Positions 1-64,000 of a stretch of DNA of 64,000 nt are shown piece by piece. Within the stretch, counting starts at the first letter, position 1; every line of letters begins with the position of its first letter. The position numbers and the translations under genes were made by a program. Where the stretch lies: IMG/VR virus record IMGVR_UViG_3300036466_000332, positions 82,375 through 146,374 of that record; one strand, given 5' to 3'. This DNA is from a virus. Under the pieces are notes generated by a model. The model was not told where the DNA came from. It worked only from the letters and a program-made list of their open reading frames with translations, and made no database searches.

Positions 1-1249
1 CTATAGCTTCTTGTATTTCTTCAACCTCATCGTGAATTGTTGAGAACTGAATTGTACCCACATTATCTTTTGTATCTCTTAAATCTTCAATGGTTAAAAG
101 ATCAATGAATAATAAAGATTCAGTGTATGTTTCATGGATGTTATTAACTTCAGCTCTTTTATTGTGCCATAGATATTTAAGTTTTTCATCTGTATCTGTG
201 CTTCTTCTTAATCTCTGTGGTAAATATTCTGATAACCTATTGATGATTAAAATCCTAACCTGTTCATCAATAAACATATATTTTTTAAGATTAGGAGCTG
301 ATAACTCTACAGTATATTTAATTTCATCTTTTTCTAAAGTTACTTCTTTTTTCTTACCCATTACTGTTTTGCTTTGTAATTCATCGATTGTTTTGGTTGG
401 ATCATATTCGAAATCTTCCATTTCGTTATTCAATGAATTATCAAATATTTCTCTTATATTTTCAGTGGCTTTATTCTGTGTACCACAATGTGGGCAGTTA
501 ATAACTGAATCTACCCCTTTATTTGGTGTATTAGCTAAAGCCCATACAGCATTGATTAAAGGTAAATCCCCTGGTGATGTGATTTCTAAGAAAGTAGAAA
601 AGTCAACCTTTTCACCATCTTTAAATTCAAATTCAGAATTCTCAAAGATGGTTTTGATTTTTTCTAAACTCTGGAAGAAACCAAACTCTTTCTCATATAA
701 AACATTATATGCATCCCTTGTTTTAATGAATGTATTGAGTCCGTGCATTTTGATTATATAATTACTTTCAAAAAGAGGGAAAGATACACCTCTGTCTTTT
801 CTACTTATGGTTTTAAGTTTCTGGAGTTTACTTAAATCACCAGCACGCTTTTTATTAGATACTCTGGATTCCATATCGATGACTTTATTTTTTTTCTTGG
901 GTTCTTTATCTTTTTGATCTCTTTTTCTTTTGATCTCTTCTTTTTCTTTTTCTTCCTGTTCCTTAGATTCAATAGCTTTATTGTGTACTTCCGATACAGT
1001 CTTTAAAGTGTTTACTGCATCTTTCATACCTTTATCTATTTCCTCCATATCTTCTTTTGGGATTCTATCTTTCATTGTGACCTTTTGTTCTGGTAAATCC
1101 ATATCGAGATTTAATTCTTTCTTTTCTTCTTTTGTTGGTTTTTCAAAATTGACTTCCTCTTTACTATCCTCGGCTCCATTATTATCTTCAACTTTATCGT
1201 CAGCATTTTCTTTAAGAAAATCACTAACTTTATATTTCTTTTTTTCCAT
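1..1249 (-). CDS. Putative baseplate hub/assembly protein, zinc-ribbon type (partial)
   Basis: Open reading frame that enters from the left edge, so its C-terminus is missing (about 416 codons present). The ATG at 1249 follows a GGGAGG ribosome-binding site. The first ~140 residues are highly charged and Lys/Glu-rich, likely disordered or coiled. A folded part follows, with one half of a zinc ribbon (CPHCGTQN). A folded domain preceded by a charged extension and containing a CxxC knuckle resembles the gp26-like baseplate hub/chaperone proteins of contractile-tailed phages, but this is a weak family impression. A late-type AACAA...TAG motif lies 42 nt upstream, and the adjacent minus-strand gene looks like a gp25-type baseplate protein, which supports a tail role. 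Confidence 0.4.
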   Translation of the reverse strand, partial: MEKKKYKVSDFLKENADDKVEDNNGAEDSKEEVNFEKPTKEEKKELNLDMDLPEQKVTMKDRIPKEDMEEIDKGMKDAVNTLKTVSEVHNKAIESKEQEEKEKEEIKRKRDQKDKEPKKKNKVIDMESRVSNKKRAGDLSKLQKLKTISRKDRGVSFPLFESNYIIKMHGLNTFIKTRDAYNVLYEKEFGFFQSLEKIKTIFENSEFEFKDGEKVDFSTFLEITSPGDLPLINAVWALANTPNKGVDSVINCPHCGTQNKATENIREIFDNSLNNEMEDFEYDPTKTIDELQSKTVMGKKKEVTLEKDEIKYTVELSAPNLKKYMFIDEQVRILIINRLSEYLPQRLRRSTDTDEKLKYLWHNKRAEVNNIHETYTESLLFIDLLTIEDLRDTKDNVGTIQFSTIHDEVEEIQEAI

Positions 1250-1290
1250 TAAATAAACCTCCCATAATGATTTAATATTAATTGTTTACA

Positions 1291-1303
1291 CTAAAAGTTT
1301 GTT
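1291..1303 (-). promoter_or_regulatory. Late-type promoter motif P-B, 1249 gene
   Basis: AACAAACTTTTAG on the minus strand, 42 nt before the start of the baseplate-like gene. Confidence 0.45.
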
Positions 1304-1317
1304 TCGAGTAAATCTTA

Positions 1318-1734
1318 TCACCCGTTAAAGTCTTTCTTGGGTACCTCTATAGACAAGTCGAATATATTGTTTTTATCAGATATCACATTGAAACTGAAAT
1401 TATCATCTGTTAATGCTTCAATTTTTACCGAATCAAAACCATCCTTTTCAACAGTCACATCTGACATACCAAAGGGTAAGTATGTTCTGCATTGGCTTCT
1501 TAATTCTTCTTCCATTTCAGCTATATTCTGATCTTTGTCCAACATGTGCATATAAGAAGGTAAGTCGAAACCTGCATCTGGTTGATGTTGTATAGAATTC
1601 TTTTTCATTAATAATAAATTTAAAAACATATTTATTTTTGCGAATTTACCTTTAAGAACACTTTGTTTACTGAATTTATCTATGTTTAATGTATAGTCTA
1701 AAACTGTACTTTTATCTATTGTGGTATATTCCAA
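1318..1734 (-). CDS. gp25/GpW-like baseplate wedge protein candidate
   Basis: 138 aa from a TTG start at 1734, chosen because GGGGGT lies directly upstream; the frame extends a few codons further to another TTG but without a ribosome-binding site. Around residues 50-65 an LLMKKNSIQHQPDAGF segment recalls the 'L..t..G.r...P.fG' core of the gp25/GpW lysozyme-like baseplate family. It is followed by a helix with paired acidic residues and a C-terminal beta-rich part, as in that family, and the length fits (gp25 is about 130 aa). It lies 68 nt upstream of the other baseplate-like minus gene and has its own AACAC...TAG motif at 1763-1775. The assignment rests on pattern only. Confidence 0.4.
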   Translation of the reverse strand: MEYTTIDKSTVLDYTLNIDKFSKQSVLKGKFAKINMFLNLLLMKKNSIQHQPDAGFDLPSYMHMLDKDQNIAEMEEELRSQCRTYLPFGMSDVTVEKDGFDSVKIEALTDDNFSFNVISDKNNIFDLSIEVPKKDFNG

Positions 1735-1762
1735 TTTGATACCCCCTATCAAAGAAATTCTT

Positions 1763-1775
1763 CTATAATAGTGTT
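1763..1775 (-). promoter_or_regulatory. Late-type promoter motif P-B, 1734 gene
   Basis: AACACTATTATAG on the minus strand, 29 nt before the gp25-like gene; AACAC instead of AACAA. Confidence 0.4.
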
Positions 1776-1800
1776 CTATTGCTTTTTAAATGGTATGGGA

Positions 1801-1814
1801 AACAAATGGTATAG
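1801..1814 (+). promoter_or_regulatory. Late-type promoter motif P-B, 1843 gene
   Basis: AACAAATGGTATAG, 29 nt before the TTG start; together with 1763-1775 it forms a divergent pair. Confidence 0.5.
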
Positions 1815-1842
1815 TTTAATTATAAAACGGAGGTGTCTTAAG

Positions 1843-3162
1843 TTGGCTTATAAAAGAAATATACATTGTCCTCTATGTTCTTATAAATCGAAAAACGAAG
1901 ATAGGGTTGTATCACATATAAAATCGATACATAAAAGAGAATTAAACAAAAAAGGTTTTACTGCAAAGGAATTACTTTATAGAGATAGAAACAAAGATAA
2001 CCCAAATATTGGCCAGTGTGTTGAGTGTGGCGACGAAGTAGAATGGGATGAATCTAAAGAAAGATACCCAAGATTGTGTGACAAAAGTTCTTGTAAGAGG
2101 ATTGCTCACAATAGGCATAAAAAAAACACGAAAGAAAAGTACGGTGTAGAATACAGATTAAGAGATCCGAAATATCAAAAGAAGATGTTGGAAAACCATA
2201 AAGACGCAAAAAAATATCAGTGGTCAAACAATGGTCCTGAATTTATAGTTGTGGGTAGTGTTGAGTATGAGTTATTAAAAAAGATAGACAAAGAAAATTT
2301 ATTAGATCCAAAGAAGATTTCAGCACCTGCTGATTTTAATATTTCTTATAAAACACCTGACGGAAAAAAACATAATCATTTTCCTGATTTTTTTGTAAAG
2401 GATTTGAATCTTATTATAAGTTGTAAAGATGGATTAAAAAACCCTAATACACACCCAGGTTTTAAAAAAGATAGATTAAAAAACCTATGTGAATATAGAG
2501 AGATATTAAATAATACAGATTATAACTATGTACAAATAGAAGGTAAAGAAGAAATTAAAAAGATTTCTAGTATTTTAAAGTCGGTGAAAAAATCTGTTAG
2601 AGCTAATTCACGATATGTCATGCCTCCCAGAATAGATTTTGTTATGTATAATGAAAGCCCATCGGAAGGTGTCCATATAGAATTAAATTATTTACTTATA
2701 GGTTTGAGAAATGAAGCACCTATCTTTTTTTTATTATCTCGGGATATCTTAAATTCCAAAGAACTTTATCATTTCAATGGTGAAGATTTATTGATTGTAG
2801 ATGGGGATAATATTTTAGAGGAGTTTAATTTCTATTGTGTTGATTTACAAGAGACCGATAACTCTATAGATATTTTAAAAATGTATGATGACTTACATTC
2901 TTTTAAAGGTGAGACTATGATTGATATTATTTCTTATTATCTAGGTATACCTAATGAGTATAGTTTATCTGAAAAAATAGAGACCGTTATAGATAATGTC
3001 GGTGGAGAAGAGTCTCTTACAACCTATAAAGATTATAAAGATGAATTCGATGAGAAGTTGAGAGAATTGTCCGAAGAAGAAAAAGGAGATTTAAACGATA
3101 TCTTTAAAGAACCACTAAAGGGTTTTTTAAATGATATGACAGGGGGTGTTGATGGTGAGTGA
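1843..3162 (+). CDS. Zinc-finger protein with PD-(D/E)xK nuclease-like core
   Basis: 439 aa from TTG 1843, which follows GGAGGTG; an in-frame GTG at 1771 has no ribosome-binding site. Visible in order: a C2H2 finger near the N-terminus (CPLC...H...H), a second C4-type cluster (CVEC...C...C), a basic stretch, then a nuclease-like region with a conserved Glu helix, HFPDFF and ISCKDG, the D...(x)xK arrangement of PD-(D/E)xK enzymes. The remaining ~180 residues are unrecognised. A late-type motif AACAA-N6-TAG ends 28 nt before the start, so expression with virion genes is likely. It could be a DNA-maturation nuclease or a virion protein that has kept a nuclease fold. The zinc clusters and nuclease motif are seen; the function is inferred. 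Confidence 0.5.
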   Translation: MAYKRNIHCPLCSYKSKNEDRVVSHIKSIHKRELNKKGFTAKELLYRDRNKDNPNIGQCVECGDEVEWDESKERYPRLCDKSSCKRIAHNRHKKNTKEKYGVEYRLRDPKYQKKMLENHKDAKKYQWSNNGPEFIVVGSVEYELLKKIDKENLLDPKKISAPADFNISYKTPDGKKHNHFPDFFVKDLNLIISCKDGLKNPNTHPGFKKDRLKNLCEYREILNNTDYNYVQIEGKEEIKKISSILKSVKKSVRANSRYVMPPRIDFVMYNESPSEGVHIELNYLLIGLRNEAPIFFLLSRDILNSKELYHFNGEDLLIVDGDNILEEFNFYCVDLQETDNSIDILKMYDDLHSFKGETMIDIISYYLGIPNEYSLSEKIETVIDNVGGEESLTTYKDYKDEFDEKLRELSEEEKGDLNDIFKEPLKGFLNDMTGGVDGE

Positions 3163-4042
3163 AGTGATATTTGATAATAGCTATTATGAAGGGGAATTAA
3201 TTAAAGAAACTTATGATTTTAATAATAGTGATGATTTAAAAAGAAAGACGAGTGGTTTAATTCCGGTATACATTATATTCAATAATTCTGGTGCTTTAAT
3301 TTCTAAAATAATAACCAAATTCACAAAGGGAGATTTTTCCCATAGTAGTTTATCTTTAACAGGGATGGATGAAATTATTTCTTTTGGTGACGGAAATAAA
3401 AATAACGGTATTCAAGTTGAAAACATTTATGAATTTTATTCTAGTAGGTCCCCTGAAAGATTAAAAGTAGTTGCTTTTTTTGTGAGTGAAAGGGATTATG
3501 AAAAAATATATGAGGTTCTTGCAAGGTTTAGAAAACAATTTAAAAAGTATAGGTATTCATATAAAGGTTTAATATTATTTCCTTTTCTACCTTCGGTGCC
3601 ACCACACAACAGTTTATGGGAAAAAGATAAATTCTTTTGTTCTCAATTTTTAAGCTGGTGTTTAGGAAATATTACTAAAGCAATAACAGATGTAAACATA
3701 TCACCAAATGATTTAAATAAAATAATAGATGAATCAGAGGTTATGAATACACTTGTGTTATTTGATGGGAAGACTGAAGACTTCGACGAAGAGATGATAT
3801 ATAAATTTGAAAAGTCTTTGGATATTAATAAGAATAAGCTGAATAAAAAAGTTAAAAGAAATATAGATTCTAAAAAAGAAATAAATATGACTAATTTTTT
3901 TAAAGAAAGTGGCGATGATTTAATTTCAGAATTAACTGCTGATTTAATTAATTTGGTTTATCAAGAAGAACTATCTGAGGATGAAAAGTACAGATACAAT
4001 AATAAATTGAATATGGTTATTAATGCGTACCAAAAAGACTAA
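3152..4042 (+). CDS. Permuted papain-like (YiiX/NlpC-P60-type) cysteine hydrolase candidate
   Basis: 296 aa. ATG 3152 is preferred because AGGGGG lies 5 nt upstream; GTG 3155 is also possible. It overlaps the preceding gene by 11 nt, so the two are translationally coupled. The sequence shows VYIIFNNSG...FTKGDFSHSSLSL, where the His would be catalytic, and later FFCSQFLSWCLG with the nucleophile Cys, the order typical of circularly permuted YiiX/YebB-type NlpC/P60 enzymes. The last ~100 residues are charged and helical. Such enzymes usually cleave peptide or amide bonds; a role in host wall or virion processing is inference. The family call rests on the H...C motif spacing and context only. 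Confidence 0.5.
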   Translation: MVSEVIFDNSYYEGELIKETYDFNNSDDLKRKTSGLIPVYIIFNNSGALISKIITKFTKGDFSHSSLSLTGMDEIISFGDGNKNNGIQVENIYEFYSSRSPERLKVVAFFVSERDYEKIYEVLARFRKQFKKYRYSYKGLILFPFLPSVPPHNSLWEKDKFFCSQFLSWCLGNITKAITDVNISPNDLNKIIDESEVMNTLVLFDGKTEDFDEEMIYKFEKSLDINKNKLNKKVKRNIDSKKEINMTNFFKESGDDLISELTADLINLVYQEELSEDEKYRYNNKLNMVINAYQKD

Positions 4043-4050
4043 TGGGATTT

Positions 4051-4066
4051 TAATTATATATTATTA
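4051..4066 (+). promoter_or_regulatory. Early-type promoter motif P-A, unit 4131/4245
   Basis: TAATTATATATTATTA, identical over 12 bases (ATTATATATTAT) to four other intergenic sites. It precedes the broken micro-ORF by 65 nt and the 4245 gene by about 180 nt. Confidence 0.55.
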
Positions 4067-4130
4067 AAGAGAAGTGATAGAATAATAAATTAAACATACA
4101 GTTTTAAAACAGTTAAAGGAGTTGATTCAT

Positions 4131-4195
4131 ATGAAATAAAGAAAAAATTTTTACACACAACAAAAGAAGTAGATAAGAGAATCAAAAAGATTTAA
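4131..4195 (+). pseudogene. Frameshifted tiny gene or MK-stop leader ORF
   Basis: A strong AAAGGAG ribosome-binding site is followed 11 nt later by ATG AAA TAA, a two-codon ORF. If one A is restored in the A-rich start, the frame continues as ATA AAG AAA... for about 21 lysine-rich codons to a TAA at 4193-4195. The site sits 80 nt downstream of an early-type promoter motif, where the first gene of a unit is expected. Alternatives are a real two-codon leader, a homopolymer sequencing error, or a decayed small gene. Confidence 0.35.
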
Positions 4196-4213
4196 TTAAT
4201 TAATTAATTAAAA
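4192..4213 (+). repeat. (TTAA)n tetranucleotide run
   Basis: Five TTAA units in the leader of the 4245 gene, a 20-nt palindrome between the broken micro-ORF and the ribosome-binding site. Confidence 0.9.
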
Positions 4214-4244
4214 ACTAAAAAATTTAAAGAGGAGATGGTTTTAA

Positions 4245-5129
4245 ATGAACACAGTATTTACTAAGCCGATTTCGCACGATAGTCTACAAAGAATGTTTGA
4301 CAATATTGATATGAGTTTGGACGCAATCAATAATAGTAGACAGTTGATTTGTCCACACATGAAAGAAGTTGGATCCAATAACATGGATGAAGAAACTTCT
4401 TTTAAATCTCAAGCTAAAAAAGTTGGGGAGAAAACTCTAAGTTTCTATATTGATGATCACGAGATTACATTGAAGGGTAACATGTTTCAGTGTCATGTCT
4501 GTGGTTCAAGGTTCTTTGTACCTATGCAGAGACTTAAAGAAACAGATAGTGAATTAGAAAGATTTGCTAGTTGGGCACAAATGTTCCTTAACACATTGAA
4601 ACTTTTCAAAGGTTTCGTTTATGCGGATCCTATTATTCGTGGAGGTTTCGATGGAGATATGGGACTTAATGTTCCAAAGAAAGTTCGTGCCAATGTTGGT
4701 ACACCATATTTAAAAGAACTTGCTGGCATGAATGTCCACATGAGTTCAGATTCTAGAGCAGCTAGAGCTGATAGAAGTCTTCAGCTTGATAGAGCATTGT
4801 TTATTGCTCACCTTGAGGCTTTAGAAGAAATCTATTCTGCAATCGTTCGTTACTTACAGGGCGAAGAAGTAATTATGTCAGAAGAAGATTTAGAACTCGG
4901 TGCTTTCATGACAGGTGTTGGTGATGGTGGATATAACCCATATAGAGGTGATGTCCCAAACGCTTATGTTGACAGTAGAAGAGAACCAAGATACTTGGAT
5001 TCCATCGTTCAACCTAATGAGCGAGAAACCAATATTGGTGGAAGACCAAGACAGCAAGCCACAAGAACAGCAAGTAAAGAAAAAAAATCATCAGGTAAAA
5101 AATCTGGTGGAATGAAAAAAGATGTGTAA
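4245..5129 (+). CDS. Unknown zinc-binding protein with basic C-terminal tail
   Basis: 294 aa, ATG with a GAGGAG ribosome-binding site. Near residues 36-90 it has CPH...(about 46 residues)...CHVC, likely one zinc site. The middle is a mixed helical domain and the last ~30 residues are Lys/Gly/Ser-rich (SSGKKSGG), suggesting nucleic-acid contact. It is the first complete gene downstream of the early-type motif at 4051 and is followed at once by a terminator, so it forms its own unit, which fits an abundant DNA-binding protein. A GGFDGD string occurs but lacks the context of the polymerase catalytic motif. I do not recognise the family. Confidence 0.55.
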   Translation: MNTVFTKPISHDSLQRMFDNIDMSLDAINNSRQLICPHMKEVGSNNMDEETSFKSQAKKVGEKTLSFYIDDHEITLKGNMFQCHVCGSRFFVPMQRLKETDSELERFASWAQMFLNTLKLFKGFVYADPIIRGGFDGDMGLNVPKKVRANVGTPYLKELAGMNVHMSSDSRAARADRSLQLDRALFIAHLEALEEIYSAIVRYLQGEEVIMSEEDLELGAFMTGVGDGGYNPYRGDVPNAYVDSRREPRYLDSIVQPNERETNIGGRPRQQATRTASKEKKSSGKKSGGMKKDV

Positions 5130-5132
5130 ATA

Positions 5133-5169
5133 AAAAGTGCGAGGGTTGATTCCCTCGCTTTTTTTTTGT
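5133..5169 (+). terminator. Rho-independent terminator after 4245 gene
   Basis: Stem GCGAGGG/CCCTCGC with loop TTGATT and a run of nine T. Confidence 0.9.
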
Positions 5170-5206
5170 TAATTTTGTGCGTTCCTAGGTAATAATACTT
5201 TCTTGG

Positions 5207-5220
5207 AACAATCATCATAG
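5207..5220 (+). promoter_or_regulatory. Late-type promoter motif P-B, unit 5250-7835
   Basis: AACAATCATCATAG, 30 nt before the first gene and directly after the terminator of the 4245 unit. Confidence 0.55.
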
Positions 5221-5249
5221 AACCTATTATTAGGAAAGGTGATGATGAA

Positions 5250-6326
5250 ATGAGTGTGAAAGAACATTTTGAAAGTTATATAAAATTCCCAATTGTGAAT
5301 CCAAAGGTTAATAAATATATAGAGAATTTTGTTACAGAAAATATTGATGTATTGGGTTCTATAGGTGTGGATCAAAAATTAGTTTTTGGTGACGAGAGAA
5401 AAAAGAGATTTTTAGATTTATACGGTTTTGATGAAAGGTCTTTTAAAAGGTTTATGAGAGGAAATAAAGTTATAAAATCCAATTTTAAACATTCAAGAAA
5501 ACCTGAATATCTTTTGCCTGTGACATCTTATGCTCTTGCTTCTAAAAAAATAAAAGATAATTTTTTGTATTTTTTATCGATTATGATTTATACCAATAAA
5601 CATCAAAAGTATTTCGAGTATGGTGTTAATCAAGAGAGAATGGAATATACTATATCTAAATTATCGAATAGGTATCTTCTTAAAAAGAATGGGACAATTT
5701 TAAAAACTTTACAGGAAACAACTGATACAATAAAAAATGCAAGAATTGGTAGTAAGACTTTTAAAGAAAGAATAAAAAGATTAAACGATGAAGATTACCT
5801 ACAGATTGTAAACCGTTTTGATACGAGTATTAATTTGATGATGAAGAACATAGCAAACGAATACTATGAAAATGATACTGTTGTTTGGAAAGATGAAGAA
5901 ATTCTTGATAGAGAGAATTTAAGAACTACAACTAATGATTCTCTTAAATTTGAAAATGTCAAAACAAATTTATCCGATAAGACAATTAAATACGGTTTGG
6001 ATACATCTATACTTAAAGAAACAAACGGAATGAAATATTCCAAACAAATGAAAGAGTTACTGAATAACCATTCCAAAGAGATATCAGATCTTTATGAAAT
6101 GATCCTTGATGATTATATGAAAAATACTGCTGTGCCTGGTATTGAATATGCGAAAAGATATGGGTTTGTGAAGTATTACAAAAATTCGAGAAAAAAAGAT
6201 AAAAATATAAAAAGAAAGATAGAAAAATTAATGAATAAAGTTGACGATATAAATAGATATAAATTTTCTAAAGTTCTAAATAGATATTTGGTTGCATCAA
6301 TCCATAAAGAATTACAGAATGTTTAA
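5250..6326 (+). CDS. Unknown late protein upstream of polymerase beta module
   Basis: 358 aa, ATG with AGGAAAGGTG upstream. Lys- and Tyr-rich with predominantly helical character and no signal peptide, transmembrane segment or recognised motif. It opens the three-gene unit 5250-7835, which starts 30 nt after the late-type motif AACAATCATCATAG and also encodes a polymerase beta C-terminal module and a membrane-anchored transglycosylase. The stop is 11 nt before the next start. By position it could be a virion or ejected protein, or an accessory polymerase subunit; neither is shown by sequence. Confidence 0.5.
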   Translation: MSVKEHFESYIKFPIVNPKVNKYIENFVTENIDVLGSIGVDQKLVFGDERKKRFLDLYGFDERSFKRFMRGNKVIKSNFKHSRKPEYLLPVTSYALASKKIKDNFLYFLSIMIYTNKHQKYFEYGVNQERMEYTISKLSNRYLLKKNGTILKTLQETTDTIKNARIGSKTFKERIKRLNDEDYLQIVNRFDTSINLMMKNIANEYYENDTVVWKDEEILDRENLRTTTNDSLKFENVKTNLSDKTIKYGLDTSILKETNGMKYSKQMKELLNNHSKEISDLYEMILDDYMKNTAVPGIEYAKRYGFVKYYKNSRKKDKNIKRKIEKLMNKVDDINRYKFSKVLNRYLVASIHKELQNV

Positions 6327-6337
6327 AGGAGGAAATT

Positions 6338-7018
6338 ATGAAAAAGTCTGGAATCAAAAAAGCTAAAAAAAGAATATTAGATTTTTTTTCTGATGTCGAC
6401 AAATCTGGAAAAAATGTTGAGCTCTATAAAGAAAAATTTAAAAATATGACAGATAAAGAATTCGTTGAAATGATTAAGCAAGGATTATTAAAATTATATA
6501 TCAAACCCTTTGATATAGAGCCAACATTAGAGGATGCAAAAAGAGCGTGTGAACATGTGGGTCTACCAACTGAAGAAGAAATAACTTTACCTTTTTTATA
6601 TGAAGATGAAGAATTGGGGGCTGCTATCAGTAATGAAAAGGTCATGGTTCTTGAAATACCTTTTAAAAGATTACAGCAGATGATATATAAAGAAAACTCC
6701 TCCTCATCAGATATGACAACACGGGATAAAACTAACCAACCGATTAAGGATTCAAAGTCAGCAAAAATATCCGATCAAGAAGTCAGTGTTTTAGATTATA
6801 AAGGTTTTGAAAAAACATTAGAAGAGTTTTTAACATTTAGGGCAGACCATACAATAAGTAAAAATGAAGCTTATGATAATATTGTAAAATCAGGAAAAAC
6901 AAATATACCCGATAGTATAAATGATCCAGAAAGTAAAGTTGCTGTCAATTATTTGCATGCTTTATTTTTGGCTATGGGTATATCTACAGATTTAATAGAA
7001 GATTTAGATCAATTATAA
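6338..7018 (+). CDS. RNA polymerase beta subunit, separate C-terminal module (second polymerase?)
   Basis: 226 aa, AAGGAGG then ATG. Residues ~100-220 follow the last part of bacterial RpoB in order: a strand like 'GYMYILKLHHMV' (VMVLEIPFKRLQQMIY), an R...QPI segment at the 'RSTGPYSLVTQQP' position, then EVSVLDYKGFEKTLEEFL in place of '[20 protein letters not shown]', TFRADHTISKNEAYDNIV for 'TVKSDDVVGR...YEAIVKG', and a final NYLHALFLAMGI for 'KELQSLGL'. The gene at 10028 carries its own version of this region, and the two align through KPF.....T, so this is a paralogue. It sits under a late-type promoter with a virion-type transglycosylase, so it may belong to a packaged polymerase (inference). 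Confidence 0.65.
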   Translation: MKKSGIKKAKKRILDFFSDVDKSGKNVELYKEKFKNMTDKEFVEMIKQGLLKLYIKPFDIEPTLEDAKRACEHVGLPTEEEITLPFLYEDEELGAAISNEKVMVLEIPFKRLQQMIYKENSSSSDMTTRDKTNQPIKDSKSAKISDQEVSVLDYKGFEKTLEEFLTFRADHTISKNEAYDNIVKSGKTNIPDSINDPESKVAVNYLHALFLAMGISTDLIEDLDQL

Positions 7019-7034
7019 AAAGGAGTGTTAAAGA

Positions 7035-7835
7035 ATGTTTGCTAAAATAATGAATTTAGATAATGAAGAAATTAAAGATTATTTAATTACTATTCTACCT
7101 TGGTTAATAATTTTATTGATGGCTTTTAATATGTATTATCAACAGGTTCAGTTCTCTGAGTTTAAAAGCTCAATCATAGCAAGAATTCAGTTTGAGACAA
7201 CTAAGGAATTTAAAAATGAAATCAATATTTTAAGTGAAGAAATATCTGGTCTTAGAGAAGAGATAAAAAATTATAAAGAAGATAATGAAAAAGAAATGGC
7301 TGCCGTTGTGAATGATGGAGATGAAGAAAAAAGATTATTAGAAAACTACCAATATATCATGAGTAGAGAAAATGGTTTGTCAAAACAAAATATTTTAACA
7401 TTAGAAAAATATGCTGAAACTGAAGATATGCCGGATATAAATCCACACTTGGTTTTTGCGATGCAATATGTGGAATCAAGATTTAATCCTGATTCTGTAA
7501 ATGGTGGTGTTTATGGTTTAGGACAAATAAGTTTATCGACTGCAAAATATATCAAAGATTATTTTGGGTATAATGACATTATAAATGAAAACACTTTAAA
7601 GGATCCAAATTTAAATATAAAATATCATGTTTCGTATCTTAAACTTTTATATAAGACTAAAGGTAGAAATTGGTATAATGTAATTATGGTTTATTCTGGT
7701 GCAAAAATGGCTGATGACCCCAATGCTTTTATGTGGAAATACATTGGTAAAATGAATGATTTTCTTTCTAAAACAAGGGGTACTAGTTTTCAAAAAATAA
7801 TAGCAGATAAGGATTTCAAAATAAAGTTGGAATGA
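7035..7835 (+). CDS. Membrane-anchored lytic transglycosylase (SLT domain)
   Basis: 266 aa, AAGGAG then ATG. One hydrophobic segment at residues ~16-35, a coiled coil at ~45-105, then a lysozyme-like SLT domain. The catalytic Glu is in YVESRFNPD (E147), followed by the typical YGLGQIS at ~160-166 and a late Tyr-containing YSGAK helix. The enzyme would cleave the glycan strand of peptidoglycan. Its place in a late-type unit suggests either a virion-borne enzyme that opens the wall at infection or a cell-anchored lysis factor. The N-terminal anchor plus coiled coil is less usual for endolysins and favours a structural placement. No holin-like gene is adjacent. Confidence 0.8.
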   Translation: MFAKIMNLDNEEIKDYLITILPWLIILLMAFNMYYQQVQFSEFKSSIIARIQFETTKEFKNEINILSEEISGLREEIKNYKEDNEKEMAAVVNDGDEEKRLLENYQYIMSRENGLSKQNILTLEKYAETEDMPDINPHLVFAMQYVESRFNPDSVNGGVYGLGQISLSTAKYIKDYFGYNDIINENTLKDPNLNIKYHVSYLKLLYKTKGRNWYNVIMVYSGAKMADDPNAFMWKYIGKMNDFLSKTRGTSFQKIIADKDFKIKLE

Positions 7836-7857
7836 TAAATAATTTTTTTATATCCAC

Positions 7858-7870
7858 AACAATTTTTTGA
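7858..7870 (+). promoter_or_regulatory. Late-type promoter motif P-B variant, recombinase gene
   Basis: AACAATTTTTTGA, 33 nt before the 7903 start; TGA replaces TAG, so this is a weaker match. Confidence 0.3.
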
Positions 7871-7902
7871 AGGAGAAATAAACATATTTGGGAGGGGACA
7901 TT

Positions 7903-9105
7903 ATGGCTAAAAAAAATACATCTACTGATGATATGGAGCTAGGTTTATTTAAAACTGGTTTTCCTATGTTTGACCTTTTGGTTGGTAGAGACCATGTGAC
8001 AGATAAAGAAAACCCTGATGATTTCGTGAAAATAAGGGGTCTACGTTCTGGTTCCATGGTTTCGTGTTTTGCAAAATCAACATATGGAAAAACCACATTA
8101 CTTTTAAATAAAGCTGGTAATATAATAAGAAAATATAAATATGATGCAGAACCACAATTACACATAGTTGATGCTGAGGGTGGTGCTGAGTTAGCTAGAG
8201 TTTGTGCCACAACAGGTATACCTTATGATAAAAATGTGAATCAAAGAATAAAGGTTTACCCAAGACATAAGGTTACAACTGAAAAAATGTATGATTGGTT
8301 TTTAGAATTATATGAGGAGAAAAGAAAAAATAAAGATAAATATTTAGGTGAGGTTGTTTTAGGCAATGGTAGAAAAGCAAAAAGATATTTACCTACAATT
8401 TGGTTTATAGATTCAATATCATCACTTATCCCTGAAAAATTAAAAGATAAAAATCAGGTTGATGAAATGTATGCGGCAACAAAGGCTAGAGTCAATAATA
8501 ACTATATTGAGAAAATGCGTGATAAAGCAAGTGAAGTTAATATTATGATTTTTTTGATTCAACACGAGGGTAACACTATCAATACCAGTTTTTATGCACC
8601 CAGAGAAAATAGAGGCTATAGTAGTGACATAAAACCTAAGGGTGGTACTAAAGCTATTTTTGAATCTGATGTGTCTATCTGGATAAGTAGGATAGTTGCC
8701 CATAATAAAAAGAAGACAAATAAGAAATACCCTAATGAAAAGGGTTTTACATCCATTATGGAAGCAACCATAGTAAAAAATAGATATGGTGAAGCCAATA
8801 ATAGAACCAAATATTCACTGGTTCAACATAGGGAATATGGATTTGATCCACTTCATTCTTACCTTTTTGATGTTTTAGAAAAAACAGATGTTATACAAAC
8901 TAAAAGGGGTTCTGGTTGGAGGTCACTGGAAGGGTACGATGATAAATTTTATGAATCTGATATCCTTAATTTAATAGAGACTGATGCAGACTTTAGAATA
9001 GCTTTATCTAAAGAAGTATCCAAAGCTTTCCATGATACTATTAGATACCAGGACACTGACGATATATTAAAGAATGCACAAAATTTAATAGATGATCTTT
9101 TGTAG
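7903..9105 (+). CDS. UvsX/RecA-like recombinase
   Basis: 400 aa. ATG 7903 follows GGGAGGGG; an earlier in-frame start at 7888 lacks spacing. RecA-fold ATPase: a variant Walker A at ~57-65 (AKSTYGKTT), LHIVDAEGG at ~87-94 where RecA has its FIDAEHALD strand, Walker B IWFIDSISSL at ~166-175, a disordered L1/L2-like region around 210-240, and VKNRYG near ~290, where RecA has its 'VVKNKVA' strand. It is expected to pair DNA strands during recombination-dependent replication and repair. A variant late-type motif (AACAA...TGA) lies 33 nt upstream. The SbcC-like and metallophosphoesterase genes in the window fit the same pathway. The family is confident; UvsX versus another RecA-like branch is not. 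Confidence 0.8.
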   Translation: MAKKNTSTDDMELGLFKTGFPMFDLLVGRDHVTDKENPDDFVKIRGLRSGSMVSCFAKSTYGKTTLLLNKAGNIIRKYKYDAEPQLHIVDAEGGAELARVCATTGIPYDKNVNQRIKVYPRHKVTTEKMYDWFLELYEEKRKNKDKYLGEVVLGNGRKAKRYLPTIWFIDSISSLIPEKLKDKNQVDEMYAATKARVNNNYIEKMRDKASEVNIMIFLIQHEGNTINTSFYAPRENRGYSSDIKPKGGTKAIFESDVSIWISRIVAHNKKKTNKKYPNEKGFTSIMEATIVKNRYGEANNRTKYSLVQHREYGFDPLHSYLFDVLEKTDVIQTKRGSGWRSLEGYDDKFYESDILNLIETDADFRIALSKEVSKAFHDTIRYQDTDDILKNAQNLIDDLL

Positions 9106-9117
9106 TGGTATAAAATA

Positions 9118-9185
9118 TTAACTCCTCCTTAATTATATATTATAATGGTGAACGAATAAATAATAATTTAAAAAGGAGGAGTTAA
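9118..9185 (+). promoter_or_regulatory. 13-bp inverted repeat pairing the ribosome-binding site of the 9187 gene
   Basis: TTAACTCCTCCTT (9118-9130) is perfectly complementary to AAGGAGGAGTTAA (9173-9185), which contains the Shine-Dalgarno of the 9187 gene. The early-type promoter motif lies between the arms, so read-through RNA would hide the site while promoter-initiated RNA would lack the left arm. Confidence 0.6.
9130..9145 (+). promoter_or_regulatory. Early-type promoter motif P-A, unit 9187
   Basis: TAATTATATATTATAA, 42 nt before the 9187 start, in the unit that encodes the polymerase beta C-half. Confidence 0.6.
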
Positions 9186-9186
9186 A

Positions 9187-10014
9187 ATGAATGTTAATTT
9201 AAAAAATTTAATTACTGATTTAAATGGAAAAAGAATATTTTATCTAAGTGATGAAGATTTAGGAGAAGAAAAAATGTTGAAACCCGATAATATCGATATT
9301 GAACCACCACCTCTATTAAGGGACACAAAAAACAATATAGAGGATTTGGATATTGATGGTTTAAATAAGATACCATTTTATGAGACCATAGGTGGTGCCT
9401 TAAGATATTACGGTGAAGACTTTGATGGTGAGAAATTATATGTTTACTCACCAGTTAAAGAATTTGAAAATGTCAACATAATAGAGAATGAGGACTTAGT
9501 TAAGATTACACCAATGTTTAAATATCTTGATGAACTTTGGGTTATGGAAAATGTTAAAGTTAAATGTTTAGGTATAATAAAGATGTTTAAAAACGGGGAT
9601 GATTGGGATTGGAAATGGGTTGGTTATTCTTTAGAGATGGGTGAATTAGTAAGGGAAAATATAGATAAGAATGAACCTGAATACTTAGAGAAGATACCAA
9701 CATACATGAAAAAACTGGTTGAAAAAATGAAACTAAATAAGATACCAAAAAAAGAGATGGTTCATAAAATTTTAAATAACCCAAAACTTGATATACCAAT
9801 GACAGATACAGGAATAAAACCTGGAGACTTTGTTCCTATTGTGAAAATAAATATGTTGACTGGTAGACACTTTACGATGTATTATAAAATCAAATATATA
9901 GAATATGAATCTAAAGTGGTCGTTTATTATAAATCACCTTGGACATATGAGTATGAAGAGGATATATTTGAAACTATAAACAATGGTTACATTTATATAC
10001 GTTTATACAAATAA
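9187..10014 (+). CDS. Unknown protein co-transcribed with RNA polymerase beta C-half
   Basis: 275 aa; the ribosome-binding site AAGGAGGAG is unusually strong and is also the right arm of a 13-bp inverted repeat (9118-9185). First gene after the early-type motif at 9131 and 13 nt before the polymerase gene at 10028. Acidic N-terminus with PPPLL, then mixed alpha/beta sequence; the C-terminal ~60 residues are Tyr-rich and beta-like (GDFVPIVKIN...MYYKIKYIEYE). No known motif. Co-transcription with a polymerase half makes an accessory or specificity subunit possible, but nothing in the sequence proves it. Confidence 0.5.
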   Translation: MNVNLKNLITDLNGKRIFYLSDEDLGEEKMLKPDNIDIEPPPLLRDTKNNIEDLDIDGLNKIPFYETIGGALRYYGEDFDGEKLYVYSPVKEFENVNIIENEDLVKITPMFKYLDELWVMENVKVKCLGIIKMFKNGDDWDWKWVGYSLEMGELVRENIDKNEPEYLEKIPTYMKKLVEKMKLNKIPKKEMVHKILNNPKLDIPMTDTGIKPGDFVPIVKINMLTGRHFTMYYKIKYIEYESKVVVYYKSPWTYEYEEDIFETINNGYIYIRLYK

Positions 10015-10027
10015 GGAGTTGATTGTT

Positions 10028-12025
10028 ATGGAGTTCAGTAAAAAGATTAGAGGTATGGTTGCAAATGCTAGACAAGAACCTGAAGACAAATTAGAAGAAT
10101 ATTCTGGTAAAGGTAATACAGTTCCTTTTGCAGGGAAGGTGATGCCCAATAGGGGCATCATGCATTCAGCCGCTTTAGACCAATTTGTAGAACCAATCGA
10201 TGGTGATATACCACAATGTAATACAGTATATGCTAACGATATTTTTCGTTCTACAGAGCAACTATTTGCTAAAGATGATATGGAAATACTTCATATTATA
10301 CCAAAAGTTATTGCTGGTAAAGAGACATGTGTTAAAGCATATATTCTGAAAGATAAAGATGATAAAATTCATCTACACATTAATCCTGGTTTTAAAGAAA
10401 CAAATGAATCTTACGGTTTCAGGGTTGACTCATCATTAGATGAAAAAGAAGTGGGTGACAAATTATCTAGTGAAGACACAATAATGAGACCACATGCCTT
10501 TGATAAGAACGGCATTTATAAAGGTGGAATAAATGCAAACACAATATACATGACAGCTTGGGAAACAGTTGAAGATGCATTTTTGGCTTCAGAGAGTTTC
10601 ATGAAAAAAGCTGCCAACTATAAAGTTTTCCACTATAAAGATGAATTTGATTTAGACAATGCAGTTATTAAAAATTTATATGGGGATATGAATAATTACA
10701 AACCATTCCCTATGATTGGTGAAAAGATACAAGATAATCCAGATAATAAATATGCTAATACAGCTGGTTTCTTATTATCTTATTCCACCAATGCATCAAA
10801 TGAAACTTTTCTGCGTTCCAATGAGAATCTGATGAAGATATCACAGGACGACACATTTAAAAAATATCCTGATGGTTCTGTTATAGTGGATATAACAGTT
10901 AGACAAGCTAGAGGTCAAGAATGTAAATCTGAATTTCTAAAAGGTTTGATTGATGACAATAGGGAATTCGAATTAGAAATATATGATTTATTAAATGAAT
11001 ACAAAGATGAAGGGTACGAGTTTTCAATCGATACCGAAGACCAGTATTTAAAATACCAGTATATTTATGAGAGGATAGCACCCAATGATGAACCATACAC
11101 ATTTAGAAGAGGTAAACACGGGTATGTTCCTTCTAATAAAATTTTGATTGATATTAAAATGGTTAAAATAAATATACCATTTACTGGTCAGAAATTCACA
11201 GGACAACATGGAAACAAAGGTGTTTGTTCGGTTGTTGTCCCTGATAAGGATGGAGATCTAAGGGATATGAAATGTGCAGGAGTTTTTAAAGATGGTACAA
11301 TAAAAACAGAAGATGGTAGAAATGTTGATTTTGTTATGTCAACAGCTGGTGTGATATCTCGTGCTAACCCGGGACAGTTGGATGTTAGAACCATAAATCA
11401 AATGTCATATAAGGTGGTTAAACATTTAAAAGATAACGACGATGAATACTCTGTTGCTGATAAATTAGATATCATAATGATGTTTGTTAAAATATTTTCT
11501 GATAAGCAAGTTGAAGCTTATGAAGAATTAGTAGAAGAGTTTGGTCCGGAGCATTTTCTAGATTATATCTATGAAGAAGGTATACTTTGGAATTTAAAAC
11601 CATTCTCTCATGGTATTACTGCAAACACTTATTTTATTGCGACAGAGTTTATGGATGAGGTTGGAATTGATTATGGTGATTTTGGTAAAGACTGGGTTTT
11701 GGTTGATGGTGAAAAAAGATTTAAAGCTGAGAATGCATCCATGTATATTTATCTTTTAAAACAGGATGCTCTAAAAAATATGTCAATAAGAACCAGGGGT
11801 GCCTATAATCAAAAAGACTCACCAACGAAAACTGAAAGTAAGAAAAAGCATACAGAAAAATATAGTAGTACACCCATAAAACAATCTTCAGATGATATGT
11901 TTTTATTGATGGGTATGCTTGAACCGGAAACTGTTAAGGGGATATTTTCAACTTCTGATTCATCGATAGTGGAAACACTAGAAGCACATCTTTCAATAAT
12001 GGGTGTTGAATTATCTAAGGATTAA
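10028..12025 (+). CDS. RNA polymerase beta subunit, C-terminal half (split beta)
   Basis: 665 aa from ATG 10028 (AAGGAG 10 nt upstream; the frame is open back to 9983 inside the previous gene). RpoB landmarks in order: NRGIMHSAAL (~41-50, like 'NRALMGANMQ'), IYMTAWETVEDAFLASE (~173-189, like 'AFMPWxGYNFEDAILISE'), PMIGEKI (~228-234, like 'DILVGKVTP'), KINIPFTGQKFTGQHGNKG (380-398, like 'GDKMAGRHGNKG', double-psi barrel), STAGVISRANPGQ (438-450, like 'NPLGVPSRMNIGQ'), and YIYLLKQDALKNMSIRTRG near 590-610 (like 'YILKLHHLVDDKIHARSTG'). With the gene at 14086 it makes a full beta, the two-piece arrangement known for phiKZ/AR9-type phage polymerases. The DNA order is C-half before N-half. Confidence 0.85.
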   Translation: MEFSKKIRGMVANARQEPEDKLEEYSGKGNTVPFAGKVMPNRGIMHSAALDQFVEPIDGDIPQCNTVYANDIFRSTEQLFAKDDMEILHIIPKVIAGKETCVKAYILKDKDDKIHLHINPGFKETNESYGFRVDSSLDEKEVGDKLSSEDTIMRPHAFDKNGIYKGGINANTIYMTAWETVEDAFLASESFMKKAANYKVFHYKDEFDLDNAVIKNLYGDMNNYKPFPMIGEKIQDNPDNKYANTAGFLLSYSTNASNETFLRSNENLMKISQDDTFKKYPDGSVIVDITVRQARGQECKSEFLKGLIDDNREFELEIYDLLNEYKDEGYEFSIDTEDQYLKYQYIYERIAPNDEPYTFRRGKHGYVPSNKILIDIKMVKINIPFTGQKFTGQHGNKGVCSVVVPDKDGDLRDMKCAGVFKDGTIKTEDGRNVDFVMSTAGVISRANPGQLDVRTINQMSYKVVKHLKDNDDEYSVADKLDIIMMFVKIFSDKQVEAYEELVEEFGPEHFLDYIYEEGILWNLKPFSHGITANTYFIATEFMDEVGIDYGDFGKDWVLVDGEKRFKAENASMYIYLLKQDALKNMSIRTRGAYNQKDSPTKTESKKKHTEKYSSTPIKQSSDDMFLLMGMLEPETVKGIFSTSDSSIVETLEAHLSIMGVELSKD

Positions 12026-12041
12026 AATCATAAATGATTTA

Positions 12042-12057
12042 TGATTATATATTATTA
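12042..12057 (+). promoter_or_regulatory. Early-type promoter motif P-A, unit 12108
   Basis: TGATTATATATTATTA, 51 nt before the 12108 start. A perfect 9-bp inverted repeat with a 3-nt loop (12026-12046) overlaps its left edge. Confidence 0.6.
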
Positions 12058-12107
12058 GAGTGAAGCAAGTTGAATATTAAAAAATATTTTAAAAGGAGAT
12101 GTTAAGT

Positions 12108-12749
12108 ATGAGTTTAGTTATTAAGAATTTGGTGAAAAGCTTAAACGTTGATGAGAAGAATGGTAATGTTTATCTCGCAGATGGTAATGGTAAAGGCAAT
12201 AGTCAAGAGGGTGACAAGTTTGTGAATGTTGTTAAAGGAACAACATATCCAATTGAGGGTTTAACTTTTATCGAGGGTAGCGATGATAATTACATGATTC
12301 CTGATGATATGTCTGGTATGTATTTGGGTAAAGGTAACAAAGTAACAGGTTTACCTGATGATGATTATCTTATCGGTAATTGGAAGCTGGCATCAGTAAA
12401 TCCTAAACACTATGAAAGAAATACCAGAAGTACAGCTGGGGGAAGAAGTAGTGGTGGAAGAAAACCTAAGGTTACTATCAAAGAAAAGTTTAAAAGAAGT
12501 AAATCAGATAGTAGACCGACCGATGCTATTAAAGCGACACTGAATAGTATTATTCCATACGAAACTAATGATCTCACAAAAGGTGAGACAAAAGATTTAG
12601 AAAACATCGTGAATAATGTAGAGAAGAACACAGCATCTTATGATGACATGTTCTACTTATTAGATATTCTCGGTATTCGTAATGAGGTTGTTATTGGAGG
12701 TAAAAACCCTAATGGTGTATCCATGGGGAAAATTTATGTCAGAGTATAA
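12108..12749 (+). CDS. Unknown protein, member 1 of a tandem paralogous pair
   Basis: 213 aa; ATG 12108 follows AAGGAGATG (an upstream TTG at 12099 lies inside the ribosome-binding site). It sits 66 nt after the early-type motif at 12042. Its first 100 residues match the next gene: MSLVIKNL against MSLIIKDI, and KVTGLPDDDYLIGNW against KVSRLPKDVYLIDNW. A basic linker (TAGGRSSGGRKPK) separates this beta-like domain from a helical C-terminal domain that also corresponds to the neighbour. No recognised family. Early expression beside polymerase genes suggests a host-takeover or nucleic-acid function, without direct evidence. Confidence 0.55.
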   Translation: MSLVIKNLVKSLNVDEKNGNVYLADGNGKGNSQEGDKFVNVVKGTTYPIEGLTFIEGSDDNYMIPDDMSGMYLGKGNKVTGLPDDDYLIGNWKLASVNPKHYERNTRSTAGGRSSGGRKPKVTIKEKFKRSKSDSRPTDAIKATLNSIIPYETNDLTKGETKDLENIVNNVEKNTASYDDMFYLLDILGIRNEVVIGGKNPNGVSMGKIYVRV

Positions 12750-12771
12750 TTAAAAAAAGGGGGTCTTTGTT

Positions 12772-13377
12772 ATGTCATTGATAATCAAGGATATAAATAG
12801 ATGTATTGTTGGAAAAAATAAATTTAATTTAGTCTATACAAAAGATAATGATGCAGCAGGGATTAAAGAAGACCTCCTGTTAAATACAAGGACAGAACAA
12901 ATTAAATCAAAAGATGAGATGACTTGTATTTATACAGAAGATGGGGATTGTTACTTATTCCCAAAGGATGAAGAAAAAAAATATATATCTAAAAAGGGTA
13001 AGGTTTCGCGATTACCAAAAGACGTATATTTGATTGATAATTGGCTCAGGACATCATCATCGGACACTGATATATTAAAGATGGTTGGTGATGATTATGT
13101 TATTACAGAAAAATTCCATCCAGCCGGTGGTGATGATGAGCTAACACTTCTAGCAAAAAATGTTATGAATCAGGTTATTCCAATAGTTATAAAAATACAG
13201 GGTAAATCTGATAAGACATGGCTTGATGCTAGAATGAAAGAAATAGAAAAGAATTCAATTTCGGCAAAGATGTTTCTGCAACTTTGTCAGACTTTGAATC
13301 TTCATGTCGACATGAGGGTTTATAGAGAAGAATTTGAAGGGGAAGAATTCATTGAGCAGAAAAGAAAATTAATTTAA
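12772..13377 (+). CDS. Unknown protein, member 2 of a tandem paralogous pair
   Basis: 201 aa, GGGGGTC then ATG, 22 nt after the previous gene. The same two-domain plan as its neighbour: a beta-rich N-terminal part ending in KVSRLPKDVYLIDNW and a C-terminal helical part in which IEKNSISAKMFLQLCQTLNL corresponds to VEKNTASYDDMFYLLDILGI. The basic linker of the first copy is missing. The divergence is high enough that the duplication is old. No catalytic or binding motif is visible. Confidence 0.55.
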   Translation: MSLIIKDINRCIVGKNKFNLVYTKDNDAAGIKEDLLLNTRTEQIKSKDEMTCIYTEDGDCYLFPKDEEKKYISKKGKVSRLPKDVYLIDNWLRTSSSDTDILKMVGDDYVITEKFHPAGGDDELTLLAKNVMNQVIPIVIKIQGKSDKTWLDARMKEIEKNSISAKMFLQLCQTLNLHVDMRVYREEFEGEEFIEQKRKLI

Positions 13378-13390
13378 AGGAGATGGTAAA

Positions 13391-14014
13391 ATGAATGGAA
13401 ATAGAAATCAGATATTCAATGACATTATTGATGCGATGGAATACCACATCGATAATAATTTATCGGGCGGTGTGATAAGCAATGATCGAATGGAAGAGAT
13501 TAATATGATGCTCTTCAATCACTTAGCCAAAGGATCCAATAACCGAGATAGACAATTGGTTATTAATCGAAAGGTTAGAGGAAGAAGAGGTGAATCTGAT
13601 AAAGATTTTAAGCTGAGGTTGAGGGTTGACGTTGATGAAAGTCTGCGTTCCCGTAGACCACATGTTGATAGGTCAAGGATTGCTGAAAGAGAATCCAATG
13701 ACCTCAGAGAGGTATTTGAAAGATACACAATGAGTGTTTCAGAAATGGACAATAAAAGAGACATTGTTCAGCTCTATGTTAATACTTACATGTGTATCGA
13801 AGATGGGTTTGCGGATATGTTTGAAGAACTATTCCAAGATGGGAAGATGTCAGACCCAGGGTATCTCGATATGATTGCCAGTGGTGAAGTGTTCTATGAG
13901 TATGGTGGTTTTAGAATATTCCCAATGGCGAATGAATCGACATGGTCTTTAAGTTATGAAACTACACCATTAATTTCAACTGGAATCAAAAATGATTTTG
14001 GTTGGAATAATTAG
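13391..14014 (+). CDS. Unknown protein, Arg-rich centre
   Basis: 207 aa, AAGGAGATGG then ATG, third gene of the unit 12108-14014, which ends at a terminator. N-terminal ~45 residues helical; residues ~60-105 strongly basic (RKVRGRRGE...SLRSRRPHVDRSR), a likely nucleic-acid contact surface; the C-terminal part is mixed and ends FGWNN. No known family motif. Codon use and spacing match its neighbours, so it is a genuine phage gene. Confidence 0.55.
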   Translation: MNGNRNQIFNDIIDAMEYHIDNNLSGGVISNDRMEEINMMLFNHLAKGSNNRDRQLVINRKVRGRRGESDKDFKLRLRVDVDESLRSRRPHVDRSRIAERESNDLREVFERYTMSVSEMDNKRDIVQLYVNTYMCIEDGFADMFEELFQDGKMSDPGYLDMIASGEVFYEYGGFRIFPMANESTWSLSYETTPLISTGIKNDFGWNN

Positions 14015-14027
14015 TGTGGTGTATAAA

Positions 14028-14057
14028 ATAGCGGTTGTTATGGCCGCTATTTTTTTC
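14028..14057 (+). terminator. Rho-independent terminator after 14014
   Basis: Stem ATAGCGG/CCGCTAT followed by seven T, between the 13391 gene and the beta N-half. Confidence 0.85.
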
Positions 14058-14085
14058 TTTAATATAGAAAAAGGGAGATGATATT

Positions 14086-15507
14086 GTGGCAAGCGATATG
14101 ACCAATAGACTATATGAGTTGATGCAAGAAAAGATTGTAAACGATTCTATATTGGATCCTGAATTAAGGGATATGATACCAGTCGTAATTGAGACATTAA
14201 AGAAACTACCAAAGTTAACAATGGTGGGGTATAGGAAAGAAAGAATAAATCCTAGAAAACAATTTGAAATCGAAATGGAAGATTCAATAATCAAGAAAAC
14301 AAACAATACAAAAAGAAATAATGTTGAGTATTCCATTGACTTAGAAGAAAGCAAAGTGGATATTTTAAGATGTTATTTTATAATAACACCAGAGATTATT
14401 TCTGACTCTAAAAAAGATGTCGCAATTACAAATACCAAATATAAGCTTCTCAGAGTTATGGATAGGTTGGATGAAGTTTTTGAAAGTGAACTTTTAACCG
14501 AGTTATTAGAGAGTAAAGATAGAGTATCAACTGAAAATGTGGATCCTGAAAACGAAGATGTAAATATGGTATTAGAAGTTCCATTTTTAGTGCCGAGGTT
14601 AGTTGATGGGCAATATTTTCTATTAAACAACAGAAGATTTTTCTCTGCTTTCTATTTACAAAGAGAAGCTAGGGTTACCAATGAAGGGAAACTGGAGATA
14701 GTGAATATTAACCCTGGTGCGTATAATGGGGAAGATGAAATACTTTCTTATATCTATCTCACAGATGAAGAATCAGAAGAAGAAGTTATAGAATATTATT
14801 TCTTCGGTAATAAGCTGAATCCTTTTTGTTTCTTACCAAACAATATAAAACTCCATAAAATGTTTCCCGAGTATTTTTCATATAGAGCAAGGGTTTATAA
14901 TGATAAAAGGAATAAAATAGAACCCGAAACTAAAGAAGGAAAAATACTTTTGAGAACATACAATAAATGGAGAAACGAGGATAGGGCTAAGTTTAGAAGG
15001 GCTAGAAAGAAATCTTTAGAAGGTGATGAAGAAAACGATTATGTTTATAAGTTGATCAGTAAAATAAATCCCGATGAGATAGTGGATGCAATAAATGCTG
15101 TTTTGAATCCGGGTGACCAAATTATAATGTTTGATATCCATAAATCTTTAAGGAAGTTTTTAAAGATTAATATAATAGATTCATTCCCTGGCTTTAGAAA
15201 AAGACAGCAACCTAGCATGGTAAAGAAAAGATATAGGATAAATCCTGAAACCGTAGTAATGATAATGAAAATGAAAAAACAATATACATCAACTGTGGTT
15301 CAGGCAGCTAACACTATAGATTTATTTCCTAGGTTCACTTATATTTCTGAAATGGAAAGTGGTTCTAAAATAAAAGATAAGAACTTACGAAAATTCAGAA
15401 AAAAACATGTCGGTTTAATTGACCCTATAGCCACATCCACATCTGAGAATTTGGGTTTATCTGGTGGTATGGTTTTTTCTGTTCCAGATAAACATATAAT
15501 GAGGTAG
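14086..15507 (+). CDS. RNA polymerase beta subunit, N-terminal half (split beta)
   Basis: 473 aa from GTG 14086 (GGGAGATG upstream). Two RpoB hallmarks are visible: EVPFLVPRLVDGQYFLLNNRRF at ~165-187, the 'iPlMt..GtFiinG.eRv' element of the N-terminal domain, and near the C-terminus KHVGLIDPIATSTSENLGLS, matching '[22 protein letters not shown]' of the fork region. The chain stops ~10 residues after that motif, which is where the gene at 10028 takes up the beta sequence, so the two proteins are complementary halves. No early or late motif is seen directly upstream; a terminator (14028-14057) separates it from the previous gene, so a different promoter or read-through must express it. Confidence 0.82.
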   Translation: MASDMTNRLYELMQEKIVNDSILDPELRDMIPVVIETLKKLPKLTMVGYRKERINPRKQFEIEMEDSIIKKTNNTKRNNVEYSIDLEESKVDILRCYFIITPEIISDSKKDVAITNTKYKLLRVMDRLDEVFESELLTELLESKDRVSTENVDPENEDVNMVLEVPFLVPRLVDGQYFLLNNRRFFSAFYLQREARVTNEGKLEIVNINPGAYNGEDEILSYIYLTDEESEEEVIEYYFFGNKLNPFCFLPNNIKLHKMFPEYFSYRARVYNDKRNKIEPETKEGKILLRTYNKWRNEDRAKFRRARKKSLEGDEENDYVYKLISKINPDEIVDAINAVLNPGDQIIMFDIHKSLRKFLKINIIDSFPGFRKRQQPSMVKKRYRINPETVVMIMKMKKQYTSTVVQAANTIDLFPRFTYISEMESGSKIKDKNLRKFRKKHVGLIDPIATSTSENLGLSGGMVFSVPDKHIMR

Positions 15508-15516
15508 GTGATTAAA

Positions 15517-15582
15517 ATGAACTCAACATTCTATTACCTATATTTAGATTGGGATGGGAGTGTATGGTTGAGTAACTTTTAA
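15517..15582 (+). CDS. Possible 21-aa micro-ORF
   Basis: ATG with GGTG 8 nt upstream, 9 nt after the beta N-half stop and directly before a terminator. It encodes a Trp/Tyr-rich 21-residue peptide (MNSTFYYLYLDWDG...). The ribosome-binding site is weak and no homologue can be judged at this size, so it may be translated or may be only spacer. Confidence 0.25.
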   Translation: MNSTFYYLYLDWDGSVWLSNF

Positions 15583-15587
15583 TTAAA

Positions 15588-15620
15588 AGCGACCCTTTAT
15601 TGGGTCGTTTTATTTTTTTA
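15588..15620 (+). terminator. Rho-independent terminator after beta N-half
   Basis: Stem GCGACCC/GGGTCGT with loop TTTATT and a T-rich tail. Confidence 0.85.
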
Positions 15621-15628
15621 TTATCAAA

Positions 15629-15641
15629 AACAATTCTTTAG
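15629..15641 (+). promoter_or_regulatory. Late-type promoter motif P-B, SbcC-like gene
   Basis: AACAATTCTTTAG, 31 nt before ATG 15672 and just after a terminator. Confidence 0.5.
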
Positions 15642-15671
15642 GATATATACAAACCAAAGGGTGTGGAAATT

Positions 15672-18266
15672 ATGTGGCTTAGATATATAAGGTTAGAAAA
15701 CTATACTTTTTTTAATTCGGGCATGGATAAAAATGTGGTGGAAATGGAATTTGATAAAGAGGATGATATTGTAGTTATAAGTGGTGATAATGGGTCTGGT
15801 AAAACAACATTCACTAAACTTGCTCACAGTCCTTTACCGAAGATAGATAATAACTATGGTATAATTAAAAATCATGCTGGTAAAAAAATTCAAATATACG
15901 TTGATGAAAAAAATGACAGAGAAATAGAAGTTATCCATAACTTCAATCCTAAAAAGGATACACATTCATGTGATTCTTTTATGAACATTATAGAAGACGG
16001 GGAGAAAAAGGAACTAAACAATAATGGCAGTGTTAGGTCTTTTTATGATCTTGTAGAGGAGTATTTTGGTATAACAAGAAACAATGAAGATGTTTTATAT
16101 ACGGCTGTTAAGGAATTGGGTTTAGTGACTAAGACAGCAGCTGAAAGAAGAGAGTATGTTAAAGGATTTATAAATGGTCTTGAAGAAATAGATGATAGGT
16201 ATAAGGTAGTTAATGAAAAATACTCTATAATAAAAAAAGAGCTTAAAGCTAATGAGATTAAATTAAAAAAATATCCAGATAGTGACGAGATGAAATCAGA
16301 GATAAAAGAAATGAAAAAAATGGTTACTATCAAAAAATCTGAATTAAAAAATATCCATAAAAAGATGGGTACTATAGAAAATATATCTGAAGACGAGTTA
16401 AAAGAAATAAAAGAAACAAAAAAGAAATATCAAAAGGATATATCTGATGCAAAAGAGGCTATAAAGATATTGGGAAAATTGGATTCAAATAAATCTTTAA
16501 AATATAATGAAGATGAATATAAAGGATATCTCAAAAGAAATAAAAAGAAACTTAAAGATATTGAAGAAGAAATAAAATCAAAAAATAAAGCTCTTATAAA
16601 TTTAAAGAAAGACTCGAAGGGTTTGGTTAAATTAAAAGAGGATAGACAATACGTTGAGTCTTTAGGTGAGAGATTAAACGAAGTTGATGACGAGATAAAG
16701 GGTATCAAAACAGATTATACTTATGAGGAATACTCTGAGATTAAAACCTTTATTAATAATGTCATCACATCCTTAGATATGTTATCTAATAATATTATTG
16801 AGATTGGTTCATTAAAAAGAGATTTAAAAAAAGAATTGGAAAAAAATAAAAAAGATATTGAAGATTTGACTAAAGAACAAAATGAAATCAAAAAGAATAT
16901 GGAGTCTATATCTGGTTCCTATGGTGGTTTTTTTGATGAAAATATAAAACCACATCCTAAGTGTGAATTTGAAAGTTGTGATTTAAGACAGGCTTTTAAT
17001 GGATACATCACCAATATGGATGAAATAAATGAGTTGTCTACCAAACTTAATTTGATTTCTGAGAAGATAGAAAACATTGAAGAAGAAACACAAATTATAA
17101 ATAATGATCTTCAGTGGAAAGAAAGATATGATAGATTAGTTTCAGAGCTAGAAGATAGAGATACATTATTAAAAAAGGATGAAGATTTAAAAAATCTAAC
17201 AAAAGACAAAATTTTTAATACTTTAAAAATAGGGAAATATTCTCAATTAGAAAATAAGATCTCTGTAAAATTTGATAAGTTAGATAAGTATTTTAAATAT
17301 TTGGATGATAAAAAAAGATATGAGTCTTTTAATTCTGTTTCTGAAAAGGAGAATGATCTTTTAGATAGGTATGAAAAAGAAAAGGAAAAGATTTTAGAAA
17401 AAAGAGAAGAATTAAATGAGAAGAAAAAAGAAATAGAAAAGAAGGTAAAAAAATATAAAGATAAAATAGATAAATTATCTATTGGTTTTAATAATAATCT
17501 GGTAGAGAATTTAAATATGGAGTCTTTAAAAGAAATAATAAAAGAGCGAGAACTGTCATTGGAAAAATTGGATAAACAGTTAGAAGAAATCCAAAAGAAA
17601 ATAGAGAGTAAAAAAGCTTTAGAAAAAAATGAGAAAACTATCAATGAAGAACTGAAGACATATGAAAAAAGAGTAGAAAAACTCAATGAAGATTTAACCA
17701 TTATGAAACATCTGGAGAAAGAATTCGTTCGATTAAATAAAGAAGAAAAGATAACTTATGCTATAAGAGAAACACTTAGAATACATTTACCTATAACTTT
17801 AATTGATTCTTTTCTTGAAAGTGTAAAGCTATATGCTAATAAGTTTTTGAAAGATGCTAATTTAGAATATAGGGTTTCTGATTTTGAGATATCAGAAAAC
17901 ACATTTAGGATTGAATCTATGAAAAAAAATCATATTTATACCGATGTTTCAAATATGAGTGACGGCGAAACATGTTTTATGTCTTTAGCAATATCGTTTG
18001 CCATACAGGTTGTTTTAGATTCATTAAACAATTATAAAATTGTGGCTTTAGATGAAATGGACTCTCTTTTAAAAGATTCAAGAAAGAAAAAATATATGGA
18101 TATAGTTATGTCTCAGTTTTCTAACTTCGATTTGTCACAGATGTTTATTGTGACACATAATGAGTATTTTAATGATTTAAATAATGTATCCCATATATGT
18201 CTTAAGGATTCGACTGTAGATAAATTTGATAAATCAAAGAAGATAATTTACCATTATGACGATTGA
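15672..18266 (+). CDS. SbcC/Rad50/gp46-like recombination ATPase
   Basis: 864 aa; ATG 15672 preferred over GTG 15663, which overlaps the AAAGGGTG ribosome-binding site. N-terminal Walker A VISGDNGSGKTT at ~35-46, then ~650 residues of Lys/Glu coiled coil interrupted in the middle by CEFESC, a possible zinc-hook equivalent. The C-terminal lobe has the ABC signature MSDGETCFMSLAISFA, Walker B YKIVALDEMDSLL and the switch His in IVTHNEYF. The partner of such ATPases is an Mre11/gp47/SbcD nuclease; the only metallophosphoesterase in the window is the minus-strand gene ending at 21804. Role: DNA-end resection and host DNA breakdown. A late-type motif AACAATTCTTTAG lies 31 nt upstream. Confidence 0.85.
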   Translation: MWLRYIRLENYTFFNSGMDKNVVEMEFDKEDDIVVISGDNGSGKTTFTKLAHSPLPKIDNNYGIIKNHAGKKIQIYVDEKNDREIEVIHNFNPKKDTHSCDSFMNIIEDGEKKELNNNGSVRSFYDLVEEYFGITRNNEDVLYTAVKELGLVTKTAAERREYVKGFINGLEEIDDRYKVVNEKYSIIKKELKANEIKLKKYPDSDEMKSEIKEMKKMVTIKKSELKNIHKKMGTIENISEDELKEIKETKKKYQKDISDAKEAIKILGKLDSNKSLKYNEDEYKGYLKRNKKKLKDIEEEIKSKNKALINLKKDSKGLVKLKEDRQYVESLGERLNEVDDEIKGIKTDYTYEEYSEIKTFINNVITSLDMLSNNIIEIGSLKRDLKKELEKNKKDIEDLTKEQNEIKKNMESISGSYGGFFDENIKPHPKCEFESCDLRQAFNGYITNMDEINELSTKLNLISEKIENIEEETQIINNDLQWKERYDRLVSELEDRDTLLKKDEDLKNLTKDKIFNTLKIGKYSQLENKISVKFDKLDKYFKYLDDKKRYESFNSVSEKENDLLDRYEKEKEKILEKREELNEKKKEIEKKVKKYKDKIDKLSIGFNNNLVENLNMESLKEIIKERELSLEKLDKQLEEIQKKIESKKALEKNEKTINEELKTYEKRVEKLNEDLTIMKHLEKEFVRLNKEEKITYAIRETLRIHLPITLIDSFLESVKLYANKFLKDANLEYRVSDFEISENTFRIESMKKNHIYTDVSNMSDGETCFMSLAISFAIQVVLDSLNNYKIVALDEMDSLLKDSRKKKYMDIVMSQFSNFDLSQMFIVTHNEYFNDLNNVSHICLKDSTVDKFDKSKKIIYHYDD

Positions 18267-18272
18267 GTTCTA

Positions 18273-18288
18273 TGATTATATATTATAT
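18273..18288 (+). promoter_or_regulatory. Early-type promoter motif P-A, unit 18334
   Basis: TGATTATATATTATAT, 46 nt before the 18334 start, in front of the primase unit. Confidence 0.6.
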
Positions 18289-18333
18289 ATGCGAAATGAA
18301 AAAATTATTTAATCAATATAAGGAGTTGATTTT

Positions 18334-19884
18334 ATGGAGATGGATAGAAAAGTTTATTTTGCAGTTAGGAATGAAAAAGAATTAGAGTTTAATGTTTATC
18401 AAAGGAGTTATATTTTTCATGCAAGTCAAAAGAAGTCTTATGATGGTAAGACTATAAAATCGATTGAGGCAACATGTTCTCAATTAAACCATTTTATTCT
18501 TTATTTAGAAAGAAGAATGGAAGATGAATCAATAGATGAATCAGAAGGTGATTTAGGATACTTTATAGTTAAGATGATGCGTCTAAATGATTTATTAGAT
18601 AGAAATAATATGGATCAAGCAGTTTGGGAGGAAGTAAAAGAAAAGTCAACCAGATTTTATGATGAAAAGCTGAAGTATTTTAAAAGAGTTGTGACTGAAG
18701 AGTTAGTAAACGATGTCCACTTGGGTACTCTGATATCAGATTATGTTTATTCAAATACACTTAAAAACCTAACTTCAGCAGATAACATAAAAGAGAAATT
18801 GTTTTATAGTGATATTCATATTTATCATTGTCTGTCGGTATATACTAAAATATTGTATTTTATGTATTTTAGGTTTTCTGATGAGACATCTTATAAAAGA
18901 ATATCTAAATCAATAACTATAGAACTTTCATCTTTAATGAATCAGATGGCTTTGGATATCTTTCCTAAGGAATATACTAGAATCAATAATATTTCTTTTA
19001 TGGATAGATTGTTCAATTATATTCAATTCCAGAACAGAATAAATTCTAGAACACACACTAAATTACAGGATAAGTTTTCTGCTATAGGTTATAGTGAGGA
19101 GTCACTTTCGATTAGTATGTTAGATAGTGTTATATCTTCCCTTAAAAATTTTGGTGTGATAACTTATAAAAGAAGTAGAGGTAAAAGAAAAACTTTTGAT
19201 ATATTTAAACACAAGTATGAAAATTGGGGTTATGTTGCTAAGAACACAGCAGCAATCATTTCCTCTACAACCAAAAGAACTGTGAGTTATATGTTTGCTC
19301 AGACTACACCGTATGTTATAAATAAGAAATCACCGACTGTTATGGTTGATGGTGTTTCAGAAAGTAGTAAGTACGAGATACTTTTAGAAAAGAAAAACAA
19401 AGAACACTATCAGGATATGAAAAGGATTAAACGATATATTATCAATGATTGTTATGAGAATATATCAGCTGAAAGTCGTGATGAGATTGATAAACTATTG
19501 GAGGGTGGCACAGATATTAGACATCAATTAAATAAATTTATGGTGTCTTTATTTTTGGAGCAAAATTATGAAGCCAATGTTTTGGATCTTATAACCTATG
19601 AGGAGTTTTTAACTATATTATTTAGGGTTTATGAAAGAATGGATAAATACTATAGAATAAAACATGCTTTGATTTCCCCAGTGGGTAATCGGTTAAACGG
19701 TATTAGAGTAAGAGAAAAAGATTTGGAAGGTTTATTATTTTATAGGAACTGTAATAAACCTAAAACCATAAAGATATTAAATAAGATAGTTGGTTATTCA
19801 TATACATTCAATCGTGATGTTGTTAGAAATTTAAATATTAAAGATGAAATGATAGATTTTATTGCGGATGGTCTTGTGATATGA
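18334..19884 (+). CDS. Unknown replication-associated protein
   Basis: 516 aa, AAGGAG then ATG, 60 nt after the early-type motif at 18273. Mostly alpha-helical and rich in Tyr and Lys, with no P-loop, zinc or nuclease motif. Its stop overlaps the primase start by 4 nt (ATGA), so the two proteins are translationally coupled and probably act together. A helicase loader, primase partner or replication scaffold would fit the position, but the sequence does not identify one. Confidence 0.5.
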   Translation: MEMDRKVYFAVRNEKELEFNVYQRSYIFHASQKKSYDGKTIKSIEATCSQLNHFILYLERRMEDESIDESEGDLGYFIVKMMRLNDLLDRNNMDQAVWEEVKEKSTRFYDEKLKYFKRVVTEELVNDVHLGTLISDYVYSNTLKNLTSADNIKEKLFYSDIHIYHCLSVYTKILYFMYFRFSDETSYKRISKSITIELSSLMNQMALDIFPKEYTRINNISFMDRLFNYIQFQNRINSRTHTKLQDKFSAIGYSEESLSISMLDSVISSLKNFGVITYKRSRGKRKTFDIFKHKYENWGYVAKNTAAIISSTTKRTVSYMFAQTTPYVINKKSPTVMVDGVSESSKYEILLEKKNKEHYQDMKRIKRYIINDCYENISAESRDEIDKLLEGGTDIRHQLNKFMVSLFLEQNYEANVLDLITYEEFLTILFRVYERMDKYYRIKHALISPVGNRLNGIRVREKDLEGLLFYRNCNKPKTIKILNKIVGYSYTFNRDVVRNLNIKDEMIDFIADGLVI

Positions 19885-20882
19885 TTGAACCTAAACAAAA
19901 AATAGTAGATTTTTTAATGGATCGTTATGATGCAAAGACCCAAAATAACGGTATATGGTATAAGATAAGATGTCCTTTTTGTGGTGATAGTAATAAACAC
20001 AAATATTCGAGACATTTAAATATAAGAATACCATATGATGATAATATGATGGTTGCCAAATGTTTTCAACCTAAATGTGATGTAGGTGGTCTTTTAAATA
20101 GAGACCACCTTGTGAAAATGGGGATGTCAGATACTTCTGTTTTGAAATTTATAACTGATAAAGCTAAAGTAAATAAGTCTATTGTCAATAAAATTTCATC
20201 TACTAATTTACATTTGGCTCTACCGGATAAACCACATGACGAGGTTTCAGAATATTTTAAAGCAAGAACCAATGTTCCTTTAAACGATAGGAGTATTAAA
20301 AGATATAACGTCGTGGGGGATTTTGGTTGGTTTTTAGAGAGAAATAAAAATAAGTTTAAAGAGAATCGAAGATTAAATAAGTTAAGAGATAATGAAAAAG
20401 AAGGATACAGGTATATTGGTTTTTTAAATGAGACAGGGACATTTATGAATATACGTTCCATAAATGATGATAGGAAAAAGCATATAAAAGTCCCAATAGT
20501 TAAGTTTCCTATATATGTTTACCATAAACCTTATGCTATAGATAATAATTTTGATATTACACATGACGAAGTTTATATAGTTTTGGCTGAGGGTATATTT
20601 GACACCATAAACATCAGTAATTACCTTGGAGGTATAAATGCCTTATATGTGCAAACAGGCTCAGCAGGAGGTATGTATGGGATGTTTAAGCGGTTATCTA
20701 AATACTACTATGTTGATTGGATGTTTGTTAGAGATGAAGATGTAGAAATAAGTTTCTTTAAGAATATAAAAAAATACAATGATTATAGGTTCAGGAACAA
20801 AGCTTATGTAGTTTATAATGAACTATCTAAAGATTTTGGTGATTTTAGAGAACCTGTAAGAATGCACAAAATAAAAATATAA
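19881..20882 (+). CDS. DnaG-type primase (zinc finger plus Toprim)
   Basis: 333 aa, ATG overlapping the previous stop by 4 nt. The N-terminal zinc ribbon is CPFCGDSNKHKYSRH...CFQPKC, as in phage and bacterial primases. The Toprim part follows: YIVLAEGIFDTINISNY near residue ~230 supplies the conserved Glu, and WMFVRDEDVEISFFKNI near ~285 supplies the D-x-D-like acidic pair. It is shorter than DnaG because no C-terminal helicase-binding domain is present, and about the size of T4 gp61. It would make RNA primers at the fork. The early-type promoter of the unit fits a replication gene. Confidence 0.75.
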   Translation: MIEPKQKIVDFLMDRYDAKTQNNGIWYKIRCPFCGDSNKHKYSRHLNIRIPYDDNMMVAKCFQPKCDVGGLLNRDHLVKMGMSDTSVLKFITDKAKVNKSIVNKISSTNLHLALPDKPHDEVSEYFKARTNVPLNDRSIKRYNVVGDFGWFLERNKNKFKENRRLNKLRDNEKEGYRYIGFLNETGTFMNIRSINDDRKKHIKVPIVKFPIYVYHKPYAIDNNFDITHDEVYIVLAEGIFDTINISNYLGGINALYVQTGSAGGMYGMFKRLSKYYYVDWMFVRDEDVEISFFKNIKKYNDYRFRNKAYVVYNELSKDFGDFREPVRMHKIKI

Positions 20883-20893
20883 GGAGGAAAACA

Positions 20894-21439
20894 TTGTTAA
20901 ATTATATTCTTAAAATATTCGTAAACATAAAGAACTATTTTTCTAAAGGTGATTCTAATAAGTCTAGAAGAATAGCAAAGAGAATTGTCGATGAAAATGA
21001 TATTGTCAATTTAAATGGTGTGATAAATTATATGAGGAAAAATTTTGATTATGGTAGTGACCCCCTTAATGGTATAATTGATACCCAATATGATTTGGAT
21101 AAAATAATAGAGACTGGTGGTGTTGATGATTGTGATGGGTTTGCTATAATATCAAAGAGGTTGTGTTCTGCAATCGGTTTACAATCTAAAATATTAACTT
21201 ATGTTCCTTTAAATATTACTAAATCACACGTCATTTCAGTTATTGAGATTAATGATGTTTTTGATGCTGAAAAATTGGGGAAAGAAAAAATTATAAAAAA
21301 TAAAAAACCATATTATATGGTGCTCAGTGTTAAGAATATTTATGGTTCATTTGATAGTATAGAAGAAATTATTTCTTTCTTTGAAGAAAAAATTGATAGT
21401 AAAATAATTGCTTATGATTTAAGAGATGGTATAAATTAA
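20894..21439 (+). CDS. Transglutaminase-like cysteine protein
   Basis: 181 aa from a TTG start after AAGGAGG. A Cys in GGVDDCDGFAII at ~80 and a His in KSHVISVIEI at ~113 follow the Cys...His order of the transglutaminase-like (BTLCP) fold; an Asp downstream could complete the triad. The basic N-terminal ~35 residues contain an amphipathic helix. These proteins cleave or cross-link peptide side chains; the substrate is unknown. Last gene of the 18334 unit, followed by a bidirectional terminator. Confidence 0.55.
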   Translation: MLNYILKIFVNIKNYFSKGDSNKSRRIAKRIVDENDIVNLNGVINYMRKNFDYGSDPLNGIIDTQYDLDKIIETGGVDDCDGFAIISKRLCSAIGLQSKILTYVPLNITKSHVISVIEINDVFDAEKLGKEKIIKNKKPYYMVLSVKNIYGSFDSIEEIISFFEEKIDSKIIAYDLRDGIN

Positions 21440-21442
21440 TAA

Positions 21443-21478
21443 AAAAGCAGGGTATTTCACCCTGCCTATTTTTTTTTA
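21443..21478. terminator. Bidirectional terminator 20894/21476
   Basis: Stem GCAGGG/CCCTGC between convergent genes, A-run on the left and T-run on the right. Confidence 0.85.
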
Positions 21479-21835
21479 TATTTTTCCTTTTATTTGTGTT
21501 CTGGTTTTATTAAAATTTAGTTTATCGTTTACAGATCTTATCTCTATTTTAACATTGTGTTCTTTTGCTTTTTTTATTCCTTCTCTCATACCAGATGAAA
21601 AACCATTGTCTGTGTATACTGCACAGAGGTCAGCCTTTTCATACCAACTTATACCAGCTTCAATACCCATCTGTCTTTCTTTTGGTATCTTATCGTTTAG
21701 AACTTGGGTGTATAAGAGGTGGCTTGCTATTGGGGCTTCTCCACGTAATAGGGAATCTAATAAAGCTAACCTTGCATATTTGGTGTTTTCTTTACAGTCA
21801 CCTTTATAGGGTGATTCGATTATTACATTCTTCAT
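21476..21835 (-). CDS. Small nucleotide-sugar/deoxyribosyltransferase-like protein (DUF4406/7768 type)
   Basis: 119 aa from ATG 21835; ATG 21841 and GTG 21844 are also in frame. The start lies inside the end of the upstream metallophosphoesterase gene, an overlap that implies coupling. VIIESPYKGDCKENTKYAR at the N-terminus and CAVYTDNGFSSGMREGI further on match the small phage and bacterial proteins related to nucleoside 2-deoxyribosyltransferases (SPY start motif, DxGxSxGM pocket). Likely binds a nucleotide or acts in nucleotide salvage; the exact reaction is unknown. Confidence 0.6.
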   Translation of the reverse strand: MKNVIIESPYKGDCKENTKYARLALLDSLLRGEAPIASHLLYTQVLNDKIPKERQMGIEAGISWYEKADLCAVYTDNGFSSGMREGIKKAKEHNVKIEIRSVNDKLNFNKTRTQIKGKI

Positions 21836-23360
21836 ATTCATCACTCAAATCTATTTCGGTATTTATCATCCATTCTTGACCTTTTTCTTTATGCCAAATA
21901 AATGATTGGTTTCTTGGGTGGGATAAATATCCTTTATTAAAATGCCAATCATCCCGACCTGTGACAGATGCTAAGTTTCTAACTATAACACCATTATCTT
22001 CTTTTGATAATTCAGAATGTAAGTGAGCACCATGCCACTCATGGAATGTTGTTTCTGACCAATCCTTTTTTGCTTCAACCTGCATACACCCAAATATCCT
22101 TTTTCTTTCTTTATCTAGATGTGTGAAACCGATTAAGCTTTCCCCATAACGCACATACTTTCTACTTGCCGGGTTGGTATTTACATTTACATCTTCGTTT
22201 TCTCTATACCATGATTTTATATTGACTATACTGTGGAAGGATGTCATCCAGTCGTGGTTTCCTGGTACCAAGAAAACATTTACTGGTGCTATCTGTGATA
22301 ATAGATCTATTCCCATTATTAAAATCTTTTGACCTTCTATGTACATCTTCTGCCATCTGTCATCGTTTCTTTGTATTGTGCCTTTTGTGGTTCTACCATA
22401 TGTATCATCAAAATTAAAGAAATCATTACCTATTGGAAATATGATTTTTTCGATTCTATCTTTAAGGTTGGTTTCTAAAATTTTAGATATGACGTCATTT
22501 ATAACATACATGAACCTTTCTTTTGCTATATCTGTGTCATAAGACTCTCCGGTTTCTGGATGCCAAGCTAATTTATTTAAATGTAGATCTACAATTGGGA
22601 CTTCCAGAAGTAAATCTTTTTTAACATCTTCTTTTTGTTTTAGTTTGGGTAATTTGGGAGGATTATATATTTGTGCGAATTCAACAAAATGAGATGTCAC
22701 TAAATCGTGGATTTTATGAATGAAGAAATCTTTTTTCTTATATTTTTCATTTTCCCTTATTATCTTTTTTATTTCCTTTTCTTCTATTTTCTGAAAAAAG
22801 TCATCCTTTTCTCTTTCCAGATGGTCTTCTACTAATGGGTCTACACCAAACTTCTCTATTTCTTCGTCGGTGTATTCTATATCGTCATGTATAAACCCGA
22901 ATGCATTCTGCAACATAAGGAAATGTTTTCTTCTTATTTTGTGTTTTTTACATATCTCAGGTATCTTAAGATATCTGCTTGCTCTACCTTTTGGGTCACA
23001 ATAATCCCTTCTTATTTCCCTGTATTTTTCTTTTGTTATTGGGAAGGTATCTTTACCATCTGTAATAACCCAAAAATCACCATTATCTTTTTTTTCTATT
23101 CTCTCTTCTACATTGGCTTCTTTTGTACCTACTTCTTGACCCTCGAAACTATCCTCAAACACCCATTCTTTTGCTGAACGGATGTATTTTAAACCATTAT
23201 CCTTCACAAATCTAGAGATTGTTGTTGAATGAACACCATAATCTTTTGCTATCGATTCTCTTTCGTTGTTGTTTAATCTTTTTTTGAAATCCTCTAAAAT
23301 AGATCTCTTTTCTTTTTTATTTTTATTTTCGAATTGTTTTTTAAATTCGTTCCATTCCAA
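21804..23360 (-). CDS. Metallophosphoesterase with N-terminal helix-turn-helix (gp47/Mre11-like candidate)
   Basis: 518 aa from a TTG start (GGCGGTG upstream). The first ~75 residues form a recruitment-type helix-turn-helix (ERESIAKDYGVHSTTISRFVKD). The C-terminal ~300 residues hold the calcineurin-like metal motifs in order: VDLHLNK, GNDFFNFDD, PGNHDWM, GFTHLD and HGAHLHSE. The fold hydrolyses phosphodiesters with two metals; Mre11/SbcD nucleases belong here and would pair with the SbcC-like ATPase at 15672. The HTH is not part of classical gp47, so a distinct phage nuclease is also possible. A late-type motif AACAATTGTGTAG lies 38 nt upstream. Confidence 0.65.
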   Translation of the reverse strand: MEWNEFKKQFENKNKKEKRSILEDFKKRLNNNERESIAKDYGVHSTTISRFVKDNGLKYIRSAKEWVFEDSFEGQEVGTKEANVEERIEKKDNGDFWVITDGKDTFPITKEKYREIRRDYCDPKGRASRYLKIPEICKKHKIRRKHFLMLQNAFGFIHDDIEYTDEEIEKFGVDPLVEDHLEREKDDFFQKIEEKEIKKIIRENEKYKKKDFFIHKIHDLVTSHFVEFAQIYNPPKLPKLKQKEDVKKDLLLEVPIVDLHLNKLAWHPETGESYDTDIAKERFMYVINDVISKILETNLKDRIEKIIFPIGNDFFNFDDTYGRTTKGTIQRNDDRWQKMYIEGQKILIMGIDLLSQIAPVNVFLVPGNHDWMTSFHSIVNIKSWYRENEDVNVNTNPASRKYVRYGESLIGFTHLDKERKRIFGCMQVEAKKDWSETTFHEWHGAHLHSELSKEDNGVIVRNLASVTGRDDWHFNKGYLSHPRNQSFIWHKEKGQEWMINTEIDLSDEYEECNNRITL

Positions 23361-23397
23361 GATCTTTCACCGCCTTATAATTATTTATAAAAACGTT

Positions 23398-23410
23398 CTA
23401 CACAATTGTT
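23398..23410 (-). promoter_or_regulatory. Late-type promoter motif P-B, metallophosphoesterase gene
   Basis: AACAATTGTGTAG on the minus strand, 38 nt before the 23360 start. Confidence 0.5.
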
Positions 23411-23453
23411 AAAATCGGGTGTTGAAATTTGGGGTTTTAAAAAATTATATCCA

Positions 23454-23466
23454 AACAAAAATATGA
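23454..23466 (+). promoter_or_regulatory. Late-type promoter motif P-B variant, 23497 gene
   Basis: AACAAAAATATGA, 31 nt before the TTG start; TGA variant in an A-rich stretch, so a weak match. Confidence 0.25.
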
Positions 23467-23496
23467 AGAAAAATAATTAAAAAGGAGCTGATGGTT

Positions 23497-24450
23497 TTGG
23501 ATAAAAAAATAAGATTAAAGATGAGTGATTTACAGTTTGATGAAAATGTTTCAGATATTTTTTTAAATAAAATAAATGTTCCATTACCGATGGTGGGGGA
23601 TTATCCAGTACAGGAGACTTTGGATATACTTCGGACTGGTAGTGTTAGGTCTAAAGGCAAAAGATATAATATTTTAAAATATATCAAATCAGTTTATGCT
23701 CCGGTTCATATAGACGATGGGGGGTCTGGAAGAGGATTTTTGTATCCTTATAGAAAAGAGACATATATAGATGTCTTAAAAGAAATATCTTCATATGTTG
23801 ATTTGATTATAACTTATCCCGATGGTGAACCAGATATAATGGAGGAGTATATTAGTTACGGAGCAAATGGCTTTATGGTTACAAATTGGAAAGAAGAATA
23901 TCAGAAGATTAAAAATAACTATGAAGTGAGTATATCAAGAAGTGTAGTTGGGAATGCGTATAATAAAAATTTCGATGGTGGGTTTGATGGGTACGTTGTC
24001 CCAGACGGAGGTTTATTGGATTATGATTTATTAGAAAAAATTAAAAAAGATGATAGAAATTTCAGTGGTATGCCAAATTTATTGTGTAAAACGACTTGTC
24101 CATATTTAGACGAGCATGTTTTGTATTTGAAAGAAAATGGTAGATTTGATTATACATGGGATAAATATCATAGTTGTCCATCGAATACTAAAAAAAGTTT
24201 TTTTATACCAAGACCTGTTTTGGTTAAACTTCTAAGAGAAGGGTACATTGATAGTGTAAAACTAGTTGGCAGAAACTCTTATTTAGAAAAAAATATAAGT
24301 GTACTTTTATATTATATTTTTGGGGAAGCCTACCCTAATATTGAAAAAATATACAACCATATCGTGGTCAACAATAATTGGATGTTCTCTAATATGGTGT
24401 CTTTAAATTGTAAGTATGACTGTCTAAATTGTGATAGAAAATGTTACTAA
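23497..24450 (+). CDS. U32-peptidase-like TIM-barrel protein, Cys-rich
   Basis: 317 aa; TTG 23497 is preferred over ATG 23491, which is too close to AAGGAG. TIM-barrel-like alternation with YVDLIITYPDG and ANGFMVTN strands, then NLLCKTTCPYLDEHV, which corresponds to the conserved 'N..C.p.CP.r..H' cluster of U32/UbiU-type proteins, a later Cys (YHSCPSN), and a C-terminal CKYDCLNCDRKC cluster. The same layout recurs in the gene at 42531. Such Cys clusters often hold an iron-sulfur centre. It precedes the ribonucleotide reductase by 30 nt, so the two are likely co-expressed. The reaction is not predictable. Confidence 0.5.
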   Translation: MDKKIRLKMSDLQFDENVSDIFLNKINVPLPMVGDYPVQETLDILRTGSVRSKGKRYNILKYIKSVYAPVHIDDGGSGRGFLYPYRKETYIDVLKEISSYVDLIITYPDGEPDIMEEYISYGANGFMVTNWKEEYQKIKNNYEVSISRSVVGNAYNKNFDGGFDGYVVPDGGLLDYDLLEKIKKDDRNFSGMPNLLCKTTCPYLDEHVLYLKENGRFDYTWDKYHSCPSNTKKSFFIPRPVLVKLLREGYIDSVKLVGRNSYLEKNISVLLYYIFGEAYPNIEKIYNHIVVNNNWMFSNMVSLNCKYDCLNCDRKCY

Positions 24451-24479
24451 AATCAAAAATATTTGGAGGTTTTTAATCA

Positions 24480-27400
24480 ATGAAAACTGTTGTAAAAAGA
24501 GATGGCAAAGAAACTGAGTATAAACCTGAAAAGATAAAGAATGCGGTATTAAAGGCTGCGACTGAAGTGGATGCAAAAGATCCTGAGACTATTTCGGTTA
24601 GGATGATGAAGACCGTGGATAATCTTTTAGAAAAGCACTATTATAAAGAAGATGAGACCCCTAGTGTTGAAGAAATACAAGATTTAGTGGAAAAAGGTTT
24701 AGTTTATGATAATAACTATGAGGTTTCTAAAGCATATATTCTGTACAGAGAAAAACAAAATGAGAGAAGAAAGTTTAAGAATAAAGATAATGGGTTACTT
24801 CCACATGATTATCTTAGTGATTTTAAACATATAGTAAACCCTTTCCCAACAGAACTGGGACAATTCATTTATTATAGAACTTATTCTAGATGGCTTGAAA
24901 AAGAAGAAAGAAGAGAAAATTGGTGGGAGACAGTTAAAAGAGCAGTAGAATACAATACATCTTTATTACCAACCAGTAAAAAAGAAATGAAAAAATTATA
25001 TAAAAATGTTTTTTCATTTAAGAATTTCTTAGCTGGTAGAACACTTTGGGCTGGCGGTGGAGAGGTAAGTAAGAAATATCCTATGAGTAATTTTAACTGC
25101 TCATTTACTGTGCTTGATTCTATAGAGTCTTACGGTGATATTTTTTATCTTCTGATGTTGGGGAGTGGTACCGGATTTCGAGTTCTTCCGGAGGATGTCG
25201 ATAAGTTACCTAAATTCAGAACAGATATAAAGGTCATAAATAAATCATATGAGCCTAGAGATAAACCGTATAGGAATGAGCACACAGAATTAGTCTTTAA
25301 TAAGAATATTGCAACTATACATGTTGGTGATTCAAAAGAGGGTTGGGTTCAGTCTTTATTGAGATATTTTGATCTACTGACCAATTCAATATACAGGGAT
25401 ATAGATACTGTTGTTTTTGAATATGATTCTGTGCGACCTAAAGGGGAGAAACTTGAGACATTTGGTGGAACAGCCTCTGGATATGAGAGCTTAGAGAGAA
25501 TGTTTAAAAAGATAGATACTATTTTAAATGGTGTTAAAAAGGAAAAATTAGATGGTATGAATAGATATAGTTTAAGACCTATAGACGCAATGGATTTTGC
25601 GAATGTTATAGCTGAGAACGTGGTTTCTGGTGGTGTAAGAAGATCATCGCAAATATGTTTGTTTTCGGCTGATGATAAAGAAATTATAGAAGCAAAATCG
25701 AACCTATATAAACAGGTTGACGGTGAATGGGTCTTAAATGAAGAGATTTCCCATAGACAAATGAGCAATAATACTATATATTATGAAGATAAACCATCTA
25801 AAGAGCAATTATCTTGGCATGTTAAACAAATGAGATTCTCTGGTGAACCTGGTTTCTTAAATGTAGAAGAAGCTAAAAGAAGAAGAGAAGATTTTAATGG
25901 AGTTAATCCTTGTTTCACTGGTGATATGAAACTACTAACTGATGATGGATACAAAACATTTGAAGAATTGAATGGTAAAAATGTCGGTGTTGTCAATATT
26001 AATGGTGAAGTCACAAATGGTAAGGTTTGGTCGAATGGTGTTAAAGATGTGATAGAATTAAAAACCTCTGATGGTAAAGGTATCAGATGTACACCCGACC
26101 ATATTTTTATGGATAGTGATGGAAACGAAATAGAAGCAAAAGATATGAAACACAAAAGAGTGATGCCAGCATTCTATAAAAATACTAAAAATAATACTCT
26201 ATATTCTGTTTTGGGATTCATACAGGGTGACGGAAGTCTGACTAGATTAAATAGTGAAACACATAAAGGTATAGAGATTAATTTATCAAAGAAAGACGAT
26301 GATGTTTTAGATCTGTTGGAAGGTGGTCAAAAACAAGCAAGGGAAAGAGTATACTACACCGGTGCTTATCAGGATGAATTGATAGAGTTAAAATTTAGTT
26401 CTGAAAGATTACCTAACAGAACATTACCTGAAACATTTGATGAGTGGGATATAGATAAGAAAAAGAACTTCATTAAAGGTCTATATTCTGCAAATGGATC
26501 TGTTATTGGTGGTGAGGGTAGAGGTAGAGTCACACTCAAGTCAACGTGTAAAGATTTAATAAAACATGTCAGTGAATTCTTAAAAAGTATATGCATTGAT
26601 AACTATATAACAACAAATAAAGCAAAAGAAAATGAATTTCAGAATGGTAGTTATGAAATGAAAGAAAGTTATGATCTTAATATTGGAAAACATTCTGAGA
26701 GACTGAAGTTTTATAGAGAAATTGGTTTTATTCAAGAATACAAAGAATTAAAATTAAAAAGATACCTTAAACTCAATGCACCAAAAGTAATATCTATTAA
26801 TGAAATAGGTGAAGAGGAAGTTTATGATTTTAATGAACCTGAAACACACTGGGGTGTAGTTGAAGGTTGTGTTGTACACAATTGCGCAGAAATTCTTTTA
26901 GACTCAAAAGGTGTTTGTAATTTAACCACTACAAATTGTATGATGTTTGTTAATGACGGTGAATTGGATAGAGAAGGTATATTGGAAGCTCAAAGATTAG
27001 CTGCAAGAGCTGGATACCGTATGGCCAATGTGGAGTTTGAATTAAATGATTGGGACAGAATCAATGAGAGAGATAGACTCATTGGTGTGTCTATTACAGG
27101 GTGGCAGGATATGGTCAATGCACTTGGATGGGATGATTCTTTTAAAGAAGCCCTGAATAAAAAAGACGAACTTATATCATCTTATTTAACAGGTGGAAAG
27201 ACTGGGGATGGATATTTACCTTCGGGTATATTAAAACAGATCAAACTACTGAATGATATGAAGAAGGCAGCTATCGATGGTGCTGAAAGTTTAGCAGCAG
27301 AAGTTGGTGGGATTGAACCTAAACTTGTCACCACAGTTAAACCAGAAGGCACACAATCACAAATGCCAACTGTTTCCAGTGGTCTCCATTATTCACATAG

Positions 27401-27911
27401 CCCTTATTTTATTAGAAGGGTTCGTATATCAGGTACAGATCCTTTAGTAGATGTTTGCGATGAATTGGGTTACACGATTAAACCTGAAAATGGTCATGAT
27501 CCTGAAAATCCAGAAACAGTAGTATTGGAGTTTCCTGTTAAAGCACCTGATGGTATAACTAAAGCAGATGTCAGTGCTATAGAGCAATTAGAGATGTATA
27601 GAATGTTTATGAAAACATATGTTGACCATAATGCATCAATTACTGTCCATGTTCGAGACGATGAATGGGGTGATGTTGAAAAATGGTTATGGGATAATTG
27701 GGATGATGTTGTTGGTGTTTCATTTATTTCGTATAACGATAATTTCTATGATCTTATGCCGTATGAAGAAATTGATGAAGAAACTTATTTAGAAATGGAA
27801 GATAATATGAAACCCTTTAGAACTTCTCTAATAAGTAAATATGAAATAGAGCACAAAGAAAGACTGATCGATGATTCTTCATGTGAGTCAGGTGCTTGTC
27901 CAGTAAGATAA
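24480..27911 (+). CDS. nrdJ: Adenosylcobalamin-dependent (class II) ribonucleotide reductase with intein
   Basis: 1143 aa precursor, GGAGG then ATG. Residues 1-~92 form an ATP cone. The extein then follows the class II alpha chain: NFNC with the first redox Cys (C207), a GSGTGF loop, NVVSGGVRRSSQI, NP/C with the thiyl-radical Cys, CNLTTTNC with the second redox Cys, PEGTQSQMPTVSSG, and the C-terminal pair CESGAC. No beta subunit gene is present, as expected for a B12 enzyme. Removing the 324-aa intein leaves 819 aa, a usual size. The intein breaks the chain exactly before the catalytic Cys, so the enzyme is inactive until splicing. The oxygen-independent class suggests a host that can live without oxygen (inference). 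Confidence 0.88.
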   Translation: MKTVVKRDGKETEYKPEKIKNAVLKAATEVDAKDPETISVRMMKTVDNLLEKHYYKEDETPSVEEIQDLVEKGLVYDNNYEVSKAYILYREKQNERRKFKNKDNGLLPHDYLSDFKHIVNPFPTELGQFIYYRTYSRWLEKEERRENWWETVKRAVEYNTSLLPTSKKEMKKLYKNVFSFKNFLAGRTLWAGGGEVSKKYPMSNFNCSFTVLDSIESYGDIFYLLMLGSGTGFRVLPEDVDKLPKFRTDIKVINKSYEPRDKPYRNEHTELVFNKNIATIHVGDSKEGWVQSLLRYFDLLTNSIYRDIDTVVFEYDSVRPKGEKLETFGGTASGYESLERMFKKIDTILNGVKKEKLDGMNRYSLRPIDAMDFANVIAENVVSGGVRRSSQICLFSADDKEIIEAKSNLYKQVDGEWVLNEEISHRQMSNNTIYYEDKPSKEQLSWHVKQMRFSGEPGFLNVEEAKRRREDFNGVNPCFTGDMKLLTDDGYKTFEELNGKNVGVVNINGEVTNGKVWSNGVKDVIELKTSDGKGIRCTPDHIFMDSDGNEIEAKDMKHKRVMPAFYKNTKNNTLYSVLGFIQGDGSLTRLNSETHKGIEINLSKKDDDVLDLLEGGQKQARERVYYTGAYQDELIELKFSSERLPNRTLPETFDEWDIDKKKNFIKGLYSANGSVIGGEGRGRVTLKSTCKDLIKHVSEFLKSICIDNYITTNKAKENEFQNGSYEMKESYDLNIGKHSERLKFYREIGFIQEYKELKLKRYLKLNAPKVISINEIGEEEVYDFNEPETHWGVVEGCVVHNCAEILLDSKGVCNLTTTNCMMFVNDGELDREGILEAQRLAARAGYRMANVEFELNDWDRINERDRLIGVSITGWQDMVNALGWDDSFKEALNKKDELISSYLTGGKTGDGYLPSGILKQIKLLNDMKKAAIDGAESLAAEVGGIEPKLVTTVKPEGTQSQMPTVSSGLHYSHSPYFIRRVRISGTDPLVDVCDELGYTIKPENGHDPENPETVVLEFPVKAPDGITKADVSAIEQLEMYRMFMKTYVDHNASITVHVRDDEWGDVEKWLWDNWDDVVGVSFISYNDNFYDLMPYEEIDEETYLEMEDNMKPFRTSLISKYEIEHKERLIDDSSCESGACPVR
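25911..26882 (+). mobile_element. Intein with LAGLIDADG-type homing endonuclease in nrdJ
   Basis: 324 codons from Cys1 (CFTGDMKLLTDDG) to the terminal VVHN, followed by Cys+1 of the extein (CAEILL). Splicing block A is at the start, block B with TPDH (RCTPDHIFMD) near residue 65, dodecapeptide motifs LGFIQGDGSL and FIKGLYSANGSV in the middle, and blocks F/G at the end. All residues needed for splicing (Cys1, block-B TxxH, HN, Cys+1) are present. It interrupts the NPC active-site motif, a highly conserved insertion point that favours homing. Confidence 0.93.
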
Positions 27912-27919
27912 ATATAATA

Positions 27920-27950
27920 GGTGGGTGGTTTTAAAAATCATCCACCTTTA
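27920..27950 (+). terminator. Hairpin after ribonucleotide reductase
   Basis: 13-bp stem GGTGGGTGGTTTT/AAAATCATCCACC with two G-T pairs and a short T tail; may end or attenuate transcription before the macro-domain gene. Confidence 0.55.
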
Positions 27951-27968
27951 ATATGTGGGGTGTATTAA

Positions 27969-28439
27969 ATGATAAAATATATGGTTGGTGACCTATTAGA
28001 AGCTAAAGAAGATATAATCTGTCATCAGGTTAATTGTCAGGGTGCCTTTGGTGCTGGTATAGCTAAACAGATAGCTAAAGAATACCCAGAATCTAAAAAG
28101 AGTTATGTGGAATATTGTGAGAGATATAATGATATTCTTGGGGATTGTTTGGTTACTAAAGAAGATGATTTATGGGTTGCTAATTTATTTGGTCAAGATT
28201 ATTATGGTAGATATGGTTATTACTATGAGAAATATAACCGACAAACAAATTATGATGCTTTAAAAAAAGCTATGGTGTTATTAGTTAATGAATATCCTGA
28301 TAAATCGTATGCTTTCCCTTATTTGATTGGTTGTGGATTAGCAGGCGGTGACTGGGAAATAGTTTTGGGTATAATTGGGGACGTTTTCAAAGACAACAGT
28401 GTTGTTATATATGATTTAGAAAATAAGAGAGGTGTATAA
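27969..28439 (+). CDS. Macro-domain protein (ADP-ribose hydrolase/binding)
   Basis: 156 aa, a single macro domain: MVGDLLEA at the N-terminus, CHQVNCQGAFGAGIAKQI where the 'N..G.mG.GiA' loop binds the distal ribose, and YLIGCGLAGGDWEIV as the phosphate-binding loop near the end. The shape resembles TARG1/ALC1-like macro domains that remove or read ADP-ribose on proteins or DNA. Between the reductase and a P-loop gene it may act in nucleotide metabolism or reverse host ADP-ribosylation defences; the second is inference. GGGGTG ribosome-binding site 8 nt upstream, stop 2 nt before the next start. Confidence 0.85.
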   Translation: MIKYMVGDLLEAKEDIICHQVNCQGAFGAGIAKQIAKEYPESKKSYVEYCERYNDILGDCLVTKEDDLWVANLFGQDYYGRYGYYYEKYNRQTNYDALKKAMVLLVNEYPDKSYAFPYLIGCGLAGGDWEIVLGIIGDVFKDNSVVIYDLENKRGV

Positions 28440-28441
28440 AA

Positions 28442-29092
28442 ATGATCTATATCCTTTCAGGACCAACATGTTCGGGTAAGACAACCATTGGAAAAAGATC
28501 TAAACTTCCTGAATTAATTTCACATACATCAAGAGATATGAGGGAAGGAGAAGTACATGGTGAGACATATTATTTTGTGACAAAGGATGATATATCGAAA
28601 ATGGACAAAGTAGAGTTCACCGAATATGGTGGGGGTATATTACACACTCTAAAGAATTTTCTCAAAAAACACGACATGTATGGTTTCGCTAATATGATAA
28701 ACGATAGTGGTTCAAACTATTATTGTCTATCAAAAAAAGAAGTAGAAAAAAAACTTGACAAATACAAAGATGTTTTTGTGATAATGGACAAAGTGGGTAT
28801 TGAAATCATGCGTGAAAAATATAAAGAAGAAGTTGTCGTTATTTATATAGATGTACCAATCAAACAGTTAGTAAAAAGAGTCTTTAAAAGAGATGGTTTT
28901 ATTAAAGGTATAAATAGACTTTTCCATATGTATGTAACTAAAGAAAGGGATAACGAGTATATTGCGGACTTCGTTATAGATAATTCTGACGGACATTTAA
29001 AATATGCTGTTCAAACATTTAAGAATATAATACTTGGTAATAGAGTAGAGGATTATAAAGATATATTTAGAACAGATTATATGCATCTATAA
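28442..29092 (+). CDS. Guanylate-kinase-like P-loop NMP kinase
   Basis: 216 aa. P-loop GPTCSGKTTIGK at residues 7-18, then SHTSRDMREGEVHGETYYFV, the guanylate-kinase NMP-binding element ('TTR..R.gE..G..Y.Fv'), and a lid-like RVFKRDGF. The region before the lid replaces the usual nucleotide loop with an insertion (EYGGGILHTLKN). The likely reaction is phosphorylation of a (d)GMP-like nucleotide, consistent with the reductase upstream; a modified-nucleotide kinase is possible. Ends at a terminator shared with the convergent gene. Confidence 0.7.
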   Translation: MIYILSGPTCSGKTTIGKRSKLPELISHTSRDMREGEVHGETYYFVTKDDISKMDKVEFTEYGGGILHTLKNFLKKHDMYGFANMINDSGSNYYCLSKKEVEKKLDKYKDVFVIMDKVGIEIMREKYKEEVVVIYIDVPIKQLVKRVFKRDGFIKGINRLFHMYVTKERDNEYIADFVIDNSDGHLKYAVQTFKNIILGNRVEDYKDIFRTDYMHL

Positions 29093-29122
29093 AGGAAACG
29101 GGGTATTCAACCCCGTTTTTAT
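29093..29122. terminator. Bidirectional terminator 28442/29119
   Basis: Stem AACGGGG/CCCCGTT with loop TATTCAA between convergent genes. Confidence 0.85.
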
Positions 29123-29610
29123 ATTCTGTCGTATATGGTTCTTTGGTTGGTTGCCTCTGTGTTATCAACATACTTCATATTGTATAGGTCTTTATTATCT
29201 CTATTGTAACCATCAAATAAAAAGTTATATGCTATGTAACCAATGACTGCTCTTTTATTGTATTTATTTACCGATACTTTTGTACATTTTTTTTCTTCTA
29301 TACAAAAGATGAGTGTTTCTTTAAAATACCCTTTGTCTTTATATTTCCCTAAGATATATATATCATGTATAAAACTTTTATCTTCATTTAATGCTAATAG
29401 ACCAGCAGGTACATTGTTTTTAAAAGATATAACATATACGTCTGTATCGTCATCGTGTAATAATTCTTTATTAGCTTCACTATAATCTATTTCTTTTAGA
29501 TATTCGTCTATTTCTTTATCTGTTTCTAAAGGGTTTAGTTTTAGGTTAGTTGCTTTCTTACCTTTTGTTTTTATCTCAAATAAGGCATCCTGAAAAGTTT
29601 TTCTAGCCAC
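29119..29610 (-). CDS. GNAT-like acetyltransferase candidate
   Basis: 163 aa from GTG 29610 (GAGGTG upstream). YVISFKNNVPAGLLAL looks like beta4 of the GNAT fold, IYILGKYKDKGYFKETLI like the motif A 'V...yRgkGiG..Ll' turn, and VNKYNKRAVIGYIAYNFLF like motif B 'N..A...Y...GF'. The acetyl-CoA pyrophosphate loop (Q/RxxGxG/A) is degraded to KYKDKGY, so activity is uncertain. The substrate is unknown. Confidence 0.45.
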   Translation of the reverse strand: MARKTFQDALFEIKTKGKKATNLKLNPLETDKEIDEYLKEIDYSEANKELLHDDDTDVYVISFKNNVPAGLLALNEDKSFIHDIYILGKYKDKGYFKETLIFCIEEKKCTKVSVNKYNKRAVIGYIAYNFLFDGYNRDNKDLYNMKYVDNTEATNQRTIYDRI

Positions 29611-29636
29611 TATTTTTCACACCTCACTTTAATAAT

Positions 29637-29666
29637 AAATGGTAGGGGTTCCCCCTACCATTTTTA
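29637..29666 (-). terminator. Terminator after 29670 gene
   Basis: Near-perfect stem AAATGGTAGGGG/CCCCTACCATTT with T-runs on both sides, at the end of the minus-strand 31513-29670 unit. Confidence 0.8.
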
Positions 29667-29669
29667 TGT

Positions 29670-30083
29670 TTACTCTTCATCCTTTTTTTCTTCTTCATCT
29701 TTTTTCTTTTTGGATGAAGATTTCTTATATTTTTTCTTGGAAGATGTATATGATTTTTCTTCCTTTTCATCAGCACTGGATTTTGATTTTTCTGTGTTCA
29801 CTTTTGTTTTGGGTTCTCTTTTTTTGGGTTTAGATTCTTCTTGAATCTTTTCCCAAACTTCTTTAGCACCTTTATCTCCACGCTTAATCATTTTTTGGAT
29901 ATATTTCTCATCCACATCGACATTTACACCGGAAGGTGTTACAACCTTTACTTTATGACCTTCATTAACAACATTCATTAATGTTTTGAGATTAACAAGT
30001 GTTGGTGTCATAATTGGTGCCTGCATTCCCAGTGTTTCTACTATACCATCAGATTCGATTAAAATTTTTAATTTCTTTGACAT
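29670..30083 (-). CDS. Unknown protein with highly charged Lys/Ser/Glu tail
   Basis: 137 aa, CAAGGAGG then ATG. Residues 1-75 form a small alpha/beta domain (KILIESDGIVETLGMQ...KVVTPSGVNVDVDEKYIQKMIKRG). The last ~60 residues are low-complexity lysine/serine/glutamate, ending in repeated KKDEEEKKDEE. The tail suggests contact with nucleic acid or another protein. Third gene of a late-type unit that begins with the 31513 gene and ends at a terminator. Confidence 0.5.
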   Translation of the reverse strand: MSKKLKILIESDGIVETLGMQAPIMTPTLVNLKTLMNVVNEGHKVKVVTPSGVNVDVDEKYIQKMIKRGDKGAKEVWEKIQEESKPKKREPKTKVNTEKSKSSADEKEEKSYTSSKKKYKKSSSKKKKDEEEKKDEE

Positions 30084-30103
30084 TTAAAATCCTCCTTGAA
30101 ATT

Positions 30104-30232
30104 TTATAAACTATAATCTCCATTTTCTTCTTCTGAGCTTTCTAAGATGTCAGAAGTTAAAAGTATATCAAAATGTGTCATATTGTTGGTGGTATCCATA
30201 ACCGAATTAATCATATCAGCTATAAGGTCCAT
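30104..30232 (-). CDS. Small 42-aa acidic protein
   Basis: ATG at 30232 with AAGGGGG 9 nt upstream; 42 residues starting MDLIADMINSVMDTTNN and ending in a Glu-rich SSEEENGDYSL. It lies between the stop of the 31513 gene and the start of the 30083 gene with tight spacing on the same strand, so it is probably translated. No motif is recognisable. Confidence 0.55.
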   Translation of the reverse strand: MDLIADMINSVMDTTNNMTHFDILLTSDILESSEEENGDYSL

Positions 30233-30256
30233 TCATACATACCCCCTTAATAAATT

Positions 30257-31513
30257 TTATAAGATCTTATTGGAAAACATTTCTTCATATCCAATCATTG
30301 ACTGACCTATTTTATTGTTATATTCATATCTAGCTATGAATAAAATTAGTGGTATTTTGAAGAAATTATCCAGACAATAATTATTAAAAATGTTATCGAA
30401 ATCTAATAATGAGATATCGAAAACACCGTTTAAATAATTGTATAAAAATATATCTATGGTGTTGGATGATGTCTCTGAAGGTTCTGATAACTCTAATAAA
30501 TCTACATCCATTCCCATGTCAAACATATCGTATATCACTTTATTTCTTTCTATAACCTTTATATCTCTATTATGGTAAATATTTAATGATGTGAAATTAA
30601 ATTCAAAACTATTATCATCTATATATCTTACTGTAAAAGTCATATCTTTTTTAGTTAGAGTATCTTTATTCATTACCTTTATAAAGAAAGAATTTTGGAA
30701 ATTATAACTGAAGTTATTTTCTATACTAAATTCTATTGGTGATATGATTTTATTACCGAATTTGCTATCGTATAGAATATCACTTTCATTGATAAATTGA
30801 GAAACATAAGGTGAATAAATGATCTCGTTTGGTAGTTTTAAAATTATGGTCTCTGTATTCTCATCATAATATTGGGACATATATAATGTGTTTAATTTGT
30901 CTATTGATTTTTCGATTACTTCTAAATTGTCTATAACATTATTTTTTATTATACTTTTTAAATCTGTACCGATATTATCATACAACATGGTATATTCATC
31001 TATCACTTGTTCTTCAATATCTGTGTATTCGCTGTCTTCATCAGAGAAAGCTTTTTCATATTTTATTTTATAATTTGATTGATTTCTTATCATCGTTCTT
31101 TCTACTTTAGTCACTCTATATAAGTAAACATGGTTATCCAATTCTAGTGTGAAAAAAGAGTTAACGATAGGTTTGAATGAATCCAAAGGTATAATCGATA
31201 CGTTGTCGTTTTCTATCCTCATACCCTTGTATTCATCATCTTCTTTATTTTTTGACCAGTCTTCTAAACCGAACATAACACAATCGATTATTTTATTAAA
31301 CCTTAAAGGAGAATCATCTCCTATGTCGTTTTGTATATCATCGGTTCCTGATAGAGTGGTTGATTTCTTTTCGTCTACATTATAAAAGGTACCAAAAATT
31401 GGTGTTCTATCTGTAAATTTTACAGCTGGAGATTTTCTAAGTTTTTCTGTATTGTCTTTAACAGTGTTTATTTTTTCTCTTATACTAGTTTTATTTATAT
31501 TTGTAAAACCCAT
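30257..31513 (-). CDS. Unknown virion-associated protein candidate
   Basis: 418 aa; ATG 31513 follows AAAGGGG (an upstream in-frame start at 31537 lies before that site). N-terminal basic segment, then alternating helical and beta-rich stretches with many Asn/Asp; the C-terminal ~70 residues are hydrophobic-aromatic (FLYNYLNGVFDIS...FKIPLILFIARYEY) but not clear transmembrane segments. A late-type motif lies 25 nt upstream. Neighbouring late genes encode virion precursors, so a neck, tail or internal protein is plausible. Confidence 0.45.
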   Translation of the reverse strand: MGFTNINKTSIREKINTVKDNTEKLRKSPAVKFTDRTPIFGTFYNVDEKKSTTLSGTDDIQNDIGDDSPLRFNKIIDCVMFGLEDWSKNKEDDEYKGMRIENDNVSIIPLDSFKPIVNSFFTLELDNHVYLYRVTKVERTMIRNQSNYKIKYEKAFSDEDSEYTDIEEQVIDEYTMLYDNIGTDLKSIIKNNVIDNLEVIEKSIDKLNTLYMSQYYDENTETIILKLPNEIIYSPYVSQFINESDILYDSKFGNKIISPIEFSIENNFSYNFQNSFFIKVMNKDTLTKKDMTFTVRYIDDNSFEFNFTSLNIYHNRDIKVIERNKVIYDMFDMGMDVDLLELSEPSETSSNTIDIFLYNYLNGVFDISLLDFDNIFNNYCLDNFFKIPLILFIARYEYNNKIGQSMIGYEEMFSNKIL

Positions 31514-31537
31514 ATTGACAACCCCTTTCTTTAACAT

Positions 31538-31550
31538 CTATTGAAATGTT
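31538..31550 (-). promoter_or_regulatory. Late-type promoter motif P-B, 31513 gene
   Basis: AACATTTCAATAG on the minus strand, 25 nt before ATG 31513; AACAT in place of AACAA. Confidence 0.4.
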
Positions 31551-31567
31551 CTGTTAAGGTTGGTATG

Positions 31568-31580
31568 AACAATTAATTGA
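31568..31580 (+). promoter_or_regulatory. Late-type promoter motif P-B variant, 31605 gene
   Basis: AACAATTAATTGA, 25 nt before the start; divergent from the motif at 31538. Confidence 0.35.
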
Positions 31581-31604
31581 TATCAAATTTAAGGAGGTAT
31601 ATAA

Positions 31605-33134
31605 ATGGATTTAAAACCTTACGATAGTATGGAATATATAGAATTTTATACTGAAACAGTAGCTATTTCAAATCAAATTGATAGCACAATCAAACACATT
31701 GGTGTTTTAAAAGAAAAGAATTATAGATTATATGGTGAAGCCAATGTTTTTAAAGCTTTGATTGCTGCTGTCGCTAAAGCAGTGAAGTTTGTAGGACAAT
31801 TATTTAAAAAATTAATTTCCAAAATATCAGGTGGTAAATTATTTGGTGGAACTAACAGTTCAGCATCTAGTGTTGCAATTAACTCTATGGATGTGGTTAA
31901 GGGTATTTATAAAACTGTATCTAACACTTCATCAAGCGAGATTGAAAGTACAAAGACTGATATAAGAAATGAGATCCAAAGGACTTTAAAAAATAAAGCT
32001 GAAAAGGAAAAATTAAACAGCTTAGTTGGTAGTTTGTCAGATACCTCAGATGATGATTTAGAAAAAAGTATCGTTAATATTTCTAAAAGATTAAACGATA
32101 GAAAAATATCTAAAGCCAATGAGTCTATCAACTATATAGAGAAGGAAAACTTTGGTGCAGAAAATAATGTTTTAAAGAGTGAGTTTAAAGGTTACTTTCC
32201 AAAAGCTATCAAAGATAATTTAGACGATTCTATTATAGATGCTCTTAATATGGTTTATAAAAATAATAGAAATAAATTTTTAAAGATAGTGGATAAGGGT
32301 ACAGAGGTTATTTTTAAAAATGGGAACATATCAGATCCTAAATTTAAAGATTATTATAATCAATCAAATGCTTTACAATTTTTATATGTTGATAAGTTAG
32401 AAATGGATAAACAGGTTTCCTTTGCTAATCATATGAATAAAGTTATAACAAAAGTGATTGGTGGTATGAAAAAGGTTGAGGCGTCCATTGAAGAGGGTGG
32501 GAAATCCCTTGAAAATAGTCTTAAGAGTACATCAAATAATAAAACGAATATAATGATGGGTGTGGCTGATAAATTTCCAAAATACGCTGGTAGTAAAATA
32601 GAGAGAAGAAGAAACATGTTAAAACAAAAAAAGAATGTTGAACCTCTACCTCAACCTAAACCAGCAGAGCCTACATCTTATGCAGGTTACATAAAGGGAG
32701 CTAGAATTGAAAACCCCCAATCTATTTTTAATAAGGGTGACAATTTTAAAAACTTCTTAAAGTTCCATAATATATTCAGGGTAAATAAAGAAATGTATAA
32801 TTTATTACAGTATGTTTATGGTTCATTTAATAATGAAAAACCTGAAGCTAAAAAATTAGTGGAGTCTTCAAATAAAGTTGTAGACGCATCTGATAAACTT
32901 TCAGAGTTATTAACTTCAGTTGACAGCGAGAATGTCACTGATAATATGTTAGCAGACCTTAAAGATATTATTAGTTCTTATAGGGTTCTTGGGGAATATG
33001 TTATCGCAATGGATATGGTAGCTAAAAATCAGTTAGTTAATGCAGCTAACTTAAAAGATATATTTGTTCAGATAAGATATCAATTTATGCTTTTAGTTAT
33101 GCTCGATTCAATAAGAAAATACAATGAGAAATAA
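31605..33134 (+). CDS. Internal head/virion precursor with cleavable propeptide (candidate)
   Basis: 509 aa, AAGGAGG then ATG. The first 45 residues are acidic/aromatic and end in LYGE|A (42-46), the processing motif shared by other head genes here. Directly behind it is an amphipathic helical stretch (VFKALIAAVAKAVKFVGQLFKKL). The rest is helical and charged. The same order (short propeptide, L-Y-G-E, basic amphipathic helix) is found in the 33168 and 34959 genes, suggesting one family of packaged internal proteins. A variant late motif (AACAATTAATTGA) ends 25 nt before the start. Ends at a bidirectional terminator. Confidence 0.5.
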   Translation: MDLKPYDSMEYIEFYTETVAISNQIDSTIKHIGVLKEKNYRLYGEANVFKALIAAVAKAVKFVGQLFKKLISKISGGKLFGGTNSSASSVAINSMDVVKGIYKTVSNTSSSEIESTKTDIRNEIQRTLKNKAEKEKLNSLVGSLSDTSDDDLEKSIVNISKRLNDRKISKANESINYIEKENFGAENNVLKSEFKGYFPKAIKDNLDDSIIDALNMVYKNNRNKFLKIVDKGTEVIFKNGNISDPKFKDYYNQSNALQFLYVDKLEMDKQVSFANHMNKVITKVIGGMKKVEASIEEGGKSLENSLKSTSNNKTNIMMGVADKFPKYAGSKIERRRNMLKQKKNVEPLPQPKPAEPTSYAGYIKGARIENPQSIFNKGDNFKNFLKFHNIFRVNKEMYNLLQYVYGSFNNEKPEAKKLVESSNKVVDASDKLSELLTSVDSENVTDNMLADLKDIISSYRVLGEYVIAMDMVAKNQLVNAANLKDIFVQIRYQFMLLVMLDSIRKYNEK

Positions 33135-33135
33135 A

Positions 33136-33168
33136 AATAAACACGGGGTTTAAACCCCGTGTTTTTAT
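33136..33168. terminator. Bidirectional terminator 31605/33168
   Basis: Stem ACACGGGG/CCCCGTGT with loop TTTAAA between convergent virion genes. Confidence 0.9.
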
Positions 33169-34835
33169 TATACGTTTAATACAGATTTTAAGTTCTTTCT
33201 TAGTCCTTTTAGTTTGGGGTATTCGTCTATGTTTTTGAGTCCAGTTATTTGAATATATAGACTCATCATTCTTTTCATATAGTAGTCGAAAGCTAAAAGT
33301 TGTGTGTATAGTAATGCTGAGCGTTCTGATGTTTCCATTAGTGTTAGGAATTTAATGATATCGTTTGTAGCTTTCATGACACCATTTAATAGTTTTTTAA
33401 GCATATTTAGATCATCAGTTAAATTCGTCTTAACGGATGAGAAGTTATCGTTTTCTTTAACATTTTTCTCTACTGAATTTTTACCATTGGAACCTTCTAT
33501 TTTGTTTAGTTTATTTATTGCGGGATTCAATACTTCTTTTTGTATACTTAATCTGATGGATTTATTGTCTGCTATATTCATAGTGGATTCACTATATCTG
33601 TCTGGTACTGTGCTTATTGGGTTTTTAGAATCACCGTAGTTTGTAACTCTATATTGTATACCTGTTATTTTTTTTACTGAACCAACATGTCCCTTTCCAT
33701 TTTCAATCGAAAGTGGTGTGAAATTTCCATCCTCCAATCTAATCATATCTTTAAGGAATGTGGTTTTGTATCCCTGGGATTCATAATTAATCTTATCTCC
33801 GGTTGATGATGATAATATCGAACTTAAATTTTTTAAGTTTTCTTTAGATGATTTGGTATAGTTGAAATTGTTATTGATATATTCGCTATAACTGATTATA
33901 TCGTCCTCACCATCCATACTTTCAATATATGTTATTATGTTCTCAAAGAACACAGATAATAAATCGAACCCATGTCTGAACTCGGAATTTTGTATACTAC
34001 CTTTTGAATTGGATAATTCTATGACATTGAGTTCCTTTATAACAAGATGTTCATTTAAATCAGATACAGATACGTATTTATCCATATCTTTAAAACGTCT
34101 ATTAGACATTAACTTATCTATCTCTAAATTAGCCTTGATATTTTTGTTTGCTACACCTATTATATCGTCGTCTGTTTTGATATCTTCTGATTTGAAAGCC
34201 ATAGCATTATTAAGAACCTTTTGTACTTTGTCTAATTTTTTTTTATCACCATTAAATTGTCCTAACATTCTTGTAACTTCATCATCACTGAAAGAAACAT
34301 TGTCACTTTTATTTAGAGTTTTATTTGCTTCTTTTTGAATTGTTTTCATATAGTCACTGTAAATGGGAAATACATTTTTAATTTTTATTTTCTCAAATGA
34401 TAGGAACCCGTTAGAGGATGGGTTTATATATTCTTTATCAAATATATTCATATTAGCGACATCGTTATTTTTCTTTGCTTTAGAAGCGGAGGGTGAACTA
34501 CTACTCCCACCACCGAATCCACTAGAACTTTTACCACTGCCACCAGAGTCATCATCCTTAAGTGCCCATTTGAATCGTATACCAAATGGTTTAGTTATTA
34601 ATCTTACAGCACCTTTAATAAAATTAATTATGAATTTCCAAATTTTTTTGGCGATATTTACTACACCATCTTTGATTTTGGATAAAACCCCTTCACCATA
34701 TAATTCAATTTCATCGTCCATAGATTCGAAGTATAAAATACATTCATTAAATAATTTCATACTTTCTCTTTCTATAGCTAATCTTTCTGTTTCAAATATA
34801 ATAAAATCATGAGATACATCGTTTGTTAATTCCAA
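33168..34835 (-). CDS. Internal head/virion precursor with cleavable propeptide (candidate)
   Basis: 555 aa; TTG 34835 follows GGAGGTG, whereas the frame is open a further 28 codons without a ribosome-binding site. Propeptide-like residues 1-48 end in LYGE|G, followed by VLSKIKDGVVNIAKKIWKF, a basic amphipathic/hydrophobic helix, then a Ser/Gly-rich linker (SSSGFGGGSSSSPSASK) and a long helical body. A DDEIELYGEG context identical in logic to its neighbours points to prohead protease processing. Late-type motif AACAATTTAATTAG 29 nt upstream. Confidence 0.5.
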   Translation of the reverse strand: MELTNDVSHDFIIFETERLAIERESMKLFNECILYFESMDDEIELYGEGVLSKIKDGVVNIAKKIWKFIINFIKGAVRLITKPFGIRFKWALKDDDSGGSGKSSSGFGGGSSSSPSASKAKKNNDVANMNIFDKEYINPSSNGFLSFEKIKIKNVFPIYSDYMKTIQKEANKTLNKSDNVSFSDDEVTRMLGQFNGDKKKLDKVQKVLNNAMAFKSEDIKTDDDIIGVANKNIKANLEIDKLMSNRRFKDMDKYVSVSDLNEHLVIKELNVIELSNSKGSIQNSEFRHGFDLLSVFFENIITYIESMDGEDDIISYSEYINNNFNYTKSSKENLKNLSSILSSSTGDKINYESQGYKTTFLKDMIRLEDGNFTPLSIENGKGHVGSVKKITGIQYRVTNYGDSKNPISTVPDRYSESTMNIADNKSIRLSIQKEVLNPAINKLNKIEGSNGKNSVEKNVKENDNFSSVKTNLTDDLNMLKKLLNGVMKATNDIIKFLTLMETSERSALLYTQLLAFDYYMKRMMSLYIQITGLKNIDEYPKLKGLRKNLKSVLNV

Positions 34836-34863
34836 ATTTAATACACCTCCAAAGTGAGTATTA

Positions 34864-34877
34864 CTAATTAAATTGTT
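34864..34877 (-). promoter_or_regulatory. Late-type promoter motif P-B, 34835 gene
   Basis: AACAATTTAATTAG on the minus strand, 29 nt before TTG 34835, after the upstream gene's terminator. Confidence 0.55.
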
Positions 34878-34899
34878 CATATATACTATGGTTACAAAA

Positions 34900-34928
34900 T
34901 AAAAATACCGGGGAATCAACCCCGGTAT
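34900..34928 (-). terminator. Terminator after 34959 gene
   Basis: Stem ATACCGGGG/CCCCGGTAT followed by T-rich sequence on the minus strand. Confidence 0.88.
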
Positions 34929-34958
34929 TGAATTATATTTATATTTTGTTATTTTGTA

Positions 34959-36197
34959 TTAGTTAGAAGTACCTTCACTATCATATAGACTTTGGATAGT
35001 AGAAGTTACAGAACCAACTTCTCCAAATAATTTATTTGAAACAGATGATCCTAAGTTATAGGATTTAGTAACTACAACTGTCATCATTGAAACTAAAGTG
35101 GCGTACTGGTTCATAACACCTGTTACTGTGGATACTGCTGTTTGTACTGCAGCTTTTGACTCTCCATCTTCACCAGGGTTATCGTTCTTTCTTTTAGCCT
35201 GGTCAGCTGATTTTTCTAAGTTCTTACCAGTTGATTCGAGAGCTTTAGCTTTATCAGCGAATTTCTTAGCACCATCGTTAAGAGCTTTAATAGCTTCTTC
35301 GATATCGAATGCATCGAAACCTTCTTTAATAGGCTGAAGAACGTTATCTTTAATTTCTCCACCAGTATAAGTTCTGGTATCTGTATCGAAAATTGCATCT
35401 TTAACCTGTTCAGCTGGATCTTCTGTACCATCTTTCTTGACGGGACCTAAGTTTTTAATTTTATCTACAACTTGAGCGTTATAGATAGCAGCCATTAATT
35501 TATTTTGGCCAGTTTTGTTATTTTCTGTACCAACTACATTCTGAATGTTTTGTACAGATTTTTGTAGATTGTTAGCTTTAGCTGAATCAAATGAAGATAA
35601 GTCTCCAGATAATTCTTTAGCTAATGTTTGTGCTGTGGAATCTAGTGATCCAAAAGTAGTTCCACCGATGTCAGCTTTGGTGTAAGTTTCTTCATATTTA
35701 AATGCAGCTGAAACAAATGCCATACCACCTTTAAAATCAGTTTGCTTAGCTTCATATCTAGCTGAATCAGGAAGCTTTTTGTTTCCAGCACTTTCCATTA
35801 GAGCTTCAAAAGCAGCTTTTTTCTTACGGATATCTTTTCCTGTGTTTTTGAACTTAGAAATAAGTCCACGAACCATATCTGCTAACTTATTATAAAGCTT
35901 CTTTAAGAAGTCCATAATTTTAGCGATAATACCTTTTTTGGAATCTCCACCAAAAGCAGCTTCTGCATATAATTCTGCAACCTGTTCGTCATCGTCTGCA
36001 ATACCATTGCTTTCCATGTATGTTTGAATTTCATAATCTGCCTCTTGCATTTCGTTACCAAACTGGCTAACTTCCATTGCACTTGCTACACATTCTGCAA
36101 CGAGCATTGTGTAATCTTCTGCACTGATTTCAGGTCCTTCCATGTGTAGTTCATTAGTTTTCTTGATTTCTTTAATACTATTACCAAATGTTTTCAT
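34959..36197 (-). CDS. Internal head/virion precursor with cleavable propeptide (candidate)
   Basis: 412 aa, AAGGAGG then ATG. Two candidate processing sites: LHME|G (17-20) and LYAE|A (76-79). The second is followed by AFGG...KKGIIAKIMDFLKKLYNKL, the basic amphipathic helix seen in the sister genes. The body is Ala/Lys/Asp-rich and helical, and codon use is richer in C/G than the neighbours, typical of a highly expressed protein. Late-type motif AACAAATAATATAG 52 nt upstream and a strong terminator behind it. An abundant internal head protein is the best guess. Confidence 0.55.
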   Translation of the reverse strand: MKTFGNSIKEIKKTNELHMEGPEISAEDYTMLVAECVASAMEVSQFGNEMQEADYEIQTYMESNGIADDDEQVAELYAEAAFGGDSKKGIIAKIMDFLKKLYNKLADMVRGLISKFKNTGKDIRKKKAAFEALMESAGNKKLPDSARYEAKQTDFKGGMAFVSAAFKYEETYTKADIGGTTFGSLDSTAQTLAKELSGDLSSFDSAKANNLQKSVQNIQNVVGTENNKTGQNKLMAAIYNAQVVDKIKNLGPVKKDGTEDPAEQVKDAIFDTDTRTYTGGEIKDNVLQPIKEGFDAFDIEEAIKALNDGAKKFADKAKALESTGKNLEKSADQAKRKNDNPGEDGESKAAVQTAVSTVTGVMNQYATLVSMMTVVVTKSYNLGSSVSNKLFGEVGSVTSTIQSLYDSEGTSN

Positions 36198-36248
36198 TGA
36201 TATAGTAACCTCCTTGTATTTTAAATTAAAAAGTTTTTATCTTCAAAT

Positions 36249-36262
36249 CTATATTATTTGTT
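36249..36262 (-). promoter_or_regulatory. Late-type promoter motif P-B, 36197 gene
   Basis: AACAAATAATATAG on the minus strand, 52 nt before the start of the abundant internal-protein candidate. Confidence 0.5.
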
Positions 36263-36285
36263 CATCGATATTACCTTACAGTAGC

Positions 36286-36299
36286 AACAATTTTAATAG
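36286..36299 (+). promoter_or_regulatory. Late-type promoter motif P-B, long operon 36345-48805
   Basis: AACAATTTTAATAG, 46 nt before the tail-fibre start. No terminator is seen until 48810, so this site probably drives all fifteen downstream genes. Confidence 0.55.
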
Positions 36300-36344
36300 T
36301 CGAATTAAATACATTAATATAATAAAAAGAGGTGAGTTTAGACT

Positions 36345-38000
36345 ATGGCTGGAAATAATAGACAAGTAGCAGTTATACCTATTAAATATAAAGATAGAGA
36401 GTTAGCATTACCAGGAGAAATTATCCTGGATAGTGATGGACGAATGTTTGCTAAATTAAATGATGGAACTGTCAAACCCATACGTGGCGAACAATTTAAT
36501 TTTATTCAAGATTTAATTAAACATAATTGGCATGTCGGTGACCAGGAATCTTTAGATTATGATATGGCAAGTTGGATTAAAACTGGAGACTATGACCCTT
36601 CTATTGATTATGAACGAGGGACAATATTAATTAAGGAATATTATTTAGAACCTGATGGTACTGAAAAGGAAAGATGGAGGGCTATAGCACCTATAACGGA
36701 GTTAAGTGGTGTAATAGTCAATGATAATACTGGGAAAACTTTAGAGGATATGATAAATGATGATCTATCTGATGGTTTTATATCTACAGATGATAAATTA
36801 GGAGATGGTGATTTACAATATGTTTCGGGGAATACATTCACTATCGTTGGTGATTGGTTAGATATATTCTTAGAAGATAGAAAACTTAAAATGCTATCAG
36901 ATGGTAATGAAGTTTTTTCTTTGATAGATCATGTGAATTATGATGGGACAGTTACGACTGTGACATTGGAGGATTCTGTTCTTGGGTCATCTATAGAGGA
37001 GGTTTTATATTCTATAATATCCCCTGGTGAAACTGGACCTATTTCGGATACCGATACATATTCTAAGATAGCTGAATATTTGGAAGCTGGAAATAATATA
37101 GATATTGATTTATCTAATGCTGATAAATTGAAAATAAGTTCTCCAACCGATACTGATGGCATAAAATCAGTTATAGGTGATTGGATTCAAGGTGGCGGTG
37201 CGACCACTGTATCCTATAATCCGACTGCCGGTACTCTTAAGATATCCAGTGTCAACACACAACGAAGTGATGGAGAAATAAATAGTTTGATAGAAAGCCA
37301 CATGAATGGACCTGTTGAGATCGGGGATAATTTAAAAGTCGGTGGCAATATAGATTTAACGGGATTTGATTTAGTTTGGGATGAACATACAGACGGTGCT
37401 AGAATCACATTCGTTAATCCGAGTGATGCAGATGAAACATATATGCTTTTTGAAACAAACGATAACAGTGATGAATATTTTAAATGGGGGCATAAAGATG
37501 TTTCTTTTGAGGAATGGATGCGTTTAGAACAAAGTGGTTTGACAGTTAATGGTGAGATTACAGGCACAAAAGTTTGGAATGCAGTGTATAATGGTGATGT
37601 CGCGGAACTTTTTGATTGTGTAGAGCATCAAGAATTTGAACCTGGTGATGTTTTGGTTTCGATGAAAGGTTTATGTTGTAAAACATCAGAGGAAAAACAC
37701 CGTGGTGTTGTGGGTGTTGTTTCAGATCCTGAATCATATGGGTATTTGCTTGGTGGTCCTGAAAGAGATTCCATTGATGACTATGGTGAAAACCAACAAC
37801 CTGTAGGGATAACAGGGCGTACTAAAGTAAAAGTTACAGGTGATATAAAAGAGCATGATCTTTTGGTCACATCTAAAAAATCTGGATACGCAACAAAGAT
37901 TAATAGTGATGAATATATGCCCGGAACTGTTTTTGCTAAAGCTTTAGAAGGTAACAATGGTGAAGACAAAAAAATTTGGGCTTTAATAATGAACGCATAA
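36345..38000 (+). CDS. Tail fibre protein with C-terminal chaperone/autoprotease-like domain
   Basis: 551 aa, AGAGGTG then ATG. The N-terminal ~120 residues begin IPIKYKDRELALPGEIILDSDG, a short virion-attachment style domain, followed by Asp/Gly/Ser-rich beta repeats (~130-330), an NGEITGTKVWNAVYNGDVAELFD junction and a C-terminal domain with EFEPGDVLVS, GVVGVVSDPES, PVGITGRTKVKVTG and PGTVFAKALE. That last block is typical of the intramolecular-chaperone/peptidase-G2-like ends of phage fibres and appendages. First gene of the long late operon that also carries the radical SAM and sugar genes; late-type motif AACAATTTTAATAG at 36286. Confidence 0.7.
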   Translation: MAGNNRQVAVIPIKYKDRELALPGEIILDSDGRMFAKLNDGTVKPIRGEQFNFIQDLIKHNWHVGDQESLDYDMASWIKTGDYDPSIDYERGTILIKEYYLEPDGTEKERWRAIAPITELSGVIVNDNTGKTLEDMINDDLSDGFISTDDKLGDGDLQYVSGNTFTIVGDWLDIFLEDRKLKMLSDGNEVFSLIDHVNYDGTVTTVTLEDSVLGSSIEEVLYSIISPGETGPISDTDTYSKIAEYLEAGNNIDIDLSNADKLKISSPTDTDGIKSVIGDWIQGGGATTVSYNPTAGTLKISSVNTQRSDGEINSLIESHMNGPVEIGDNLKVGGNIDLTGFDLVWDEHTDGARITFVNPSDADETYMLFETNDNSDEYFKWGHKDVSFEEWMRLEQSGLTVNGEITGTKVWNAVYNGDVAELFDCVEHQEFEPGDVLVSMKGLCCKTSEEKHRGVVGVVSDPESYGYLLGGPERDSIDDYGENQQPVGITGRTKVKVTGDIKEHDLLVTSKKSGYATKINSDEYMPGTVFAKALEGNNGEDKKIWALIMNA

Positions 38001-38021
38001 AATTGAAAGGGTGATGGTTTA

Positions 38022-38732
38022 ATGTTTGATCCACATTATATGCCTAGAGAAATAGTGGATAAAATGTACAATAAATATTTTATCCATAATTTCAAAATGA
38101 TGCTTAAATATGTAGATTATGATTGGGTTCATCCGATGGATGTAAAGACAAACGACCATATGGTTTCATGGGATAATGACCCGTATTTGGAAAAAACAAA
38201 AAATGAAAGAATAAAGTTAGGGTTGGATGTTTTGGAGAATGGGAACTATTGGCCATTCACAGGGGACTGGGGCATGAATGTTTCTGAAGGATGTCATAGG
38301 ATATGGTCTTTACAGGAGGTTTATAAAAACATCAAAAAATATGAAAAAAGATATTTGATGTTTAAGCATAGTTGGCAATTTTATTATGATTTTCGGAAAA
38401 TACAGCTCGACCATACAATTGAAGGTATCGATAATTTTGACGAATTATATAGCACATTCACAGAGTATGTGTATGTTCCTGATAAATGTATAGGTGAACC
38501 TTATTTAAAAAACACACTTGAAGACAAGACTGTAGATAAAATAGATTTTGGAGAATTTAACCTTTGTGTGATGGAATGTAAAAACATCTATGATATATTT
38601 TTGGCTTATATATCAATACCGGTTTTAATGAGGTATCCTTTAGCACACCAAGAGAAGATAGGTAAAAGAGTTCCTTCTTTACCACATATGAATGATGAGG
38701 GATTTTTTAGAGAATGGTACAGTAAAAGGTAG
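38022..38732 (+). CDS. ParB/sulfiredoxin-like domain protein 1
   Basis: 236 aa, AAGGGTGATGG then ATG, 22 nt after the fibre gene. ENGNYWPFTGDW...SEGCHRIWSLQEVY around residues 70-105 matches the ParB/Srx nucleotide-binding signature 'eNG...P..v...EG.HR..a'. N-terminal VDYDWVHPMDV aligns with the starts of the genes at 39845 and 40602, so the three are paralogues, with this one the most divergent (C-terminal half different). ParB/Srx folds bind and hydrolyse nucleotides or phosphorylate small substrates such as free serine. Alternation with radical SAM genes suggests one modification pathway. Confidence 0.55.
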   Translation: MFDPHYMPREIVDKMYNKYFIHNFKMMLKYVDYDWVHPMDVKTNDHMVSWDNDPYLEKTKNERIKLGLDVLENGNYWPFTGDWGMNVSEGCHRIWSLQEVYKNIKKYEKRYLMFKHSWQFYYDFRKIQLDHTIEGIDNFDELYSTFTEYVYVPDKCIGEPYLKNTLEDKTVDKIDFGEFNLCVMECKNIYDIFLAYISIPVLMRYPLAHQEKIGKRVPSLPHMNDEGFFREWYSKR

Positions 38733-38744
38733 GGGGTATATATA

Positions 38745-39848
38745 ATGGAAAAGGGAGATATTTTTTTTAATAGCTTAAATAGTGTGCAGTTGATATTGAA
38801 TAAGAAATGTAATTTTAATTGTAGCTATTGTTTTTCAGATAATGATGGTGAGGAAATGGATTCCGAATTACTGTTTTCTGATGTTTATAGATTTTTAAAA
38901 GAAAACTTATCGGATGATACAACTTTAAATTTTTTTGGTGGAGAACCAATGTTAGATTACCGAGAAAAGATAGACCCGTTAGTTTGTACTTTAAGGGATG
39001 ACGGGTTTGAAGGTGGTATAGGTATAGTTACAAATGGGAGTCTTTTCAACGAAAAAATAATGGATGAAATCATTGAGACAAATGTATCTGTTATGGTTAG
39101 TTTGGATGGTGATTATGAGACATTCTCTAAAAATAGAAATTCAGATCGTGAAGTTTTTGATGATATTATAAATAGTATAAAATATTTTGTTTCTAAAGAT
39201 TACCCGAATATCAGTGTTCGTTTAACATATGGCGAAGATGACATTGAGAATTTAACCAAAAATATTAAATTTATATATTCACTTGGGGTGGATGTGATTG
39301 AATTTTACCATGTTGATGAAATAAAACTCGATAAAAAATCAGCGGAAAAGTTAAAAGAAGAATTTGATAAATTGTTTTTCTTTTATGTGAAAAACGATGT
39401 TAAAATAAAATATATAGATGACTTGGTTCATTATTATTTAAATCCGGATGAGCATTCCAGAGGTAAATTACATCAGTGTGGATTGTTAAATAAAGATAAT
39501 TTTGATATGACAATCGATACTTCCGGTGATATTTTTACATGTCATCATTTTAATTCTGATGATAAAAAATATGATAGTTTTCATATCGGTAATATAAAGG
39601 AAACTTTCTATAAAGAAAAAATAAAGAATTTGAATTTGGGTCATTTAAAGAAAAAATATGTTTATGCACATAATGCAAGAGAAAATACCTGTTCAAAATG
39701 TAAATTGTATGATTTGTGTAATTCTATTTGTACTATGCAAAATATAAAGCAAAACAACAATATTTTTTTAAATTATAATGTCGATTGTTTTATAAAAAGG
39801 TCCTTCTATGATGTTATAGAATGGAGATTGAATGAGGTGAGACAATGA
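38745..39848 (+). CDS. Radical SAM enzyme with SPASM/twitch-type C-terminus (1)
   Basis: 367 aa, GGGGGT then ATG. The 4Fe-4S/SAM motif C22-N-F-N-C26-S-Y-C29 is followed by FFGGEPML (the GGE SAM contact), IVTNGSLF and VSLDGDYE, giving a standard SPASM-family barrel. The C-terminal part has extra Cys: HQCGLL, IFTCHHF, CSKCKLYDLCNSIC and a last CF, enough for one or two auxiliary clusters. Enzymes of this type modify peptides (RiPP maturases, sulfatase-maturases). It is flanked by ParB-like genes and lies in the same operon as the Trp-repeat protein. The family is certain; the substrate is unknown. Confidence 0.85.
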   Translation: MEKGDIFFNSLNSVQLILNKKCNFNCSYCFSDNDGEEMDSELLFSDVYRFLKENLSDDTTLNFFGGEPMLDYREKIDPLVCTLRDDGFEGGIGIVTNGSLFNEKIMDEIIETNVSVMVSLDGDYETFSKNRNSDREVFDDIINSIKYFVSKDYPNISVRLTYGEDDIENLTKNIKFIYSLGVDVIEFYHVDEIKLDKKSAEKLKEEFDKLFFFYVKNDVKIKYIDDLVHYYLNPDEHSRGKLHQCGLLNKDNFDMTIDTSGDIFTCHHFNSDDKKYDSFHIGNIKETFYKEKIKNLNLGHLKKKYVYAHNARENTCSKCKLYDLCNSICTMQNIKQNNNIFLNYNVDCFIKRSFYDVIEWRLNEVRQ

Positions 39849-40600
39849 CAGATAGGGATATTTTTGGTTGTTTGTATAAAGATTATATAGAAACCAATTT
39901 AAAAAATATTGTAAGTCACAGTTTATTCGATATAGAATTTGTGACTCCAGAAAAACTGGCATGTATGGTTGATCTACCAAATAAACCATATTTTTTTGAC
40001 GAGAATGGAAAGATAAAAAATGAGAATATTAATTTAGAGGGTATTGAGGGGTTAAATAAATCTAGAGATTTAGCTTTGGATATTCTAGAAAATGGTTTTT
40101 ATTATCCCTTGATTGTGCAAAAGGATGAGTTAGGGTATATTGGTGCTGAAGGGAGACACCGTTCCTTGGGTATTTTATCTTTATATAATAAGGGTGTTTG
40201 GCCCAGAGATAAAAGAATACCTGTTATAGTGTGTTATTTTGATTATCAGTCCCTCGTTAAGGGTGTAAAAGATGTTAGAAGTGGAAAAAAGGATTGTATA
40301 ATAGGGGAATACCCAATGAATGAAAGTCTTTTTTTGAATGCATCCACATTAGCAGATTTATTTTCAAAGAAAAATTATTTAATCAATTACGATAAAAAGA
40401 AACTTATTGATGATGAGTTAGGGATATTTCAATGCGAGATAAATGATCTCTATAGTTTTTTCATATTAAATGGTATTTATTATGGTGGTATAAGTAGAGA
40501 TATTTTGAAATATAAAAAAAGAGATAATCCTATTGAACCATCTCGTGTTATAAACAATATCCGTGATTTTTATTTATTTTTCAAAAATGGGAGTGGATGA
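39845..40600 (+). CDS. ParB/sulfiredoxin-like domain protein 2
   Basis: 251 aa, start overlaps the radical SAM stop by 4 nt. LALDILENGFYYPLIVQ...GAEGRHRSLGIL at ~75-110 is the ParB/Srx signature with the EGxHR nucleotide motif. The C-terminal domain ends FILNGIYYGGISRDILKY, nearly identical to FFINGIYYGGISNDLFLY in the next gene. FVTPEKLACMV near the N-terminus matches WMTPEEIINKL there. These are recent duplicates. A nucleotide-dependent kinase or ATPase role is inferred from the fold; DNA partition is unlikely because no HTH is present. Confidence 0.6.
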   Translation: MTDRDIFGCLYKDYIETNLKNIVSHSLFDIEFVTPEKLACMVDLPNKPYFFDENGKIKNENINLEGIEGLNKSRDLALDILENGFYYPLIVQKDELGYIGAEGRHRSLGILSLYNKGVWPRDKRIPVIVCYFDYQSLVKGVKDVRSGKKDCIIGEYPMNESLFLNASTLADLFSKKNYLINYDKKKLIDDELGIFQCEINDLYSFFILNGIYYGGISRDILKYKKRDNPIEPSRVINNIRDFYLFFKNGSG

Positions 40601-40601
40601 A

Positions 40602-41369
40602 ATGAAACATAGGGAAATAACCGAATACTTTTATAATGATTTTATTGATACAAATTTACGCAATTTAAACAACCACCCACAATTCAATATCGAATGGATG
40701 ACACCAGAAGAAATTATAAACAAACTGAATATACAGGGTGAAGAACATCATATGTTCGATGGTGATATGGATTATACTGATATACCTGGGGATCTTTTTC
40801 TCTATAACTCCTTTAATGATGCGAAAAAGTTGGGTTTGGATGTTCATAAAAATGGAATGTACAATCCCATTTTATTACAGAAGGTAGATGGTGTATATTC
40901 TAGATCCGAAGGAAGTCATCGTTTAAGAGGGATACTTCATCTTTATAAATCTGGTGTTTGGGATAAAAATAAGAAAATATGTTTTTTGGTGTGTGAATTT
41001 GGATACGAAAAAATGAGATTGGAAATTGTTGATATAAGAAAAAATATCAAAAAAACTTTAGATGATCCTGATATGTATAAGATGGACGATGTTTTAACTC
41101 TTAATGCACCTTTATATCATGGATGGGATAGTAGAACTAAACTCCTAGTCAAGTATGAAAGAAAAAAATTAACAAACGAAGAGCTTCAAATATACAGTTT
41201 TGATATAGAGAATTTTTATGACTTTTTTTTTATTAATGGTATTTATTATGGTGGTATAAGTAACGATTTATTTTTATACCATAATACAGATGAAATGATT
41301 CATCCTAGTCCAGTAGTTAATGATGAAAAATTTTTTAAAAAATATATGGGGGATGTTAAAGATGAGTAA
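40602..41369 (+). CDS. ParB/sulfiredoxin-like domain protein 3
   Basis: 255 aa; ATG 40602 follows GGGAGTGGATG, one base after the previous stop. Same architecture as its neighbour: N-terminal WMTPEEI, DVHKNGMYNPILLQ...SEGSHRLRGILHLY signature, and a C-terminal NGIYYGGIS block. It overlaps the next radical SAM gene by 8 nt. The conserved C-terminal domain outside the ParB fold probably binds the shared partner or substrate. Confidence 0.6.
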   Translation: MKHREITEYFYNDFIDTNLRNLNNHPQFNIEWMTPEEIINKLNIQGEEHHMFDGDMDYTDIPGDLFLYNSFNDAKKLGLDVHKNGMYNPILLQKVDGVYSRSEGSHRLRGILHLYKSGVWDKNKKICFLVCEFGYEKMRLEIVDIRKNIKKTLDDPDMYKMDDVLTLNAPLYHGWDSRTKLLVKYERKKLTNEELQIYSFDIENFYDFFFINGIYYGGISNDLFLYHNTDEMIHPSPVVNDEKFFKKYMGDVKDE

Positions 41370-42510
41370 CATAAAGAGAGGTTTCACTTTTGATGAATAT
41401 GAAAAAAGTATTAAAAATAGATATAATGCTTCTTTAATATTTAAGATAACTAATTATTGTCCACACAATTGTAGTTATTGTTATCATAAATATAAAAATG
41501 AAGAAGATCTTGATAAAGAAATGTCTTTGGATGTTTTTAAAGAAGCACTTTATAAACTAGGGGATAGTTTCGAAGTTATAAAATTACACTTACATGGTGG
41601 TGAGCCACTTACTGTACCATATGAAAAGTTAAAGTCTATGTTGGAGATAATAGAAGAATATAGACAAAAAAGAAATAGGGGTAAATTTATAATCACTATG
41701 GCCACTAATTTATTGCTTCTTGATGAGGAAAAATTGGAAATTCTTGAAGAACACGATGTTAAGATTTCTACCAGTTATGATGGGAAATACCATAATGAAA
41801 AAAGAGCGGTTAATCTTGAGAGAGTGAAAGAAAAAATTGATATGACCCAAGGTGTTGGGATGATAGGTGTTATGACAAAAGATTGGGTTGAGGATTTGGA
41901 TGAATCAATAGATTATGTTGAAAATAGCAAAAAAGGGAAACCCTTGGTTAATCCAGTTATGGCTTTTCCTGCAGATGATGAAGATGTTCTCGATCCAGGT
42001 GATTATTCAGATTTTGTCATTCGACGTTTTGAAAAACAAATGGAGACTGGATTGTTTAGTTGGGGGACATTAAGATATCTACAAGCGGTTCTGGGTCATT
42101 CTGGCGACTGTTTTGTTTCGGGTTGTCTTAACTCAATATTTACAGTAACACCATCAGGAAATATAAAGGGTTGTGATTCCCGTAATGAAGATTATTGGTA
42201 TTATTGTAATATATCTGATATAGAATGTGTTGAAGATATTTATGAGACTGAAAAGTATAAGAATATGCAGAGGATGTATTACAATAGATTAAAAAAATGT
42301 GAAAAAGAATGTGATGTTTTTGAGTATTGTGTTGGTGGCTGTCCTAATAATTATAGGCTTAGACCGGATGGTGAATTCAGCAAAGATTACATGTGTTATG
42401 ATTATAAACAGATGATATACTATTTTCGGGATTTTTATGAAAGCTTTGGTAGTAAAGAAGAGAATCTACCCGAAAGAATTAAGGATGTTTTGATGTTAAA
42501 AAATGATTGA
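41362..42510 (+). CDS. Radical SAM/SPASM enzyme (2)
   Basis: 382 aa; ATG 41362 has GGGGGATG upstream and lies inside the end of the previous gene. C33-x3-C37-x2-C40 in NYCPHNCSYCYH, HGGEPL for the SAM contact, MATNLLLL and STSYDGKY strands. The SPASM part is Cys-rich: CFVSGCLNSIF, IKGCDSRNE, KKCEKECDVFEYCVGGC and a final CYDYKQ, close to the canonical seven-Cys SPASM pattern with two auxiliary 4Fe-4S clusters. Such enzymes form C-C, C-O or thioether cross-links in peptides, Trp/Tyr/Asn/Arg side chains among them. This is the strongest peptide-maturase candidate of the operon. Confidence 0.87.
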   Translation: MSNIKRGFTFDEYEKSIKNRYNASLIFKITNYCPHNCSYCYHKYKNEEDLDKEMSLDVFKEALYKLGDSFEVIKLHLHGGEPLTVPYEKLKSMLEIIEEYRQKRNRGKFIITMATNLLLLDEEKLEILEEHDVKISTSYDGKYHNEKRAVNLERVKEKIDMTQGVGMIGVMTKDWVEDLDESIDYVENSKKGKPLVNPVMAFPADDEDVLDPGDYSDFVIRRFEKQMETGLFSWGTLRYLQAVLGHSGDCFVSGCLNSIFTVTPSGNIKGCDSRNEDYWYYCNISDIECVEDIYETEKYKNMQRMYYNRLKKCEKECDVFEYCVGGCPNNYRLRPDGEFSKDYMCYDYKQMIYYFRDFYESFGSKEENLPERIKDVLMLKND

Positions 42511-42530
42511 TAAAAAGGAGATGGTGGGAA

Positions 42531-43517
42531 ATGTTTAGTGTACCGTTTAATCAAACCGAGGAGGAAATAGAATTATATAGGGATAATGAAGATATTATAA
42601 AAGAAATTTATGCACCTATATCACCCAATTTTTTACACACTGCCCGACATATTGGGTGGTCAGAAAAAAATGATTATTTACTAGAGGAGCTTTTAAAAAC
42701 TAGTTCTGAAACATCCATAGGATTGAATCTCTTGATGAATTCTATAAATGACGATAAAATATTTATGATGAATGATTTAAAAGATATGTTAAACCAAGTG
42801 TATGAATATCAAAAACTTGGTTTAAAAAAAGTTACAGTTGCAAACCCTATTCTGTATCGGGCTATAGTGGAGAATTTACCCGGTATCGATATCGGTTTAT
42901 CTGTTATTGCTAATGCTGACACCATAGAAAAAATAAAGCAATTTTATGATTTTGGTAATCTAGTAGAATATTGTGTTCCACCAAAATTAACAAGAAACAG
43001 GGATTTTATAGAAAAGATAAAATCACTATTTGATGGTGTTAAAATTAAAATGATGGTTAATTGTTTTTGTAATCCAAACTGTGTTGGTTTTATACACCAT
43101 CACATTGAGGCTTCTAGTGGAAAAAAAGAAAAGGATACAGGGTATTTTAATTATGTTTGTAGCCAACATACAATAAACCCTCTTAAAAAGAATATAATTT
43201 TCCCCAATGAAATAGAGCATTATTCAGAGTATGTGGATGTTTTCAAAATATCAGGAAGAGAGACACATACCGAAACTATGTCGGAAATTTTGGATCTATA
43301 TAGAAATCCTAAAAAATTAAAGGAATATAATTTTCTTAAAGTTTTAGATGGATATAAAGCAAAGGGTGCTTACCTTTATGACATAAGTCCAAAGAATGGT
43401 CCAAGCAGAAACTTAGATTTAATAGAAAACTGTGACTATATGTGTATAGAAAATAAATGTGACCATTGTGGGGAAATGTTAGCTAAAAATTTTGAATTTA
43501 TGGAGGGTGAATTATAA
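42531..43517 (+). CDS. U32-peptidase-like Cys-rich protein
   Basis: 328 aa; ATG 42531 follows AAGGAGATGG. TIM-barrel-like: LGLKKVTVANPIL, DIGLSVIANADT and FKISGRE strands, with MVNCFCNPNCVGFIHHH matching the conserved 'N..C.p.CP.R..H' region of U32/UbiU proteins, YVCSQH, and a C-terminal CIENKCDHCGEM cluster. Related in layout to the gene at 23497. UbiU/V-type relatives hold 4Fe-4S clusters and take part in oxygen-independent hydroxylation, while others are peptidases; either chemistry could assist the radical SAM enzymes on both sides. Stop and next start share one base (TAATG). Confidence 0.6.
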   Translation: MFSVPFNQTEEEIELYRDNEDIIKEIYAPISPNFLHTARHIGWSEKNDYLLEELLKTSSETSIGLNLLMNSINDDKIFMMNDLKDMLNQVYEYQKLGLKKVTVANPILYRAIVENLPGIDIGLSVIANADTIEKIKQFYDFGNLVEYCVPPKLTRNRDFIEKIKSLFDGVKIKMMVNCFCNPNCVGFIHHHIEASSGKKEKDTGYFNYVCSQHTINPLKKNIIFPNEIEHYSEYVDVFKISGRETHTETMSEILDLYRNPKKLKEYNFLKVLDGYKAKGAYLYDISPKNGPSRNLDLIENCDYMCIENKCDHCGEMLAKNFEFMEGEL

Positions 43518-44488
43518 TGAATATTATGTTAAATAATTATTGCAATTTAAATTGTGAATATTGTTTTGTAGAGAAACAATCAGGTCCCAATGCCAGAAAT
43601 ATAACTATGGAGAATTTTGCAAAATATATCAAATTCTTAAAAAACAATGGTATTAGAGAGGCTAAGTTGTTAGGAGGTGAACCAACACTTCATCCAAAAT
43701 TTAAAGCTATAGTTAAATATTTAAATAGTGATGATTTTTTTGAGAAAATATTGATATTTACTAATGCTCTATCTCTCAATGAAGAAATGGTTGATGAAAT
43801 AATTTCACCTAAAGTTAGTTTTTTAGTGAACTATAATAAAGAGGAAGATATAGGGAAAGAAAATTTTAAAAAAACATCTGATAATATCGATTATTTGGTT
43901 GGTGAATATAATAAACACAATAGTGGACATAGAGTCACTCTCGGTATAAACATATCTGAACCTGATTTTGATTATAAATATATAGTGGATAAGAGTCAGG
44001 AGTTGGGGTTAGATAATATAAGGTATAGTTTAACTGTGCCAACTAAAATAAATGAGGATTATGTGTCAATAAAAGAATATGAGAAATTTATACCTGGTAT
44101 CTTAGAATTTTTTAAATATGCTAATAGAAGGAATATTAGATTGAGTATCGACTGCAACAATATTCCAAAGTGTTTATTTGAAAAAGAAGAATTGTTGGAA
44201 GTGATTTTGGGTAATAACGATATGTGTGAAAGAAAATATTGCACAATGCCTCTTGATATAGATATGGATCTAAATGTCACTAGATGTTTTCCTTTTAAAA
44301 ACAGATTTGAAGTGAATTTAGAGGATTTTAATGATATGGGTGAGTTAGTAGATTATTTTGGGTCTAGAATAGACAAGTATAGGTTCAATGAACCCACATT
44401 TAAAGAATGTGTTGATTGTGAACTTTTTAAAGAAAGACTATGTCAAGGTGGATGTTTGATTTATAAATTTGGTAACAACAAACTCTAA
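43517..44488 (+). CDS. Radical SAM enzyme (3)
   Basis: 323 aa, coupled to the previous gene. C9-x3-C13-x2-C16 right at the N-terminus (NNYCNLNCEYCF), LLGGEPTLHP for the SAM site, IFTNALSLNEE strand. The C-terminal part has CERKYCTMPLDID, VTRCFPF and CVDCELFKERLCQGGC, so an auxiliary-cluster domain of SPASM/twitch type. The start directly at the cluster motif, without an N-terminal peptide-recognition domain, contrasts with the other two. 12 nt before the 44501 gene. Confidence 0.85.
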   Translation: MNIMLNNYCNLNCEYCFVEKQSGPNARNITMENFAKYIKFLKNNGIREAKLLGGEPTLHPKFKAIVKYLNSDDFFEKILIFTNALSLNEEMVDEIISPKVSFLVNYNKEEDIGKENFKKTSDNIDYLVGEYNKHNSGHRVTLGINISEPDFDYKYIVDKSQELGLDNIRYSLTVPTKINEDYVSIKEYEKFIPGILEFFKYANRRNIRLSIDCNNIPKCLFEKEELLEVILGNNDMCERKYCTMPLDIDMDLNVTRCFPFKNRFEVNLEDFNDMGELVDYFGSRIDKYRFNEPTFKECVDCELFKERLCQGGCLIYKFGNNKL

Positions 44489-44500
44489 GGGGGTTTCAAA

Positions 44501-44785
44501 ATGGAAATTAAAATTAATGGAACAGATGTAGTTAGTGATATTGAATATTGGGAAATAAGTAAAGCTAGTGAGGGAAATTTATCTACAATGATTTTGAAGG
44601 CTGAATTTTCTTCTAATTTGTTTGATTTGGTGGATACAGATACAACAGAGAATATTCTTTTTGTAGAGGATGATGAAAATAAATCGGTTAAGTTTGATAT
44701 TGACAATATTAAATTTATCGGACTAAAATCTAAAGAAGGTTCAATGCAGCAACAATTTGTAGCACATGGTGTTTTAGAGAAATAA
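44501..44785 (+). CDS. Small beta-rich unknown protein
   Basis: 94 aa, AAGGGGG then ATG, between the third radical SAM gene and the Trp-repeat gene. Short hydrophobic strands alternate with acidic loops (MEIKINGTDVVSDIEYWEIS...ILFVEDDENKS), suggesting a compact beta-sandwich of the kind found in phage fibre or baseplate adaptors. No Cys and no leader-like feature. It may be a structural partner of the Trp-repeat protein, or a recognition domain for it. Confidence 0.5.
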   Translation: MEIKINGTDVVSDIEYWEISKASEGNLSTMILKAEFSSNLFDLVDTDTTENILFVEDDENKSVKFDIDNIKFIGLKSKEGSMQQQFVAHGVLEK

Positions 44786-44803
44786 TTATTGGAGGTGGGT
44801 CTT

Positions 44804-45490
44804 GTGCCGTATAAAACTTGGTCTAACAGAACCATTTGGGGTAGATCTAATTTGGTTGGATTGATAGTTAAAAAAGATGACTTACAGGAAATAGAAGACG
44901 CGATAAAAAACCATAGAGATTTTTTAGATAACTACCCTCACAATTTCAATCAACCTAATACAAATTACCCAGTTACAAAAGAAGGTAAAATTGTATACGA
45001 TACTATAGATGACATAAAAGCCGGTATAAACTCCTTCTATTACGGAAATAACCCAAACAGTGGACTCGTTTCTGATGATAAAACAGGGGACCACATCACA
45101 GCTGAAGATATATCCTCTTTAAGGGATAGAGTCAACCATATAGAGACTAACTGTGTTGCGTGTGATACCTGTCAATTTTCTACTTGGACAGCCCGATGGT
45201 CAACTCGATGGACAACCCGATGGGACAATAATTGGGGTGCTAGTTGGACAACTAAATGGACAACCCGATGGGACAATAATTGGGGTGCTAACTGGACAAC
45301 CCGATGGGATAATAATTGGACCAATAGTTGGGGTAACAGTTGGGGTGGCAGTTGGGGTTCTAGTTGGAATAACAACTGGGGTGCCAATTGGGGTACACAC
45401 TGGAATAGTCGTTGGGGTTCTAGTTGGGGTGGAAGATGGGGTAGCCGATGGGGTAGTAGTTGGTCTAGTAAATCCTCTTACTTCTCTTAA
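44804..45490 (+). CDS. Trp-repeat protein: 24 Trp at exact four-residue spacing (rSAM substrate or fibre candidate)
   Basis: 228 aa; GTG 44804 is 8 nt after GGAGGTG. Residues 1-~120 look like a virion-attachment domain (YKTWSNRTIWGRSNL...ITAEDISSLRDRVNHIE), then CVACDTC, then 24 tetrads xxxW from residue 128 to 220, with TTRW, DNNW, GANW, GSSW and GSRW as common forms, and a short SSKSSYFS end. No Trp is out of register. The N-terminal part argues for a structural phage protein. The repeat, rich in Trp with Arg/Asn/Ser/Lys neighbours and lying in an operon with three radical SAM enzymes, is what a multi-site maturase substrate would look like. No known repeat family comes to mind. Confidence 0.75.
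   Translation: MPYKTWSNRTIWGRSNLVGLIVKKDDLQEIEDAIKNHRDFLDNYPHNFNQPNTNYPVTKEGKIVYDTIDDIKAGINSFYYGNNPNSGLVSDDKTGDHITAEDISSLRDRVNHIETNCVACDTCQFSTWTARWSTRWTTRWDNNWGASWTTKWTTRWDNNWGANWTTRWDNNWTNSWGNSWGGSWGSSWNNNWGANWGTHWNSRWGSSWGGRWGSRWGSSWSSKSSYFS
45182..45463 (+). repeat. 12-bp periodic coding repeat (xxxW tetrads)
   Basis: TGG recurs every 12 nt from 45185 to 45461 without exception (24 copies). The first half contains longer near-identical blocks (ACAACCCGATGGGACAATAA repeats three times), showing recent internal duplication, while the second half is diversified. Confidence 0.95.
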
Positions 45491-45523
45491 TACCCAAAAA
45501 CAAATAATGGGGGTCGAAAATAC

Positions 45524-45883
45524 ATGAATAAGAACGATACAATATATGGATTCAAAAGACCCCCCATTTTAATAGATGGGGTGTCTATTTCTGATTATTC
45601 GAAAACCAAATATGATATTTTAAATGAAGAATTTCATATTTTTTTTTATGGACTTGACGGTACCAGTAGATTGAAAGTTTTAGAGAGGATAAATTTTTTT
45701 AATGGTATCATGGATAAAGATAATGTTGGTTTCTGTTTTAAAAATAGTGATGGGGAATCAATTGGGTATTTAAAAAACCCTAAATTACTAAGATACGGTA
45801 TATCTGGTGAGACAGTGGATAGACAAAAATTGGAAGTTGTTTTTGGTGGTAAATTAATTTACAAACTTGGGGGTGACATTTAA
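45524..45883 (+). CDS. Small unknown protein downstream of Trp-repeat gene
   Basis: 119 aa, GGGGGTC then ATG. Beta-strand pattern with RPPILIDGVSISDY, FHIFFYGLDGTSRLKVLER and a final GGKLIYKLGGDI. It may be a tail or fibre adaptor; the fold is not recognised. Stop and next start overlap by one base (TAATG), coupling it to the glycosyltransferase. Confidence 0.5.
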   Translation: MNKNDTIYGFKRPPILIDGVSISDYSKTKYDILNEEFHIFFYGLDGTSRLKVLERINFFNGIMDKDNVGFCFKNSDGESIGYLKNPKLLRYGISGETVDRQKLEVVFGGKLIYKLGGDI

Positions 45884-47022
45884 TGAAAATATGTATGATA
45901 AGTGATCCCATGGCTTCTTACCCGGAAAAGTCATACCATAGTAGTTCTATTCAATTAAACCATATGGTTGATGGTCTTTTGGAATTGGGACACGATATAG
46001 ATCTGGTTATTGGGTCTGGTGAGAATATTGATAATATAGAGGGTTTAAAGATATTTGATTATCCTAACAGATATGTCGATTTAGGGGATAAGTTAAATGA
46101 TCATAGACACCAGGCAACTAACGACTTCTTTCACAATAGGGTTATTGGTGTTCTAAGGGATAATATGGGAGAGTACGATATTATACATGTACATGATACC
46201 AATTTGTTTAATAAACTGAAATTGATTGATGATTTGAATACACCTATATTGTACACTCTACATGTTAGTATTGATTACGATGATTCTAATGAAACATATA
46301 TGTCTGCACCTTATTTGCAAGATACTGTAGACAAAACAGAAGGCAATTATTTTACTGCAATGAGTAATTTCGTTAAAGATAACTCAGTTAAGAATGCCGA
46401 TAAAATATATGTTGTTTATAATGGTATAGATTTAGATATGTTCAGTTTTGAAGAAAACAAAGAGGATTTTTTTATATTTGTGGGAAGGGTATCCGATAAG
46501 AAAGGTTTTTCCTATATATTGGATGCGTTGGATCATTATGATTTCAATATTAAGATTGCTGGACCTTTAATGTATAATAATGATAGTGACAATGATACAC
46601 TTAATGTTGATGGTAGATTGAGAAATTACAATATAGAGGAGTATTTTAACAGAAGTAATGTTGAATACCTCGGTATATTAGACCACGATCGGGTTTCAGA
46701 ATATTTGTCTAAGGCTAAAGGTTTGATTCATCTTCATGAGTGGGGTGAAGGTTTTTCTATGGCTATAGCTGAATCTTTATCGTGTGGTACACCGGTTTTA
46801 TCTACTGATCGTGGTGGACCTGGTCACTATCTTTTAGATGGATATGATTCCATAGTTTTAGAGGGTGAGACATTCAAAGACCCTATAAAGGTGGTTTCTT
46901 CTCTTAAAGATTTGGAAAATATAAAACCAGAAAATTGTAGGATTTCAGCAGAAAGATTTGATAAAAATAAATTGGGAAATCAATATGAGGAAGTTTATCG
47001 AGATATTCTAGAAAATATGTAA
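45883..47022 (+). CDS. GT4-family glycosyltransferase (GT-B fold)
   Basis: 379 aa. The N-terminal Rossmann half begins MKICMISDPMASYPEKSYHSSS and contains YDIIHVHDTNLFN. The C-terminal half has FVGRVSDKKGFSYILDAL, IKIAGPL, and HLHEWGEGFSMAIAESLSCGTPVLSTDRGG, the E(x7)E donor-binding motif of retaining GT4 enzymes. It would move a sugar from a nucleotide donor to a protein or glycan acceptor. The donor may be made by the three genes that follow. The acceptor is unknown; co-expression with a tail fibre makes a virion protein likely. Confidence 0.85.
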   Translation: MKICMISDPMASYPEKSYHSSSIQLNHMVDGLLELGHDIDLVIGSGENIDNIEGLKIFDYPNRYVDLGDKLNDHRHQATNDFFHNRVIGVLRDNMGEYDIIHVHDTNLFNKLKLIDDLNTPILYTLHVSIDYDDSNETYMSAPYLQDTVDKTEGNYFTAMSNFVKDNSVKNADKIYVVYNGIDLDMFSFEENKEDFFIFVGRVSDKKGFSYILDALDHYDFNIKIAGPLMYNNDSDNDTLNVDGRLRNYNIEEYFNRSNVEYLGILDHDRVSEYLSKAKGLIHLHEWGEGFSMAIAESLSCGTPVLSTDRGGPGHYLLDGYDSIVLEGETFKDPIKVVSSLKDLENIKPENCRISAERFDKNKLGNQYEEVYRDILENM

Positions 47023-47035
47023 GGGGATGGATAAT

Positions 47036-47686
47036 ATGGAAAAAGATATTGGTATTTTTATGCCTGGTAGACTGAAAAGTGAAAGGTTACCTAATAAACT
47101 ATTATTGGATATCGATGGTACCAATTTATGGGAGATAGCATGTAAAAAATTATCCAAATTACCAGATAAATATGGTAAATATGTTTTAGTTTATGACGAC
47201 AAATTAATCGATATTGCAAATGAATATGGGTTGAATGTTATAAAAAGAGATATTGGTACTACTGAGGCTGATGGTCCATTGACATATATTTATGGTGGGG
47301 TTTCAGAGATAGATAAAACCCATATTATGTTTCTTAACCCCTGTCTTTTATTTTTGACAGTCGAAACTATTGAAAATTCTATTGAGGAATTTTTAAATTC
47401 TGATGCAGACTATGCAACAAGTGTCAAAAAATTGGAGAATTGGATTTTTGATTCTGAGGGTGATAATTTAAATAAAATCAAATATAAATTTTTATCAACT
47501 AAAGATATCGACCCCCTTTATCAAGCCGCACATGCTTTCCATATTTTTAATAAAGAAAATTTTTTTAAAGATGGTTATATGTTAAAAAAGGGACATCAAT
47601 TGATTGAGATACCTGAAGATGAAACTATTGATGTTGATACAAGGGATGATTTTTTATATGCTAAATGGAGGTGGAGTCTTACTTGA
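47036..47686 (+). CDS. CMP-sugar synthetase-like nucleotidyltransferase (NeuA/SpsF type)
   Basis: 216 aa; ATG 47036 follows AAGGGGATGG. IGIFMPGRLKSERLPNKLLLDIDG is the CTP-binding start of the CMP-KDO/CMP-NeuAc synthetase group ('iipaR.gS.RLPgK.l..i.G'), with the usual first Arg kept. Later FLNPCLLF replaces the common 'qptsPl', and VDTRDDFLYAKW near the end matches 'vdt.eDl..a'. It probably activates the nonulosonic-type acid made by the NeuB-like gene with CTP. SpsF of spore-coat polysaccharide synthesis has the same look. Confidence 0.7.
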   Translation: MEKDIGIFMPGRLKSERLPNKLLLDIDGTNLWEIACKKLSKLPDKYGKYVLVYDDKLIDIANEYGLNVIKRDIGTTEADGPLTYIYGGVSEIDKTHIMFLNPCLLFLTVETIENSIEEFLNSDADYATSVKKLENWIFDSEGDNLNKIKYKFLSTKDIDPLYQAAHAFHIFNKENFFKDGYMLKKGHQLIEIPEDETIDVDTRDDFLYAKWRWSLT

Positions 47687-47964
47687 AATATGTTATAGAT
47701 ATTGATGGTACTATATGTACACAAGAGGATGACTATGAAGATGCCAAACCTTTAAAAGAAAATATAGAACGATTTAATAAATTGTACGACGAAGGTCATA
47801 CAGTCTGGTATTTTACAGCTAGAGGTACAGAAACTGGTATAGATTGGACCGAAACCACTAAAACACAATTTGAAAAATGGGGTGTTAAATACCATGAACT
47901 TCTATTTGGTAAACCCAGTGCTGATGTATATATAGATGATAGGTGTGAGAATATAAATAAATAA
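47683..47964 (+). CDS. Small HAD phosphatase (capsule/sugar type)
   Basis: 93 aa; TTG 47683 is 10 nt after GGAGGTG and overlaps the previous gene by 4 nt. DIDGT is the catalytic D-x-D motif, TARG motif II, KPSADVYIDDR motifs III/IV. A capless minimal HAD phosphatase of the kind found in capsule loci. Placed between the NeuA-like and NeuB-like genes, it would remove the phosphate from a sugar-acid phosphate, as NeuB-phosphate pathways require. Confidence 0.8.
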   Translation: MKYVIDIDGTICTQEDDYEDAKPLKENIERFNKLYDEGHTVWYFTARGTETGIDWTETTKTQFEKWGVKYHELLFGKPSADVYIDDRCENINK

Positions 47965-47989
47965 ATGGATGGGATGGGTGGTTATTGTG

Positions 47990-48805
47990 ATGTTTATTGG
48001 GGAGATTGGAATAAACCATAACGGTGATCTTAGAGGTTGTAAGAGACTAATAGCATCCTGTAAGGCTTCTGGTGTGGATATTGTTAAGTTTCAGAAAAGA
48101 AATCCTGATGTATGTGTCCCAGATAATAAGAAAGATATATTAAGAGAAACCCCTTGGGGGACTATGAGATATATTGATTATAAGAAAAAGATTGAATTCG
48201 GTAAGGAAGAGTTTGACGAGATAGATAAATTTTGTAACCAAATAGGAATTGAGTGGACTTCGAGTGTCTGGGATATAGATAGTTTAGAATTCATTTTAAA
48301 TTATGATGTTCCGTTTATCAAAATACCAAGTGCTATGGTCACAAATAAAAAACTATTGAGAAAGATTAAATCTTCAGATATTCCAGTTATTATGTCAACA
48401 GGAATGAGCACAAAAAAAGAAATAAAAGATGCAGTTGATATACTGTCTGGTTGTGATTTATCAATTCTACATTGTAATAGTAGTTACCCATGTGCTGATG
48501 AGGAAATAAATTTAAAAACAATACAGACACTTAAAAAGGAATTTCCAAATCATACTATTGGTTACTCTGGACACGAGAGTGGTATATTACCCAGTGTTTA
48601 TGCTAGAGCAGCTGGTGCTGATATAATAGAAAGACATGTTACTTTGGATAGAAATATGTGGGGAACAGATCAATCCTCTAGTCTTGAACCTATTCAACTA
48701 AAAAAATTGATTAATAGGTTATGGGAGCTTGATAGGATAATGGGTGACGGTAAGATTAAAGTCTATGATTCTGAAAAAGAGATTAAAGCTAAACTTAGAA
48801 AATAA
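47990..48805 (+). CDS. neuB: Sialic-acid synthase family protein (NeuB/SpsE type), no SAF domain
   Basis: 271 aa; ATG 47990 (GTG 47987 also possible). TIM barrel with EIGINHNGDL, DIVKFQKR, WDIDSLEFI, VPFIKIPSAM, VIMSTGMST, LHCNSSYPC, TIGYSGHESG, ERHVTLDR and GTDQSSSLEP, all core NeuB motifs for joining phosphoenolpyruvate to an N-acetyl-hexosamine. The C-terminal antifreeze-like (SAF) domain of ordinary NeuB (~350 aa) is missing, so substrate closure must differ or come from another protein. Last gene of the late operon, followed by a strong terminator. The product could be a nonulosonic acid on the virion or host surface. Confidence 0.85.
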   Translation: MFIGEIGINHNGDLRGCKRLIASCKASGVDIVKFQKRNPDVCVPDNKKDILRETPWGTMRYIDYKKKIEFGKEEFDEIDKFCNQIGIEWTSSVWDIDSLEFILNYDVPFIKIPSAMVTNKKLLRKIKSSDIPVIMSTGMSTKKEIKDAVDILSGCDLSILHCNSSYPCADEEINLKTIQTLKKEFPNHTIGYSGHESGILPSVYARAAGADIIERHVTLDRNMWGTDQSSSLEPIQLKKLINRLWELDRIMGDGKIKVYDSEKEIKAKLRK

Positions 48806-48809
48806 TTGT

Positions 48810-48842
48810 ATACCAGGGTTTATTCCCTGGTATTTTTTTTAT
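48810..48842 (+). terminator. Terminator of the 36345-48805 operon
   Basis: Stem ATACCAGGG/CCCTGGTAT with loop TTTATT and eight T; the first terminator after the tail-fibre promoter. Confidence 0.9.
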
Positions 48843-48850
48843 TTTTTGGT

Positions 48851-48863
48851 AACACCATTATAG
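48851..48863 (+). promoter_or_regulatory. Late-type promoter motif P-B, 48941 gene
   Basis: AACACCATTATAG, directly after the operon terminator and upstream of the early-type motif at 48880. Confidence 0.35.
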
Positions 48864-48879
48864 AGGTTTTAGGTGTTTA

Positions 48880-48895
48880 AAATTATATATTATAT
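48880..48895 (+). promoter_or_regulatory. Early-type promoter motif P-A, unit 48941
   Basis: AAATTATATATTATAT, 46 nt before the 48941 start. A late-type motif is found a little further upstream (48851), so this unit may have two promoters. Confidence 0.6.
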
Positions 48896-48940
48896 ACTTG
48901 GAATTGAAAAAAAAAAATATAGAAAAAAGGAGATGTTAAA

Positions 48941-49393
48941 ATGAAAATTTATGTGGGTAAATTTAATGAAAATGTTGATGTTGAAATGGGTTTTTTTAAT
49001 GAGAAAACGGCAGCAGAATTAACTGCTAGTTATAAGGAGGTTGATTTAGATTTATCTGATTTTAAGAAAAACAATCTAAAAGATTTTAAAAAAGAATACA
49101 GTGATTGGATGGAACACGAATTTAAACACAAAAGAGAGGAACTGGATGAGGATAAAAAAATAGTACAAACATGGTCTAATCCTGAGGAGAGAAAAGCTCA
49201 CGAAGATAAATACCCAAGTCTTAGTAAATGGGGTGTTGATGATATAGAATTAAATTCTGAGCATCTAGAGTACGTTTATATTGATCACAGTAACCATGAT
49301 GATACAGTTGTAAAAAAACACATTGAGATAAAGGACGAGATGTCTATAGATGAGCTTGTTGATGTTAGACATTTTGTGGACGATAATTTTTAA
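48941..49393 (+). CDS. Small acidic unknown protein (early-type unit)
   Basis: 150 aa, AAGGAGATG then ATG, 60 nt after the early-type motif at 48881. Starts MKIYVGKFNENVD, rich in Asp/Glu/Lys/His; ends HFVDDNF. The next gene begins in a similar way (MKVFISNLEKET) and is also acidic, so the two may be distant relatives. No motif is recognised. Small acidic early proteins of phages often bind host enzymes, but nothing here shows a target. Confidence 0.5.
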   Translation: MKIYVGKFNENVDVEMGFFNEKTAAELTASYKEVDLDLSDFKKNNLKDFKKEYSDWMEHEFKHKREELDEDKKIVQTWSNPEERKAHEDKYPSLSKWGVDDIELNSEHLEYVYIDHSNHDDTVVKKHIEIKDEMSIDELVDVRHFVDDNF

Positions 49394-49407
49394 AAAATAT
49401 TTTGATT

Positions 49408-49421
49408 AACAATATTTATGA
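49408..49421 (+). promoter_or_regulatory. Late-type promoter motif P-B variant, 49447 gene
   Basis: AACAATATTTATGA, 26 nt before the start; TGA variant. Confidence 0.3.
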
Positions 49422-49446
49422 AACCAAATAAAAAGGAGATGTTAAA

Positions 49447-49908
49447 ATGAAAGTATTTATTAGCAATTTGGAAAAAGAAACACCTCAGGTTAATTTTAAT
49501 ATGGTAGATGGTTTGGAAGATGGAGATTATAAAGAAGGTAATCTTATAATGTCAGAGATCACTAAAGAAAATGTTTTGGATATGAAACATGAATTGGGTG
49601 ACCATATTGAAGTTGTGGCAGAAGAGATGCGTATGGATAAATTACCTATAGAAAATAAAGAACCTGTTGTTATGGAGGCCAGTCTTTCAGAAGTTAATTC
49701 GAGACATATCGTTATAGAAGAGGATTGTGCTGTGGGTGTGGTTGTTGAATCTGCAACAGAAGAAAATAAAAACCATGTCGTGTATTTAGATCACGAAATT
49801 AATGATGTTCAAGAACACGATATGAACCCAGAGAGTTTTATGATTGAGGACTATGTTACAATTCGTGATACAATAAGTGAAGCTAAAAATTGGGAACCAA
49901 AAGAATAA
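49447..49908 (+). CDS. Small acidic unknown protein
   Basis: 153 aa, AAGGAGATG then ATG. Very acidic (many Glu/Asp), with VVMEASLSEVNSRHIVIEED and a C-terminal helix ending AKNWEPKE. A variant late motif AACAATATTTATGA lies 25 nt upstream, so it may be expressed both by read-through from the early unit and late. Closed by a terminator. Function unknown. Confidence 0.5.
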   Translation: MKVFISNLEKETPQVNFNMVDGLEDGDYKEGNLIMSEITKENVLDMKHELGDHIEVVAEEMRMDKLPIENKEPVVMEASLSEVNSRHIVIEEDCAVGVVVESATEENKNHVVYLDHEINDVQEHDMNPESFMIEDYVTIRDTISEAKNWEPKE

Positions 49909-49915
49909 GCAGTGT

Positions 49916-49947
49916 TTGCGGTGGTCTCTTCCACCGCAATAATTTTT
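49916..49947 (+). terminator. Terminator after 49447 gene
   Basis: Stem TTGCGGTGG/CCACCGCAA with loop TCTCTT and a TAATTTTT tail. Confidence 0.85.
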
Positions 49948-49968
49948 AAACCAAAGGGGATGGTAAAC

Positions 49969-50607
49969 ATGGGTGTCAAATTGAAAGGTTTGTCTTTAAA
50001 TATCAAAAAAGAAGATATTGATGTAGAATTAGAAATCGATGAAGTCACATTAGATTTAGGAGACTTATTCTCCTTGATAAGTGAAGATGAAATTATGAGC
50101 TTACTTGGTGATATCGATATCACTGAGGAAGGATTTGGAGAGTCACTGTCATATGATAATGAAAAGGAAAACAATAAAGAAATTAGTCTTAATAAAAAGA
50201 ATGTAATGTATGACTTAAATAATATGATGAGCGAAACATCTAAGAGTAAAAACCCAAAAGGTTTATTACCTATTGATCAATATTTTGAATCTAGTTTTGA
50301 TTATTGTGTTTGGTTTGTGGATGATGAAAGTTTTCTTTCAAATTCTTTCATAAATGCTGATAGTAATACACCTGTTGACTTTTTTGTTGGTGTCCACTTT
50401 AAAGATTATAATGGAAAAACTGCAATGGGTTTTGAAACTCAATTTGCATTTGAAAATTTTATGGGTGATGTACAACGTAAATTTGAAAAACACTTACCAT
50501 CAAATAATGTCCAAATAGGTGTGATGATGGAACCACTGACACAGATTAGAAAGAAAGCTGGAGATAATGTTTTTGGTGAATTAAAATACACAAACACTCA
50601 GATTTAA
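49969..50607 (+). CDS. Unknown protein
   Basis: 212 aa; ATG 49969 follows AAGGGGATGG, after the terminator hairpin. The acidic N-terminal part (EDIDVELEIDEVTLDLGDLF) repeats short beta segments; the C-terminal part is mixed (DYCVWFVDDESF...DFFVGVHFKDYNG...FMGDVQRKFEKHL). No known motif. Followed by the zinc-ribbon gene with 16 nt spacing. Confidence 0.5.
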   Translation: MGVKLKGLSLNIKKEDIDVELEIDEVTLDLGDLFSLISEDEIMSLLGDIDITEEGFGESLSYDNEKENNKEISLNKKNVMYDLNNMMSETSKSKNPKGLLPIDQYFESSFDYCVWFVDDESFLSNSFINADSNTPVDFFVGVHFKDYNGKTAMGFETQFAFENFMGDVQRKFEKHLPSNNVQIGVMMEPLTQIRKKAGDNVFGELKYTNTQI

Positions 50608-50623
50608 AAGAAGGGAGAATAAA

Positions 50624-50857
50624 ATGCTTGATGATTTAAAAGAGAAGTTTGAGAAAGTCAAGAAAGAAGAGCATTATAAAAAAATGAAAGAGGAAAATCC
50701 CAATGGAACATATGTGTATATTGATAGATCTGGGAATAATGAAAGATCTGGGAATAATGAAAGATATGTGTGTATGGAATGTGGAGGGGAAATGTCTTTT
50801 AATGTGTATGGTGTTATACAATGTAATGATTGTGATTCTTTAGGTGTTAATATGTGA
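50624..50857 (+). CDS. Small zinc-ribbon protein
   Basis: 77 aa, AAGGGAG then ATG. Lys/Glu-rich helix (1-25), then a duplicated RSGNNE hexapeptide encoded by two perfect 18-bp repeats, then CMECGG...(14 residues)...CNDC, a complete four-Cys zinc ribbon. Small ribbons like this bind nucleic acid or polymerase. Ends at a bidirectional terminator. Confidence 0.65.
   Translation: MLDDLKEKFEKVKKEEHYKKMKEENPNGTYVYIDRSGNNERSGNNERYVCMECGGEMSFNVYGVIQCNDCDSLGVNM
50726..50761 (+). repeat. Two perfect 18-bp tandem repeats
   Basis: AGATCTGGGAATAATGAA occurs twice in direct succession inside the zinc-ribbon gene, duplicating six residues (RSGNNE) in frame. Confidence 0.95.
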
Positions 50858-50865
50858 CAGATTAT

Positions 50866-50899
50866 ATACCCGAGGATTTAACCTCGGGTTTATTTTTTT
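50866..50899. terminator. Bidirectional terminator 50624/50898
   Basis: Stem ACCCGAGG/CCTCGGGT between convergent genes with T-run on the right. Confidence 0.88.
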
Positions 50900-51659
50900 A
50901 TACAACTAAAACTGTTGGGTAGTCTGCAATGAAATCTTCTTCAAATTGTTCCACTAATTGTCTTCTTCTTTCTCCTGCTGACTGCCAATCATCTTTATTT
51001 AAGTTTATTTCTGAGTATCCTATATTCAATCTATTTAAGTAACTAACCACATTATTCCATAAGTTTTCTTTAATATCTAATTCAGCTAACTCTTCAAAAG
51101 TTTCTGCATAGCTGTCCTTTATTGTGGATAGATTTTTGGGATGATCAGTAAATAGTTCCAAACGATAAAGGTTCTCTGAGATATCATAATATTCTTTTTT
51201 TATTTGTATTGAATGTGGGGATAGAAATTCTGCCTCTATAGGGCTCTCATAGATGTCTCTACGCATTTTATTGTAAGCAGCCCCTAAGAACACACCACTT
51301 TGGTTTCCTATCGCATTATTGTATCCTGGGAGCATAGCCATCTCTTTACCTATAAACATTTTATCTCTTTCTTCCATGGGTACTATTTCTTTTATACCAC
51401 TTATGGATATCTCCTGTTTTTGTAACACACTTATCAATTCATCTGGTAGAAGATATATATTTTTACTTCTTCTACTTTGATTGCTAGAATTGAACTGAAC
51501 ATTCTCCACAATAAAAAAATGTTTAAAATATCTTGAGAATGTGTCTCTTGTAAAAAGATTTATAATATCATATATTTCTTGGTCTTTAGCCACATCTTTC
51601 AATATACCATTTAATCCACATTTATATCTCATCTTTTTTATTAAAGTATTTATCTTCAA
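50898..51659 (-). CDS. Unknown virion/neck protein candidate
   Basis: 253 aa from TTG 51659 (AAGGAGGGG upstream), downstream of protease and capsid genes on the same strand with its own late-type motif at 51680. Helical N-terminus (INTLIKKMRYKCGLNGILKD), central IYLLPDELISVL, C-terminal DDWQSAGERRRQLVEQFEEDFIADY. Position next to the head genes suggests a neck or head-completion protein; the sequence family is not recognised. Confidence 0.45.
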   Translation of the reverse strand: MKINTLIKKMRYKCGLNGILKDVAKDQEIYDIINLFTRDTFSRYFKHFFIVENVQFNSSNQSRRSKNIYLLPDELISVLQKQEISISGIKEIVPMEERDKMFIGKEMAMLPGYNNAIGNQSGVFLGAAYNKMRRDIYESPIEAEFLSPHSIQIKKEYYDISENLYRLELFTDHPKNLSTIKDSYAETFEELAELDIKENLWNNVVSYLNRLNIGYSEINLNKDDWQSAGERRRQLVEQFEEDFIADYPTVLVV

Positions 51660-51679
51660 ATATACCCCTCCTTTTCTTT

Positions 51680-51692
51680 CTATTATATTGTT
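51680..51692 (-). promoter_or_regulatory. Late-type promoter motif P-B, 51659 gene
   Basis: AACAATATAATAG on the minus strand, 21 nt before TTG 51659 and after the terminator of that strand. Confidence 0.5.
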
Positions 51693-51715
51693 TTTAAAAG
51701 ACTCTAATATGTATA

Positions 51716-51744
51716 AAAGACCCGGGGTTAAACCCGGGTTTAAT
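51716..51744 (-). terminator. Terminator after prohead protease
   Basis: CCCGGGGTTAAACCCGGG hairpin followed by CTTTTATA on the minus strand. Confidence 0.82.
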
Positions 51745-52557
51745 TTATATGTTCATGAAACTATCTAATTCATTTGATAACTTCTTTGAAACTTTAGCTT
51801 GCATTGAAACAGATTCACTGTAGTATCCAATAACCTCATCACCAGGTGTGTATAATACTTTATCTGGTTTGAACCCATTGAAACTTTCTGCAATTAAATC
51901 AAGATGACCGTTTACTTCTTTAAATACACCGTCTATCTTATCTACAGAACATTCTCTAAATAATTTCTTAGCCACTTCGTTACCTTCATCATCAGGGTTT
52001 AATGGATCTACTACTTTGAAACTATTTGTCTGTGCCCAACTATCTTCAGCTGATGCATCATAGACACAATCCCATGTTACAATTCTTAGTTTTCTTTGTT
52101 TTTGCCCATTAGGGAATTTCTTTATTTTACCTACAGCTCTTAAAGAAAAGGCTGGTAAAGTTCTCTGTTCAATCATTCTAGCTAAGTCTCTACCATATTT
52201 AGATTTAGCTGTTTCTATTCTCCCCATTAAATATTCACCCTCAAACCATACATCGGTTATAAGGTGACTTCTATTTTTGTTCCATACTTGCAAATATCTT
52301 TCTGGGTTCTTTCTTAAAGGGTGATCGTATTCCCCATAAAGAGCTCTGTTATTTAATCTCTTTTGAAAATGTGGGTCATTGATTCCAGATTCTAAATATT
52401 CTCTATCAAAAACATTACCGTTTCTGGTTTTTTTAGAAGTGTGGTTTAAAGGTGTCTCAAATTGGTATACCTGACCATTGTTTAAAAATGTACCATTGGA
52501 AGGATCGAAGGACATACCCTCAGATATTAAAACACCCATTTCTACAACATTATCCAA
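51745..52557 (-). CDS. Prohead maturation protease (T4 gp21-like)
   Basis: 270 aa from TTG 52557 (AAAGGAGGG upstream). The fold signature is clear: NGNVFDREYLE, ALYGEYDHP with catalytic His79, VWFEGEYLMGRIETAKSKYGRDLARMI, and LPAFSLRAVGKI with catalytic Ser138. It cleaves scaffold and virion precursors inside the prohead. It carries its own candidate sites near both ends, LISE|G (10-13) and LIAE|S (221-224), as expected for a self-processing enzyme. The C-terminal region after residue ~185 would be removed. Late-type motif AACAATATATTAG at 52594. Confidence 0.85.
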   Translation of the reverse strand: MDNVVEMGVLISEGMSFDPSNGTFLNNGQVYQFETPLNHTSKKTRNGNVFDREYLESGINDPHFQKRLNNRALYGEYDHPLRKNPERYLQVWNKNRSHLITDVWFEGEYLMGRIETAKSKYGRDLARMIEQRTLPAFSLRAVGKIKKFPNGQKQRKLRIVTWDCVYDASAEDSWAQTNSFKVVDPLNPDDEGNEVAKKLFRECSVDKIDGVFKEVNGHLDLIAESFNGFKPDKVLYTPGDEVIGYYSESVSMQAKVSKKLSNELDSFMNI

Positions 52558-52593
52558 TTATATTCCCTCCTTTATTTAAATTGTATTTAAGTT

Positions 52594-52606
52594 CTAATAT
52601 ATTGTT
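52594..52606 (-). promoter_or_regulatory. Late-type promoter motif P-B, prohead protease
   Basis: AACAATATATTAG on the minus strand, 37 nt before TTG 52557; almost the same sequence as at 51680. Confidence 0.55.
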
Positions 52607-52615
52607 TTCGTATGA

Positions 52616-52644
52616 ATTAAAGGAGCAGGGGTTAACCTGCTCCA
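52616..52644 (-). terminator. Terminator after major capsid gene
   Basis: Stem GGAGCAGG/CCTGCTCC with TTTAATT following on the minus strand. Confidence 0.82.
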
Positions 52645-52675
52645 TTTTATATTATATATAATGAGGCAAAAATTA

Positions 52676-54478
52676 TTATACTAAGTTAACTCTTGCCATG
52701 ATTGCATGTACAGGGAACATATCGAATGTATCAACATATGCTAGAGAAGGTAACTGTAGATGCTGAATGTCACGAATTTCTCCATTCTTAAATAACTTAG
52801 AGTATCCTTGGTAGAATGTGAATGTTTCTTGTTCTTTATCATTACTACGAGGTACAATAGTTAATTCATCTAAGTCTCCAGCTCTTTCTGTGGATACCAC
52901 TCTGATTTGGTTACCTTTAATATTAATGGAATATACATCGTAATCAACTGCAACACCTGCATATTCTTTATCCTTAGAAACAACTGATACCATCTTAGGC
53001 ATAAGTCTTGTAGTTCTAGGATCTGCATACATAACATTTTTGATACCATTTTTAGCATTGAACTTTTTCTGTAATTCAATAACCATTTGGTCAATGGTAT
53101 CTGGTAACATTTCTTCACGCCAATTAACCGGAGTGTTTGGTCTGTAAGCTTCAGAAGTAGTAGGATCTTTCTTGAAGTCTTCTTCAAACCAATCATTAGG
53201 TGTTCCGTCTCCAACAGGTAATCTGTTTGCAAGAGCAAGACTTTCTTTATAATCTCTAAGAGTTTTAAAGATTTTGTGGTCTTTAACATGTCCTGCTAAA
53301 TCTAAAATAGTAGCAGTAAGCTTCATCATACCATCTGTATTCTCAATAGTACCAAAATCTTTTAAAGTTTTTGGATCATATGATAATACCATGTTAAGAC
53401 GTTCTTTAATAACGAAGTCCATTGGTTCTCTTTCAACACCAACAGATGAAACTTTAGAAATAGTAGAACCTGAAATTCTACCCTGAACTTTAAAGCTTTT
53501 AACTTCTGATTGTGTTCTCCAGCTAATCTCACCAGTTGTGAAATCTACTTTACCACCAATAGCAACCTCTACAGTAGAACTTCCATCTTGTGCAGCAGAG
53601 TTATCCACTTCAGTTACAACGAAGAACTGTGGGTTGTTTTTGGAACCTTCGTGCTGTGTAATAATGTTATCGTTAACTTCTTTGAATACACCAGGTCTAT
53701 CTGTAGGTGTACCTCCAACGTCAACTGTAGCAACTACATCAGTAATTTTAATTTCAGGGAATAAGTTATTCTTATCAGCGTTCACATTTGTTACTCCACT
53801 TTCAGCAATTAAGTTAGCTGTATTATCAGCGTGATCTGCTGTAATCAATTCAGCTGTAAATTCTGGCTGAGAGTGATTTAAGAAATTATCCATGAAATCT
53901 TGATCTTTTACTACATCTGGGAAATATCTTTTTTCCCCGTCAATCTCTAAGTAGCGTCTTTCCCATTTTTTTCTGAAAGTATACTTATCTGTAGTTTTGT
54001 GATCTACAATTAAGCGACCATTACTTTTAATGGTTTCCAGATATTGAACAGGAGGAATAGCTGCCATCATAGGGGCAATTGATTCACCAGTAGTGAATGC
54101 CTCTTGATAGAGTTCCCAAGTTGTGTCCATTCTTTCTTGTACCATAGCCATATCTTCGTTAATTAAATCTGCCTTCTCACCAATCAGCATGTCATCTTCA
54201 CTTAAAGAACCATTGAAACCTTCTCTTCTAGAGTTGTTTACGTTATTGGATTCTGCATATAATGGTGACATGAATTTTTCTTTTAGTGATTTAGAGCGAC
54301 CTTCATCTTGTATGTACCCACCAAATCCAGCTGATAAAGGAACACCTACTGATTCACAGTATGCATTAACCTCTTCAATAGCTGAAGCATATCCAGAAAT
54401 AGAGCTTAAGGATTCTGGGTTAATATCATGAGATAGTTTACCTTCCATTGTATTTACATCAAATCTTGTATCATTCAT
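52676..54478 (-). CDS. Major capsid protein
   Basis: 600 aa, AAGGAGGTC then ATG. Its place between the scaffold candidate and the protease, strong ribosome-binding site, more GC-rich codon use than the neighbours and a following terminator all indicate a highly expressed head protein. Candidate propeptide 1-76 ends LYAE|S. The C-terminal half has the long helix and beta strands expected of an HK97-type capsid subunit (MLPDTIDQMVIELQKKFN...NVMYADPRTTRLMP...YDVYSINIKGNQIRVV). The gp23-like relation is inferred from size and neighbours, not from a diagnostic motif. Confidence 0.75.
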   Translation of the reverse strand: MNDTRFDVNTMEGKLSHDINPESLSSISGYASAIEEVNAYCESVGVPLSAGFGGYIQDEGRSKSLKEKFMSPLYAESNNVNNSRREGFNGSLSEDDMLIGEKADLINEDMAMVQERMDTTWELYQEAFTTGESIAPMMAAIPPVQYLETIKSNGRLIVDHKTTDKYTFRKKWERRYLEIDGEKRYFPDVVKDQDFMDNFLNHSQPEFTAELITADHADNTANLIAESGVTNVNADKNNLFPEIKITDVVATVDVGGTPTDRPGVFKEVNDNIITQHEGSKNNPQFFVVTEVDNSAAQDGSSTVEVAIGGKVDFTTGEISWRTQSEVKSFKVQGRISGSTISKVSSVGVEREPMDFVIKERLNMVLSYDPKTLKDFGTIENTDGMMKLTATILDLAGHVKDHKIFKTLRDYKESLALANRLPVGDGTPNDWFEEDFKKDPTTSEAYRPNTPVNWREEMLPDTIDQMVIELQKKFNAKNGIKNVMYADPRTTRLMPKMVSVVSKDKEYAGVAVDYDVYSINIKGNQIRVVSTERAGDLDELTIVPRSNDKEQETFTFYQGYSKLFKNGEIRDIQHLQLPSLAYVDTFDMFPVHAIMARVNLV

Positions 54479-54537
54479 TTTACGAAATGACCTCCTTATT
54501 TTTATGATTAATATGATAATATCTACTTAAGATTATA

Positions 54538-54551
54538 CTAAAATATTTGTT
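54538..54551 (-). promoter_or_regulatory. Late-type promoter motif P-B, major capsid protein
   Basis: AACAAATATTTTAG on the minus strand, 60 nt before the capsid start; a TATAAT follows at once. Confidence 0.5.
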
Positions 54552-54596
54552 AATTTTGTAATTCCTAGTATTACCTTTATACCTTTAATATCATTA

Positions 54597-55265
54597 CTAG
54601 TCTTCTTCTAATAATTCTCTAAAGGTATCTAATTTTTTATTCAGATAAATAAAAGAAATTCTAAACTCCAAAAGTGTTTGATATTTTACACTAACTGTAT
54701 CAGATGTATTTTTGAAATACTCTAAAAGCATTTCCAGTTTTCTTTTGTATTCTCTTGTGATGTCATCTAATATATCACGTTTATCTTTTGTAGTGTCTAT
54801 ATTTTCTAATTTCTCAACTAAATCTGAATAATTGTCATGAAGTATTTCAAAATTTTTATCTAATAATTTTTCTCTTTTTTTCTCAATCTCATCGTCTTCC
54901 GATTCTTCCATTTCATCTAATCCTTCTTCAGGATTTTCATCCATGGTAAGATCAGGATCATCAGGATTATCAGTTTCCCCTGTATCGGCATCTGATGTAT
55001 CTCCTTCATCGTCTGTCCCATCACTATCACCAACACTATCGTTATCTGCAGAGCCATCATCGTCAGAACCATCCTGAGCATCATTATCTGTTCCCACAGG
55101 TTCTGGGGTTTCTTGATTGTCCGGTCCAGAATCTTGTGTATCTTCTGAACCGGTATCATCATTATTTTCTTGATCTTGTCCATCATCTTCTGGTGCCTCC
55201 ATATGGAGAATTTCTTTTTCACCTTTGTCTTGAAATATTTTCTCTAAGCCATTAAAAAAACTCAT
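54597..55265 (-). CDS. Prohead scaffold/core protein candidate, very acidic
   Basis: 222 aa, AAAAGGAGG then ATG. N-terminal amphipathic MSFFNGLEKIFQDKGEKEIL ending LHME|A (20-23), then ~85 residues almost entirely Asp/Glu/Gly/Ser/Asn, then a helical C-terminus (~115-222) that could oligomerise. An acidic low-complexity body with a cleavage site next to the capsid and protease genes is typical of phage core/scaffold proteins. Late-type motif AACAATTACTATAG at 55342. Confidence 0.6.
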   Translation of the reverse strand: MSFFNGLEKIFQDKGEKEILHMEAPEDDGQDQENNDDTGSEDTQDSGPDNQETPEPVGTDNDAQDGSDDDGSADNDSVGDSDGTDDEGDTSDADTGETDNPDDPDLTMDENPEEGLDEMEESEDDEIEKKREKLLDKNFEILHDNYSDLVEKLENIDTTKDKRDILDDITREYKRKLEMLLEYFKNTSDTVSVKYQTLLEFRISFIYLNKKLDTFRELLEED

Positions 55266-55341
55266 ACCAAAAACCTCCTTTTAAGAGGATAAATAAGATT
55301 TGAAGATTAAAAACTTTTTATAAGCTTTTAATATATTTAAG

Positions 55342-55355
55342 CTATAGTAATTGTT
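55342..55355 (-). promoter_or_regulatory. Late-type promoter motif P-B, scaffold candidate
   Basis: AACAATTACTATAG on the minus strand, 77 nt before the start of the acidic scaffold gene. Confidence 0.5.
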
Positions 55356-55383
55356 TACTTGTCCTTAATAGTATAATTTAATT

Positions 55384-55413
55384 TAAAAGCAGGGATATTA
55401 AAACCCCTGCTTA
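55384..55413 (-). terminator. Terminator after 55418 gene
   Basis: Stem AGCAGGG/CCCTGCT, minus strand, with TTTTAAAT tail. Confidence 0.8.
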
Positions 55414-55417
55414 TTTG

Positions 55418-57418
55418 TTATTGTAGTCTATTTTCGTATCTTATTCTATCCACTTGTCTTTCTAATTTCTTTTTCATTCTCTTCATTGTGTCTCTTGCTT
55501 TCCTGTCGTTTTCGTTTCTGGCATCCTGGATGTTTTCTTCCAACATATCTATTTCGTCTTTTAGAATTTGAATAGCTAACTCTTTTCTTTTGACTGTCCT
55601 ATCATGCATTTTATATTTTAATACTGTAGCAGAAAGAACACCGACTATTAAGGATAATATTGGGTTTACAAATACTACAGCATAAACACCATACCCTAAA
55701 GCTAGAGAAACAAACCATTCTAATATCTCATCTAAAAATGGTATGATTTCATCATTAATCAATTTTTCTTTTAGTTTCTCTCTTTTATTTTTTCTTCTGT
55801 TTGAGATAATATGTTCAGCTTTTGTTTTGAATCTCTTAAGCTGGGTGAATGCTTTCTTTGGTAACTTAGTAGTTGTCCTTTTTATTTTCCGTAATTGATG
55901 TTTGAAATCTCCGATAGCACCCTCACCATAGAACACCTCTTCATTAACTAAACCCATCACTTCTTCATTTGGGATGGATTCACTTTTATAATATGACTCA
56001 CTAAATAATAGTTTTGTTTCTCCCATAAAACTACCAATGAATGATTCTATATATTCGACTGTTACTGTTTCTTCTGAGTCTTCATCTGGGGTATAAAGGT
56101 ATGCTTCACCAATCAATTCTCCATCTTTAACTTCGATATCATAATGTTTTGCTATACCTATATATTTACCATTAACATATTCTTTGATGTTTTCTACTAT
56201 AACTGGAACTTCTCCAAAATCATCTTTGATGGTTTCATAAAGTGGTTCCCAAAGCATTTTGTTTTTCATCTTTATCCAATACCTTGTGATATATTTATAA
56301 GTTACATGTTGTATACCTTTTAATGTTAGGTTTGATAAAGCAAAATACGTTAACCCTAGAAAAAGACCAAATCCTAATGATCCAGTAACCAAAGTTCCTG
56401 TTATACCAGCCGCACCCCCTAAATTAATTGAAGCCATATAACGATAAACTTTCATTTGGAACGGCATCCAATTATTAGTGACCCATTTACCGAGGGCCTC
56501 TTTATTTGACGGGTCTAGGATTTTAAGTTGTTCCATTAATTTTTTCTGTTCTTTTTTATACTCTTTAAACTTTCTTTTCAATTTACCCGGTAGTTTAGTT
56601 AGTTCTGGTGCCTCTCTCACTACACCGGTATTCATTTCAACTACACCGTCACCAGCTATTATGTTATTATCACTTTTTAGAATTAAAAAACTGTTTTCGT
56701 TTTCCACATCTTCAAAGTTCTTGATTTTATATGTTAATAAATCGTGACGCTGAATACCTGTTGCAAAATCTTCTCTTACAGCTTTTCCTGTTATAAAGTC
56801 ATAAAACAAACTAGAAGAACCATCTTCTAAAGTTTTAAATAGAAATCTTTTTCTAATCGGTGCTAAAGATGCAAGGTAATCTTCATCTTTACAAAAATGC
56901 TCTAAAAGAGAAAGATATTTTTTATAACTAACTTCTCTAAAATGATAAACATTATCCATAACATTATTGAAGTTAATATTGTTTTTTAAAGCAAGTTTCA
57001 ATTCACTCTCATCTTCATCATCATTGTATGTTAAAACACTGGATGATTTAAATAAGTCTACATTTTCCTCTGGGAAGTTAGAATCATAAATGCTCACTAT
57101 ATCATCATCATTATTTAAAGCAAGTAATCTTATAGTTTCACCTCTTGATAAAACATAGAAGTAATCGATTGCACCTTCTACATATTTCTTCTCCACCCGT
57201 AAAAAGAGATGATACTTTTCATCATAAAAAGCTGATAGTCTCTCTACCTTACAATCTTCTGAAAGTAAGTAGTCTGTTATTTCTTCAACTGTCTCCGACA
57301 AAAGTTTTTTGTCCAAATAATCGTTTATTCTAAAAAGATTAGAATATTCATTATCTTCTTCTAAACATCTTAAAAAATTATGAATTCTAAAATTATCTAA
57401 AAGTGTCAGTTCATTCAT
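55418..57418 (-). CDS. Large membrane-type head-region protein with two hydrophobic segments
   Basis: 666 aa, GGAGG then ATG. Two long hydrophobic hairpins: residues ~331-365 (LGGAAGITGTLVTGSLGFGLF...) and ~585-620 (WFVSLALGYGVYAVVF...). Three processing-like sites lie between them (LIGE|A ~435, LFSE|S ~471, FYGE|G 496-499); the last is followed by a basic helix as in the internal proteins. The C-terminal ~50 residues are a charged coiled coil. In the head module this could be a prohead initiator/portal-vertex or an ejected pore-forming protein. I do not recognise a portal signature. Late-type motif AACAAATTAAGTAG 33 nt upstream. Confidence 0.45.
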   Translation of the reverse strand: MNELTLLDNFRIHNFLRCLEEDNEYSNLFRINDYLDKKLLSETVEEITDYLLSEDCKVERLSAFYDEKYHLFLRVEKKYVEGAIDYFYVLSRGETIRLLALNNDDDIVSIYDSNFPEENVDLFKSSSVLTYNDDEDESELKLALKNNINFNNVMDNVYHFREVSYKKYLSLLEHFCKDEDYLASLAPIRKRFLFKTLEDGSSSLFYDFITGKAVREDFATGIQRHDLLTYKIKNFEDVENENSFLILKSDNNIIAGDGVVEMNTGVVREAPELTKLPGKLKRKFKEYKKEQKKLMEQLKILDPSNKEALGKWVTNNWMPFQMKVYRYMASINLGGAAGITGTLVTGSLGFGLFLGLTYFALSNLTLKGIQHVTYKYITRYWIKMKNKMLWEPLYETIKDDFGEVPVIVENIKEYVNGKYIGIAKHYDIEVKDGELIGEAYLYTPDEDSEETVTVEYIESFIGSFMGETKLLFSESYYKSESIPNEEVMGLVNEEVFYGEGAIGDFKHQLRKIKRTTTKLPKKAFTQLKRFKTKAEHIISNRRKNKREKLKEKLINDEIIPFLDEILEWFVSLALGYGVYAVVFVNPILSLIVGVLSATVLKYKMHDRTVKRKELAIQILKDEIDMLEENIQDARNENDRKARDTMKRMKKKLERQVDRIRYENRLQ

Positions 57419-57450
57419 ATATGAAAACCTCCAATTTATTGATTTTTAAG

Positions 57451-57464
57451 CTACTTAATTTGTT
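57451..57464 (-). promoter_or_regulatory. Late-type promoter motif P-B, 57418 gene
   Basis: AACAAATTAAGTAG on the minus strand, 33 nt before the start. Confidence 0.5.
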
Positions 57465-57482
57465 CTGCTTGATATGTTTCGA

Positions 57483-57496
57483 AACAAATAGGATAG
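57483..57496 (+). promoter_or_regulatory. Late-type promoter motif P-B, 57533/terminase unit
   Basis: AACAAATAGGATAG, 37 nt before ATG 57533; divergent from 57451-57464. Confidence 0.55.
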
Positions 57497-57532
57497 TTAG
57501 TAAACTAAACTTAATAAGGGGTGAATGTTCAA

Positions 57533-58945
57533 ATGATAGTTAGTGATAGATTGAATAATATAAAGGATGATTTAGAACAGGTCAAAAAAAAGGCCAAAGA
57601 AGATTTAGGTATAGATGTTGTCGTTGTTTTTGAAACGGGTGTTTTAAAAGAAGAGGATGAAAAGAGAGTAAGGAAATTTCTAAATGAAACATATGAGTCT
57701 TATTCACACAAACCAAGAAAGTACATCTCTATTTATCCACTCAATAGAAATGTCAGTATGTTGCTTAAAGATAGTGATTATGGTGCTCCGATGACCAATA
57801 ATGGTTTGACCCAGGTTTTACATGATATGGCTGGTGCAAATGATTACACAAGGTACGGTAGACACAGTGGTATGTGTAGGAACTTATATGAAAAGGTTAT
57901 TGTTGAGTTGGACACAAATTATGTGGATAGATTATCTAACCTCAAAAACCATGGTTCAGAAATAACTTTCCATTTAGAAAGAGATATATTGACAGCTTTA
58001 AGTGATATTAAAGATGACTATGGCGAGTTATCTCAAAAAATCCTCAATAACCTAATGGCTAATATATCCACAACTAAAGAATATATTCGAGGTAGAAACA
58101 ATGTACCCGATAATAATTATGTCGGTCAAGGTAACGAAAGTGATCTAACCAATAAAAATTACACATATTATAATAGGGATTTCTTAAAGATATTGGATCT
58201 TACAATTATGTGGTATATTAATCATAAAATTGTACAGCAAAATGTTTCCGATAAAGATATCTTTTATCACATCGATAAAATCTTAAGAATAATGGATAGG
58301 GTTCGTGGTTTTAATAAAGTTTATTATTTTAAAACTCTTTTATCTGGTGATATAGATATTAAAAAAGATTCTGTAATGGATGTTTTATTTAATAGAGTCT
58401 ATCTTGATGTCTTGGATAATAACCCTTATGAAAGAAAGAATTTAAAATATAAACCGATGTATCTTAATAGTGATAGCAAATCTATTCTACATTCTGATGG
58501 GACATCATCTGATGAAAGTTCTTTAATTTCTGAAGCATCTTTGGTTTCTTTTGATGTGGATTCAAATGATATGGTTCAGTTTATTGGTGAATGTGTGATA
58601 TTAGAAAAAGAAAACTTGATTGCTGAATCTATTTTCGATATGTTTAAAAAGTCAGATTCTAAAAAGATCATAGAATTAGCTCGTGAAGTAGATCAAATTG
58701 CAGTCGAATTTGAATTTATGTATGATCAGTATTCAAAATCTGATGCAATGCATAGGGCTTATGATTGTCTTGATAGGATTGATAAGAAAATGAATAGAGC
58801 TGACACTGATGAAATGCACGATGCTTTAGATGGTATACGTTCTAAACTTCTAGAAATCATTAAGAAAAATAGAAACAGAAATATTAAAAAACAAAGGATG
58901 ACAATAAATATTGATTATCCTAAAGGATACGGAATGAATGCGTAA
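57533..58945 (+). CDS. Unknown virion protein preceding terminase
   Basis: 470 aa; ATG 57533 preferred over GTG 57521, which lies in the AAGGGG ribosome-binding site. The N-terminal ~160 residues form an alpha/beta domain (DLGIDVVVVFETG...YISIYPLNRN), the middle is helical. Two sites of the protease type occur at about two thirds of the chain (LISE|A and LIAE|S), the second followed by IFDMFKKSDSKKIIELAREV, again the amphipathic helix pattern. The stop shares a base with the terminase start. Late-type motif AACAAATAGGATAG at 57483. A packaged or prohead-associated protein is likely. Confidence 0.5.
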   Translation: MIVSDRLNNIKDDLEQVKKKAKEDLGIDVVVVFETGVLKEEDEKRVRKFLNETYESYSHKPRKYISIYPLNRNVSMLLKDSDYGAPMTNNGLTQVLHDMAGANDYTRYGRHSGMCRNLYEKVIVELDTNYVDRLSNLKNHGSEITFHLERDILTALSDIKDDYGELSQKILNNLMANISTTKEYIRGRNNVPDNNYVGQGNESDLTNKNYTYYNRDFLKILDLTIMWYINHKIVQQNVSDKDIFYHIDKILRIMDRVRGFNKVYYFKTLLSGDIDIKKDSVMDVLFNRVYLDVLDNNPYERKNLKYKPMYLNSDSKSILHSDGTSSDESSLISEASLVSFDVDSNDMVQFIGECVILEKENLIAESIFDMFKKSDSKKIIELAREVDQIAVEFEFMYDQYSKSDAMHRAYDCLDRIDKKMNRADTDEMHDALDGIRSKLLEIIKKNRNRNIKKQRMTINIDYPKGYGMNA

Positions 58946-61167
58946 TGGGTATTAATATAGTATCCAGTAAAAATGAAACAGCTAATGATAAATATAAAAT
59001 AGAAGAGGAATATATACCAGAAGCAGAAGCAATAGGTGATATGTTGGGGGCTGAAGAAGAACCCGATGTAGATTACGATGAAGAAAATGATTTTTATTAT
59101 GGGCAACCTGTTATGGGTGAGGAATTCATTTATGATTTTGATACCACAAATAAAACATTTGTCGCAGTACACAATGTCTTAAAGGAATACGGTATTGAAA
59201 ACAATAAGTTCTTTTTGGTTCTTTATGATAAAGACTTAGTTGGGGTTGACCCACATGACCCTAATTTGTCTGTAGAGATGCAGCAGAAAGTAGTTAGAGA
59301 GGTTAAAAGAAACTTCTGGTATTATATACGAGAGGTAGTGATCTTACAGACAGAGGGTGGTAAGACACGCTTCATGTTACATATTGGAAACCTTGCTGCT
59401 GCTTTTTTAAAACTACAGAACTTAAACTATTACTGGGAACAGCCAAGACAGACTGGTAAGACACTTGGTGAGATGTGTTTTGAAAGTTACTTCTTTGCTT
59501 TTGGTTGTATCAATACAGAGTTTGGTTTTTATTGTTATGACAATACCAGAGCTAAAGAAAACTTACAGACTGTTATAGGTGTCCTAGAGAACCTACCAGA
59601 GTATTTAAGAATTTATAACTTAAAGAAAAAGGTAGATAAAGAAACTGGTAGGGTATCTTATAAAGATAAAGGTGAAGCTGGTAAGAAAATCAAATCACAC
59701 GAAAACGGTGTAATGAATAATAAAGCATATGCCTCAACTACTGGGCAAACAAAACAGTCAGCTGATAAAGCTGGTCGTGGTGCAACTCAGGCTAAGATGA
59801 ACTTTGATGAGTTTGGCTGGTCAAGATTCAACTATATCGTATGGGGTGCAGCTTCTTATGCACATACTACGGCAGCTAAAAACGCAGAGAGAGCTGGTAA
59901 ACCGCATGGTGTATCCTTTACATCGACACCACCAGATATGTCCTCTAAAGAGGGTGAATTCTTATTCGACTTTGTAAAGAGAAAATCAGCTAAATTTGAA
60001 ATGTTTATGTTTGATATGACACATCAAGATTTAATAGCCTGGCTTAGAGCTAATGCTAAAAAGGATTTCTTCTACCTATCTTTTCAGTATTATGAAATGG
60101 GGTATACAGAAGAATGGGCAAGAGACCAGTGGAGACAGTGTGCTACTTTAGAAGATTATAGAAGAGATGTTTTACTAGAGTGGAGAAGAGATTTATCCAG
60201 CTCTCCTTATGGTCAGGTTGCTTTAAATAAAATAGAACAGATTGTAAAAGAAGTTGAATATGAATCAATCATCTTAAATAATAAATATCACTTTAAAGTT
60301 TATCCAGGGTTTGAAATGGGTAGATATAAAAACATAGTTGTCGGTATTGATGTCGGTACAGGTATGGGTGGTAACTATGATAGTTCCACTATGGTTGGAG
60401 TAGACCCCGATACCACCGAAGTTTTATTTACATTCAAATCAAATGAAGCAGACACTTCTGTTTTCTCGGCATTGATATATGAATTTGTAACTAAATATTT
60501 AAATCAATGTGTGTTGGTAATAGAGCGTAACTCTGTTGGAAAAGCTATAATAGATAATTTAAAAGATACTGATATAAGAGAATATCTTTATTATTCTCCA
60601 TTCTCCAATAGACATGAAATTCAAGATGCCACACCAGAGGTTATGAGTAATGGTAAAAAACATTTATTTGGTATAATAAACAGAAGAAAAATCAGAAAAA
60701 GATTATTTGAGATAATGTCTACTAGGGTAAGAGAATATAAAAGACTATTTATGTCTGAGGATATATATGATGAAATGACTGACTTGGTAGAAAAGAAAGG
60801 TAAAATCAAACATAAAGATGGAGCTCATGACGATTTAGTTATTGCATATTTATTTTCACTATATGTTTTAATGCGTGATACAGAGCTTTATGAAAACTTT
60901 GGTATACCTAAACCAAACCCACCAACCGATACAGAAAATGAAGAAAGATATGATATGGATAATCTTGGGGTTGGAAAAGAAGAAGATATTAATATTTTTG
61001 TCACTGATTCCACAGGTGAAAAAGATGAAATAAAAACAATGGATGAATATCTAAAAGAAAGAGAAGAAGAAGATTTCAGACAAAGGTTAAGAGGTAATGA
61101 CGATGAATTTTCACCACCATCTGGTAGTGATGGTTTTGTAGATTTAGGTGACAGTATGTTTGATTAA
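58945..61167 (+). CDS. terL: Terminase large subunit
   Basis: 740 aa, ATG overlapping the previous stop by one base (TAATG). ATPase part: Walker A-type QPRQTGKT at 166-173, coupling and Walker B region MNFDEFGW, and TSTP motif III in VSFTSTPPD. RNase-H-like nuclease part: VGIDVGTGMGGNYDSS with the first acidic residue, CVLVIERNSVGKAI with the second, and GAHDDLVIAYLFS with the third. It would cut concatemeric DNA and drive it into the prohead. No small terminase subunit is visible in the window. The acidic C-terminal tail (~60 aa) is typical. Ends at a bidirectional terminator. Confidence 0.93.
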   Translation: MGINIVSSKNETANDKYKIEEEYIPEAEAIGDMLGAEEEPDVDYDEENDFYYGQPVMGEEFIYDFDTTNKTFVAVHNVLKEYGIENNKFFLVLYDKDLVGVDPHDPNLSVEMQQKVVREVKRNFWYYIREVVILQTEGGKTRFMLHIGNLAAAFLKLQNLNYYWEQPRQTGKTLGEMCFESYFFAFGCINTEFGFYCYDNTRAKENLQTVIGVLENLPEYLRIYNLKKKVDKETGRVSYKDKGEAGKKIKSHENGVMNNKAYASTTGQTKQSADKAGRGATQAKMNFDEFGWSRFNYIVWGAASYAHTTAAKNAERAGKPHGVSFTSTPPDMSSKEGEFLFDFVKRKSAKFEMFMFDMTHQDLIAWLRANAKKDFFYLSFQYYEMGYTEEWARDQWRQCATLEDYRRDVLLEWRRDLSSSPYGQVALNKIEQIVKEVEYESIILNNKYHFKVYPGFEMGRYKNIVVGIDVGTGMGGNYDSSTMVGVDPDTTEVLFTFKSNEADTSVFSALIYEFVTKYLNQCVLVIERNSVGKAIIDNLKDTDIREYLYYSPFSNRHEIQDATPEVMSNGKKHLFGIINRRKIRKRLFEIMSTRVREYKRLFMSEDIYDEMTDLVEKKGKIKHKDGAHDDLVIAYLFSLYVLMRDTELYENFGIPKPNPPTDTENEERYDMDNLGVGKEEDINIFVTDSTGEKDEIKTMDEYLKEREEEDFRQRLRGNDDEFSPPSGSDGFVDLGDSMFD

Positions 61168-61173
61168 ATTAAA

Positions 61174-61206
61174 AATAATACCCGAGGTTAATCCCTCGGG
61201 TTTTTT
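61174..61206. terminator. Bidirectional terminator terL/61212
   Basis: Stem CCCGAGG/CCTCGGG with loop TTAATC and six T, between the convergent terminase and beta-helix genes. Confidence 0.88.
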
Positions 61207-61211
61207 ATATA

Positions 61212-62270
61212 TTATAAATTAAAAGAAAATTTACCCTGTTTAATAGATTTTAATAAATCTTTATTTATTTCTTTTTTAAATATTTTACCACCGTTATCGT
61301 CTGTATTGTAATTCATATTATATTTAATCAAATTATCTAAAGATAATAATGGTGATAAATCAACCATACCATCATTTAAATAATCATCAGTTTGAATGAA
61401 TCGGTTATTTGTGTATTTGAATAATTCGGAATTAGATTTTAATAGTATTAATATTTTTGACCATTCACCCCAAGCATATAATCCACCGTAAACCCCAATA
61501 TTTGCTTGAGTGTCATCGGGATTTAATCCAACACCGGTATTTTCCCAACCATCTGATGTTATATTATAATCAGAATCATAGGTCACATCAGTCAGACAAT
61601 TACTAATGTTTGCTCCCGTGTTATCAATGAATGATGTGTAATTGGTCGAGCAATCAATTAAAGTATATAAATTGATATTATTAGCATTAATTGTTAATGG
61701 TATTAAATCTGCTTTAAAAGATACATTTATAAACTCTGCTTTTAAAATATTATCAACATCCCCACCTGATGATGTTCCGTCTAACACTAAAATTTGTGGT
61801 GTTACTTGGTTGTCAATATTGAATACACAATTATAAAATGTAAAATCGTATATTAAATTACCAAATGTTGTTTCATTTGTGTTTGCATTAATAAAAATAG
61901 CTCTATTATCGGAACTGTTTGATGAAAAATTAGAAGAATTTTTAAATATAATGTTATAGAAGTTATTTTTAATATCTACTGCTGTTGGACCATCACATCT
62001 CTGTACCTCTATAATAGATTCGTTATATTCACCTATATAATCTATATATTCATAACTGAATAAATCTTTTAATCTAGCAATTGTGTATAAACCCGGTTTT
62101 AAATATATCGTTTCATTATTATTCTGTGTAGTATTATTCAATCCAGATTGTAATGTTTTGTAAGGGTTACCTTCGCTACCATCACCATTTGTATCATCAC
62201 CATTTACTGCATCCACATAAATTATATTATTATATTCTAAAGTTTCATTATTGATTTCTATAGTTGGCAT
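61212..62270 (-). CDS. Beta-helix tail spike/fibre protein
   Basis: 352 aa, AGAGGTG then ATG. IYVDAVNGDDTNGDGSEGNPYKTLQSGL at the N-terminus is the DUF1565/pectate-lyase-like start of a right-handed beta-helix, followed by Asn-rich rungs to ~250 (FINANTNETTFGNLIYDFTFYNCVF). GVYGGLYAWGEW begins the C-terminal part. No catalytic residues for glycan cleavage are obvious, so it may bind rather than cut the host surface sugar. It follows the repetitive adhesin gene on the same strand. Confidence 0.65.
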   Translation of the reverse strand: MPTIEINNETLEYNNIIYVDAVNGDDTNGDGSEGNPYKTLQSGLNNTTQNNNETIYLKPGLYTIARLKDLFSYEYIDYIGEYNESIIEVQRCDGPTAVDIKNNFYNIIFKNSSNFSSNSSDNRAIFINANTNETTFGNLIYDFTFYNCVFNIDNQVTPQILVLDGTSSGGDVDNILKAEFINVSFKADLIPLTINANNINLYTLIDCSTNYTSFIDNTGANISNCLTDVTYDSDYNITSDGWENTGVGLNPDDTQANIGVYGGLYAWGEWSKILILLKSNSELFKYTNNRFIQTDDYLNDGMVDLSPLLSLDNLIKYNMNYNTDDNGGKIFKKEINKDLLKSIKQGKFSFNL

Positions 62271-62293
62271 TTATTGATTCACCTCTTTCTTAT

Positions 62294-62330
62294 AAAAAGG
62301 TCGCACTTTTTACGGTGCGACCATTATTTT
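62294..62330 (-). terminator. Terminator after the repetitive adhesin
   Basis: Stem GGTCGCAC/GTGCGACC followed by TTTTTAT on the minus strand. Confidence 0.85.
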
Positions 62331-64000
62331 TACATGATAAACACATATGCTTTATTTTCGTTATCTGTTCGTACTGTGAATGTTATATCGATTGAATCTT
62401 CCTTTTCTATTCTGGGAATAACAGAACCTTCAAAATGATCTATCCTTTCAAAGTTTATAACATCTAATAAACCATTGAAGAATTCTTCTCCAATAGATAG
62501 TGTGTACATTGAACCATCGAAACTATCTCCACCTAAAATACTAGGTAATTCTAAGTATCCATCGAAGTTATCTTCTCCCATAGCTAATGAAGCAAGAGAT
62601 ACATCTATGGTGTCTGTATTATTAAATTGGGGAACTTCAAAATTAATATCTATTTCTTCTACCTCATCGTAACGGACTGTTACTATTCCATCAAATGCTC
62701 TAGCATTATTAAACTGAGGTACTTCAAAATAAATATCTATGTTGTCTACTTCGTCATATCGAACCACCATATTACCATCAAAGGAATCTTCATTTTCAAA
62801 TAGAGGTATTTCTAAATCTATATCGATTGTTTCCTCTATATCTTTTCTGGCTGTAACAGTACCATTAAAACTATCTGTGCTTTCAAATAATGGTATATCA
62901 ACTAAACCATCGAATTCATCTTGACCTTCTAACTTAGCGACAACCATACCGTCAAAACCTATATCGAAACCATCAAATCTTTTAACGGATACTGAACCAT
63001 CAAATACAGGTAATATGTTCGGTGTTTGGATGGCTGTAACTGTACCACTAAAGGAATCTATACCATTATAACTGGGTACGTCCATAAAACCTTCAAACCC
63101 ATCATTAAACCAATTACTATCCACACTAAATGTAATATCAATACTATCTTCATCTTCTAATTTTACAACTAATGAACCATCAAATCCAGTTCTAGATGCA
63201 TTGGGTGGTACAAAGTAATATCTATAAAGTAATTTGGGTGCATCAGATGCTGTTCCTTCTTTACTGGATGATAGGGTATAATCATTACTATCTGTTGTAA
63301 TAGCAAGTGATCTATAAATATCCTGTGTCTTATCTAAACCTTCTAGTAAAGGACCCAAATCTACTTCTAACCAACCCACAAAGTTTTCCGGTATATCAAA
63401 TTCTACCAGATTAGTATATGATGGTTTATTGTTTTCTGTAACAAAGTATTCTGACCATTGTTCTTCTACTAAGTGTACATAACCTTTAGTTGGAGAATGA
63501 ACAGCCTTTTTTACATATATCTGTAGATGGGTATTTAATTCGTTTTCCGATTCAAAAAATGGATCATCTATTGGTGAGAACTTAAAATCTAATAATACAG
63601 TCGTATCATCAGAAAATTCTAACTTAGTATCTCCACCGAAGTTTCTATCGGGATCTTCTTTATCAGTGTAAGTGTCAGCAAGTAAGGAAGCATAGTAATC
63701 TCTTTTGGGTGTTTCTTCTATATCTACAGTACCATTTAAAATATTATTTGGTGGTATAGTAAATACAGCATCAAAAGAATCAGATGTATCAATTCTTGAT
63801 GTGACTAATCCATCAAAGGAATCTTCATCTTCTAATAAAGGAACATCAAATATAGCATCGAATTCTTCTGTTGGGTCATAACGCACATCAAAGACAGCGT
63901 CAAATGAATCTGTTCCCTGACCAACTATATCTGTGGTACCATTCATTTCAGATTCCGGTGGTACTATAACTTCTGCATCAAAAGAATCTATCTCATCATA
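62330..64000 (-). CDS. Repetitive adhesin/tail protein with CBM96-like domain (partial)
   Basis: The frame is open to the right edge; no start is inside (the Met at 63946 is internal because the repeats continue upstream of it). About 24 copies of a ~16-residue unit with the core (D/E)-S-F-D-G-x-V-x-V can be counted, alternating FDG and IDI forms. Between early repeats sits a domain beginning SLLADTYTDKEDPDRNFGGD and containing HLVEEQWSEYFVTENN, the pattern of DNRLRE/CBM96 carbohydrate-binding modules. Likely a long surface fibre that binds host glycans. Ends YVFIM before a terminator. Confidence 0.65.
   Translation of the reverse strand, partial: YDEIDSFDAEVIVPPESEMNGTTDIVGQGTDSFDAVFDVRYDPTEEFDAIFDVPLLEDEDSFDGLVTSRIDTSDSFDAVFTIPPNNILNGTVDIEETPKRDYYASLLADTYTDKEDPDRNFGGDTKLEFSDDTTVLLDFKFSPIDDPFFESENELNTHLQIYVKKAVHSPTKGYVHLVEEQWSEYFVTENNKPSYTNLVEFDIPENFVGWLEVDLGPLLEGLDKTQDIYRSLAITTDSNDYTLSSSKEGTASDAPKLLYRYYFVPPNASRTGFDGSLVVKLEDEDSIDITFSVDSNWFNDGFEGFMDVPSYNGIDSFSGTVTAIQTPNILPVFDGSVSVKRFDGFDIGFDGMVVAKLEGQDEFDGLVDIPLFESTDSFNGTVTARKDIEETIDIDLEIPLFENEDSFDGNMVVRYDEVDNIDIYFEVPQFNNARAFDGIVTVRYDEVEEIDINFEVPQFNNTDTIDVSLASLAMGEDNFDGYLELPSILGGDSFDGSMYTLSIGEEFFNGLLDVINFERIDHFEGSVIPRIEKEDSIDITFTVRTDNENKAYVFIM

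Follow-up and report, generated by a model that had tools for sequence, protein, structure and literature searches.

The closest described relatives of the locus analyzed here are the CXXX-repeat maturase systems of TIGR04115, in which a radical SAM (rSAM) gene lies beside the gene of a protein with a tandem four-residue repeat, and the PapB-family ranthipeptide maturases (NF047865). The cyclophane-forming SPASM enzymes (DynA, AmcB, YhhB and GrrM) offer a further comparison. Among phages, SPN3US and phiEaH2 each have, close to a virion structural gene, two rSAM genes together with two Cys-tetrad ORFs; these ORFs either lack an annotation or are covered by a gene in a different frame, and those of SPN3US have no in-frame annotation in the RefSeq record, even though its virions have already been analyzed by mass spectrometry (PMC5694885). 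Gene clusters with five rSAM genes were reported in 2010 for the Campylobacter phages CP220 and CPt10, in a paper that called many rSAM genes in a phage highly unusual (PMC2853527).

The window, a 64,000-nt stretch of the virus record IMGVR_UViG_3300036466_000332, shares features with these systems (Table 1). Like the TIGR04115 systems, it has rSAM genes beside a tandem four-residue repeat; unlike them, it has a Trp repeat, adjoins a phage tail fiber and scores low on the family model. It likewise differs from SPN3US and phiEaH2 in its repeat residue, which is Cys in those phages. CP220 and CPt10 resemble it in having several clustered rSAM genes in a large myovirus, and CPt10 has a small Cys-rich ORF. 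In contrast to the window, a glycine amidinotransferase lies alongside, and the available part of that report mentions neither a repeat-tail protein nor a sugar gene set (PMC2853527). The statement of the first-pass annotation that no such phage system had been described thus needs qualifying, since the CP220/CPt10 clusters are in print with other partners (PMC2853527). We consider it probable on balance that these genes form a module for the maturation of phage tail proteins, belonging to a phage branch of the CXXX-repeat rSAM maturases and here present in a tryptophan version.

Table 1. Features of the gene run, in positions of the window.
Feature	Position	Strand	Evidence
Tail-fiber protein, 551 aa	36345..38000	+	PHROG tail fiber E 2.7e-9
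ParB/sulfiredoxin-like protein 1 (EGCHR)	38022..38732	+	30% identity to other two, 114 aa
Radical SAM enzyme 1 (rSAM1), PapB-like, SPASM-like cysteines	38745..39848	+	Pfam 55.9 bits
ParB/sulfiredoxin-like protein 2 (EGRHR)	39845..40600	+	36% identity to protein 3
ParB/sulfiredoxin-like protein 3 (EGSHR)	40602..41369	+	Low-confidence AlphaFold2 model, Foldseek
Radical SAM enzyme 2 (rSAM2), SPASM-like cysteines	41362..42510	+	Pfam 56.3 bits
U32-family protein	42507..43517	+	Pfam Peptidase_U32 (PF01136) 29.8 bits, cut-off 22.4
Radical SAM enzyme 3 (rSAM3)	43517..44488	+	Pfam 61.5 bits
Small protein, 94 aa	44501..44785	+	No family
Trp-tetrad protein, three helical modules then 24 W-x-x-x; proposed substrate	44789..45490	+	
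Small protein, 119 aa	45524..45883	+	No family
GT4 glycosyltransferase	45883..47022	+	Pfam Glycos_transf_1 72.2 bits
NeuA/PseF-like cytidylyltransferase	47027..47686	+	Pfam CTP_transf_3 26.2 bits, cut-off 22.6
Small HAD-like phosphatase, 99 aa	47665..47964	+	PHROG 1238 E 4.2e-31
Short NeuB-type sialic/nonulosonic acid synthase, 278 aa	47969..48805	+	Pfam NeuB (PF03102) 242.4 bits
Intrinsic terminator	48810..48833	+	9-bp stem, then T's

As first annotated, fifteen ORFs follow each other end to end on one strand up to the first terminator (36345-48805). A tail fiber stands at their head, and the three rSAM genes lie between the fiber gene and the Trp-repeat gene. The computed gaps and overlaps are, in gene order, +21, +12, -4, +1, -14, -4, -1, +12, +3, +33, -1, +4, -22 and +4 nt, so that overlaps range from 1 to 22 nt and not, as had been given, from 1 to 11; the value of -14 assumes that the ORF begins at 41356, where no start codon stands, and the ATG at 41362 gives -8. 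The late-type motif claimed at 36286 was not recovered: no late-promoter motif was found there, and TATAAATA is at chance frequency in the window (18 copies against 18.7 expected), with no copy between 34943 and 39167. Expression late in infection thereby loses its promoter support. The gene cluster itself is real, its ParB-like and SPASM labels being weakly based, and it is best read in a way that is at once narrower and more general than the original.

All three rSAM enzymes belong to the radical SAM superfamily, with the CxxxCxxC cluster motif and scores above the Pfam PF04055 cut-off of 29.5 bits. The SPASM half of their earlier label has less behind it, as Pfam SPASM matches none of the three at E<=1; SPASM-like C-terminal cysteines are invariant in a five-protein alignment and are seen by that alignment only. 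The enzymes score far under the curated cut-offs of the NCBIfam models listed, the best being PapB for rSAM1 (134.5 bits, cut-off 340), TIGR04083 for rSAM2 (83.9 bits) and MoaA, which is no peptide maturase, for rSAM3 (56.7 bits). They fall outside TIGR04115, with 56.5 bits for rSAM1 and about 19 bits for rSAM2 against a cut-off of 350 and with a WXXX repeat in place of the adjacent tandem CXXX target. On the cyclophane models rSAM2 reaches 74.3 (DynA), 73.6 (AmcB), 69.9 (YhhB) and 62.8 bits (GrrM), far under all their cut-offs (310-450 bits); this lean hints slightly at an aromatic target, the margin being small because PapB gives 65.1 bits on the same enzyme.

The Trp-repeat protein seen in the first pass, whose TTG start was chosen by the annotation tool, carries tryptophans at four-residue spacing between positions 133 and 225, 24 in succession, and positions 2-4 of its tetrads hold no residues other than G, T, S, N, D, A, R, K and H. 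A pattern of seven tryptophans gives 18 overlapping matches in the repeat and none in 100 shuffles. Residues 1-131 align with the bodies of eight Cys-repeat proteins in pairwise hhalign (E 1.7e-5, probability 78.7, 106 columns; no more than 0.4 for the other 14 operon proteins); with a single-module profile, another ORF of the window scored slightly above the Trp protein. The protein belongs to a phage repeat-tail protein group that we define by a body related to Cys-tail proteins, an adjoining repeat and same-strand rSAM genes nearby. No further Trp-tetrad protein occurs in 143 rSAM loci, and none was judged real among the matches listed in pattern scans.

Cysteine counterparts are frequent beside related viral enzymes. 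Viral loci were fetched with rSAM profiles built around the window enzymes, in two scans of 80 and 63 loci whose profiles included Phass-1 and L210, respectively, both with Cys-rich neighbors. By rule, a Cys-repeat ORF is present in 32 of the 80 loci and absent from 48 (present in 27 of 75 once five loci already known when the rule was fixed are removed), and in the second scan it is present in 31 of 63 and absent from 32; 24 of these 63 overlap the first scan, and 15 of the other 39 have the ORF. Control loci had none (0/34 NeuB loci, 0/234 TGG-pattern loci), with a nominal Fisher p against the NeuB loci of 1.6e-6 and 4.6e-8 for the two scans. All 37 and all 35 Cys-repeat ORFs lie on the rSAM strand, which holds 77% (1340/1746) and 80% (968/1209) of all ORFs there. 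Grouping at 80% identity leaves 41 groups among the 63 tail loci of the two scans. Homologues of the window's fiber occur in six loci of the first scan (L183, L201, L206, L210, L224, L255), all with a Cys-repeat ORF, and in seven of the second (L495, L497, L506, L516, L528, L529, L550), four with one. Among 33 scanned repeat proteins, the window's included, Peptidase_S74 is found in two and Phage_T7_tail, collagen and Phage tail repeat in one each, and several PHROG tail-fiber families are matched; in two Cys-repeat tail fibers the Peptidase_S74 chaperone domain follows the repeat, as judged by eye. The best model is TIGR04115 or PapB for all of ten hand-chosen rSAM enzymes, nine of them beside phage Cys-repeat ORFs, and PapB is first or second for all ten. 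An adjacent CXXX target is present in viral loci L201 and L224, whose enzymes reach 340 and 386.3 bits on TIGR04115; only the latter passes the cut-off.

Two other large phages (L495 and L497) keep the order fiber, rSAM1, rSAM2, rSAM3, and all six best matches to the window enzymes are reciprocal. Their repeat proteins are of another type (body-profile probability 10.1 and 0.4), and their stretches hold no ParB-like or U32 relatives. Near the rSAM genes, L495 has a DAHP-synthase-family enzyme, an aminotransferase and two carbamoyltransferase parts, and L497 a cytidylyltransferase and an aminotransferase. Comparative evidence supports the proposed maturation of a phage protein, for example the Trp-repeat protein, by the rSAM enzymes, namely the same-strand Cys-repeat association, the relatedness of the bodies and the gene order in these two phages.

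None of the three ParB-like proteins has a match in Pfam (E<=1), PHROG or NCBIfam (E<=0.1); Foldseek with the AlphaFold2 model of protein 3 (mean pLDDT 49.7, higher around residues 31-40 and 71-130) has Noc, ParB and sulfiredoxin as top matches, the best E with this low-confidence model being only 0.035. As a neighborhood marker, which the first pass had suggested, EGxHR proteins recur only in near-identical copies, and for protein 2 such phage copies are the only relatives found. The U32 assignment stands; U32 proteins are often no proteases, and the best relative here is a U32 protein of T4-like phages (27% identity over 59% of the query). The two small proteins, formerly called beta proteins, match no Pfam family. 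Downstream, the GT4, NeuA-, HAD- and NeuB-like assignments agree with the profile matches. The NeuB protein aligns to positions 2-277 of the 329-position equivalog model TIGR03569 and stays below its cut-off (234.9 against 399.65 bits); as the match ends at position 277, it lacks a C-terminal part, which we take to be the SAF domain. Close homologues of the NeuA-like protein adjoin NeuB in L130 and L131, and an HAD-like homologue occurs in 23 of the 34 NeuB loci.

In the proposed maturation module, rSAM1-3 would act successively on the W-x-x-x repeat and introduce carbon cross-links from tryptophans to nearby residues, and cysteine versions would form thioethers; a floppy tail may thereby become a rigid, protease-resistant rod or an adhesive tip on the fiber or baseplate. 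NeuB, HAD, NeuA and GT4 would act as a separate module, making a CMP-activated nonulosonic-type sugar and placing it on that appendage or on the host surface, with U32 and ParB-like proteins as putative accessories. It is rather unlikely that the rSAM, U32 and ParB-like proteins instead serve the sugar pathway, making or modifying an uncommon nucleotide sugar for GT4 to attach to the fiber or host surface while the Trp protein is an unmodified structural neighbor. The sugar genes do come next in the same gene run, a different rSAM/SPASM gene lies directly upstream of NeuA-NeuB in L131, itself one of the 34 NeuB loci, sugar-type genes stand near the rSAM genes of L495 and L497, and MoaA is the best model of rSAM3. 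Yet all 34 fetched NeuB loci are without window-type rSAM, ParB-like or U32 homologues (E<=1e-3), the recurring neighbors of related enzymes are Cys-repeat proteins, and rSAM1 and rSAM2 have peptide-modifying enzymes as their top curated models; the NeuB/NeuA/HAD/GT4 module can be set apart from the rSAM core.

Tryptophan stacks on sugars, and the Trp tail could be an unmodified adhesin or carbohydrate-binding tip whose repeats stack on host glycans, the rSAM enzymes having other substrates. Between two near-identical phage copies, 37 base differences fall in the fiber gene and 0-2 in any one of the 14 others, a contrast to be expected close to a host-recognition site; this reading is nevertheless improbable, as the replacement of Trp by Cys in related proteins fits glycan stacking badly and Cys repeats accompany rSAM genes. 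An rSAM/SPASM gene beside a repeat precursor is a RiPP hallmark, and a gut record pairs a CXXX-repeat protein with an rSAM enzyme, named a peptide maturase, that scores 630.6 bits on TIGR04115. Release of the cleaved Trp repeat as an antimicrobial or signaling peptide against competitors of the infected host is still less probable, given that the relatives include tail fibers, two with the Peptidase_S74 chaperone domain, and that no transporter and no protease but the U32 match was recognized in the cluster (Pfam, PHROG, NCBIfam). We give the least credence to a chance assortment of auxiliary metabolic genes, an origin put forward for the five-rSAM modules of Campylobacter phages, which were called interchangeable and likely non-essential (PMC2853527): order and reciprocal best matches are kept in three lineages, and the association with repeat proteins is same-stranded.

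The occurrence of rSAM genes beside Cys- and Trp-repeat proteins points to a possible chemical stapling of tail tips by the phages themselves. A wider generalization is tentative: many tailed phages, SPN3US included, might staple the tandem-repeat tails of fibers or tips with their own rSAM enzymes, the repeat residue having diversified (Cys, Trp, perhaps Tyr) and the cross-linked rods representing a novel class of protein material as well as a novel form of phage tail maturation. The window would then be the first Trp case, a 24-tetrad Trp polymer cross-linked by three enzymes before a sialic-type sugar is added.

If the maturation module is confirmed, rSAM peptide maturases, known for small bacterial peptides, would also build phage tails, which would help explain the many rSAM genes of some phages, described as highly unusual in 2010 (PMC2853527). 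The idea is directly testable in SPN3US, and cross-linking of the Trp repeat, if true, would be a new target for chemistry and a possible source of stable protein fibers.

Viral genes for radical SAM enzymes of the type found in the window recurrently lie beside ORFs for Cys-repeat proteins. Viral contigs were scanned with two profiles, one led by the first of the window's three radical SAM enzymes (rSAM1) and including rSAM2 and the enzymes of Phass-1 and CP220, for which the best 80 of 105 loci were kept, the other led by rSAM2 with the enzymes of loci L234 and L210 (63 loci). Among longest non-overlapping ORFs, a Cys repeat was called when a Cys was followed by at least seven further Cys, each after one to four other residues, a rule that was fixed after five of the 80 loci had been viewed. 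Such ORFs were found in 32/80 first-scan loci (best 80 of 105), or 27/75 without the five pre-rule loci, and in 31/63 second-scan loci. Because 24 of the 63 second-scan loci share DNA with the first scan, the two counts are not independent; 15 of the remaining 39 were positive. Cys-repeat ORFs were found in 0/34 control loci carrying NeuB relatives (0.61 Mb) and in 0/234 loci recovered by a TGG pattern (2.0 Mb), the latter being shorter on average. The p-values against the NeuB loci (Fisher, 1.6e-6 and 4.6e-8 for the two scans) are nominal, loci being treated as independent. Left out of the counts were the window copies L128/L129 from the NeuB set, and L493/L494 and the already-fetched L180 and L190 from the second scan.

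The Cys-repeat ORFs lie on the strand of the radical SAM gene in 37/37 cases in the first set (best 80 of 105) and 35/35 in the second, against backgrounds of 77% and 80% of all ORFs, respectively. In the first set (best 80 of 105), 26/37 lie within 2 kb and 32/37 within 5 kb of a radical SAM ORF; for three first-set ORFs, none was recognized nearby by the window's enzymes. At 80% identity, the 63 tail loci of both scans form 41 groups. A homologue of the window's fibre is accompanied by a Cys-repeat ORF in 6/6 first-scan loci (best 80 of 105) and 4/7 second-scan loci. Among 33 repeat proteins scanned, the window's included, Pfam domains comprised Peptidase_S74 in two, and Phage_T7_tail, collagen and Phage tail repeat in one each; several PHROG tail-fiber families were also matched. 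By these domains and families, tail proteins are among them.

The repeats themselves differ widely in type (CxxxC, CNCNY, CTCDCNY), and locus L199 holds several separate Cys-repeat blocks. Hint models were matched by one member of the domain-scanned set, assigned by eye to L180, in which the Cys-repeat protein is followed by an apparent Hint (intein-like) domain. In Campylobacter phage CPt10, a small Cys-rich ORF lies about 6.7 kb from a radical SAM ORF. Repeats in L241 were put aside as a different low-complexity type. Locus L168 gave a radical SAM match. L169 and L170 (MT836984 and MT836452) were dropped despite their phage label, as they resemble what we take to be bacterial SCIFF peptide loci; L172, with two radical SAM genes, was dropped as bacterial in look, by eye.

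Coordinates of the genes and ORFs discussed (L-numbers, fetched loci)
Feature	Location	Strand	Remark
Fibre gene	window 36345-38000	+	
rSAM1	window 38745-39848	+	
rSAM2	window 41362-42510	+	
rSAM3	window 43517-44488	+	
Trp-repeat protein	window 44789-45490	+	
Ribonucleotide reductase-like ORF	window 24480-27911		1143 aa
Cys-repeat ORF	L195:8999-9547		
Cys-repeat ORF	L188:13433-14539		
Cys-repeat ORF	L199:8763-9914		
Cys-repeat ORF with apparent Hint domain	L180:4402-5517		
Small Cys-rich ORF, CPt10	L204:17808-18044		
Two Cys-tetrad ORFs, SPN3US	NC_027402 143416-144229 (ORFs at 143831-144229 and 143416-143817); L486:5088-5901	complement	not annotated in frame
SPASM radical SAM gene	L131:1144-1980		

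Cys-repeat ORFs close to radical SAM genes occur in known phages too. In both Salmonella phage SPN3US and Erwinia phage phiEaH2, a virion structural gene is followed by two Cys-tetrad ORFs, a hypothetical gene and two radical SAM genes. No gene is annotated at the first Cys-tetrad ORF of SPN3US, and RefSeq gp100 covers the second in another frame; the two ORFs of phiEaH2 (L487) lie under short genes that are read in different frames. RefSeq gp096-gp098 of SPN3US measure 3714, 4131 and 5184 nt and, by length, presumably correspond to published gp170, gp169 and gp168 (135.4, 149 and 188.1 kDa, with gp168 given as 5.2 kb), which a study reporting 86 virion proteins of SPN3US describes as virion-detected proteins and baseplate or tail-fibre candidates (PMC5694885). 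Passages of PMC5105663 hold nothing further on these SPN3US genes.

The Trp-repeat protein of the window consists of a body of about 130 residues followed by 24 W-x-x-x tetrads, with G/T/D/S/N at position 2, T/N/S/A/G at position 3 and R/S/N/K/H at position 4. Two strain differences, D146V and T178S, fall inside the repeat and affect no Trp. AlphaFold2 (mean pLDDT 44.0) placed helices at 29-48, 64-82 and 105-123 with low confidence, and additional helices in the repeat with very low confidence. A profile built from the bodies of eight Cys-repeat proteins, which we chose by eye for a three-helix body, aligned with the Trp protein from residue 14 to 124, in 106 columns (pairwise E 1.7e-5, probability 78.7), the alignment stopping at the cysteines immediately before the Trp repeat; the other 14 operon proteins reached a probability of at most 0.4. 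With a profile of a single helical module (hairpin), another window ORF gave E 0.061 vs 0.093 for the Trp protein, the score of whose body was reached by 0/1000 shuffles. In the gut phage Phass-1, two radical SAM genes precede a similarly built protein with a Cys-rich end, for which the direct pairwise match to the Trp protein is weak (E 0.038). On the eight-body alignment, the Trp protein resembles the Cys-repeat group, its body being related to the bodies of those eight proteins. DNA patterns for Trp tetrads were used to scan viral_contigs twice (at least 120 matches each) and genome_contigs (at least 116 stretches), one translation screen being confined to ORFs of at least 90 aa with M before the repeat. 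Among the matches listed, nearly all translated as low-complexity reading-frame artefacts, and by eye no real W-x-x-x protein was found beyond the window's near-identical copies.

The window covers bases 82375-146374 of an IMG/VR virus record of 146 kb. Fifteen plus-strand ORFs fill 36345-48805, followed by a terminator at 48810. The first-pass annotation had placed a late promoter at 36286; no TATAAATA is present there, and the motif occurs in the window at chance level. Its family assignments were upheld for the three radical SAM enzymes, U32, the GT4 glycosyltransferase, the cytidylyltransferase and NeuB, and PHROG families match both the small HAD protein and the fibre. Paralogous to one another, the three ParB-like proteins had no match in the family search, and a low-confidence model is similar to Noc, ParB and sulfiredoxin. 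Viral scans with one ParB-like protein or a three-protein profile returned near-identical copies only; relatives were found in 0/12 other viral records and 0/199 genomes, the latter zero meaning nothing by itself. Phage-collection searches with rSAM2, one ParB-like protein and the window's first 25 kb gave no match. The terminase is nearest, at 38-40% identity, to that of Fusobacterium phages JD-Fnp. Two further viral contigs carry near-identical cluster copies, one of 194.6 kb (0 differences across the 15 genes) and one of 70.4 kb (46 base differences). Of the latter, 37/46 fall in the fibre gene, against 0-2 in any one of the other 14, a skew suggesting that recombination or selection has acted on the fibre. 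Elsewhere in the window, the ribonucleotide reductase-like ORF is apparently interrupted by an intein, by eye from its translation.

Beyond these copies, the combination of genes proposed as a single system recurs loosely. In L495 and L497, large phages from one sample, a fibre homologue is followed by rSAM1, rSAM2 and rSAM3 in the order of the window, each pair being reciprocal best matches among the ORFs compared (41-64 bits), and additional radical SAM genes are present. Each also encodes a different kind of repeat protein, with an 11-residue repeat in L495 and Tyr-rich in L497, as well as sugar-type enzymes: L495 has a DAHP-synthase-family enzyme, either KdsA-like (by eye) or of the aromatic pathway, two carbamoyltransferase parts and an aminotransferase, and L497 has an aminotransferase and a cytidylyltransferase. 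ParB-like and U32 relatives are absent from the fetched stretches, and a search of both records with the window's NeuB, run without a positive control, gave no match.

The sugar module (NeuB/HAD/NeuA/GT4) is separable from the rest of the cluster. A further 34 loci, from 32 viral contigs and two phage records, carry a NeuB relative (44-56% identity in 33, 25% in one), accompanied by a small-HAD relative in 23 and a NeuA relative in eight; none held window-type radical SAM, ParB-like, U32 or Trp proteins (phmmer E<=1e-3). As a path to the whole cluster, NeuB relatives thus recovered the sugar module alone. A motif scan for radical SAM ORFs in these loci returned zero, a result that is not relied on because it overlooked the Pfam-confirmed gene of L131. 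On this viral contig, a SPASM radical SAM gene differing from the window type lies directly upstream of NeuA-NeuB; its product could carry out a radical reaction in a sugar pathway of the phage and, since the gene adjoins NeuA-NeuB, sugar and radical chemistry may be linked.

For the window, a peptide substrate is the reading that we favor. Multi-radical SAM phage modules and bacterial CXXX-repeat maturases (NCBIfam) are already known: passages of earlier reports give 11 and 12 such proteins and five-gene clusters in Campylobacter phages (PMC2853527), and mention multiple genes for phage IBB_35 (PMC3322345). Among the open-access papers listed, judged by title or the abstract shown, none connects radical SAM enzymes with repeats of phage tails. 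Of ten enzymes that we selected, nine are encoded next to Cys repeats of phages and the tenth comes from a gut record in which a CXXX-repeat protein is also found; TIGR04115 or PapB was the top model for 10/10, that of L224 scoring above the TIGR04115 cut-off. As the curated name of TIGR04115 is that of a peptide maturase for CXXX-repeat targets (NCBIfam), the repeat protein is likely the substrate of the neighboring radical SAM enzymes. The window nevertheless differs from TIGR04115 systems in both partners, its repeat residue being Trp and rSAM2 scoring about 19 bits for TIGR04115. rSAM2 scores 84 bits with TIGR04083 and 63-74 with DynA, AmcB, YhhB and GrrM; its lean to cyclophane-type models is slight, because PapB gives 65 bits too. 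MoaA is the nearest model for rSAM3. In a PDB sequence search, rSAM2 was nearest to an anaerobic sulfatase-maturating enzyme (E 1e-12) and rSAM1 to radical SAM protein 8vpo (E 8.6e-7), matches that leave the substrate undecided. Radical SAM genes and genes for related repeat proteins lie side by side in these phages; from this we infer the Trp repeat as substrate, its chemistry and its location in the virion. The window's enzymes would form carbon cross-links on Trp in a stepwise manner, and the cross-linked repeat would provide the phage with a stiff tail tip.

Follow-up and report, generated by a model that had tools for sequence, protein, structure and literature searches.

A phage protein with tryptophan at every fourth residue beside three radical-SAM genes: a possible tryptophan counterpart of phage cysteine-tetrad proteins

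Why would a phage keep tryptophan at every fourth residue, 24 times in succession, and could the radical-SAM genes that stand just before this gene act on its product? The gene encoding the Trp-tetrad protein (44804..45490, plus strand) lies in a window of 64,000 nucleotides that spans bases 82375-146374 of a virus contig 146,374 bases long, and specifies 228 aa from a GTG start behind GGAGGTGGG. An original prediction, made from this DNA by itself, proposed that the protein is a candidate radical-SAM substrate with an N-terminal virion-attachment domain. This raises the potential that the tryptophans are cross-linked by the phage's own enzymes. Alternatively, the repeat could serve as an unmodified binding surface, could be a scaffold for glycosylation, or could be a by-product of repetitive DNA.

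The tryptophan repeat and its reading frame

Translation of the gene confirmed the periodicity that had been claimed. Of the 26 tryptophans in the protein, 24 lie at an exact spacing of four residues from W128 (45185) to W220 (45461) with zero breaks, so that the repeat comprises 24 WXXX tetrads (45185..45472, plus strand) with a DNA period of 12 nt. The flanking residues, earlier described as mostly Thr, Arg, Asn, Asp, Gly and Ser, are drawn exclusively from G, S, T, N, R, A, D, K and H, and the tetrads are heterogeneous (17 of 24 distinct). The block duplications reported at the DNA level correspond to a four-copy 48-nt repeat family.

A repeat with this structure might be nothing more than a 12-nt slippage product or a misread frame, in which the tryptophans have no special function. 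The block duplications and an open overlapping frame fit such an origin, as does the observation that most Trp-tetrad matches elsewhere, among those listed, are pure 12-mer repeats. However, roughly half of the non-Trp bases differ among the 24 DNA blocks, and at least 45 substitutions separate these blocks while none falls in TGG, an outcome with a probability of 0.75^45 = 2.4e-6 under neutrality. Given that TGG was spared in at least 45 substitutions, the tryptophans are under selection and are not a fresh product of 12-nt slippage. The repeat is also kept in a second contig, which is 99.5% identical across 16.4 kb and whose two amino-acid changes in the Trp gene both fall beside a tryptophan and none on one; a third contig (194,604 bases) is identical at the Trp gene. 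Since 17 of 24 tetrads are distinct while TGG is unchanged (P about 2e-6), and since the repeat is in frame with a nonrepetitive domain, we rejected a slippage artefact and consider this whole family of readings very improbable.

The choice of frame can be addressed in the same way. The T of TGG is invariant in all 24 tetrads, even though it would be a wobble base if the open +1 frame that overlaps it (45153-45527) were translated; in addition, the Trp frame is continuous with the N-terminal domain, with no stop between them. On these two grounds, the Trp frame is likely the coding frame. Over the repeat, the +1 frame is open for 124 aa and has Gly at every fourth residue, a pattern that is probably a by-product of the TGG period.

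We found the Trp-tetrad protein in one phage species, represented by the three contigs. Searches of Pfam, PHROG, NCBIfam and PDB sequences, along with tblastn against phages, returned no match, and 42 related jumbo-phage records and 30 records of phages with CXXX (Cys-tetrad) proteins held no relative outside its own species; there was one weak match, with an E value of 0.005 and a stop inside it. Among the matches listed by five DNA-pattern scans of viral and genome contigs, none was a further Trp-tetrad protein with heterogeneous tetrads like these; they were either pure 12-mer repeats, most of which lie out of frame, or Ala-rich WDAA helices. The counter-case to a link with radical-SAM maturation, the same repeat in phages that have no radical-SAM genes, was likewise absent among the matches listed. 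AlphaFold gave no reliable model of the whole protein (pLDDT 37).

A lineage-specific island with radical-SAM and sugar genes

The phage, at 31% G+C, encodes a viral RNA polymerase. Among named phages, those closest to it are the Fusobacterium jumbo phages JD-Fnp1/4/6/7, with terminases 38-40% identical and genomes largely colinear with its own. It is a jumbo phage and distant kin of the JD-Fnp phages. In contrast to this colinearity, JD-Fnp1 has no match to window positions 31605-50857, which include the Trp gene and the enzymes, and the Trp gene therefore lies in a lineage-specific island.

All of the island genes described here are on the plus strand, and the first encodes a tail-fibre-like protein (36345..38000; phrog_19567, E 2.7e-9), whose end resembles, by eye, the chaperone-like end of tail fibres adjoining Cys-tetrad genes in phage loci L603 and L627. 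Three ParB-like paralogues follow, interleaved with three radical-SAM genes and a peptidase U32-family gene (42507..43517; PF01136, 4.7e-7). The first ParB-like protein (38022..38732) was recognized from its motif by eye and is a distant paralogue of the other two (39845..40600 and 40563..41369), which are 36% paralogues of each other; the last of these, the sole paralogue searched, had no match in named phages. Between the third radical-SAM gene and the Trp gene is a gene for a 94-aa protein with no assigned function (44501..44785), and directly after the Trp gene comes one for a 119-aa protein, also with no assigned function (45524..45883). A GT4-type glycosyltransferase (45883..47022) and a nonulosonic-acid-type set of PseF/NeuA-like cytidylyltransferase, HAD phosphatase and NeuB-like synthase (47027..48805) complete the order.

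The three radical-SAM genes that the original prediction placed near the Trp gene do precede it on the same strand (38745-44488). Two of the enzymes have SPASM-like C-terminal Cys motifs: that at 38745..39848 has PapB as its best NCBIfam match (134.5 bits, cut-off 340) and scores 56.5 against TIGR04115 (cut-off 350), while that at 41320..42510 has TIGR04083 as its best (83.9 bits, cut-off 300) and scores 74.3 against DynA (cut-off 450). The third is shorter and nearest to the Trp gene (43517..44488). All three fall below every NCBIfam maturase cut-off, with DynA, XyeB, GrrM and YhhB scores far below, and in a tree they lie outside the clade of enzymes associated with Cys repeats (CXXX), on long branches. 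We therefore rejected their assignment to TIGR04115 or PapB on the basis of both score and placement. PapB, a ranthipeptide maturase, acts on recurring copies of a single motif, forming six rings in freyrasin, and its likeness to the system described here lies in a repeated substrate motif; however, it links Cys to Asp, and the repeat contains no Cys.

Relatives of the enzyme at 41320 occur in Burkholderia and Sinorhizobium jumbo phages (FLC6, L507, 7992-9056; Phosso, L510, 7977-9038). FLC6 and Phosso each have two further radical-SAM genes, near virion or oxidoreductase genes, and no tetrad protein within 17 kb.

The composition of the island suggests another job for these enzymes. An unmodified rod of Trp, Arg, Ser and Asn might bind host surface sugars, peptidoglycan or membrane, with the radical-SAM genes belonging to a sugar cassette (U32, glycosyltransferase, NeuA/NeuB-like) that alters host or virion glycans. 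Sugar genes do lie in the same gene run, tryptophan is a common sugar- and membrane-contact residue, the repeat is cationic (11 R/K/H versus 3 D), and none of the enzymes reaches the cut-off of a maturase family. Binding, however, needs no unbroken exact period of four, and the pairing of Cys-tetrad proteins with radical SAM recurs across many phages. We regard an unmodified binding rod as a serious candidate, although an unlikely one.

The sugar genes could also act on the protein itself. If the Thr/Ser/Asn-rich tetrads were glycosylated with a nonulosonic-acid-type sugar by the GT4 enzyme two genes downstream, then Trp would be a mere spacer between sites. Consistent with this, glycosyltransferase and NeuA/NeuB-like genes lie downstream of the Trp gene, and relatives of the GT4 gene, accompanied by collagen-like fibres, occur near the Cys-tetrad genes of loci L685 and L666. 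Yet several tetrads are poor in hydroxyls (GAN, GGR) while Trp is invariant, and glycosylation of the repeat strikes us as improbable. C-mannosylation, which has the motif WxxW, was rejected on the WxxxW spacing of the repeat.

Cysteine-tetrad proteins beside phage radical-SAM genes

A comparative lead came from a test for fixed-spacing residues in ORFs around other phage radical-SAM genes. Immediately before its two radical-SAM genes, Cronobacter phage CR5 encodes two proteins in which every fourth residue is Cys, and both proteins score above the TIGR04114 cut-off. The arrangement recurs in Salmonella phage SPN3US and in five jumbo phages of Erwinia: as in CR5, Cys-tetrad proteins with 20-23 Cys are encoded next to a virion gene and just ahead of a pair of radical-SAM genes. 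The order in SPN3US, Wellington, Phobos, Derbicus, Huxley and Asesino starts with the gene for a virion structural protein, continues with two or three genes of the tetrad type and one of ~300 aa, and ends with the two radical-SAM genes. The N-terminal part is present in 61 phage records. Three unrelated phages (L603, L627 and L529) share the order of tail gene, Cys-tetrad protein, hypothetical protein and radical-SAM gene, and the L529 enzyme passes TIGR04115 (434 bits, cut-off 350).

Scanning viral contigs with a profile for TIGR04115-like enzymes identified 58 phage loci. A heterogeneous Cys-tetrad protein was present in 32/36 of the loci of at least 9 kb versus 0/62 control terminase loci, a co-occurrence to be expected in part, since CXXX targets define TIGR04115. 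In the literature searched, we found no description of TIGR04115/CXXX pairs placed beside phage tail genes, and papers on Trp-rich repeats with phage radical SAM, on CXXX repeats and on SPN3US radical SAM yielded no modified virion repeats.

In the existing annotations, the Cys-tetrad proteins of CR5, SPN3US and the Erwinia jumbo phages (L508, L621-L626) are labelled hypothetical, are overlooked, or give way to genes called on the wrong strand; CR5_157, Phobos_167/168 and Huxley_176/177, for example, are antisense annotations over Cys-tetrad genes. At L685, the radical-SAM gene of the Cys-tetrad locus (4804-7146) has an apparent intein inside its CxxxCxxC cluster motif.

How closely does the Trp-tetrad protein resemble these proteins? 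Phage CXXX proteins (targets of TIGR04114, with TIGR04115 as maturase; PHROG 6085, function unassigned) share with it a helical N-terminus, a Cys motif and a long heterogeneous run of polar tetrads, and both kinds lie beside radical-SAM genes and tail or virion genes. They differ in that the Trp-tetrad protein has Trp rather than Cys, with Arg, Lys or His at the third position, and in that its locus has enzymes other than TIGR04115, three radical-SAM genes, and U32 and ParB-like genes. The protein has no match to NCBIfam TIGR04114; Trp stands where Cys would.

The N-terminal region (residues 1-116; 44804..45151, plus strand) has three predicted helices, and its helix motifs GLIVKKDDLQEIEDAIKN, GKIVYDTIDDIKAGINSF and GDHITAEDISSLRDRVNHIE are similar to N-terminal motifs of the phage Cys-tetrad proteins. 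An AlphaFold model of this region, aligned with the CXXX rows, placed helices at residues 24-43, 65-80 and 100-116 with low confidence (mean pLDDT 58) and had no PDB match. Motif TGDHITAEDISSLRDRVNHIETN gave z scores of 4.6-5.1 against N-terminal motifs of L646, L685 and Huxley, the best of ~30 comparisons, and a Cys-tetrad family profile ranked the protein third or fourth among all ORFs of its phage and JD-Fnp1, at a nonsignificant E of 2.3 or 0.8. The proposed role in virion attachment thus gains a motif resemblance to phage Cys-tetrad proteins but no family match. The CVACDTC motif, reported earlier to follow the N-terminal domain, is at residues 117-123 (45152..45172, plus strand), the site where the Cys tetrads begin in phage CXXX proteins.

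By this analogy, the protein looks like a Trp analogue of the phage Cys-tetrad proteins. Since its layout is the same as that of phage proteins with Cys in the same places, it may be a Trp version of an enzymatically cross-linked viral fibre, and the Cys-tetrad phages appear to strengthen the link to a maturase.

A possible chain of tryptophan cross-links

A cross-linked repeat would need partner residues at a suitable distance from each Trp. All 11 of the Arg, Lys and His residues of the repeat (11/11) occupy the third tetrad position, i+3 from Trp, and this position holds R, S, N, K or H only, all of which have a beta-CH2. Gly, Ala, Thr and Asp are confined to the other two positions, with none at the third, and Gly occurs twice at i+2. 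The Trp(i) ring of dynobactin is bonded through its C6 to C-beta of Asn(i+3), and in triceptides the enzymes connect Trp with C-beta of an Arg, Asn or Asp that lies at i+2 (PMC11002830). The W-x-x-[R/S/N/K/H] spacing equals the Trp(i)-Asn(i+3) spacing of dynobactin. Given these precedents and the beta-CH2 residues at i+3, a bond from each Trp to the third residue of its own tetrad is chemically plausible, although the third-position pattern could instead form a binding surface.

Dynobactin and the triceptides (3-CyFE) are RiPPs in which a radical-SAM enzyme bonds a Trp ring to C-beta of an Asn or Arg a short, fixed distance away, and the repeat has partner residues so spaced. They are, however, short secreted peptides with one or few rings, whereas the protein described here has 24 potential rings and is probably a virion protein.

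We propose that the product of the Trp gene would belong to the tail or fibre region of the virion, where its N-terminal helical part would dock it in the particle while the 24 C-terminal Trp tetrads extend as a rod. It would act as the phage CXXX proteins do, with Trp replacing Cys. At least one of the three adjacent radical-SAM enzymes would work down the repeat, linking a ring carbon of each Trp to C-beta of a polar residue close by, with the third residue of the same tetrad as the likeliest partner. The resulting rings, up to 24 of them, would make a stiff, protease-resistant fibre that may serve adsorption or stability.

The earlier suggestion of a radical-SAM substrate therefore stands in part, favored by the three upstream genes, the recurring Cys-tetrad/radical-SAM layout in unrelated phages and the dynobactin spacing. 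Counting against maturation are the sub-cut-off enzymes outside the CXXX clade, the N-terminal E values of 0.8-2.3, the occurrence of the protein in a single phage species, and the operon's sugar genes as alternative partners. We put the proposal as a whole, a virion Trp-tetrad rod cross-linked by adjacent radical-SAM enzymes as an analogue of the Cys-tetrad proteins, at somewhat below an even chance. Its most specific form, in which the fibre rod consists of as many as 24 Trp cyclophanes in succession, formed by the phage's own radical-SAM enzymes, and is the Trp counterpart of an undescribed and widespread class of radical-SAM-modified Cys-tetrad proteins in phage tails, we consider conceivable but doubtful.

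If the proposal is true, phages extend RiPP-type radical chemistry from small secreted peptides to large virion proteins, and at least one natural protein rod is cross-linked by multiple rings. PHROG 6085 would gain a biochemical role, and the enzymes could be put to use in producing stiff, cross-linked peptide materials. Because culturable laboratory phages such as SPN3US and CR5 have the Cys-tetrad/radical-SAM layout, mass spectrometry of their virions offers a direct test of the idea.
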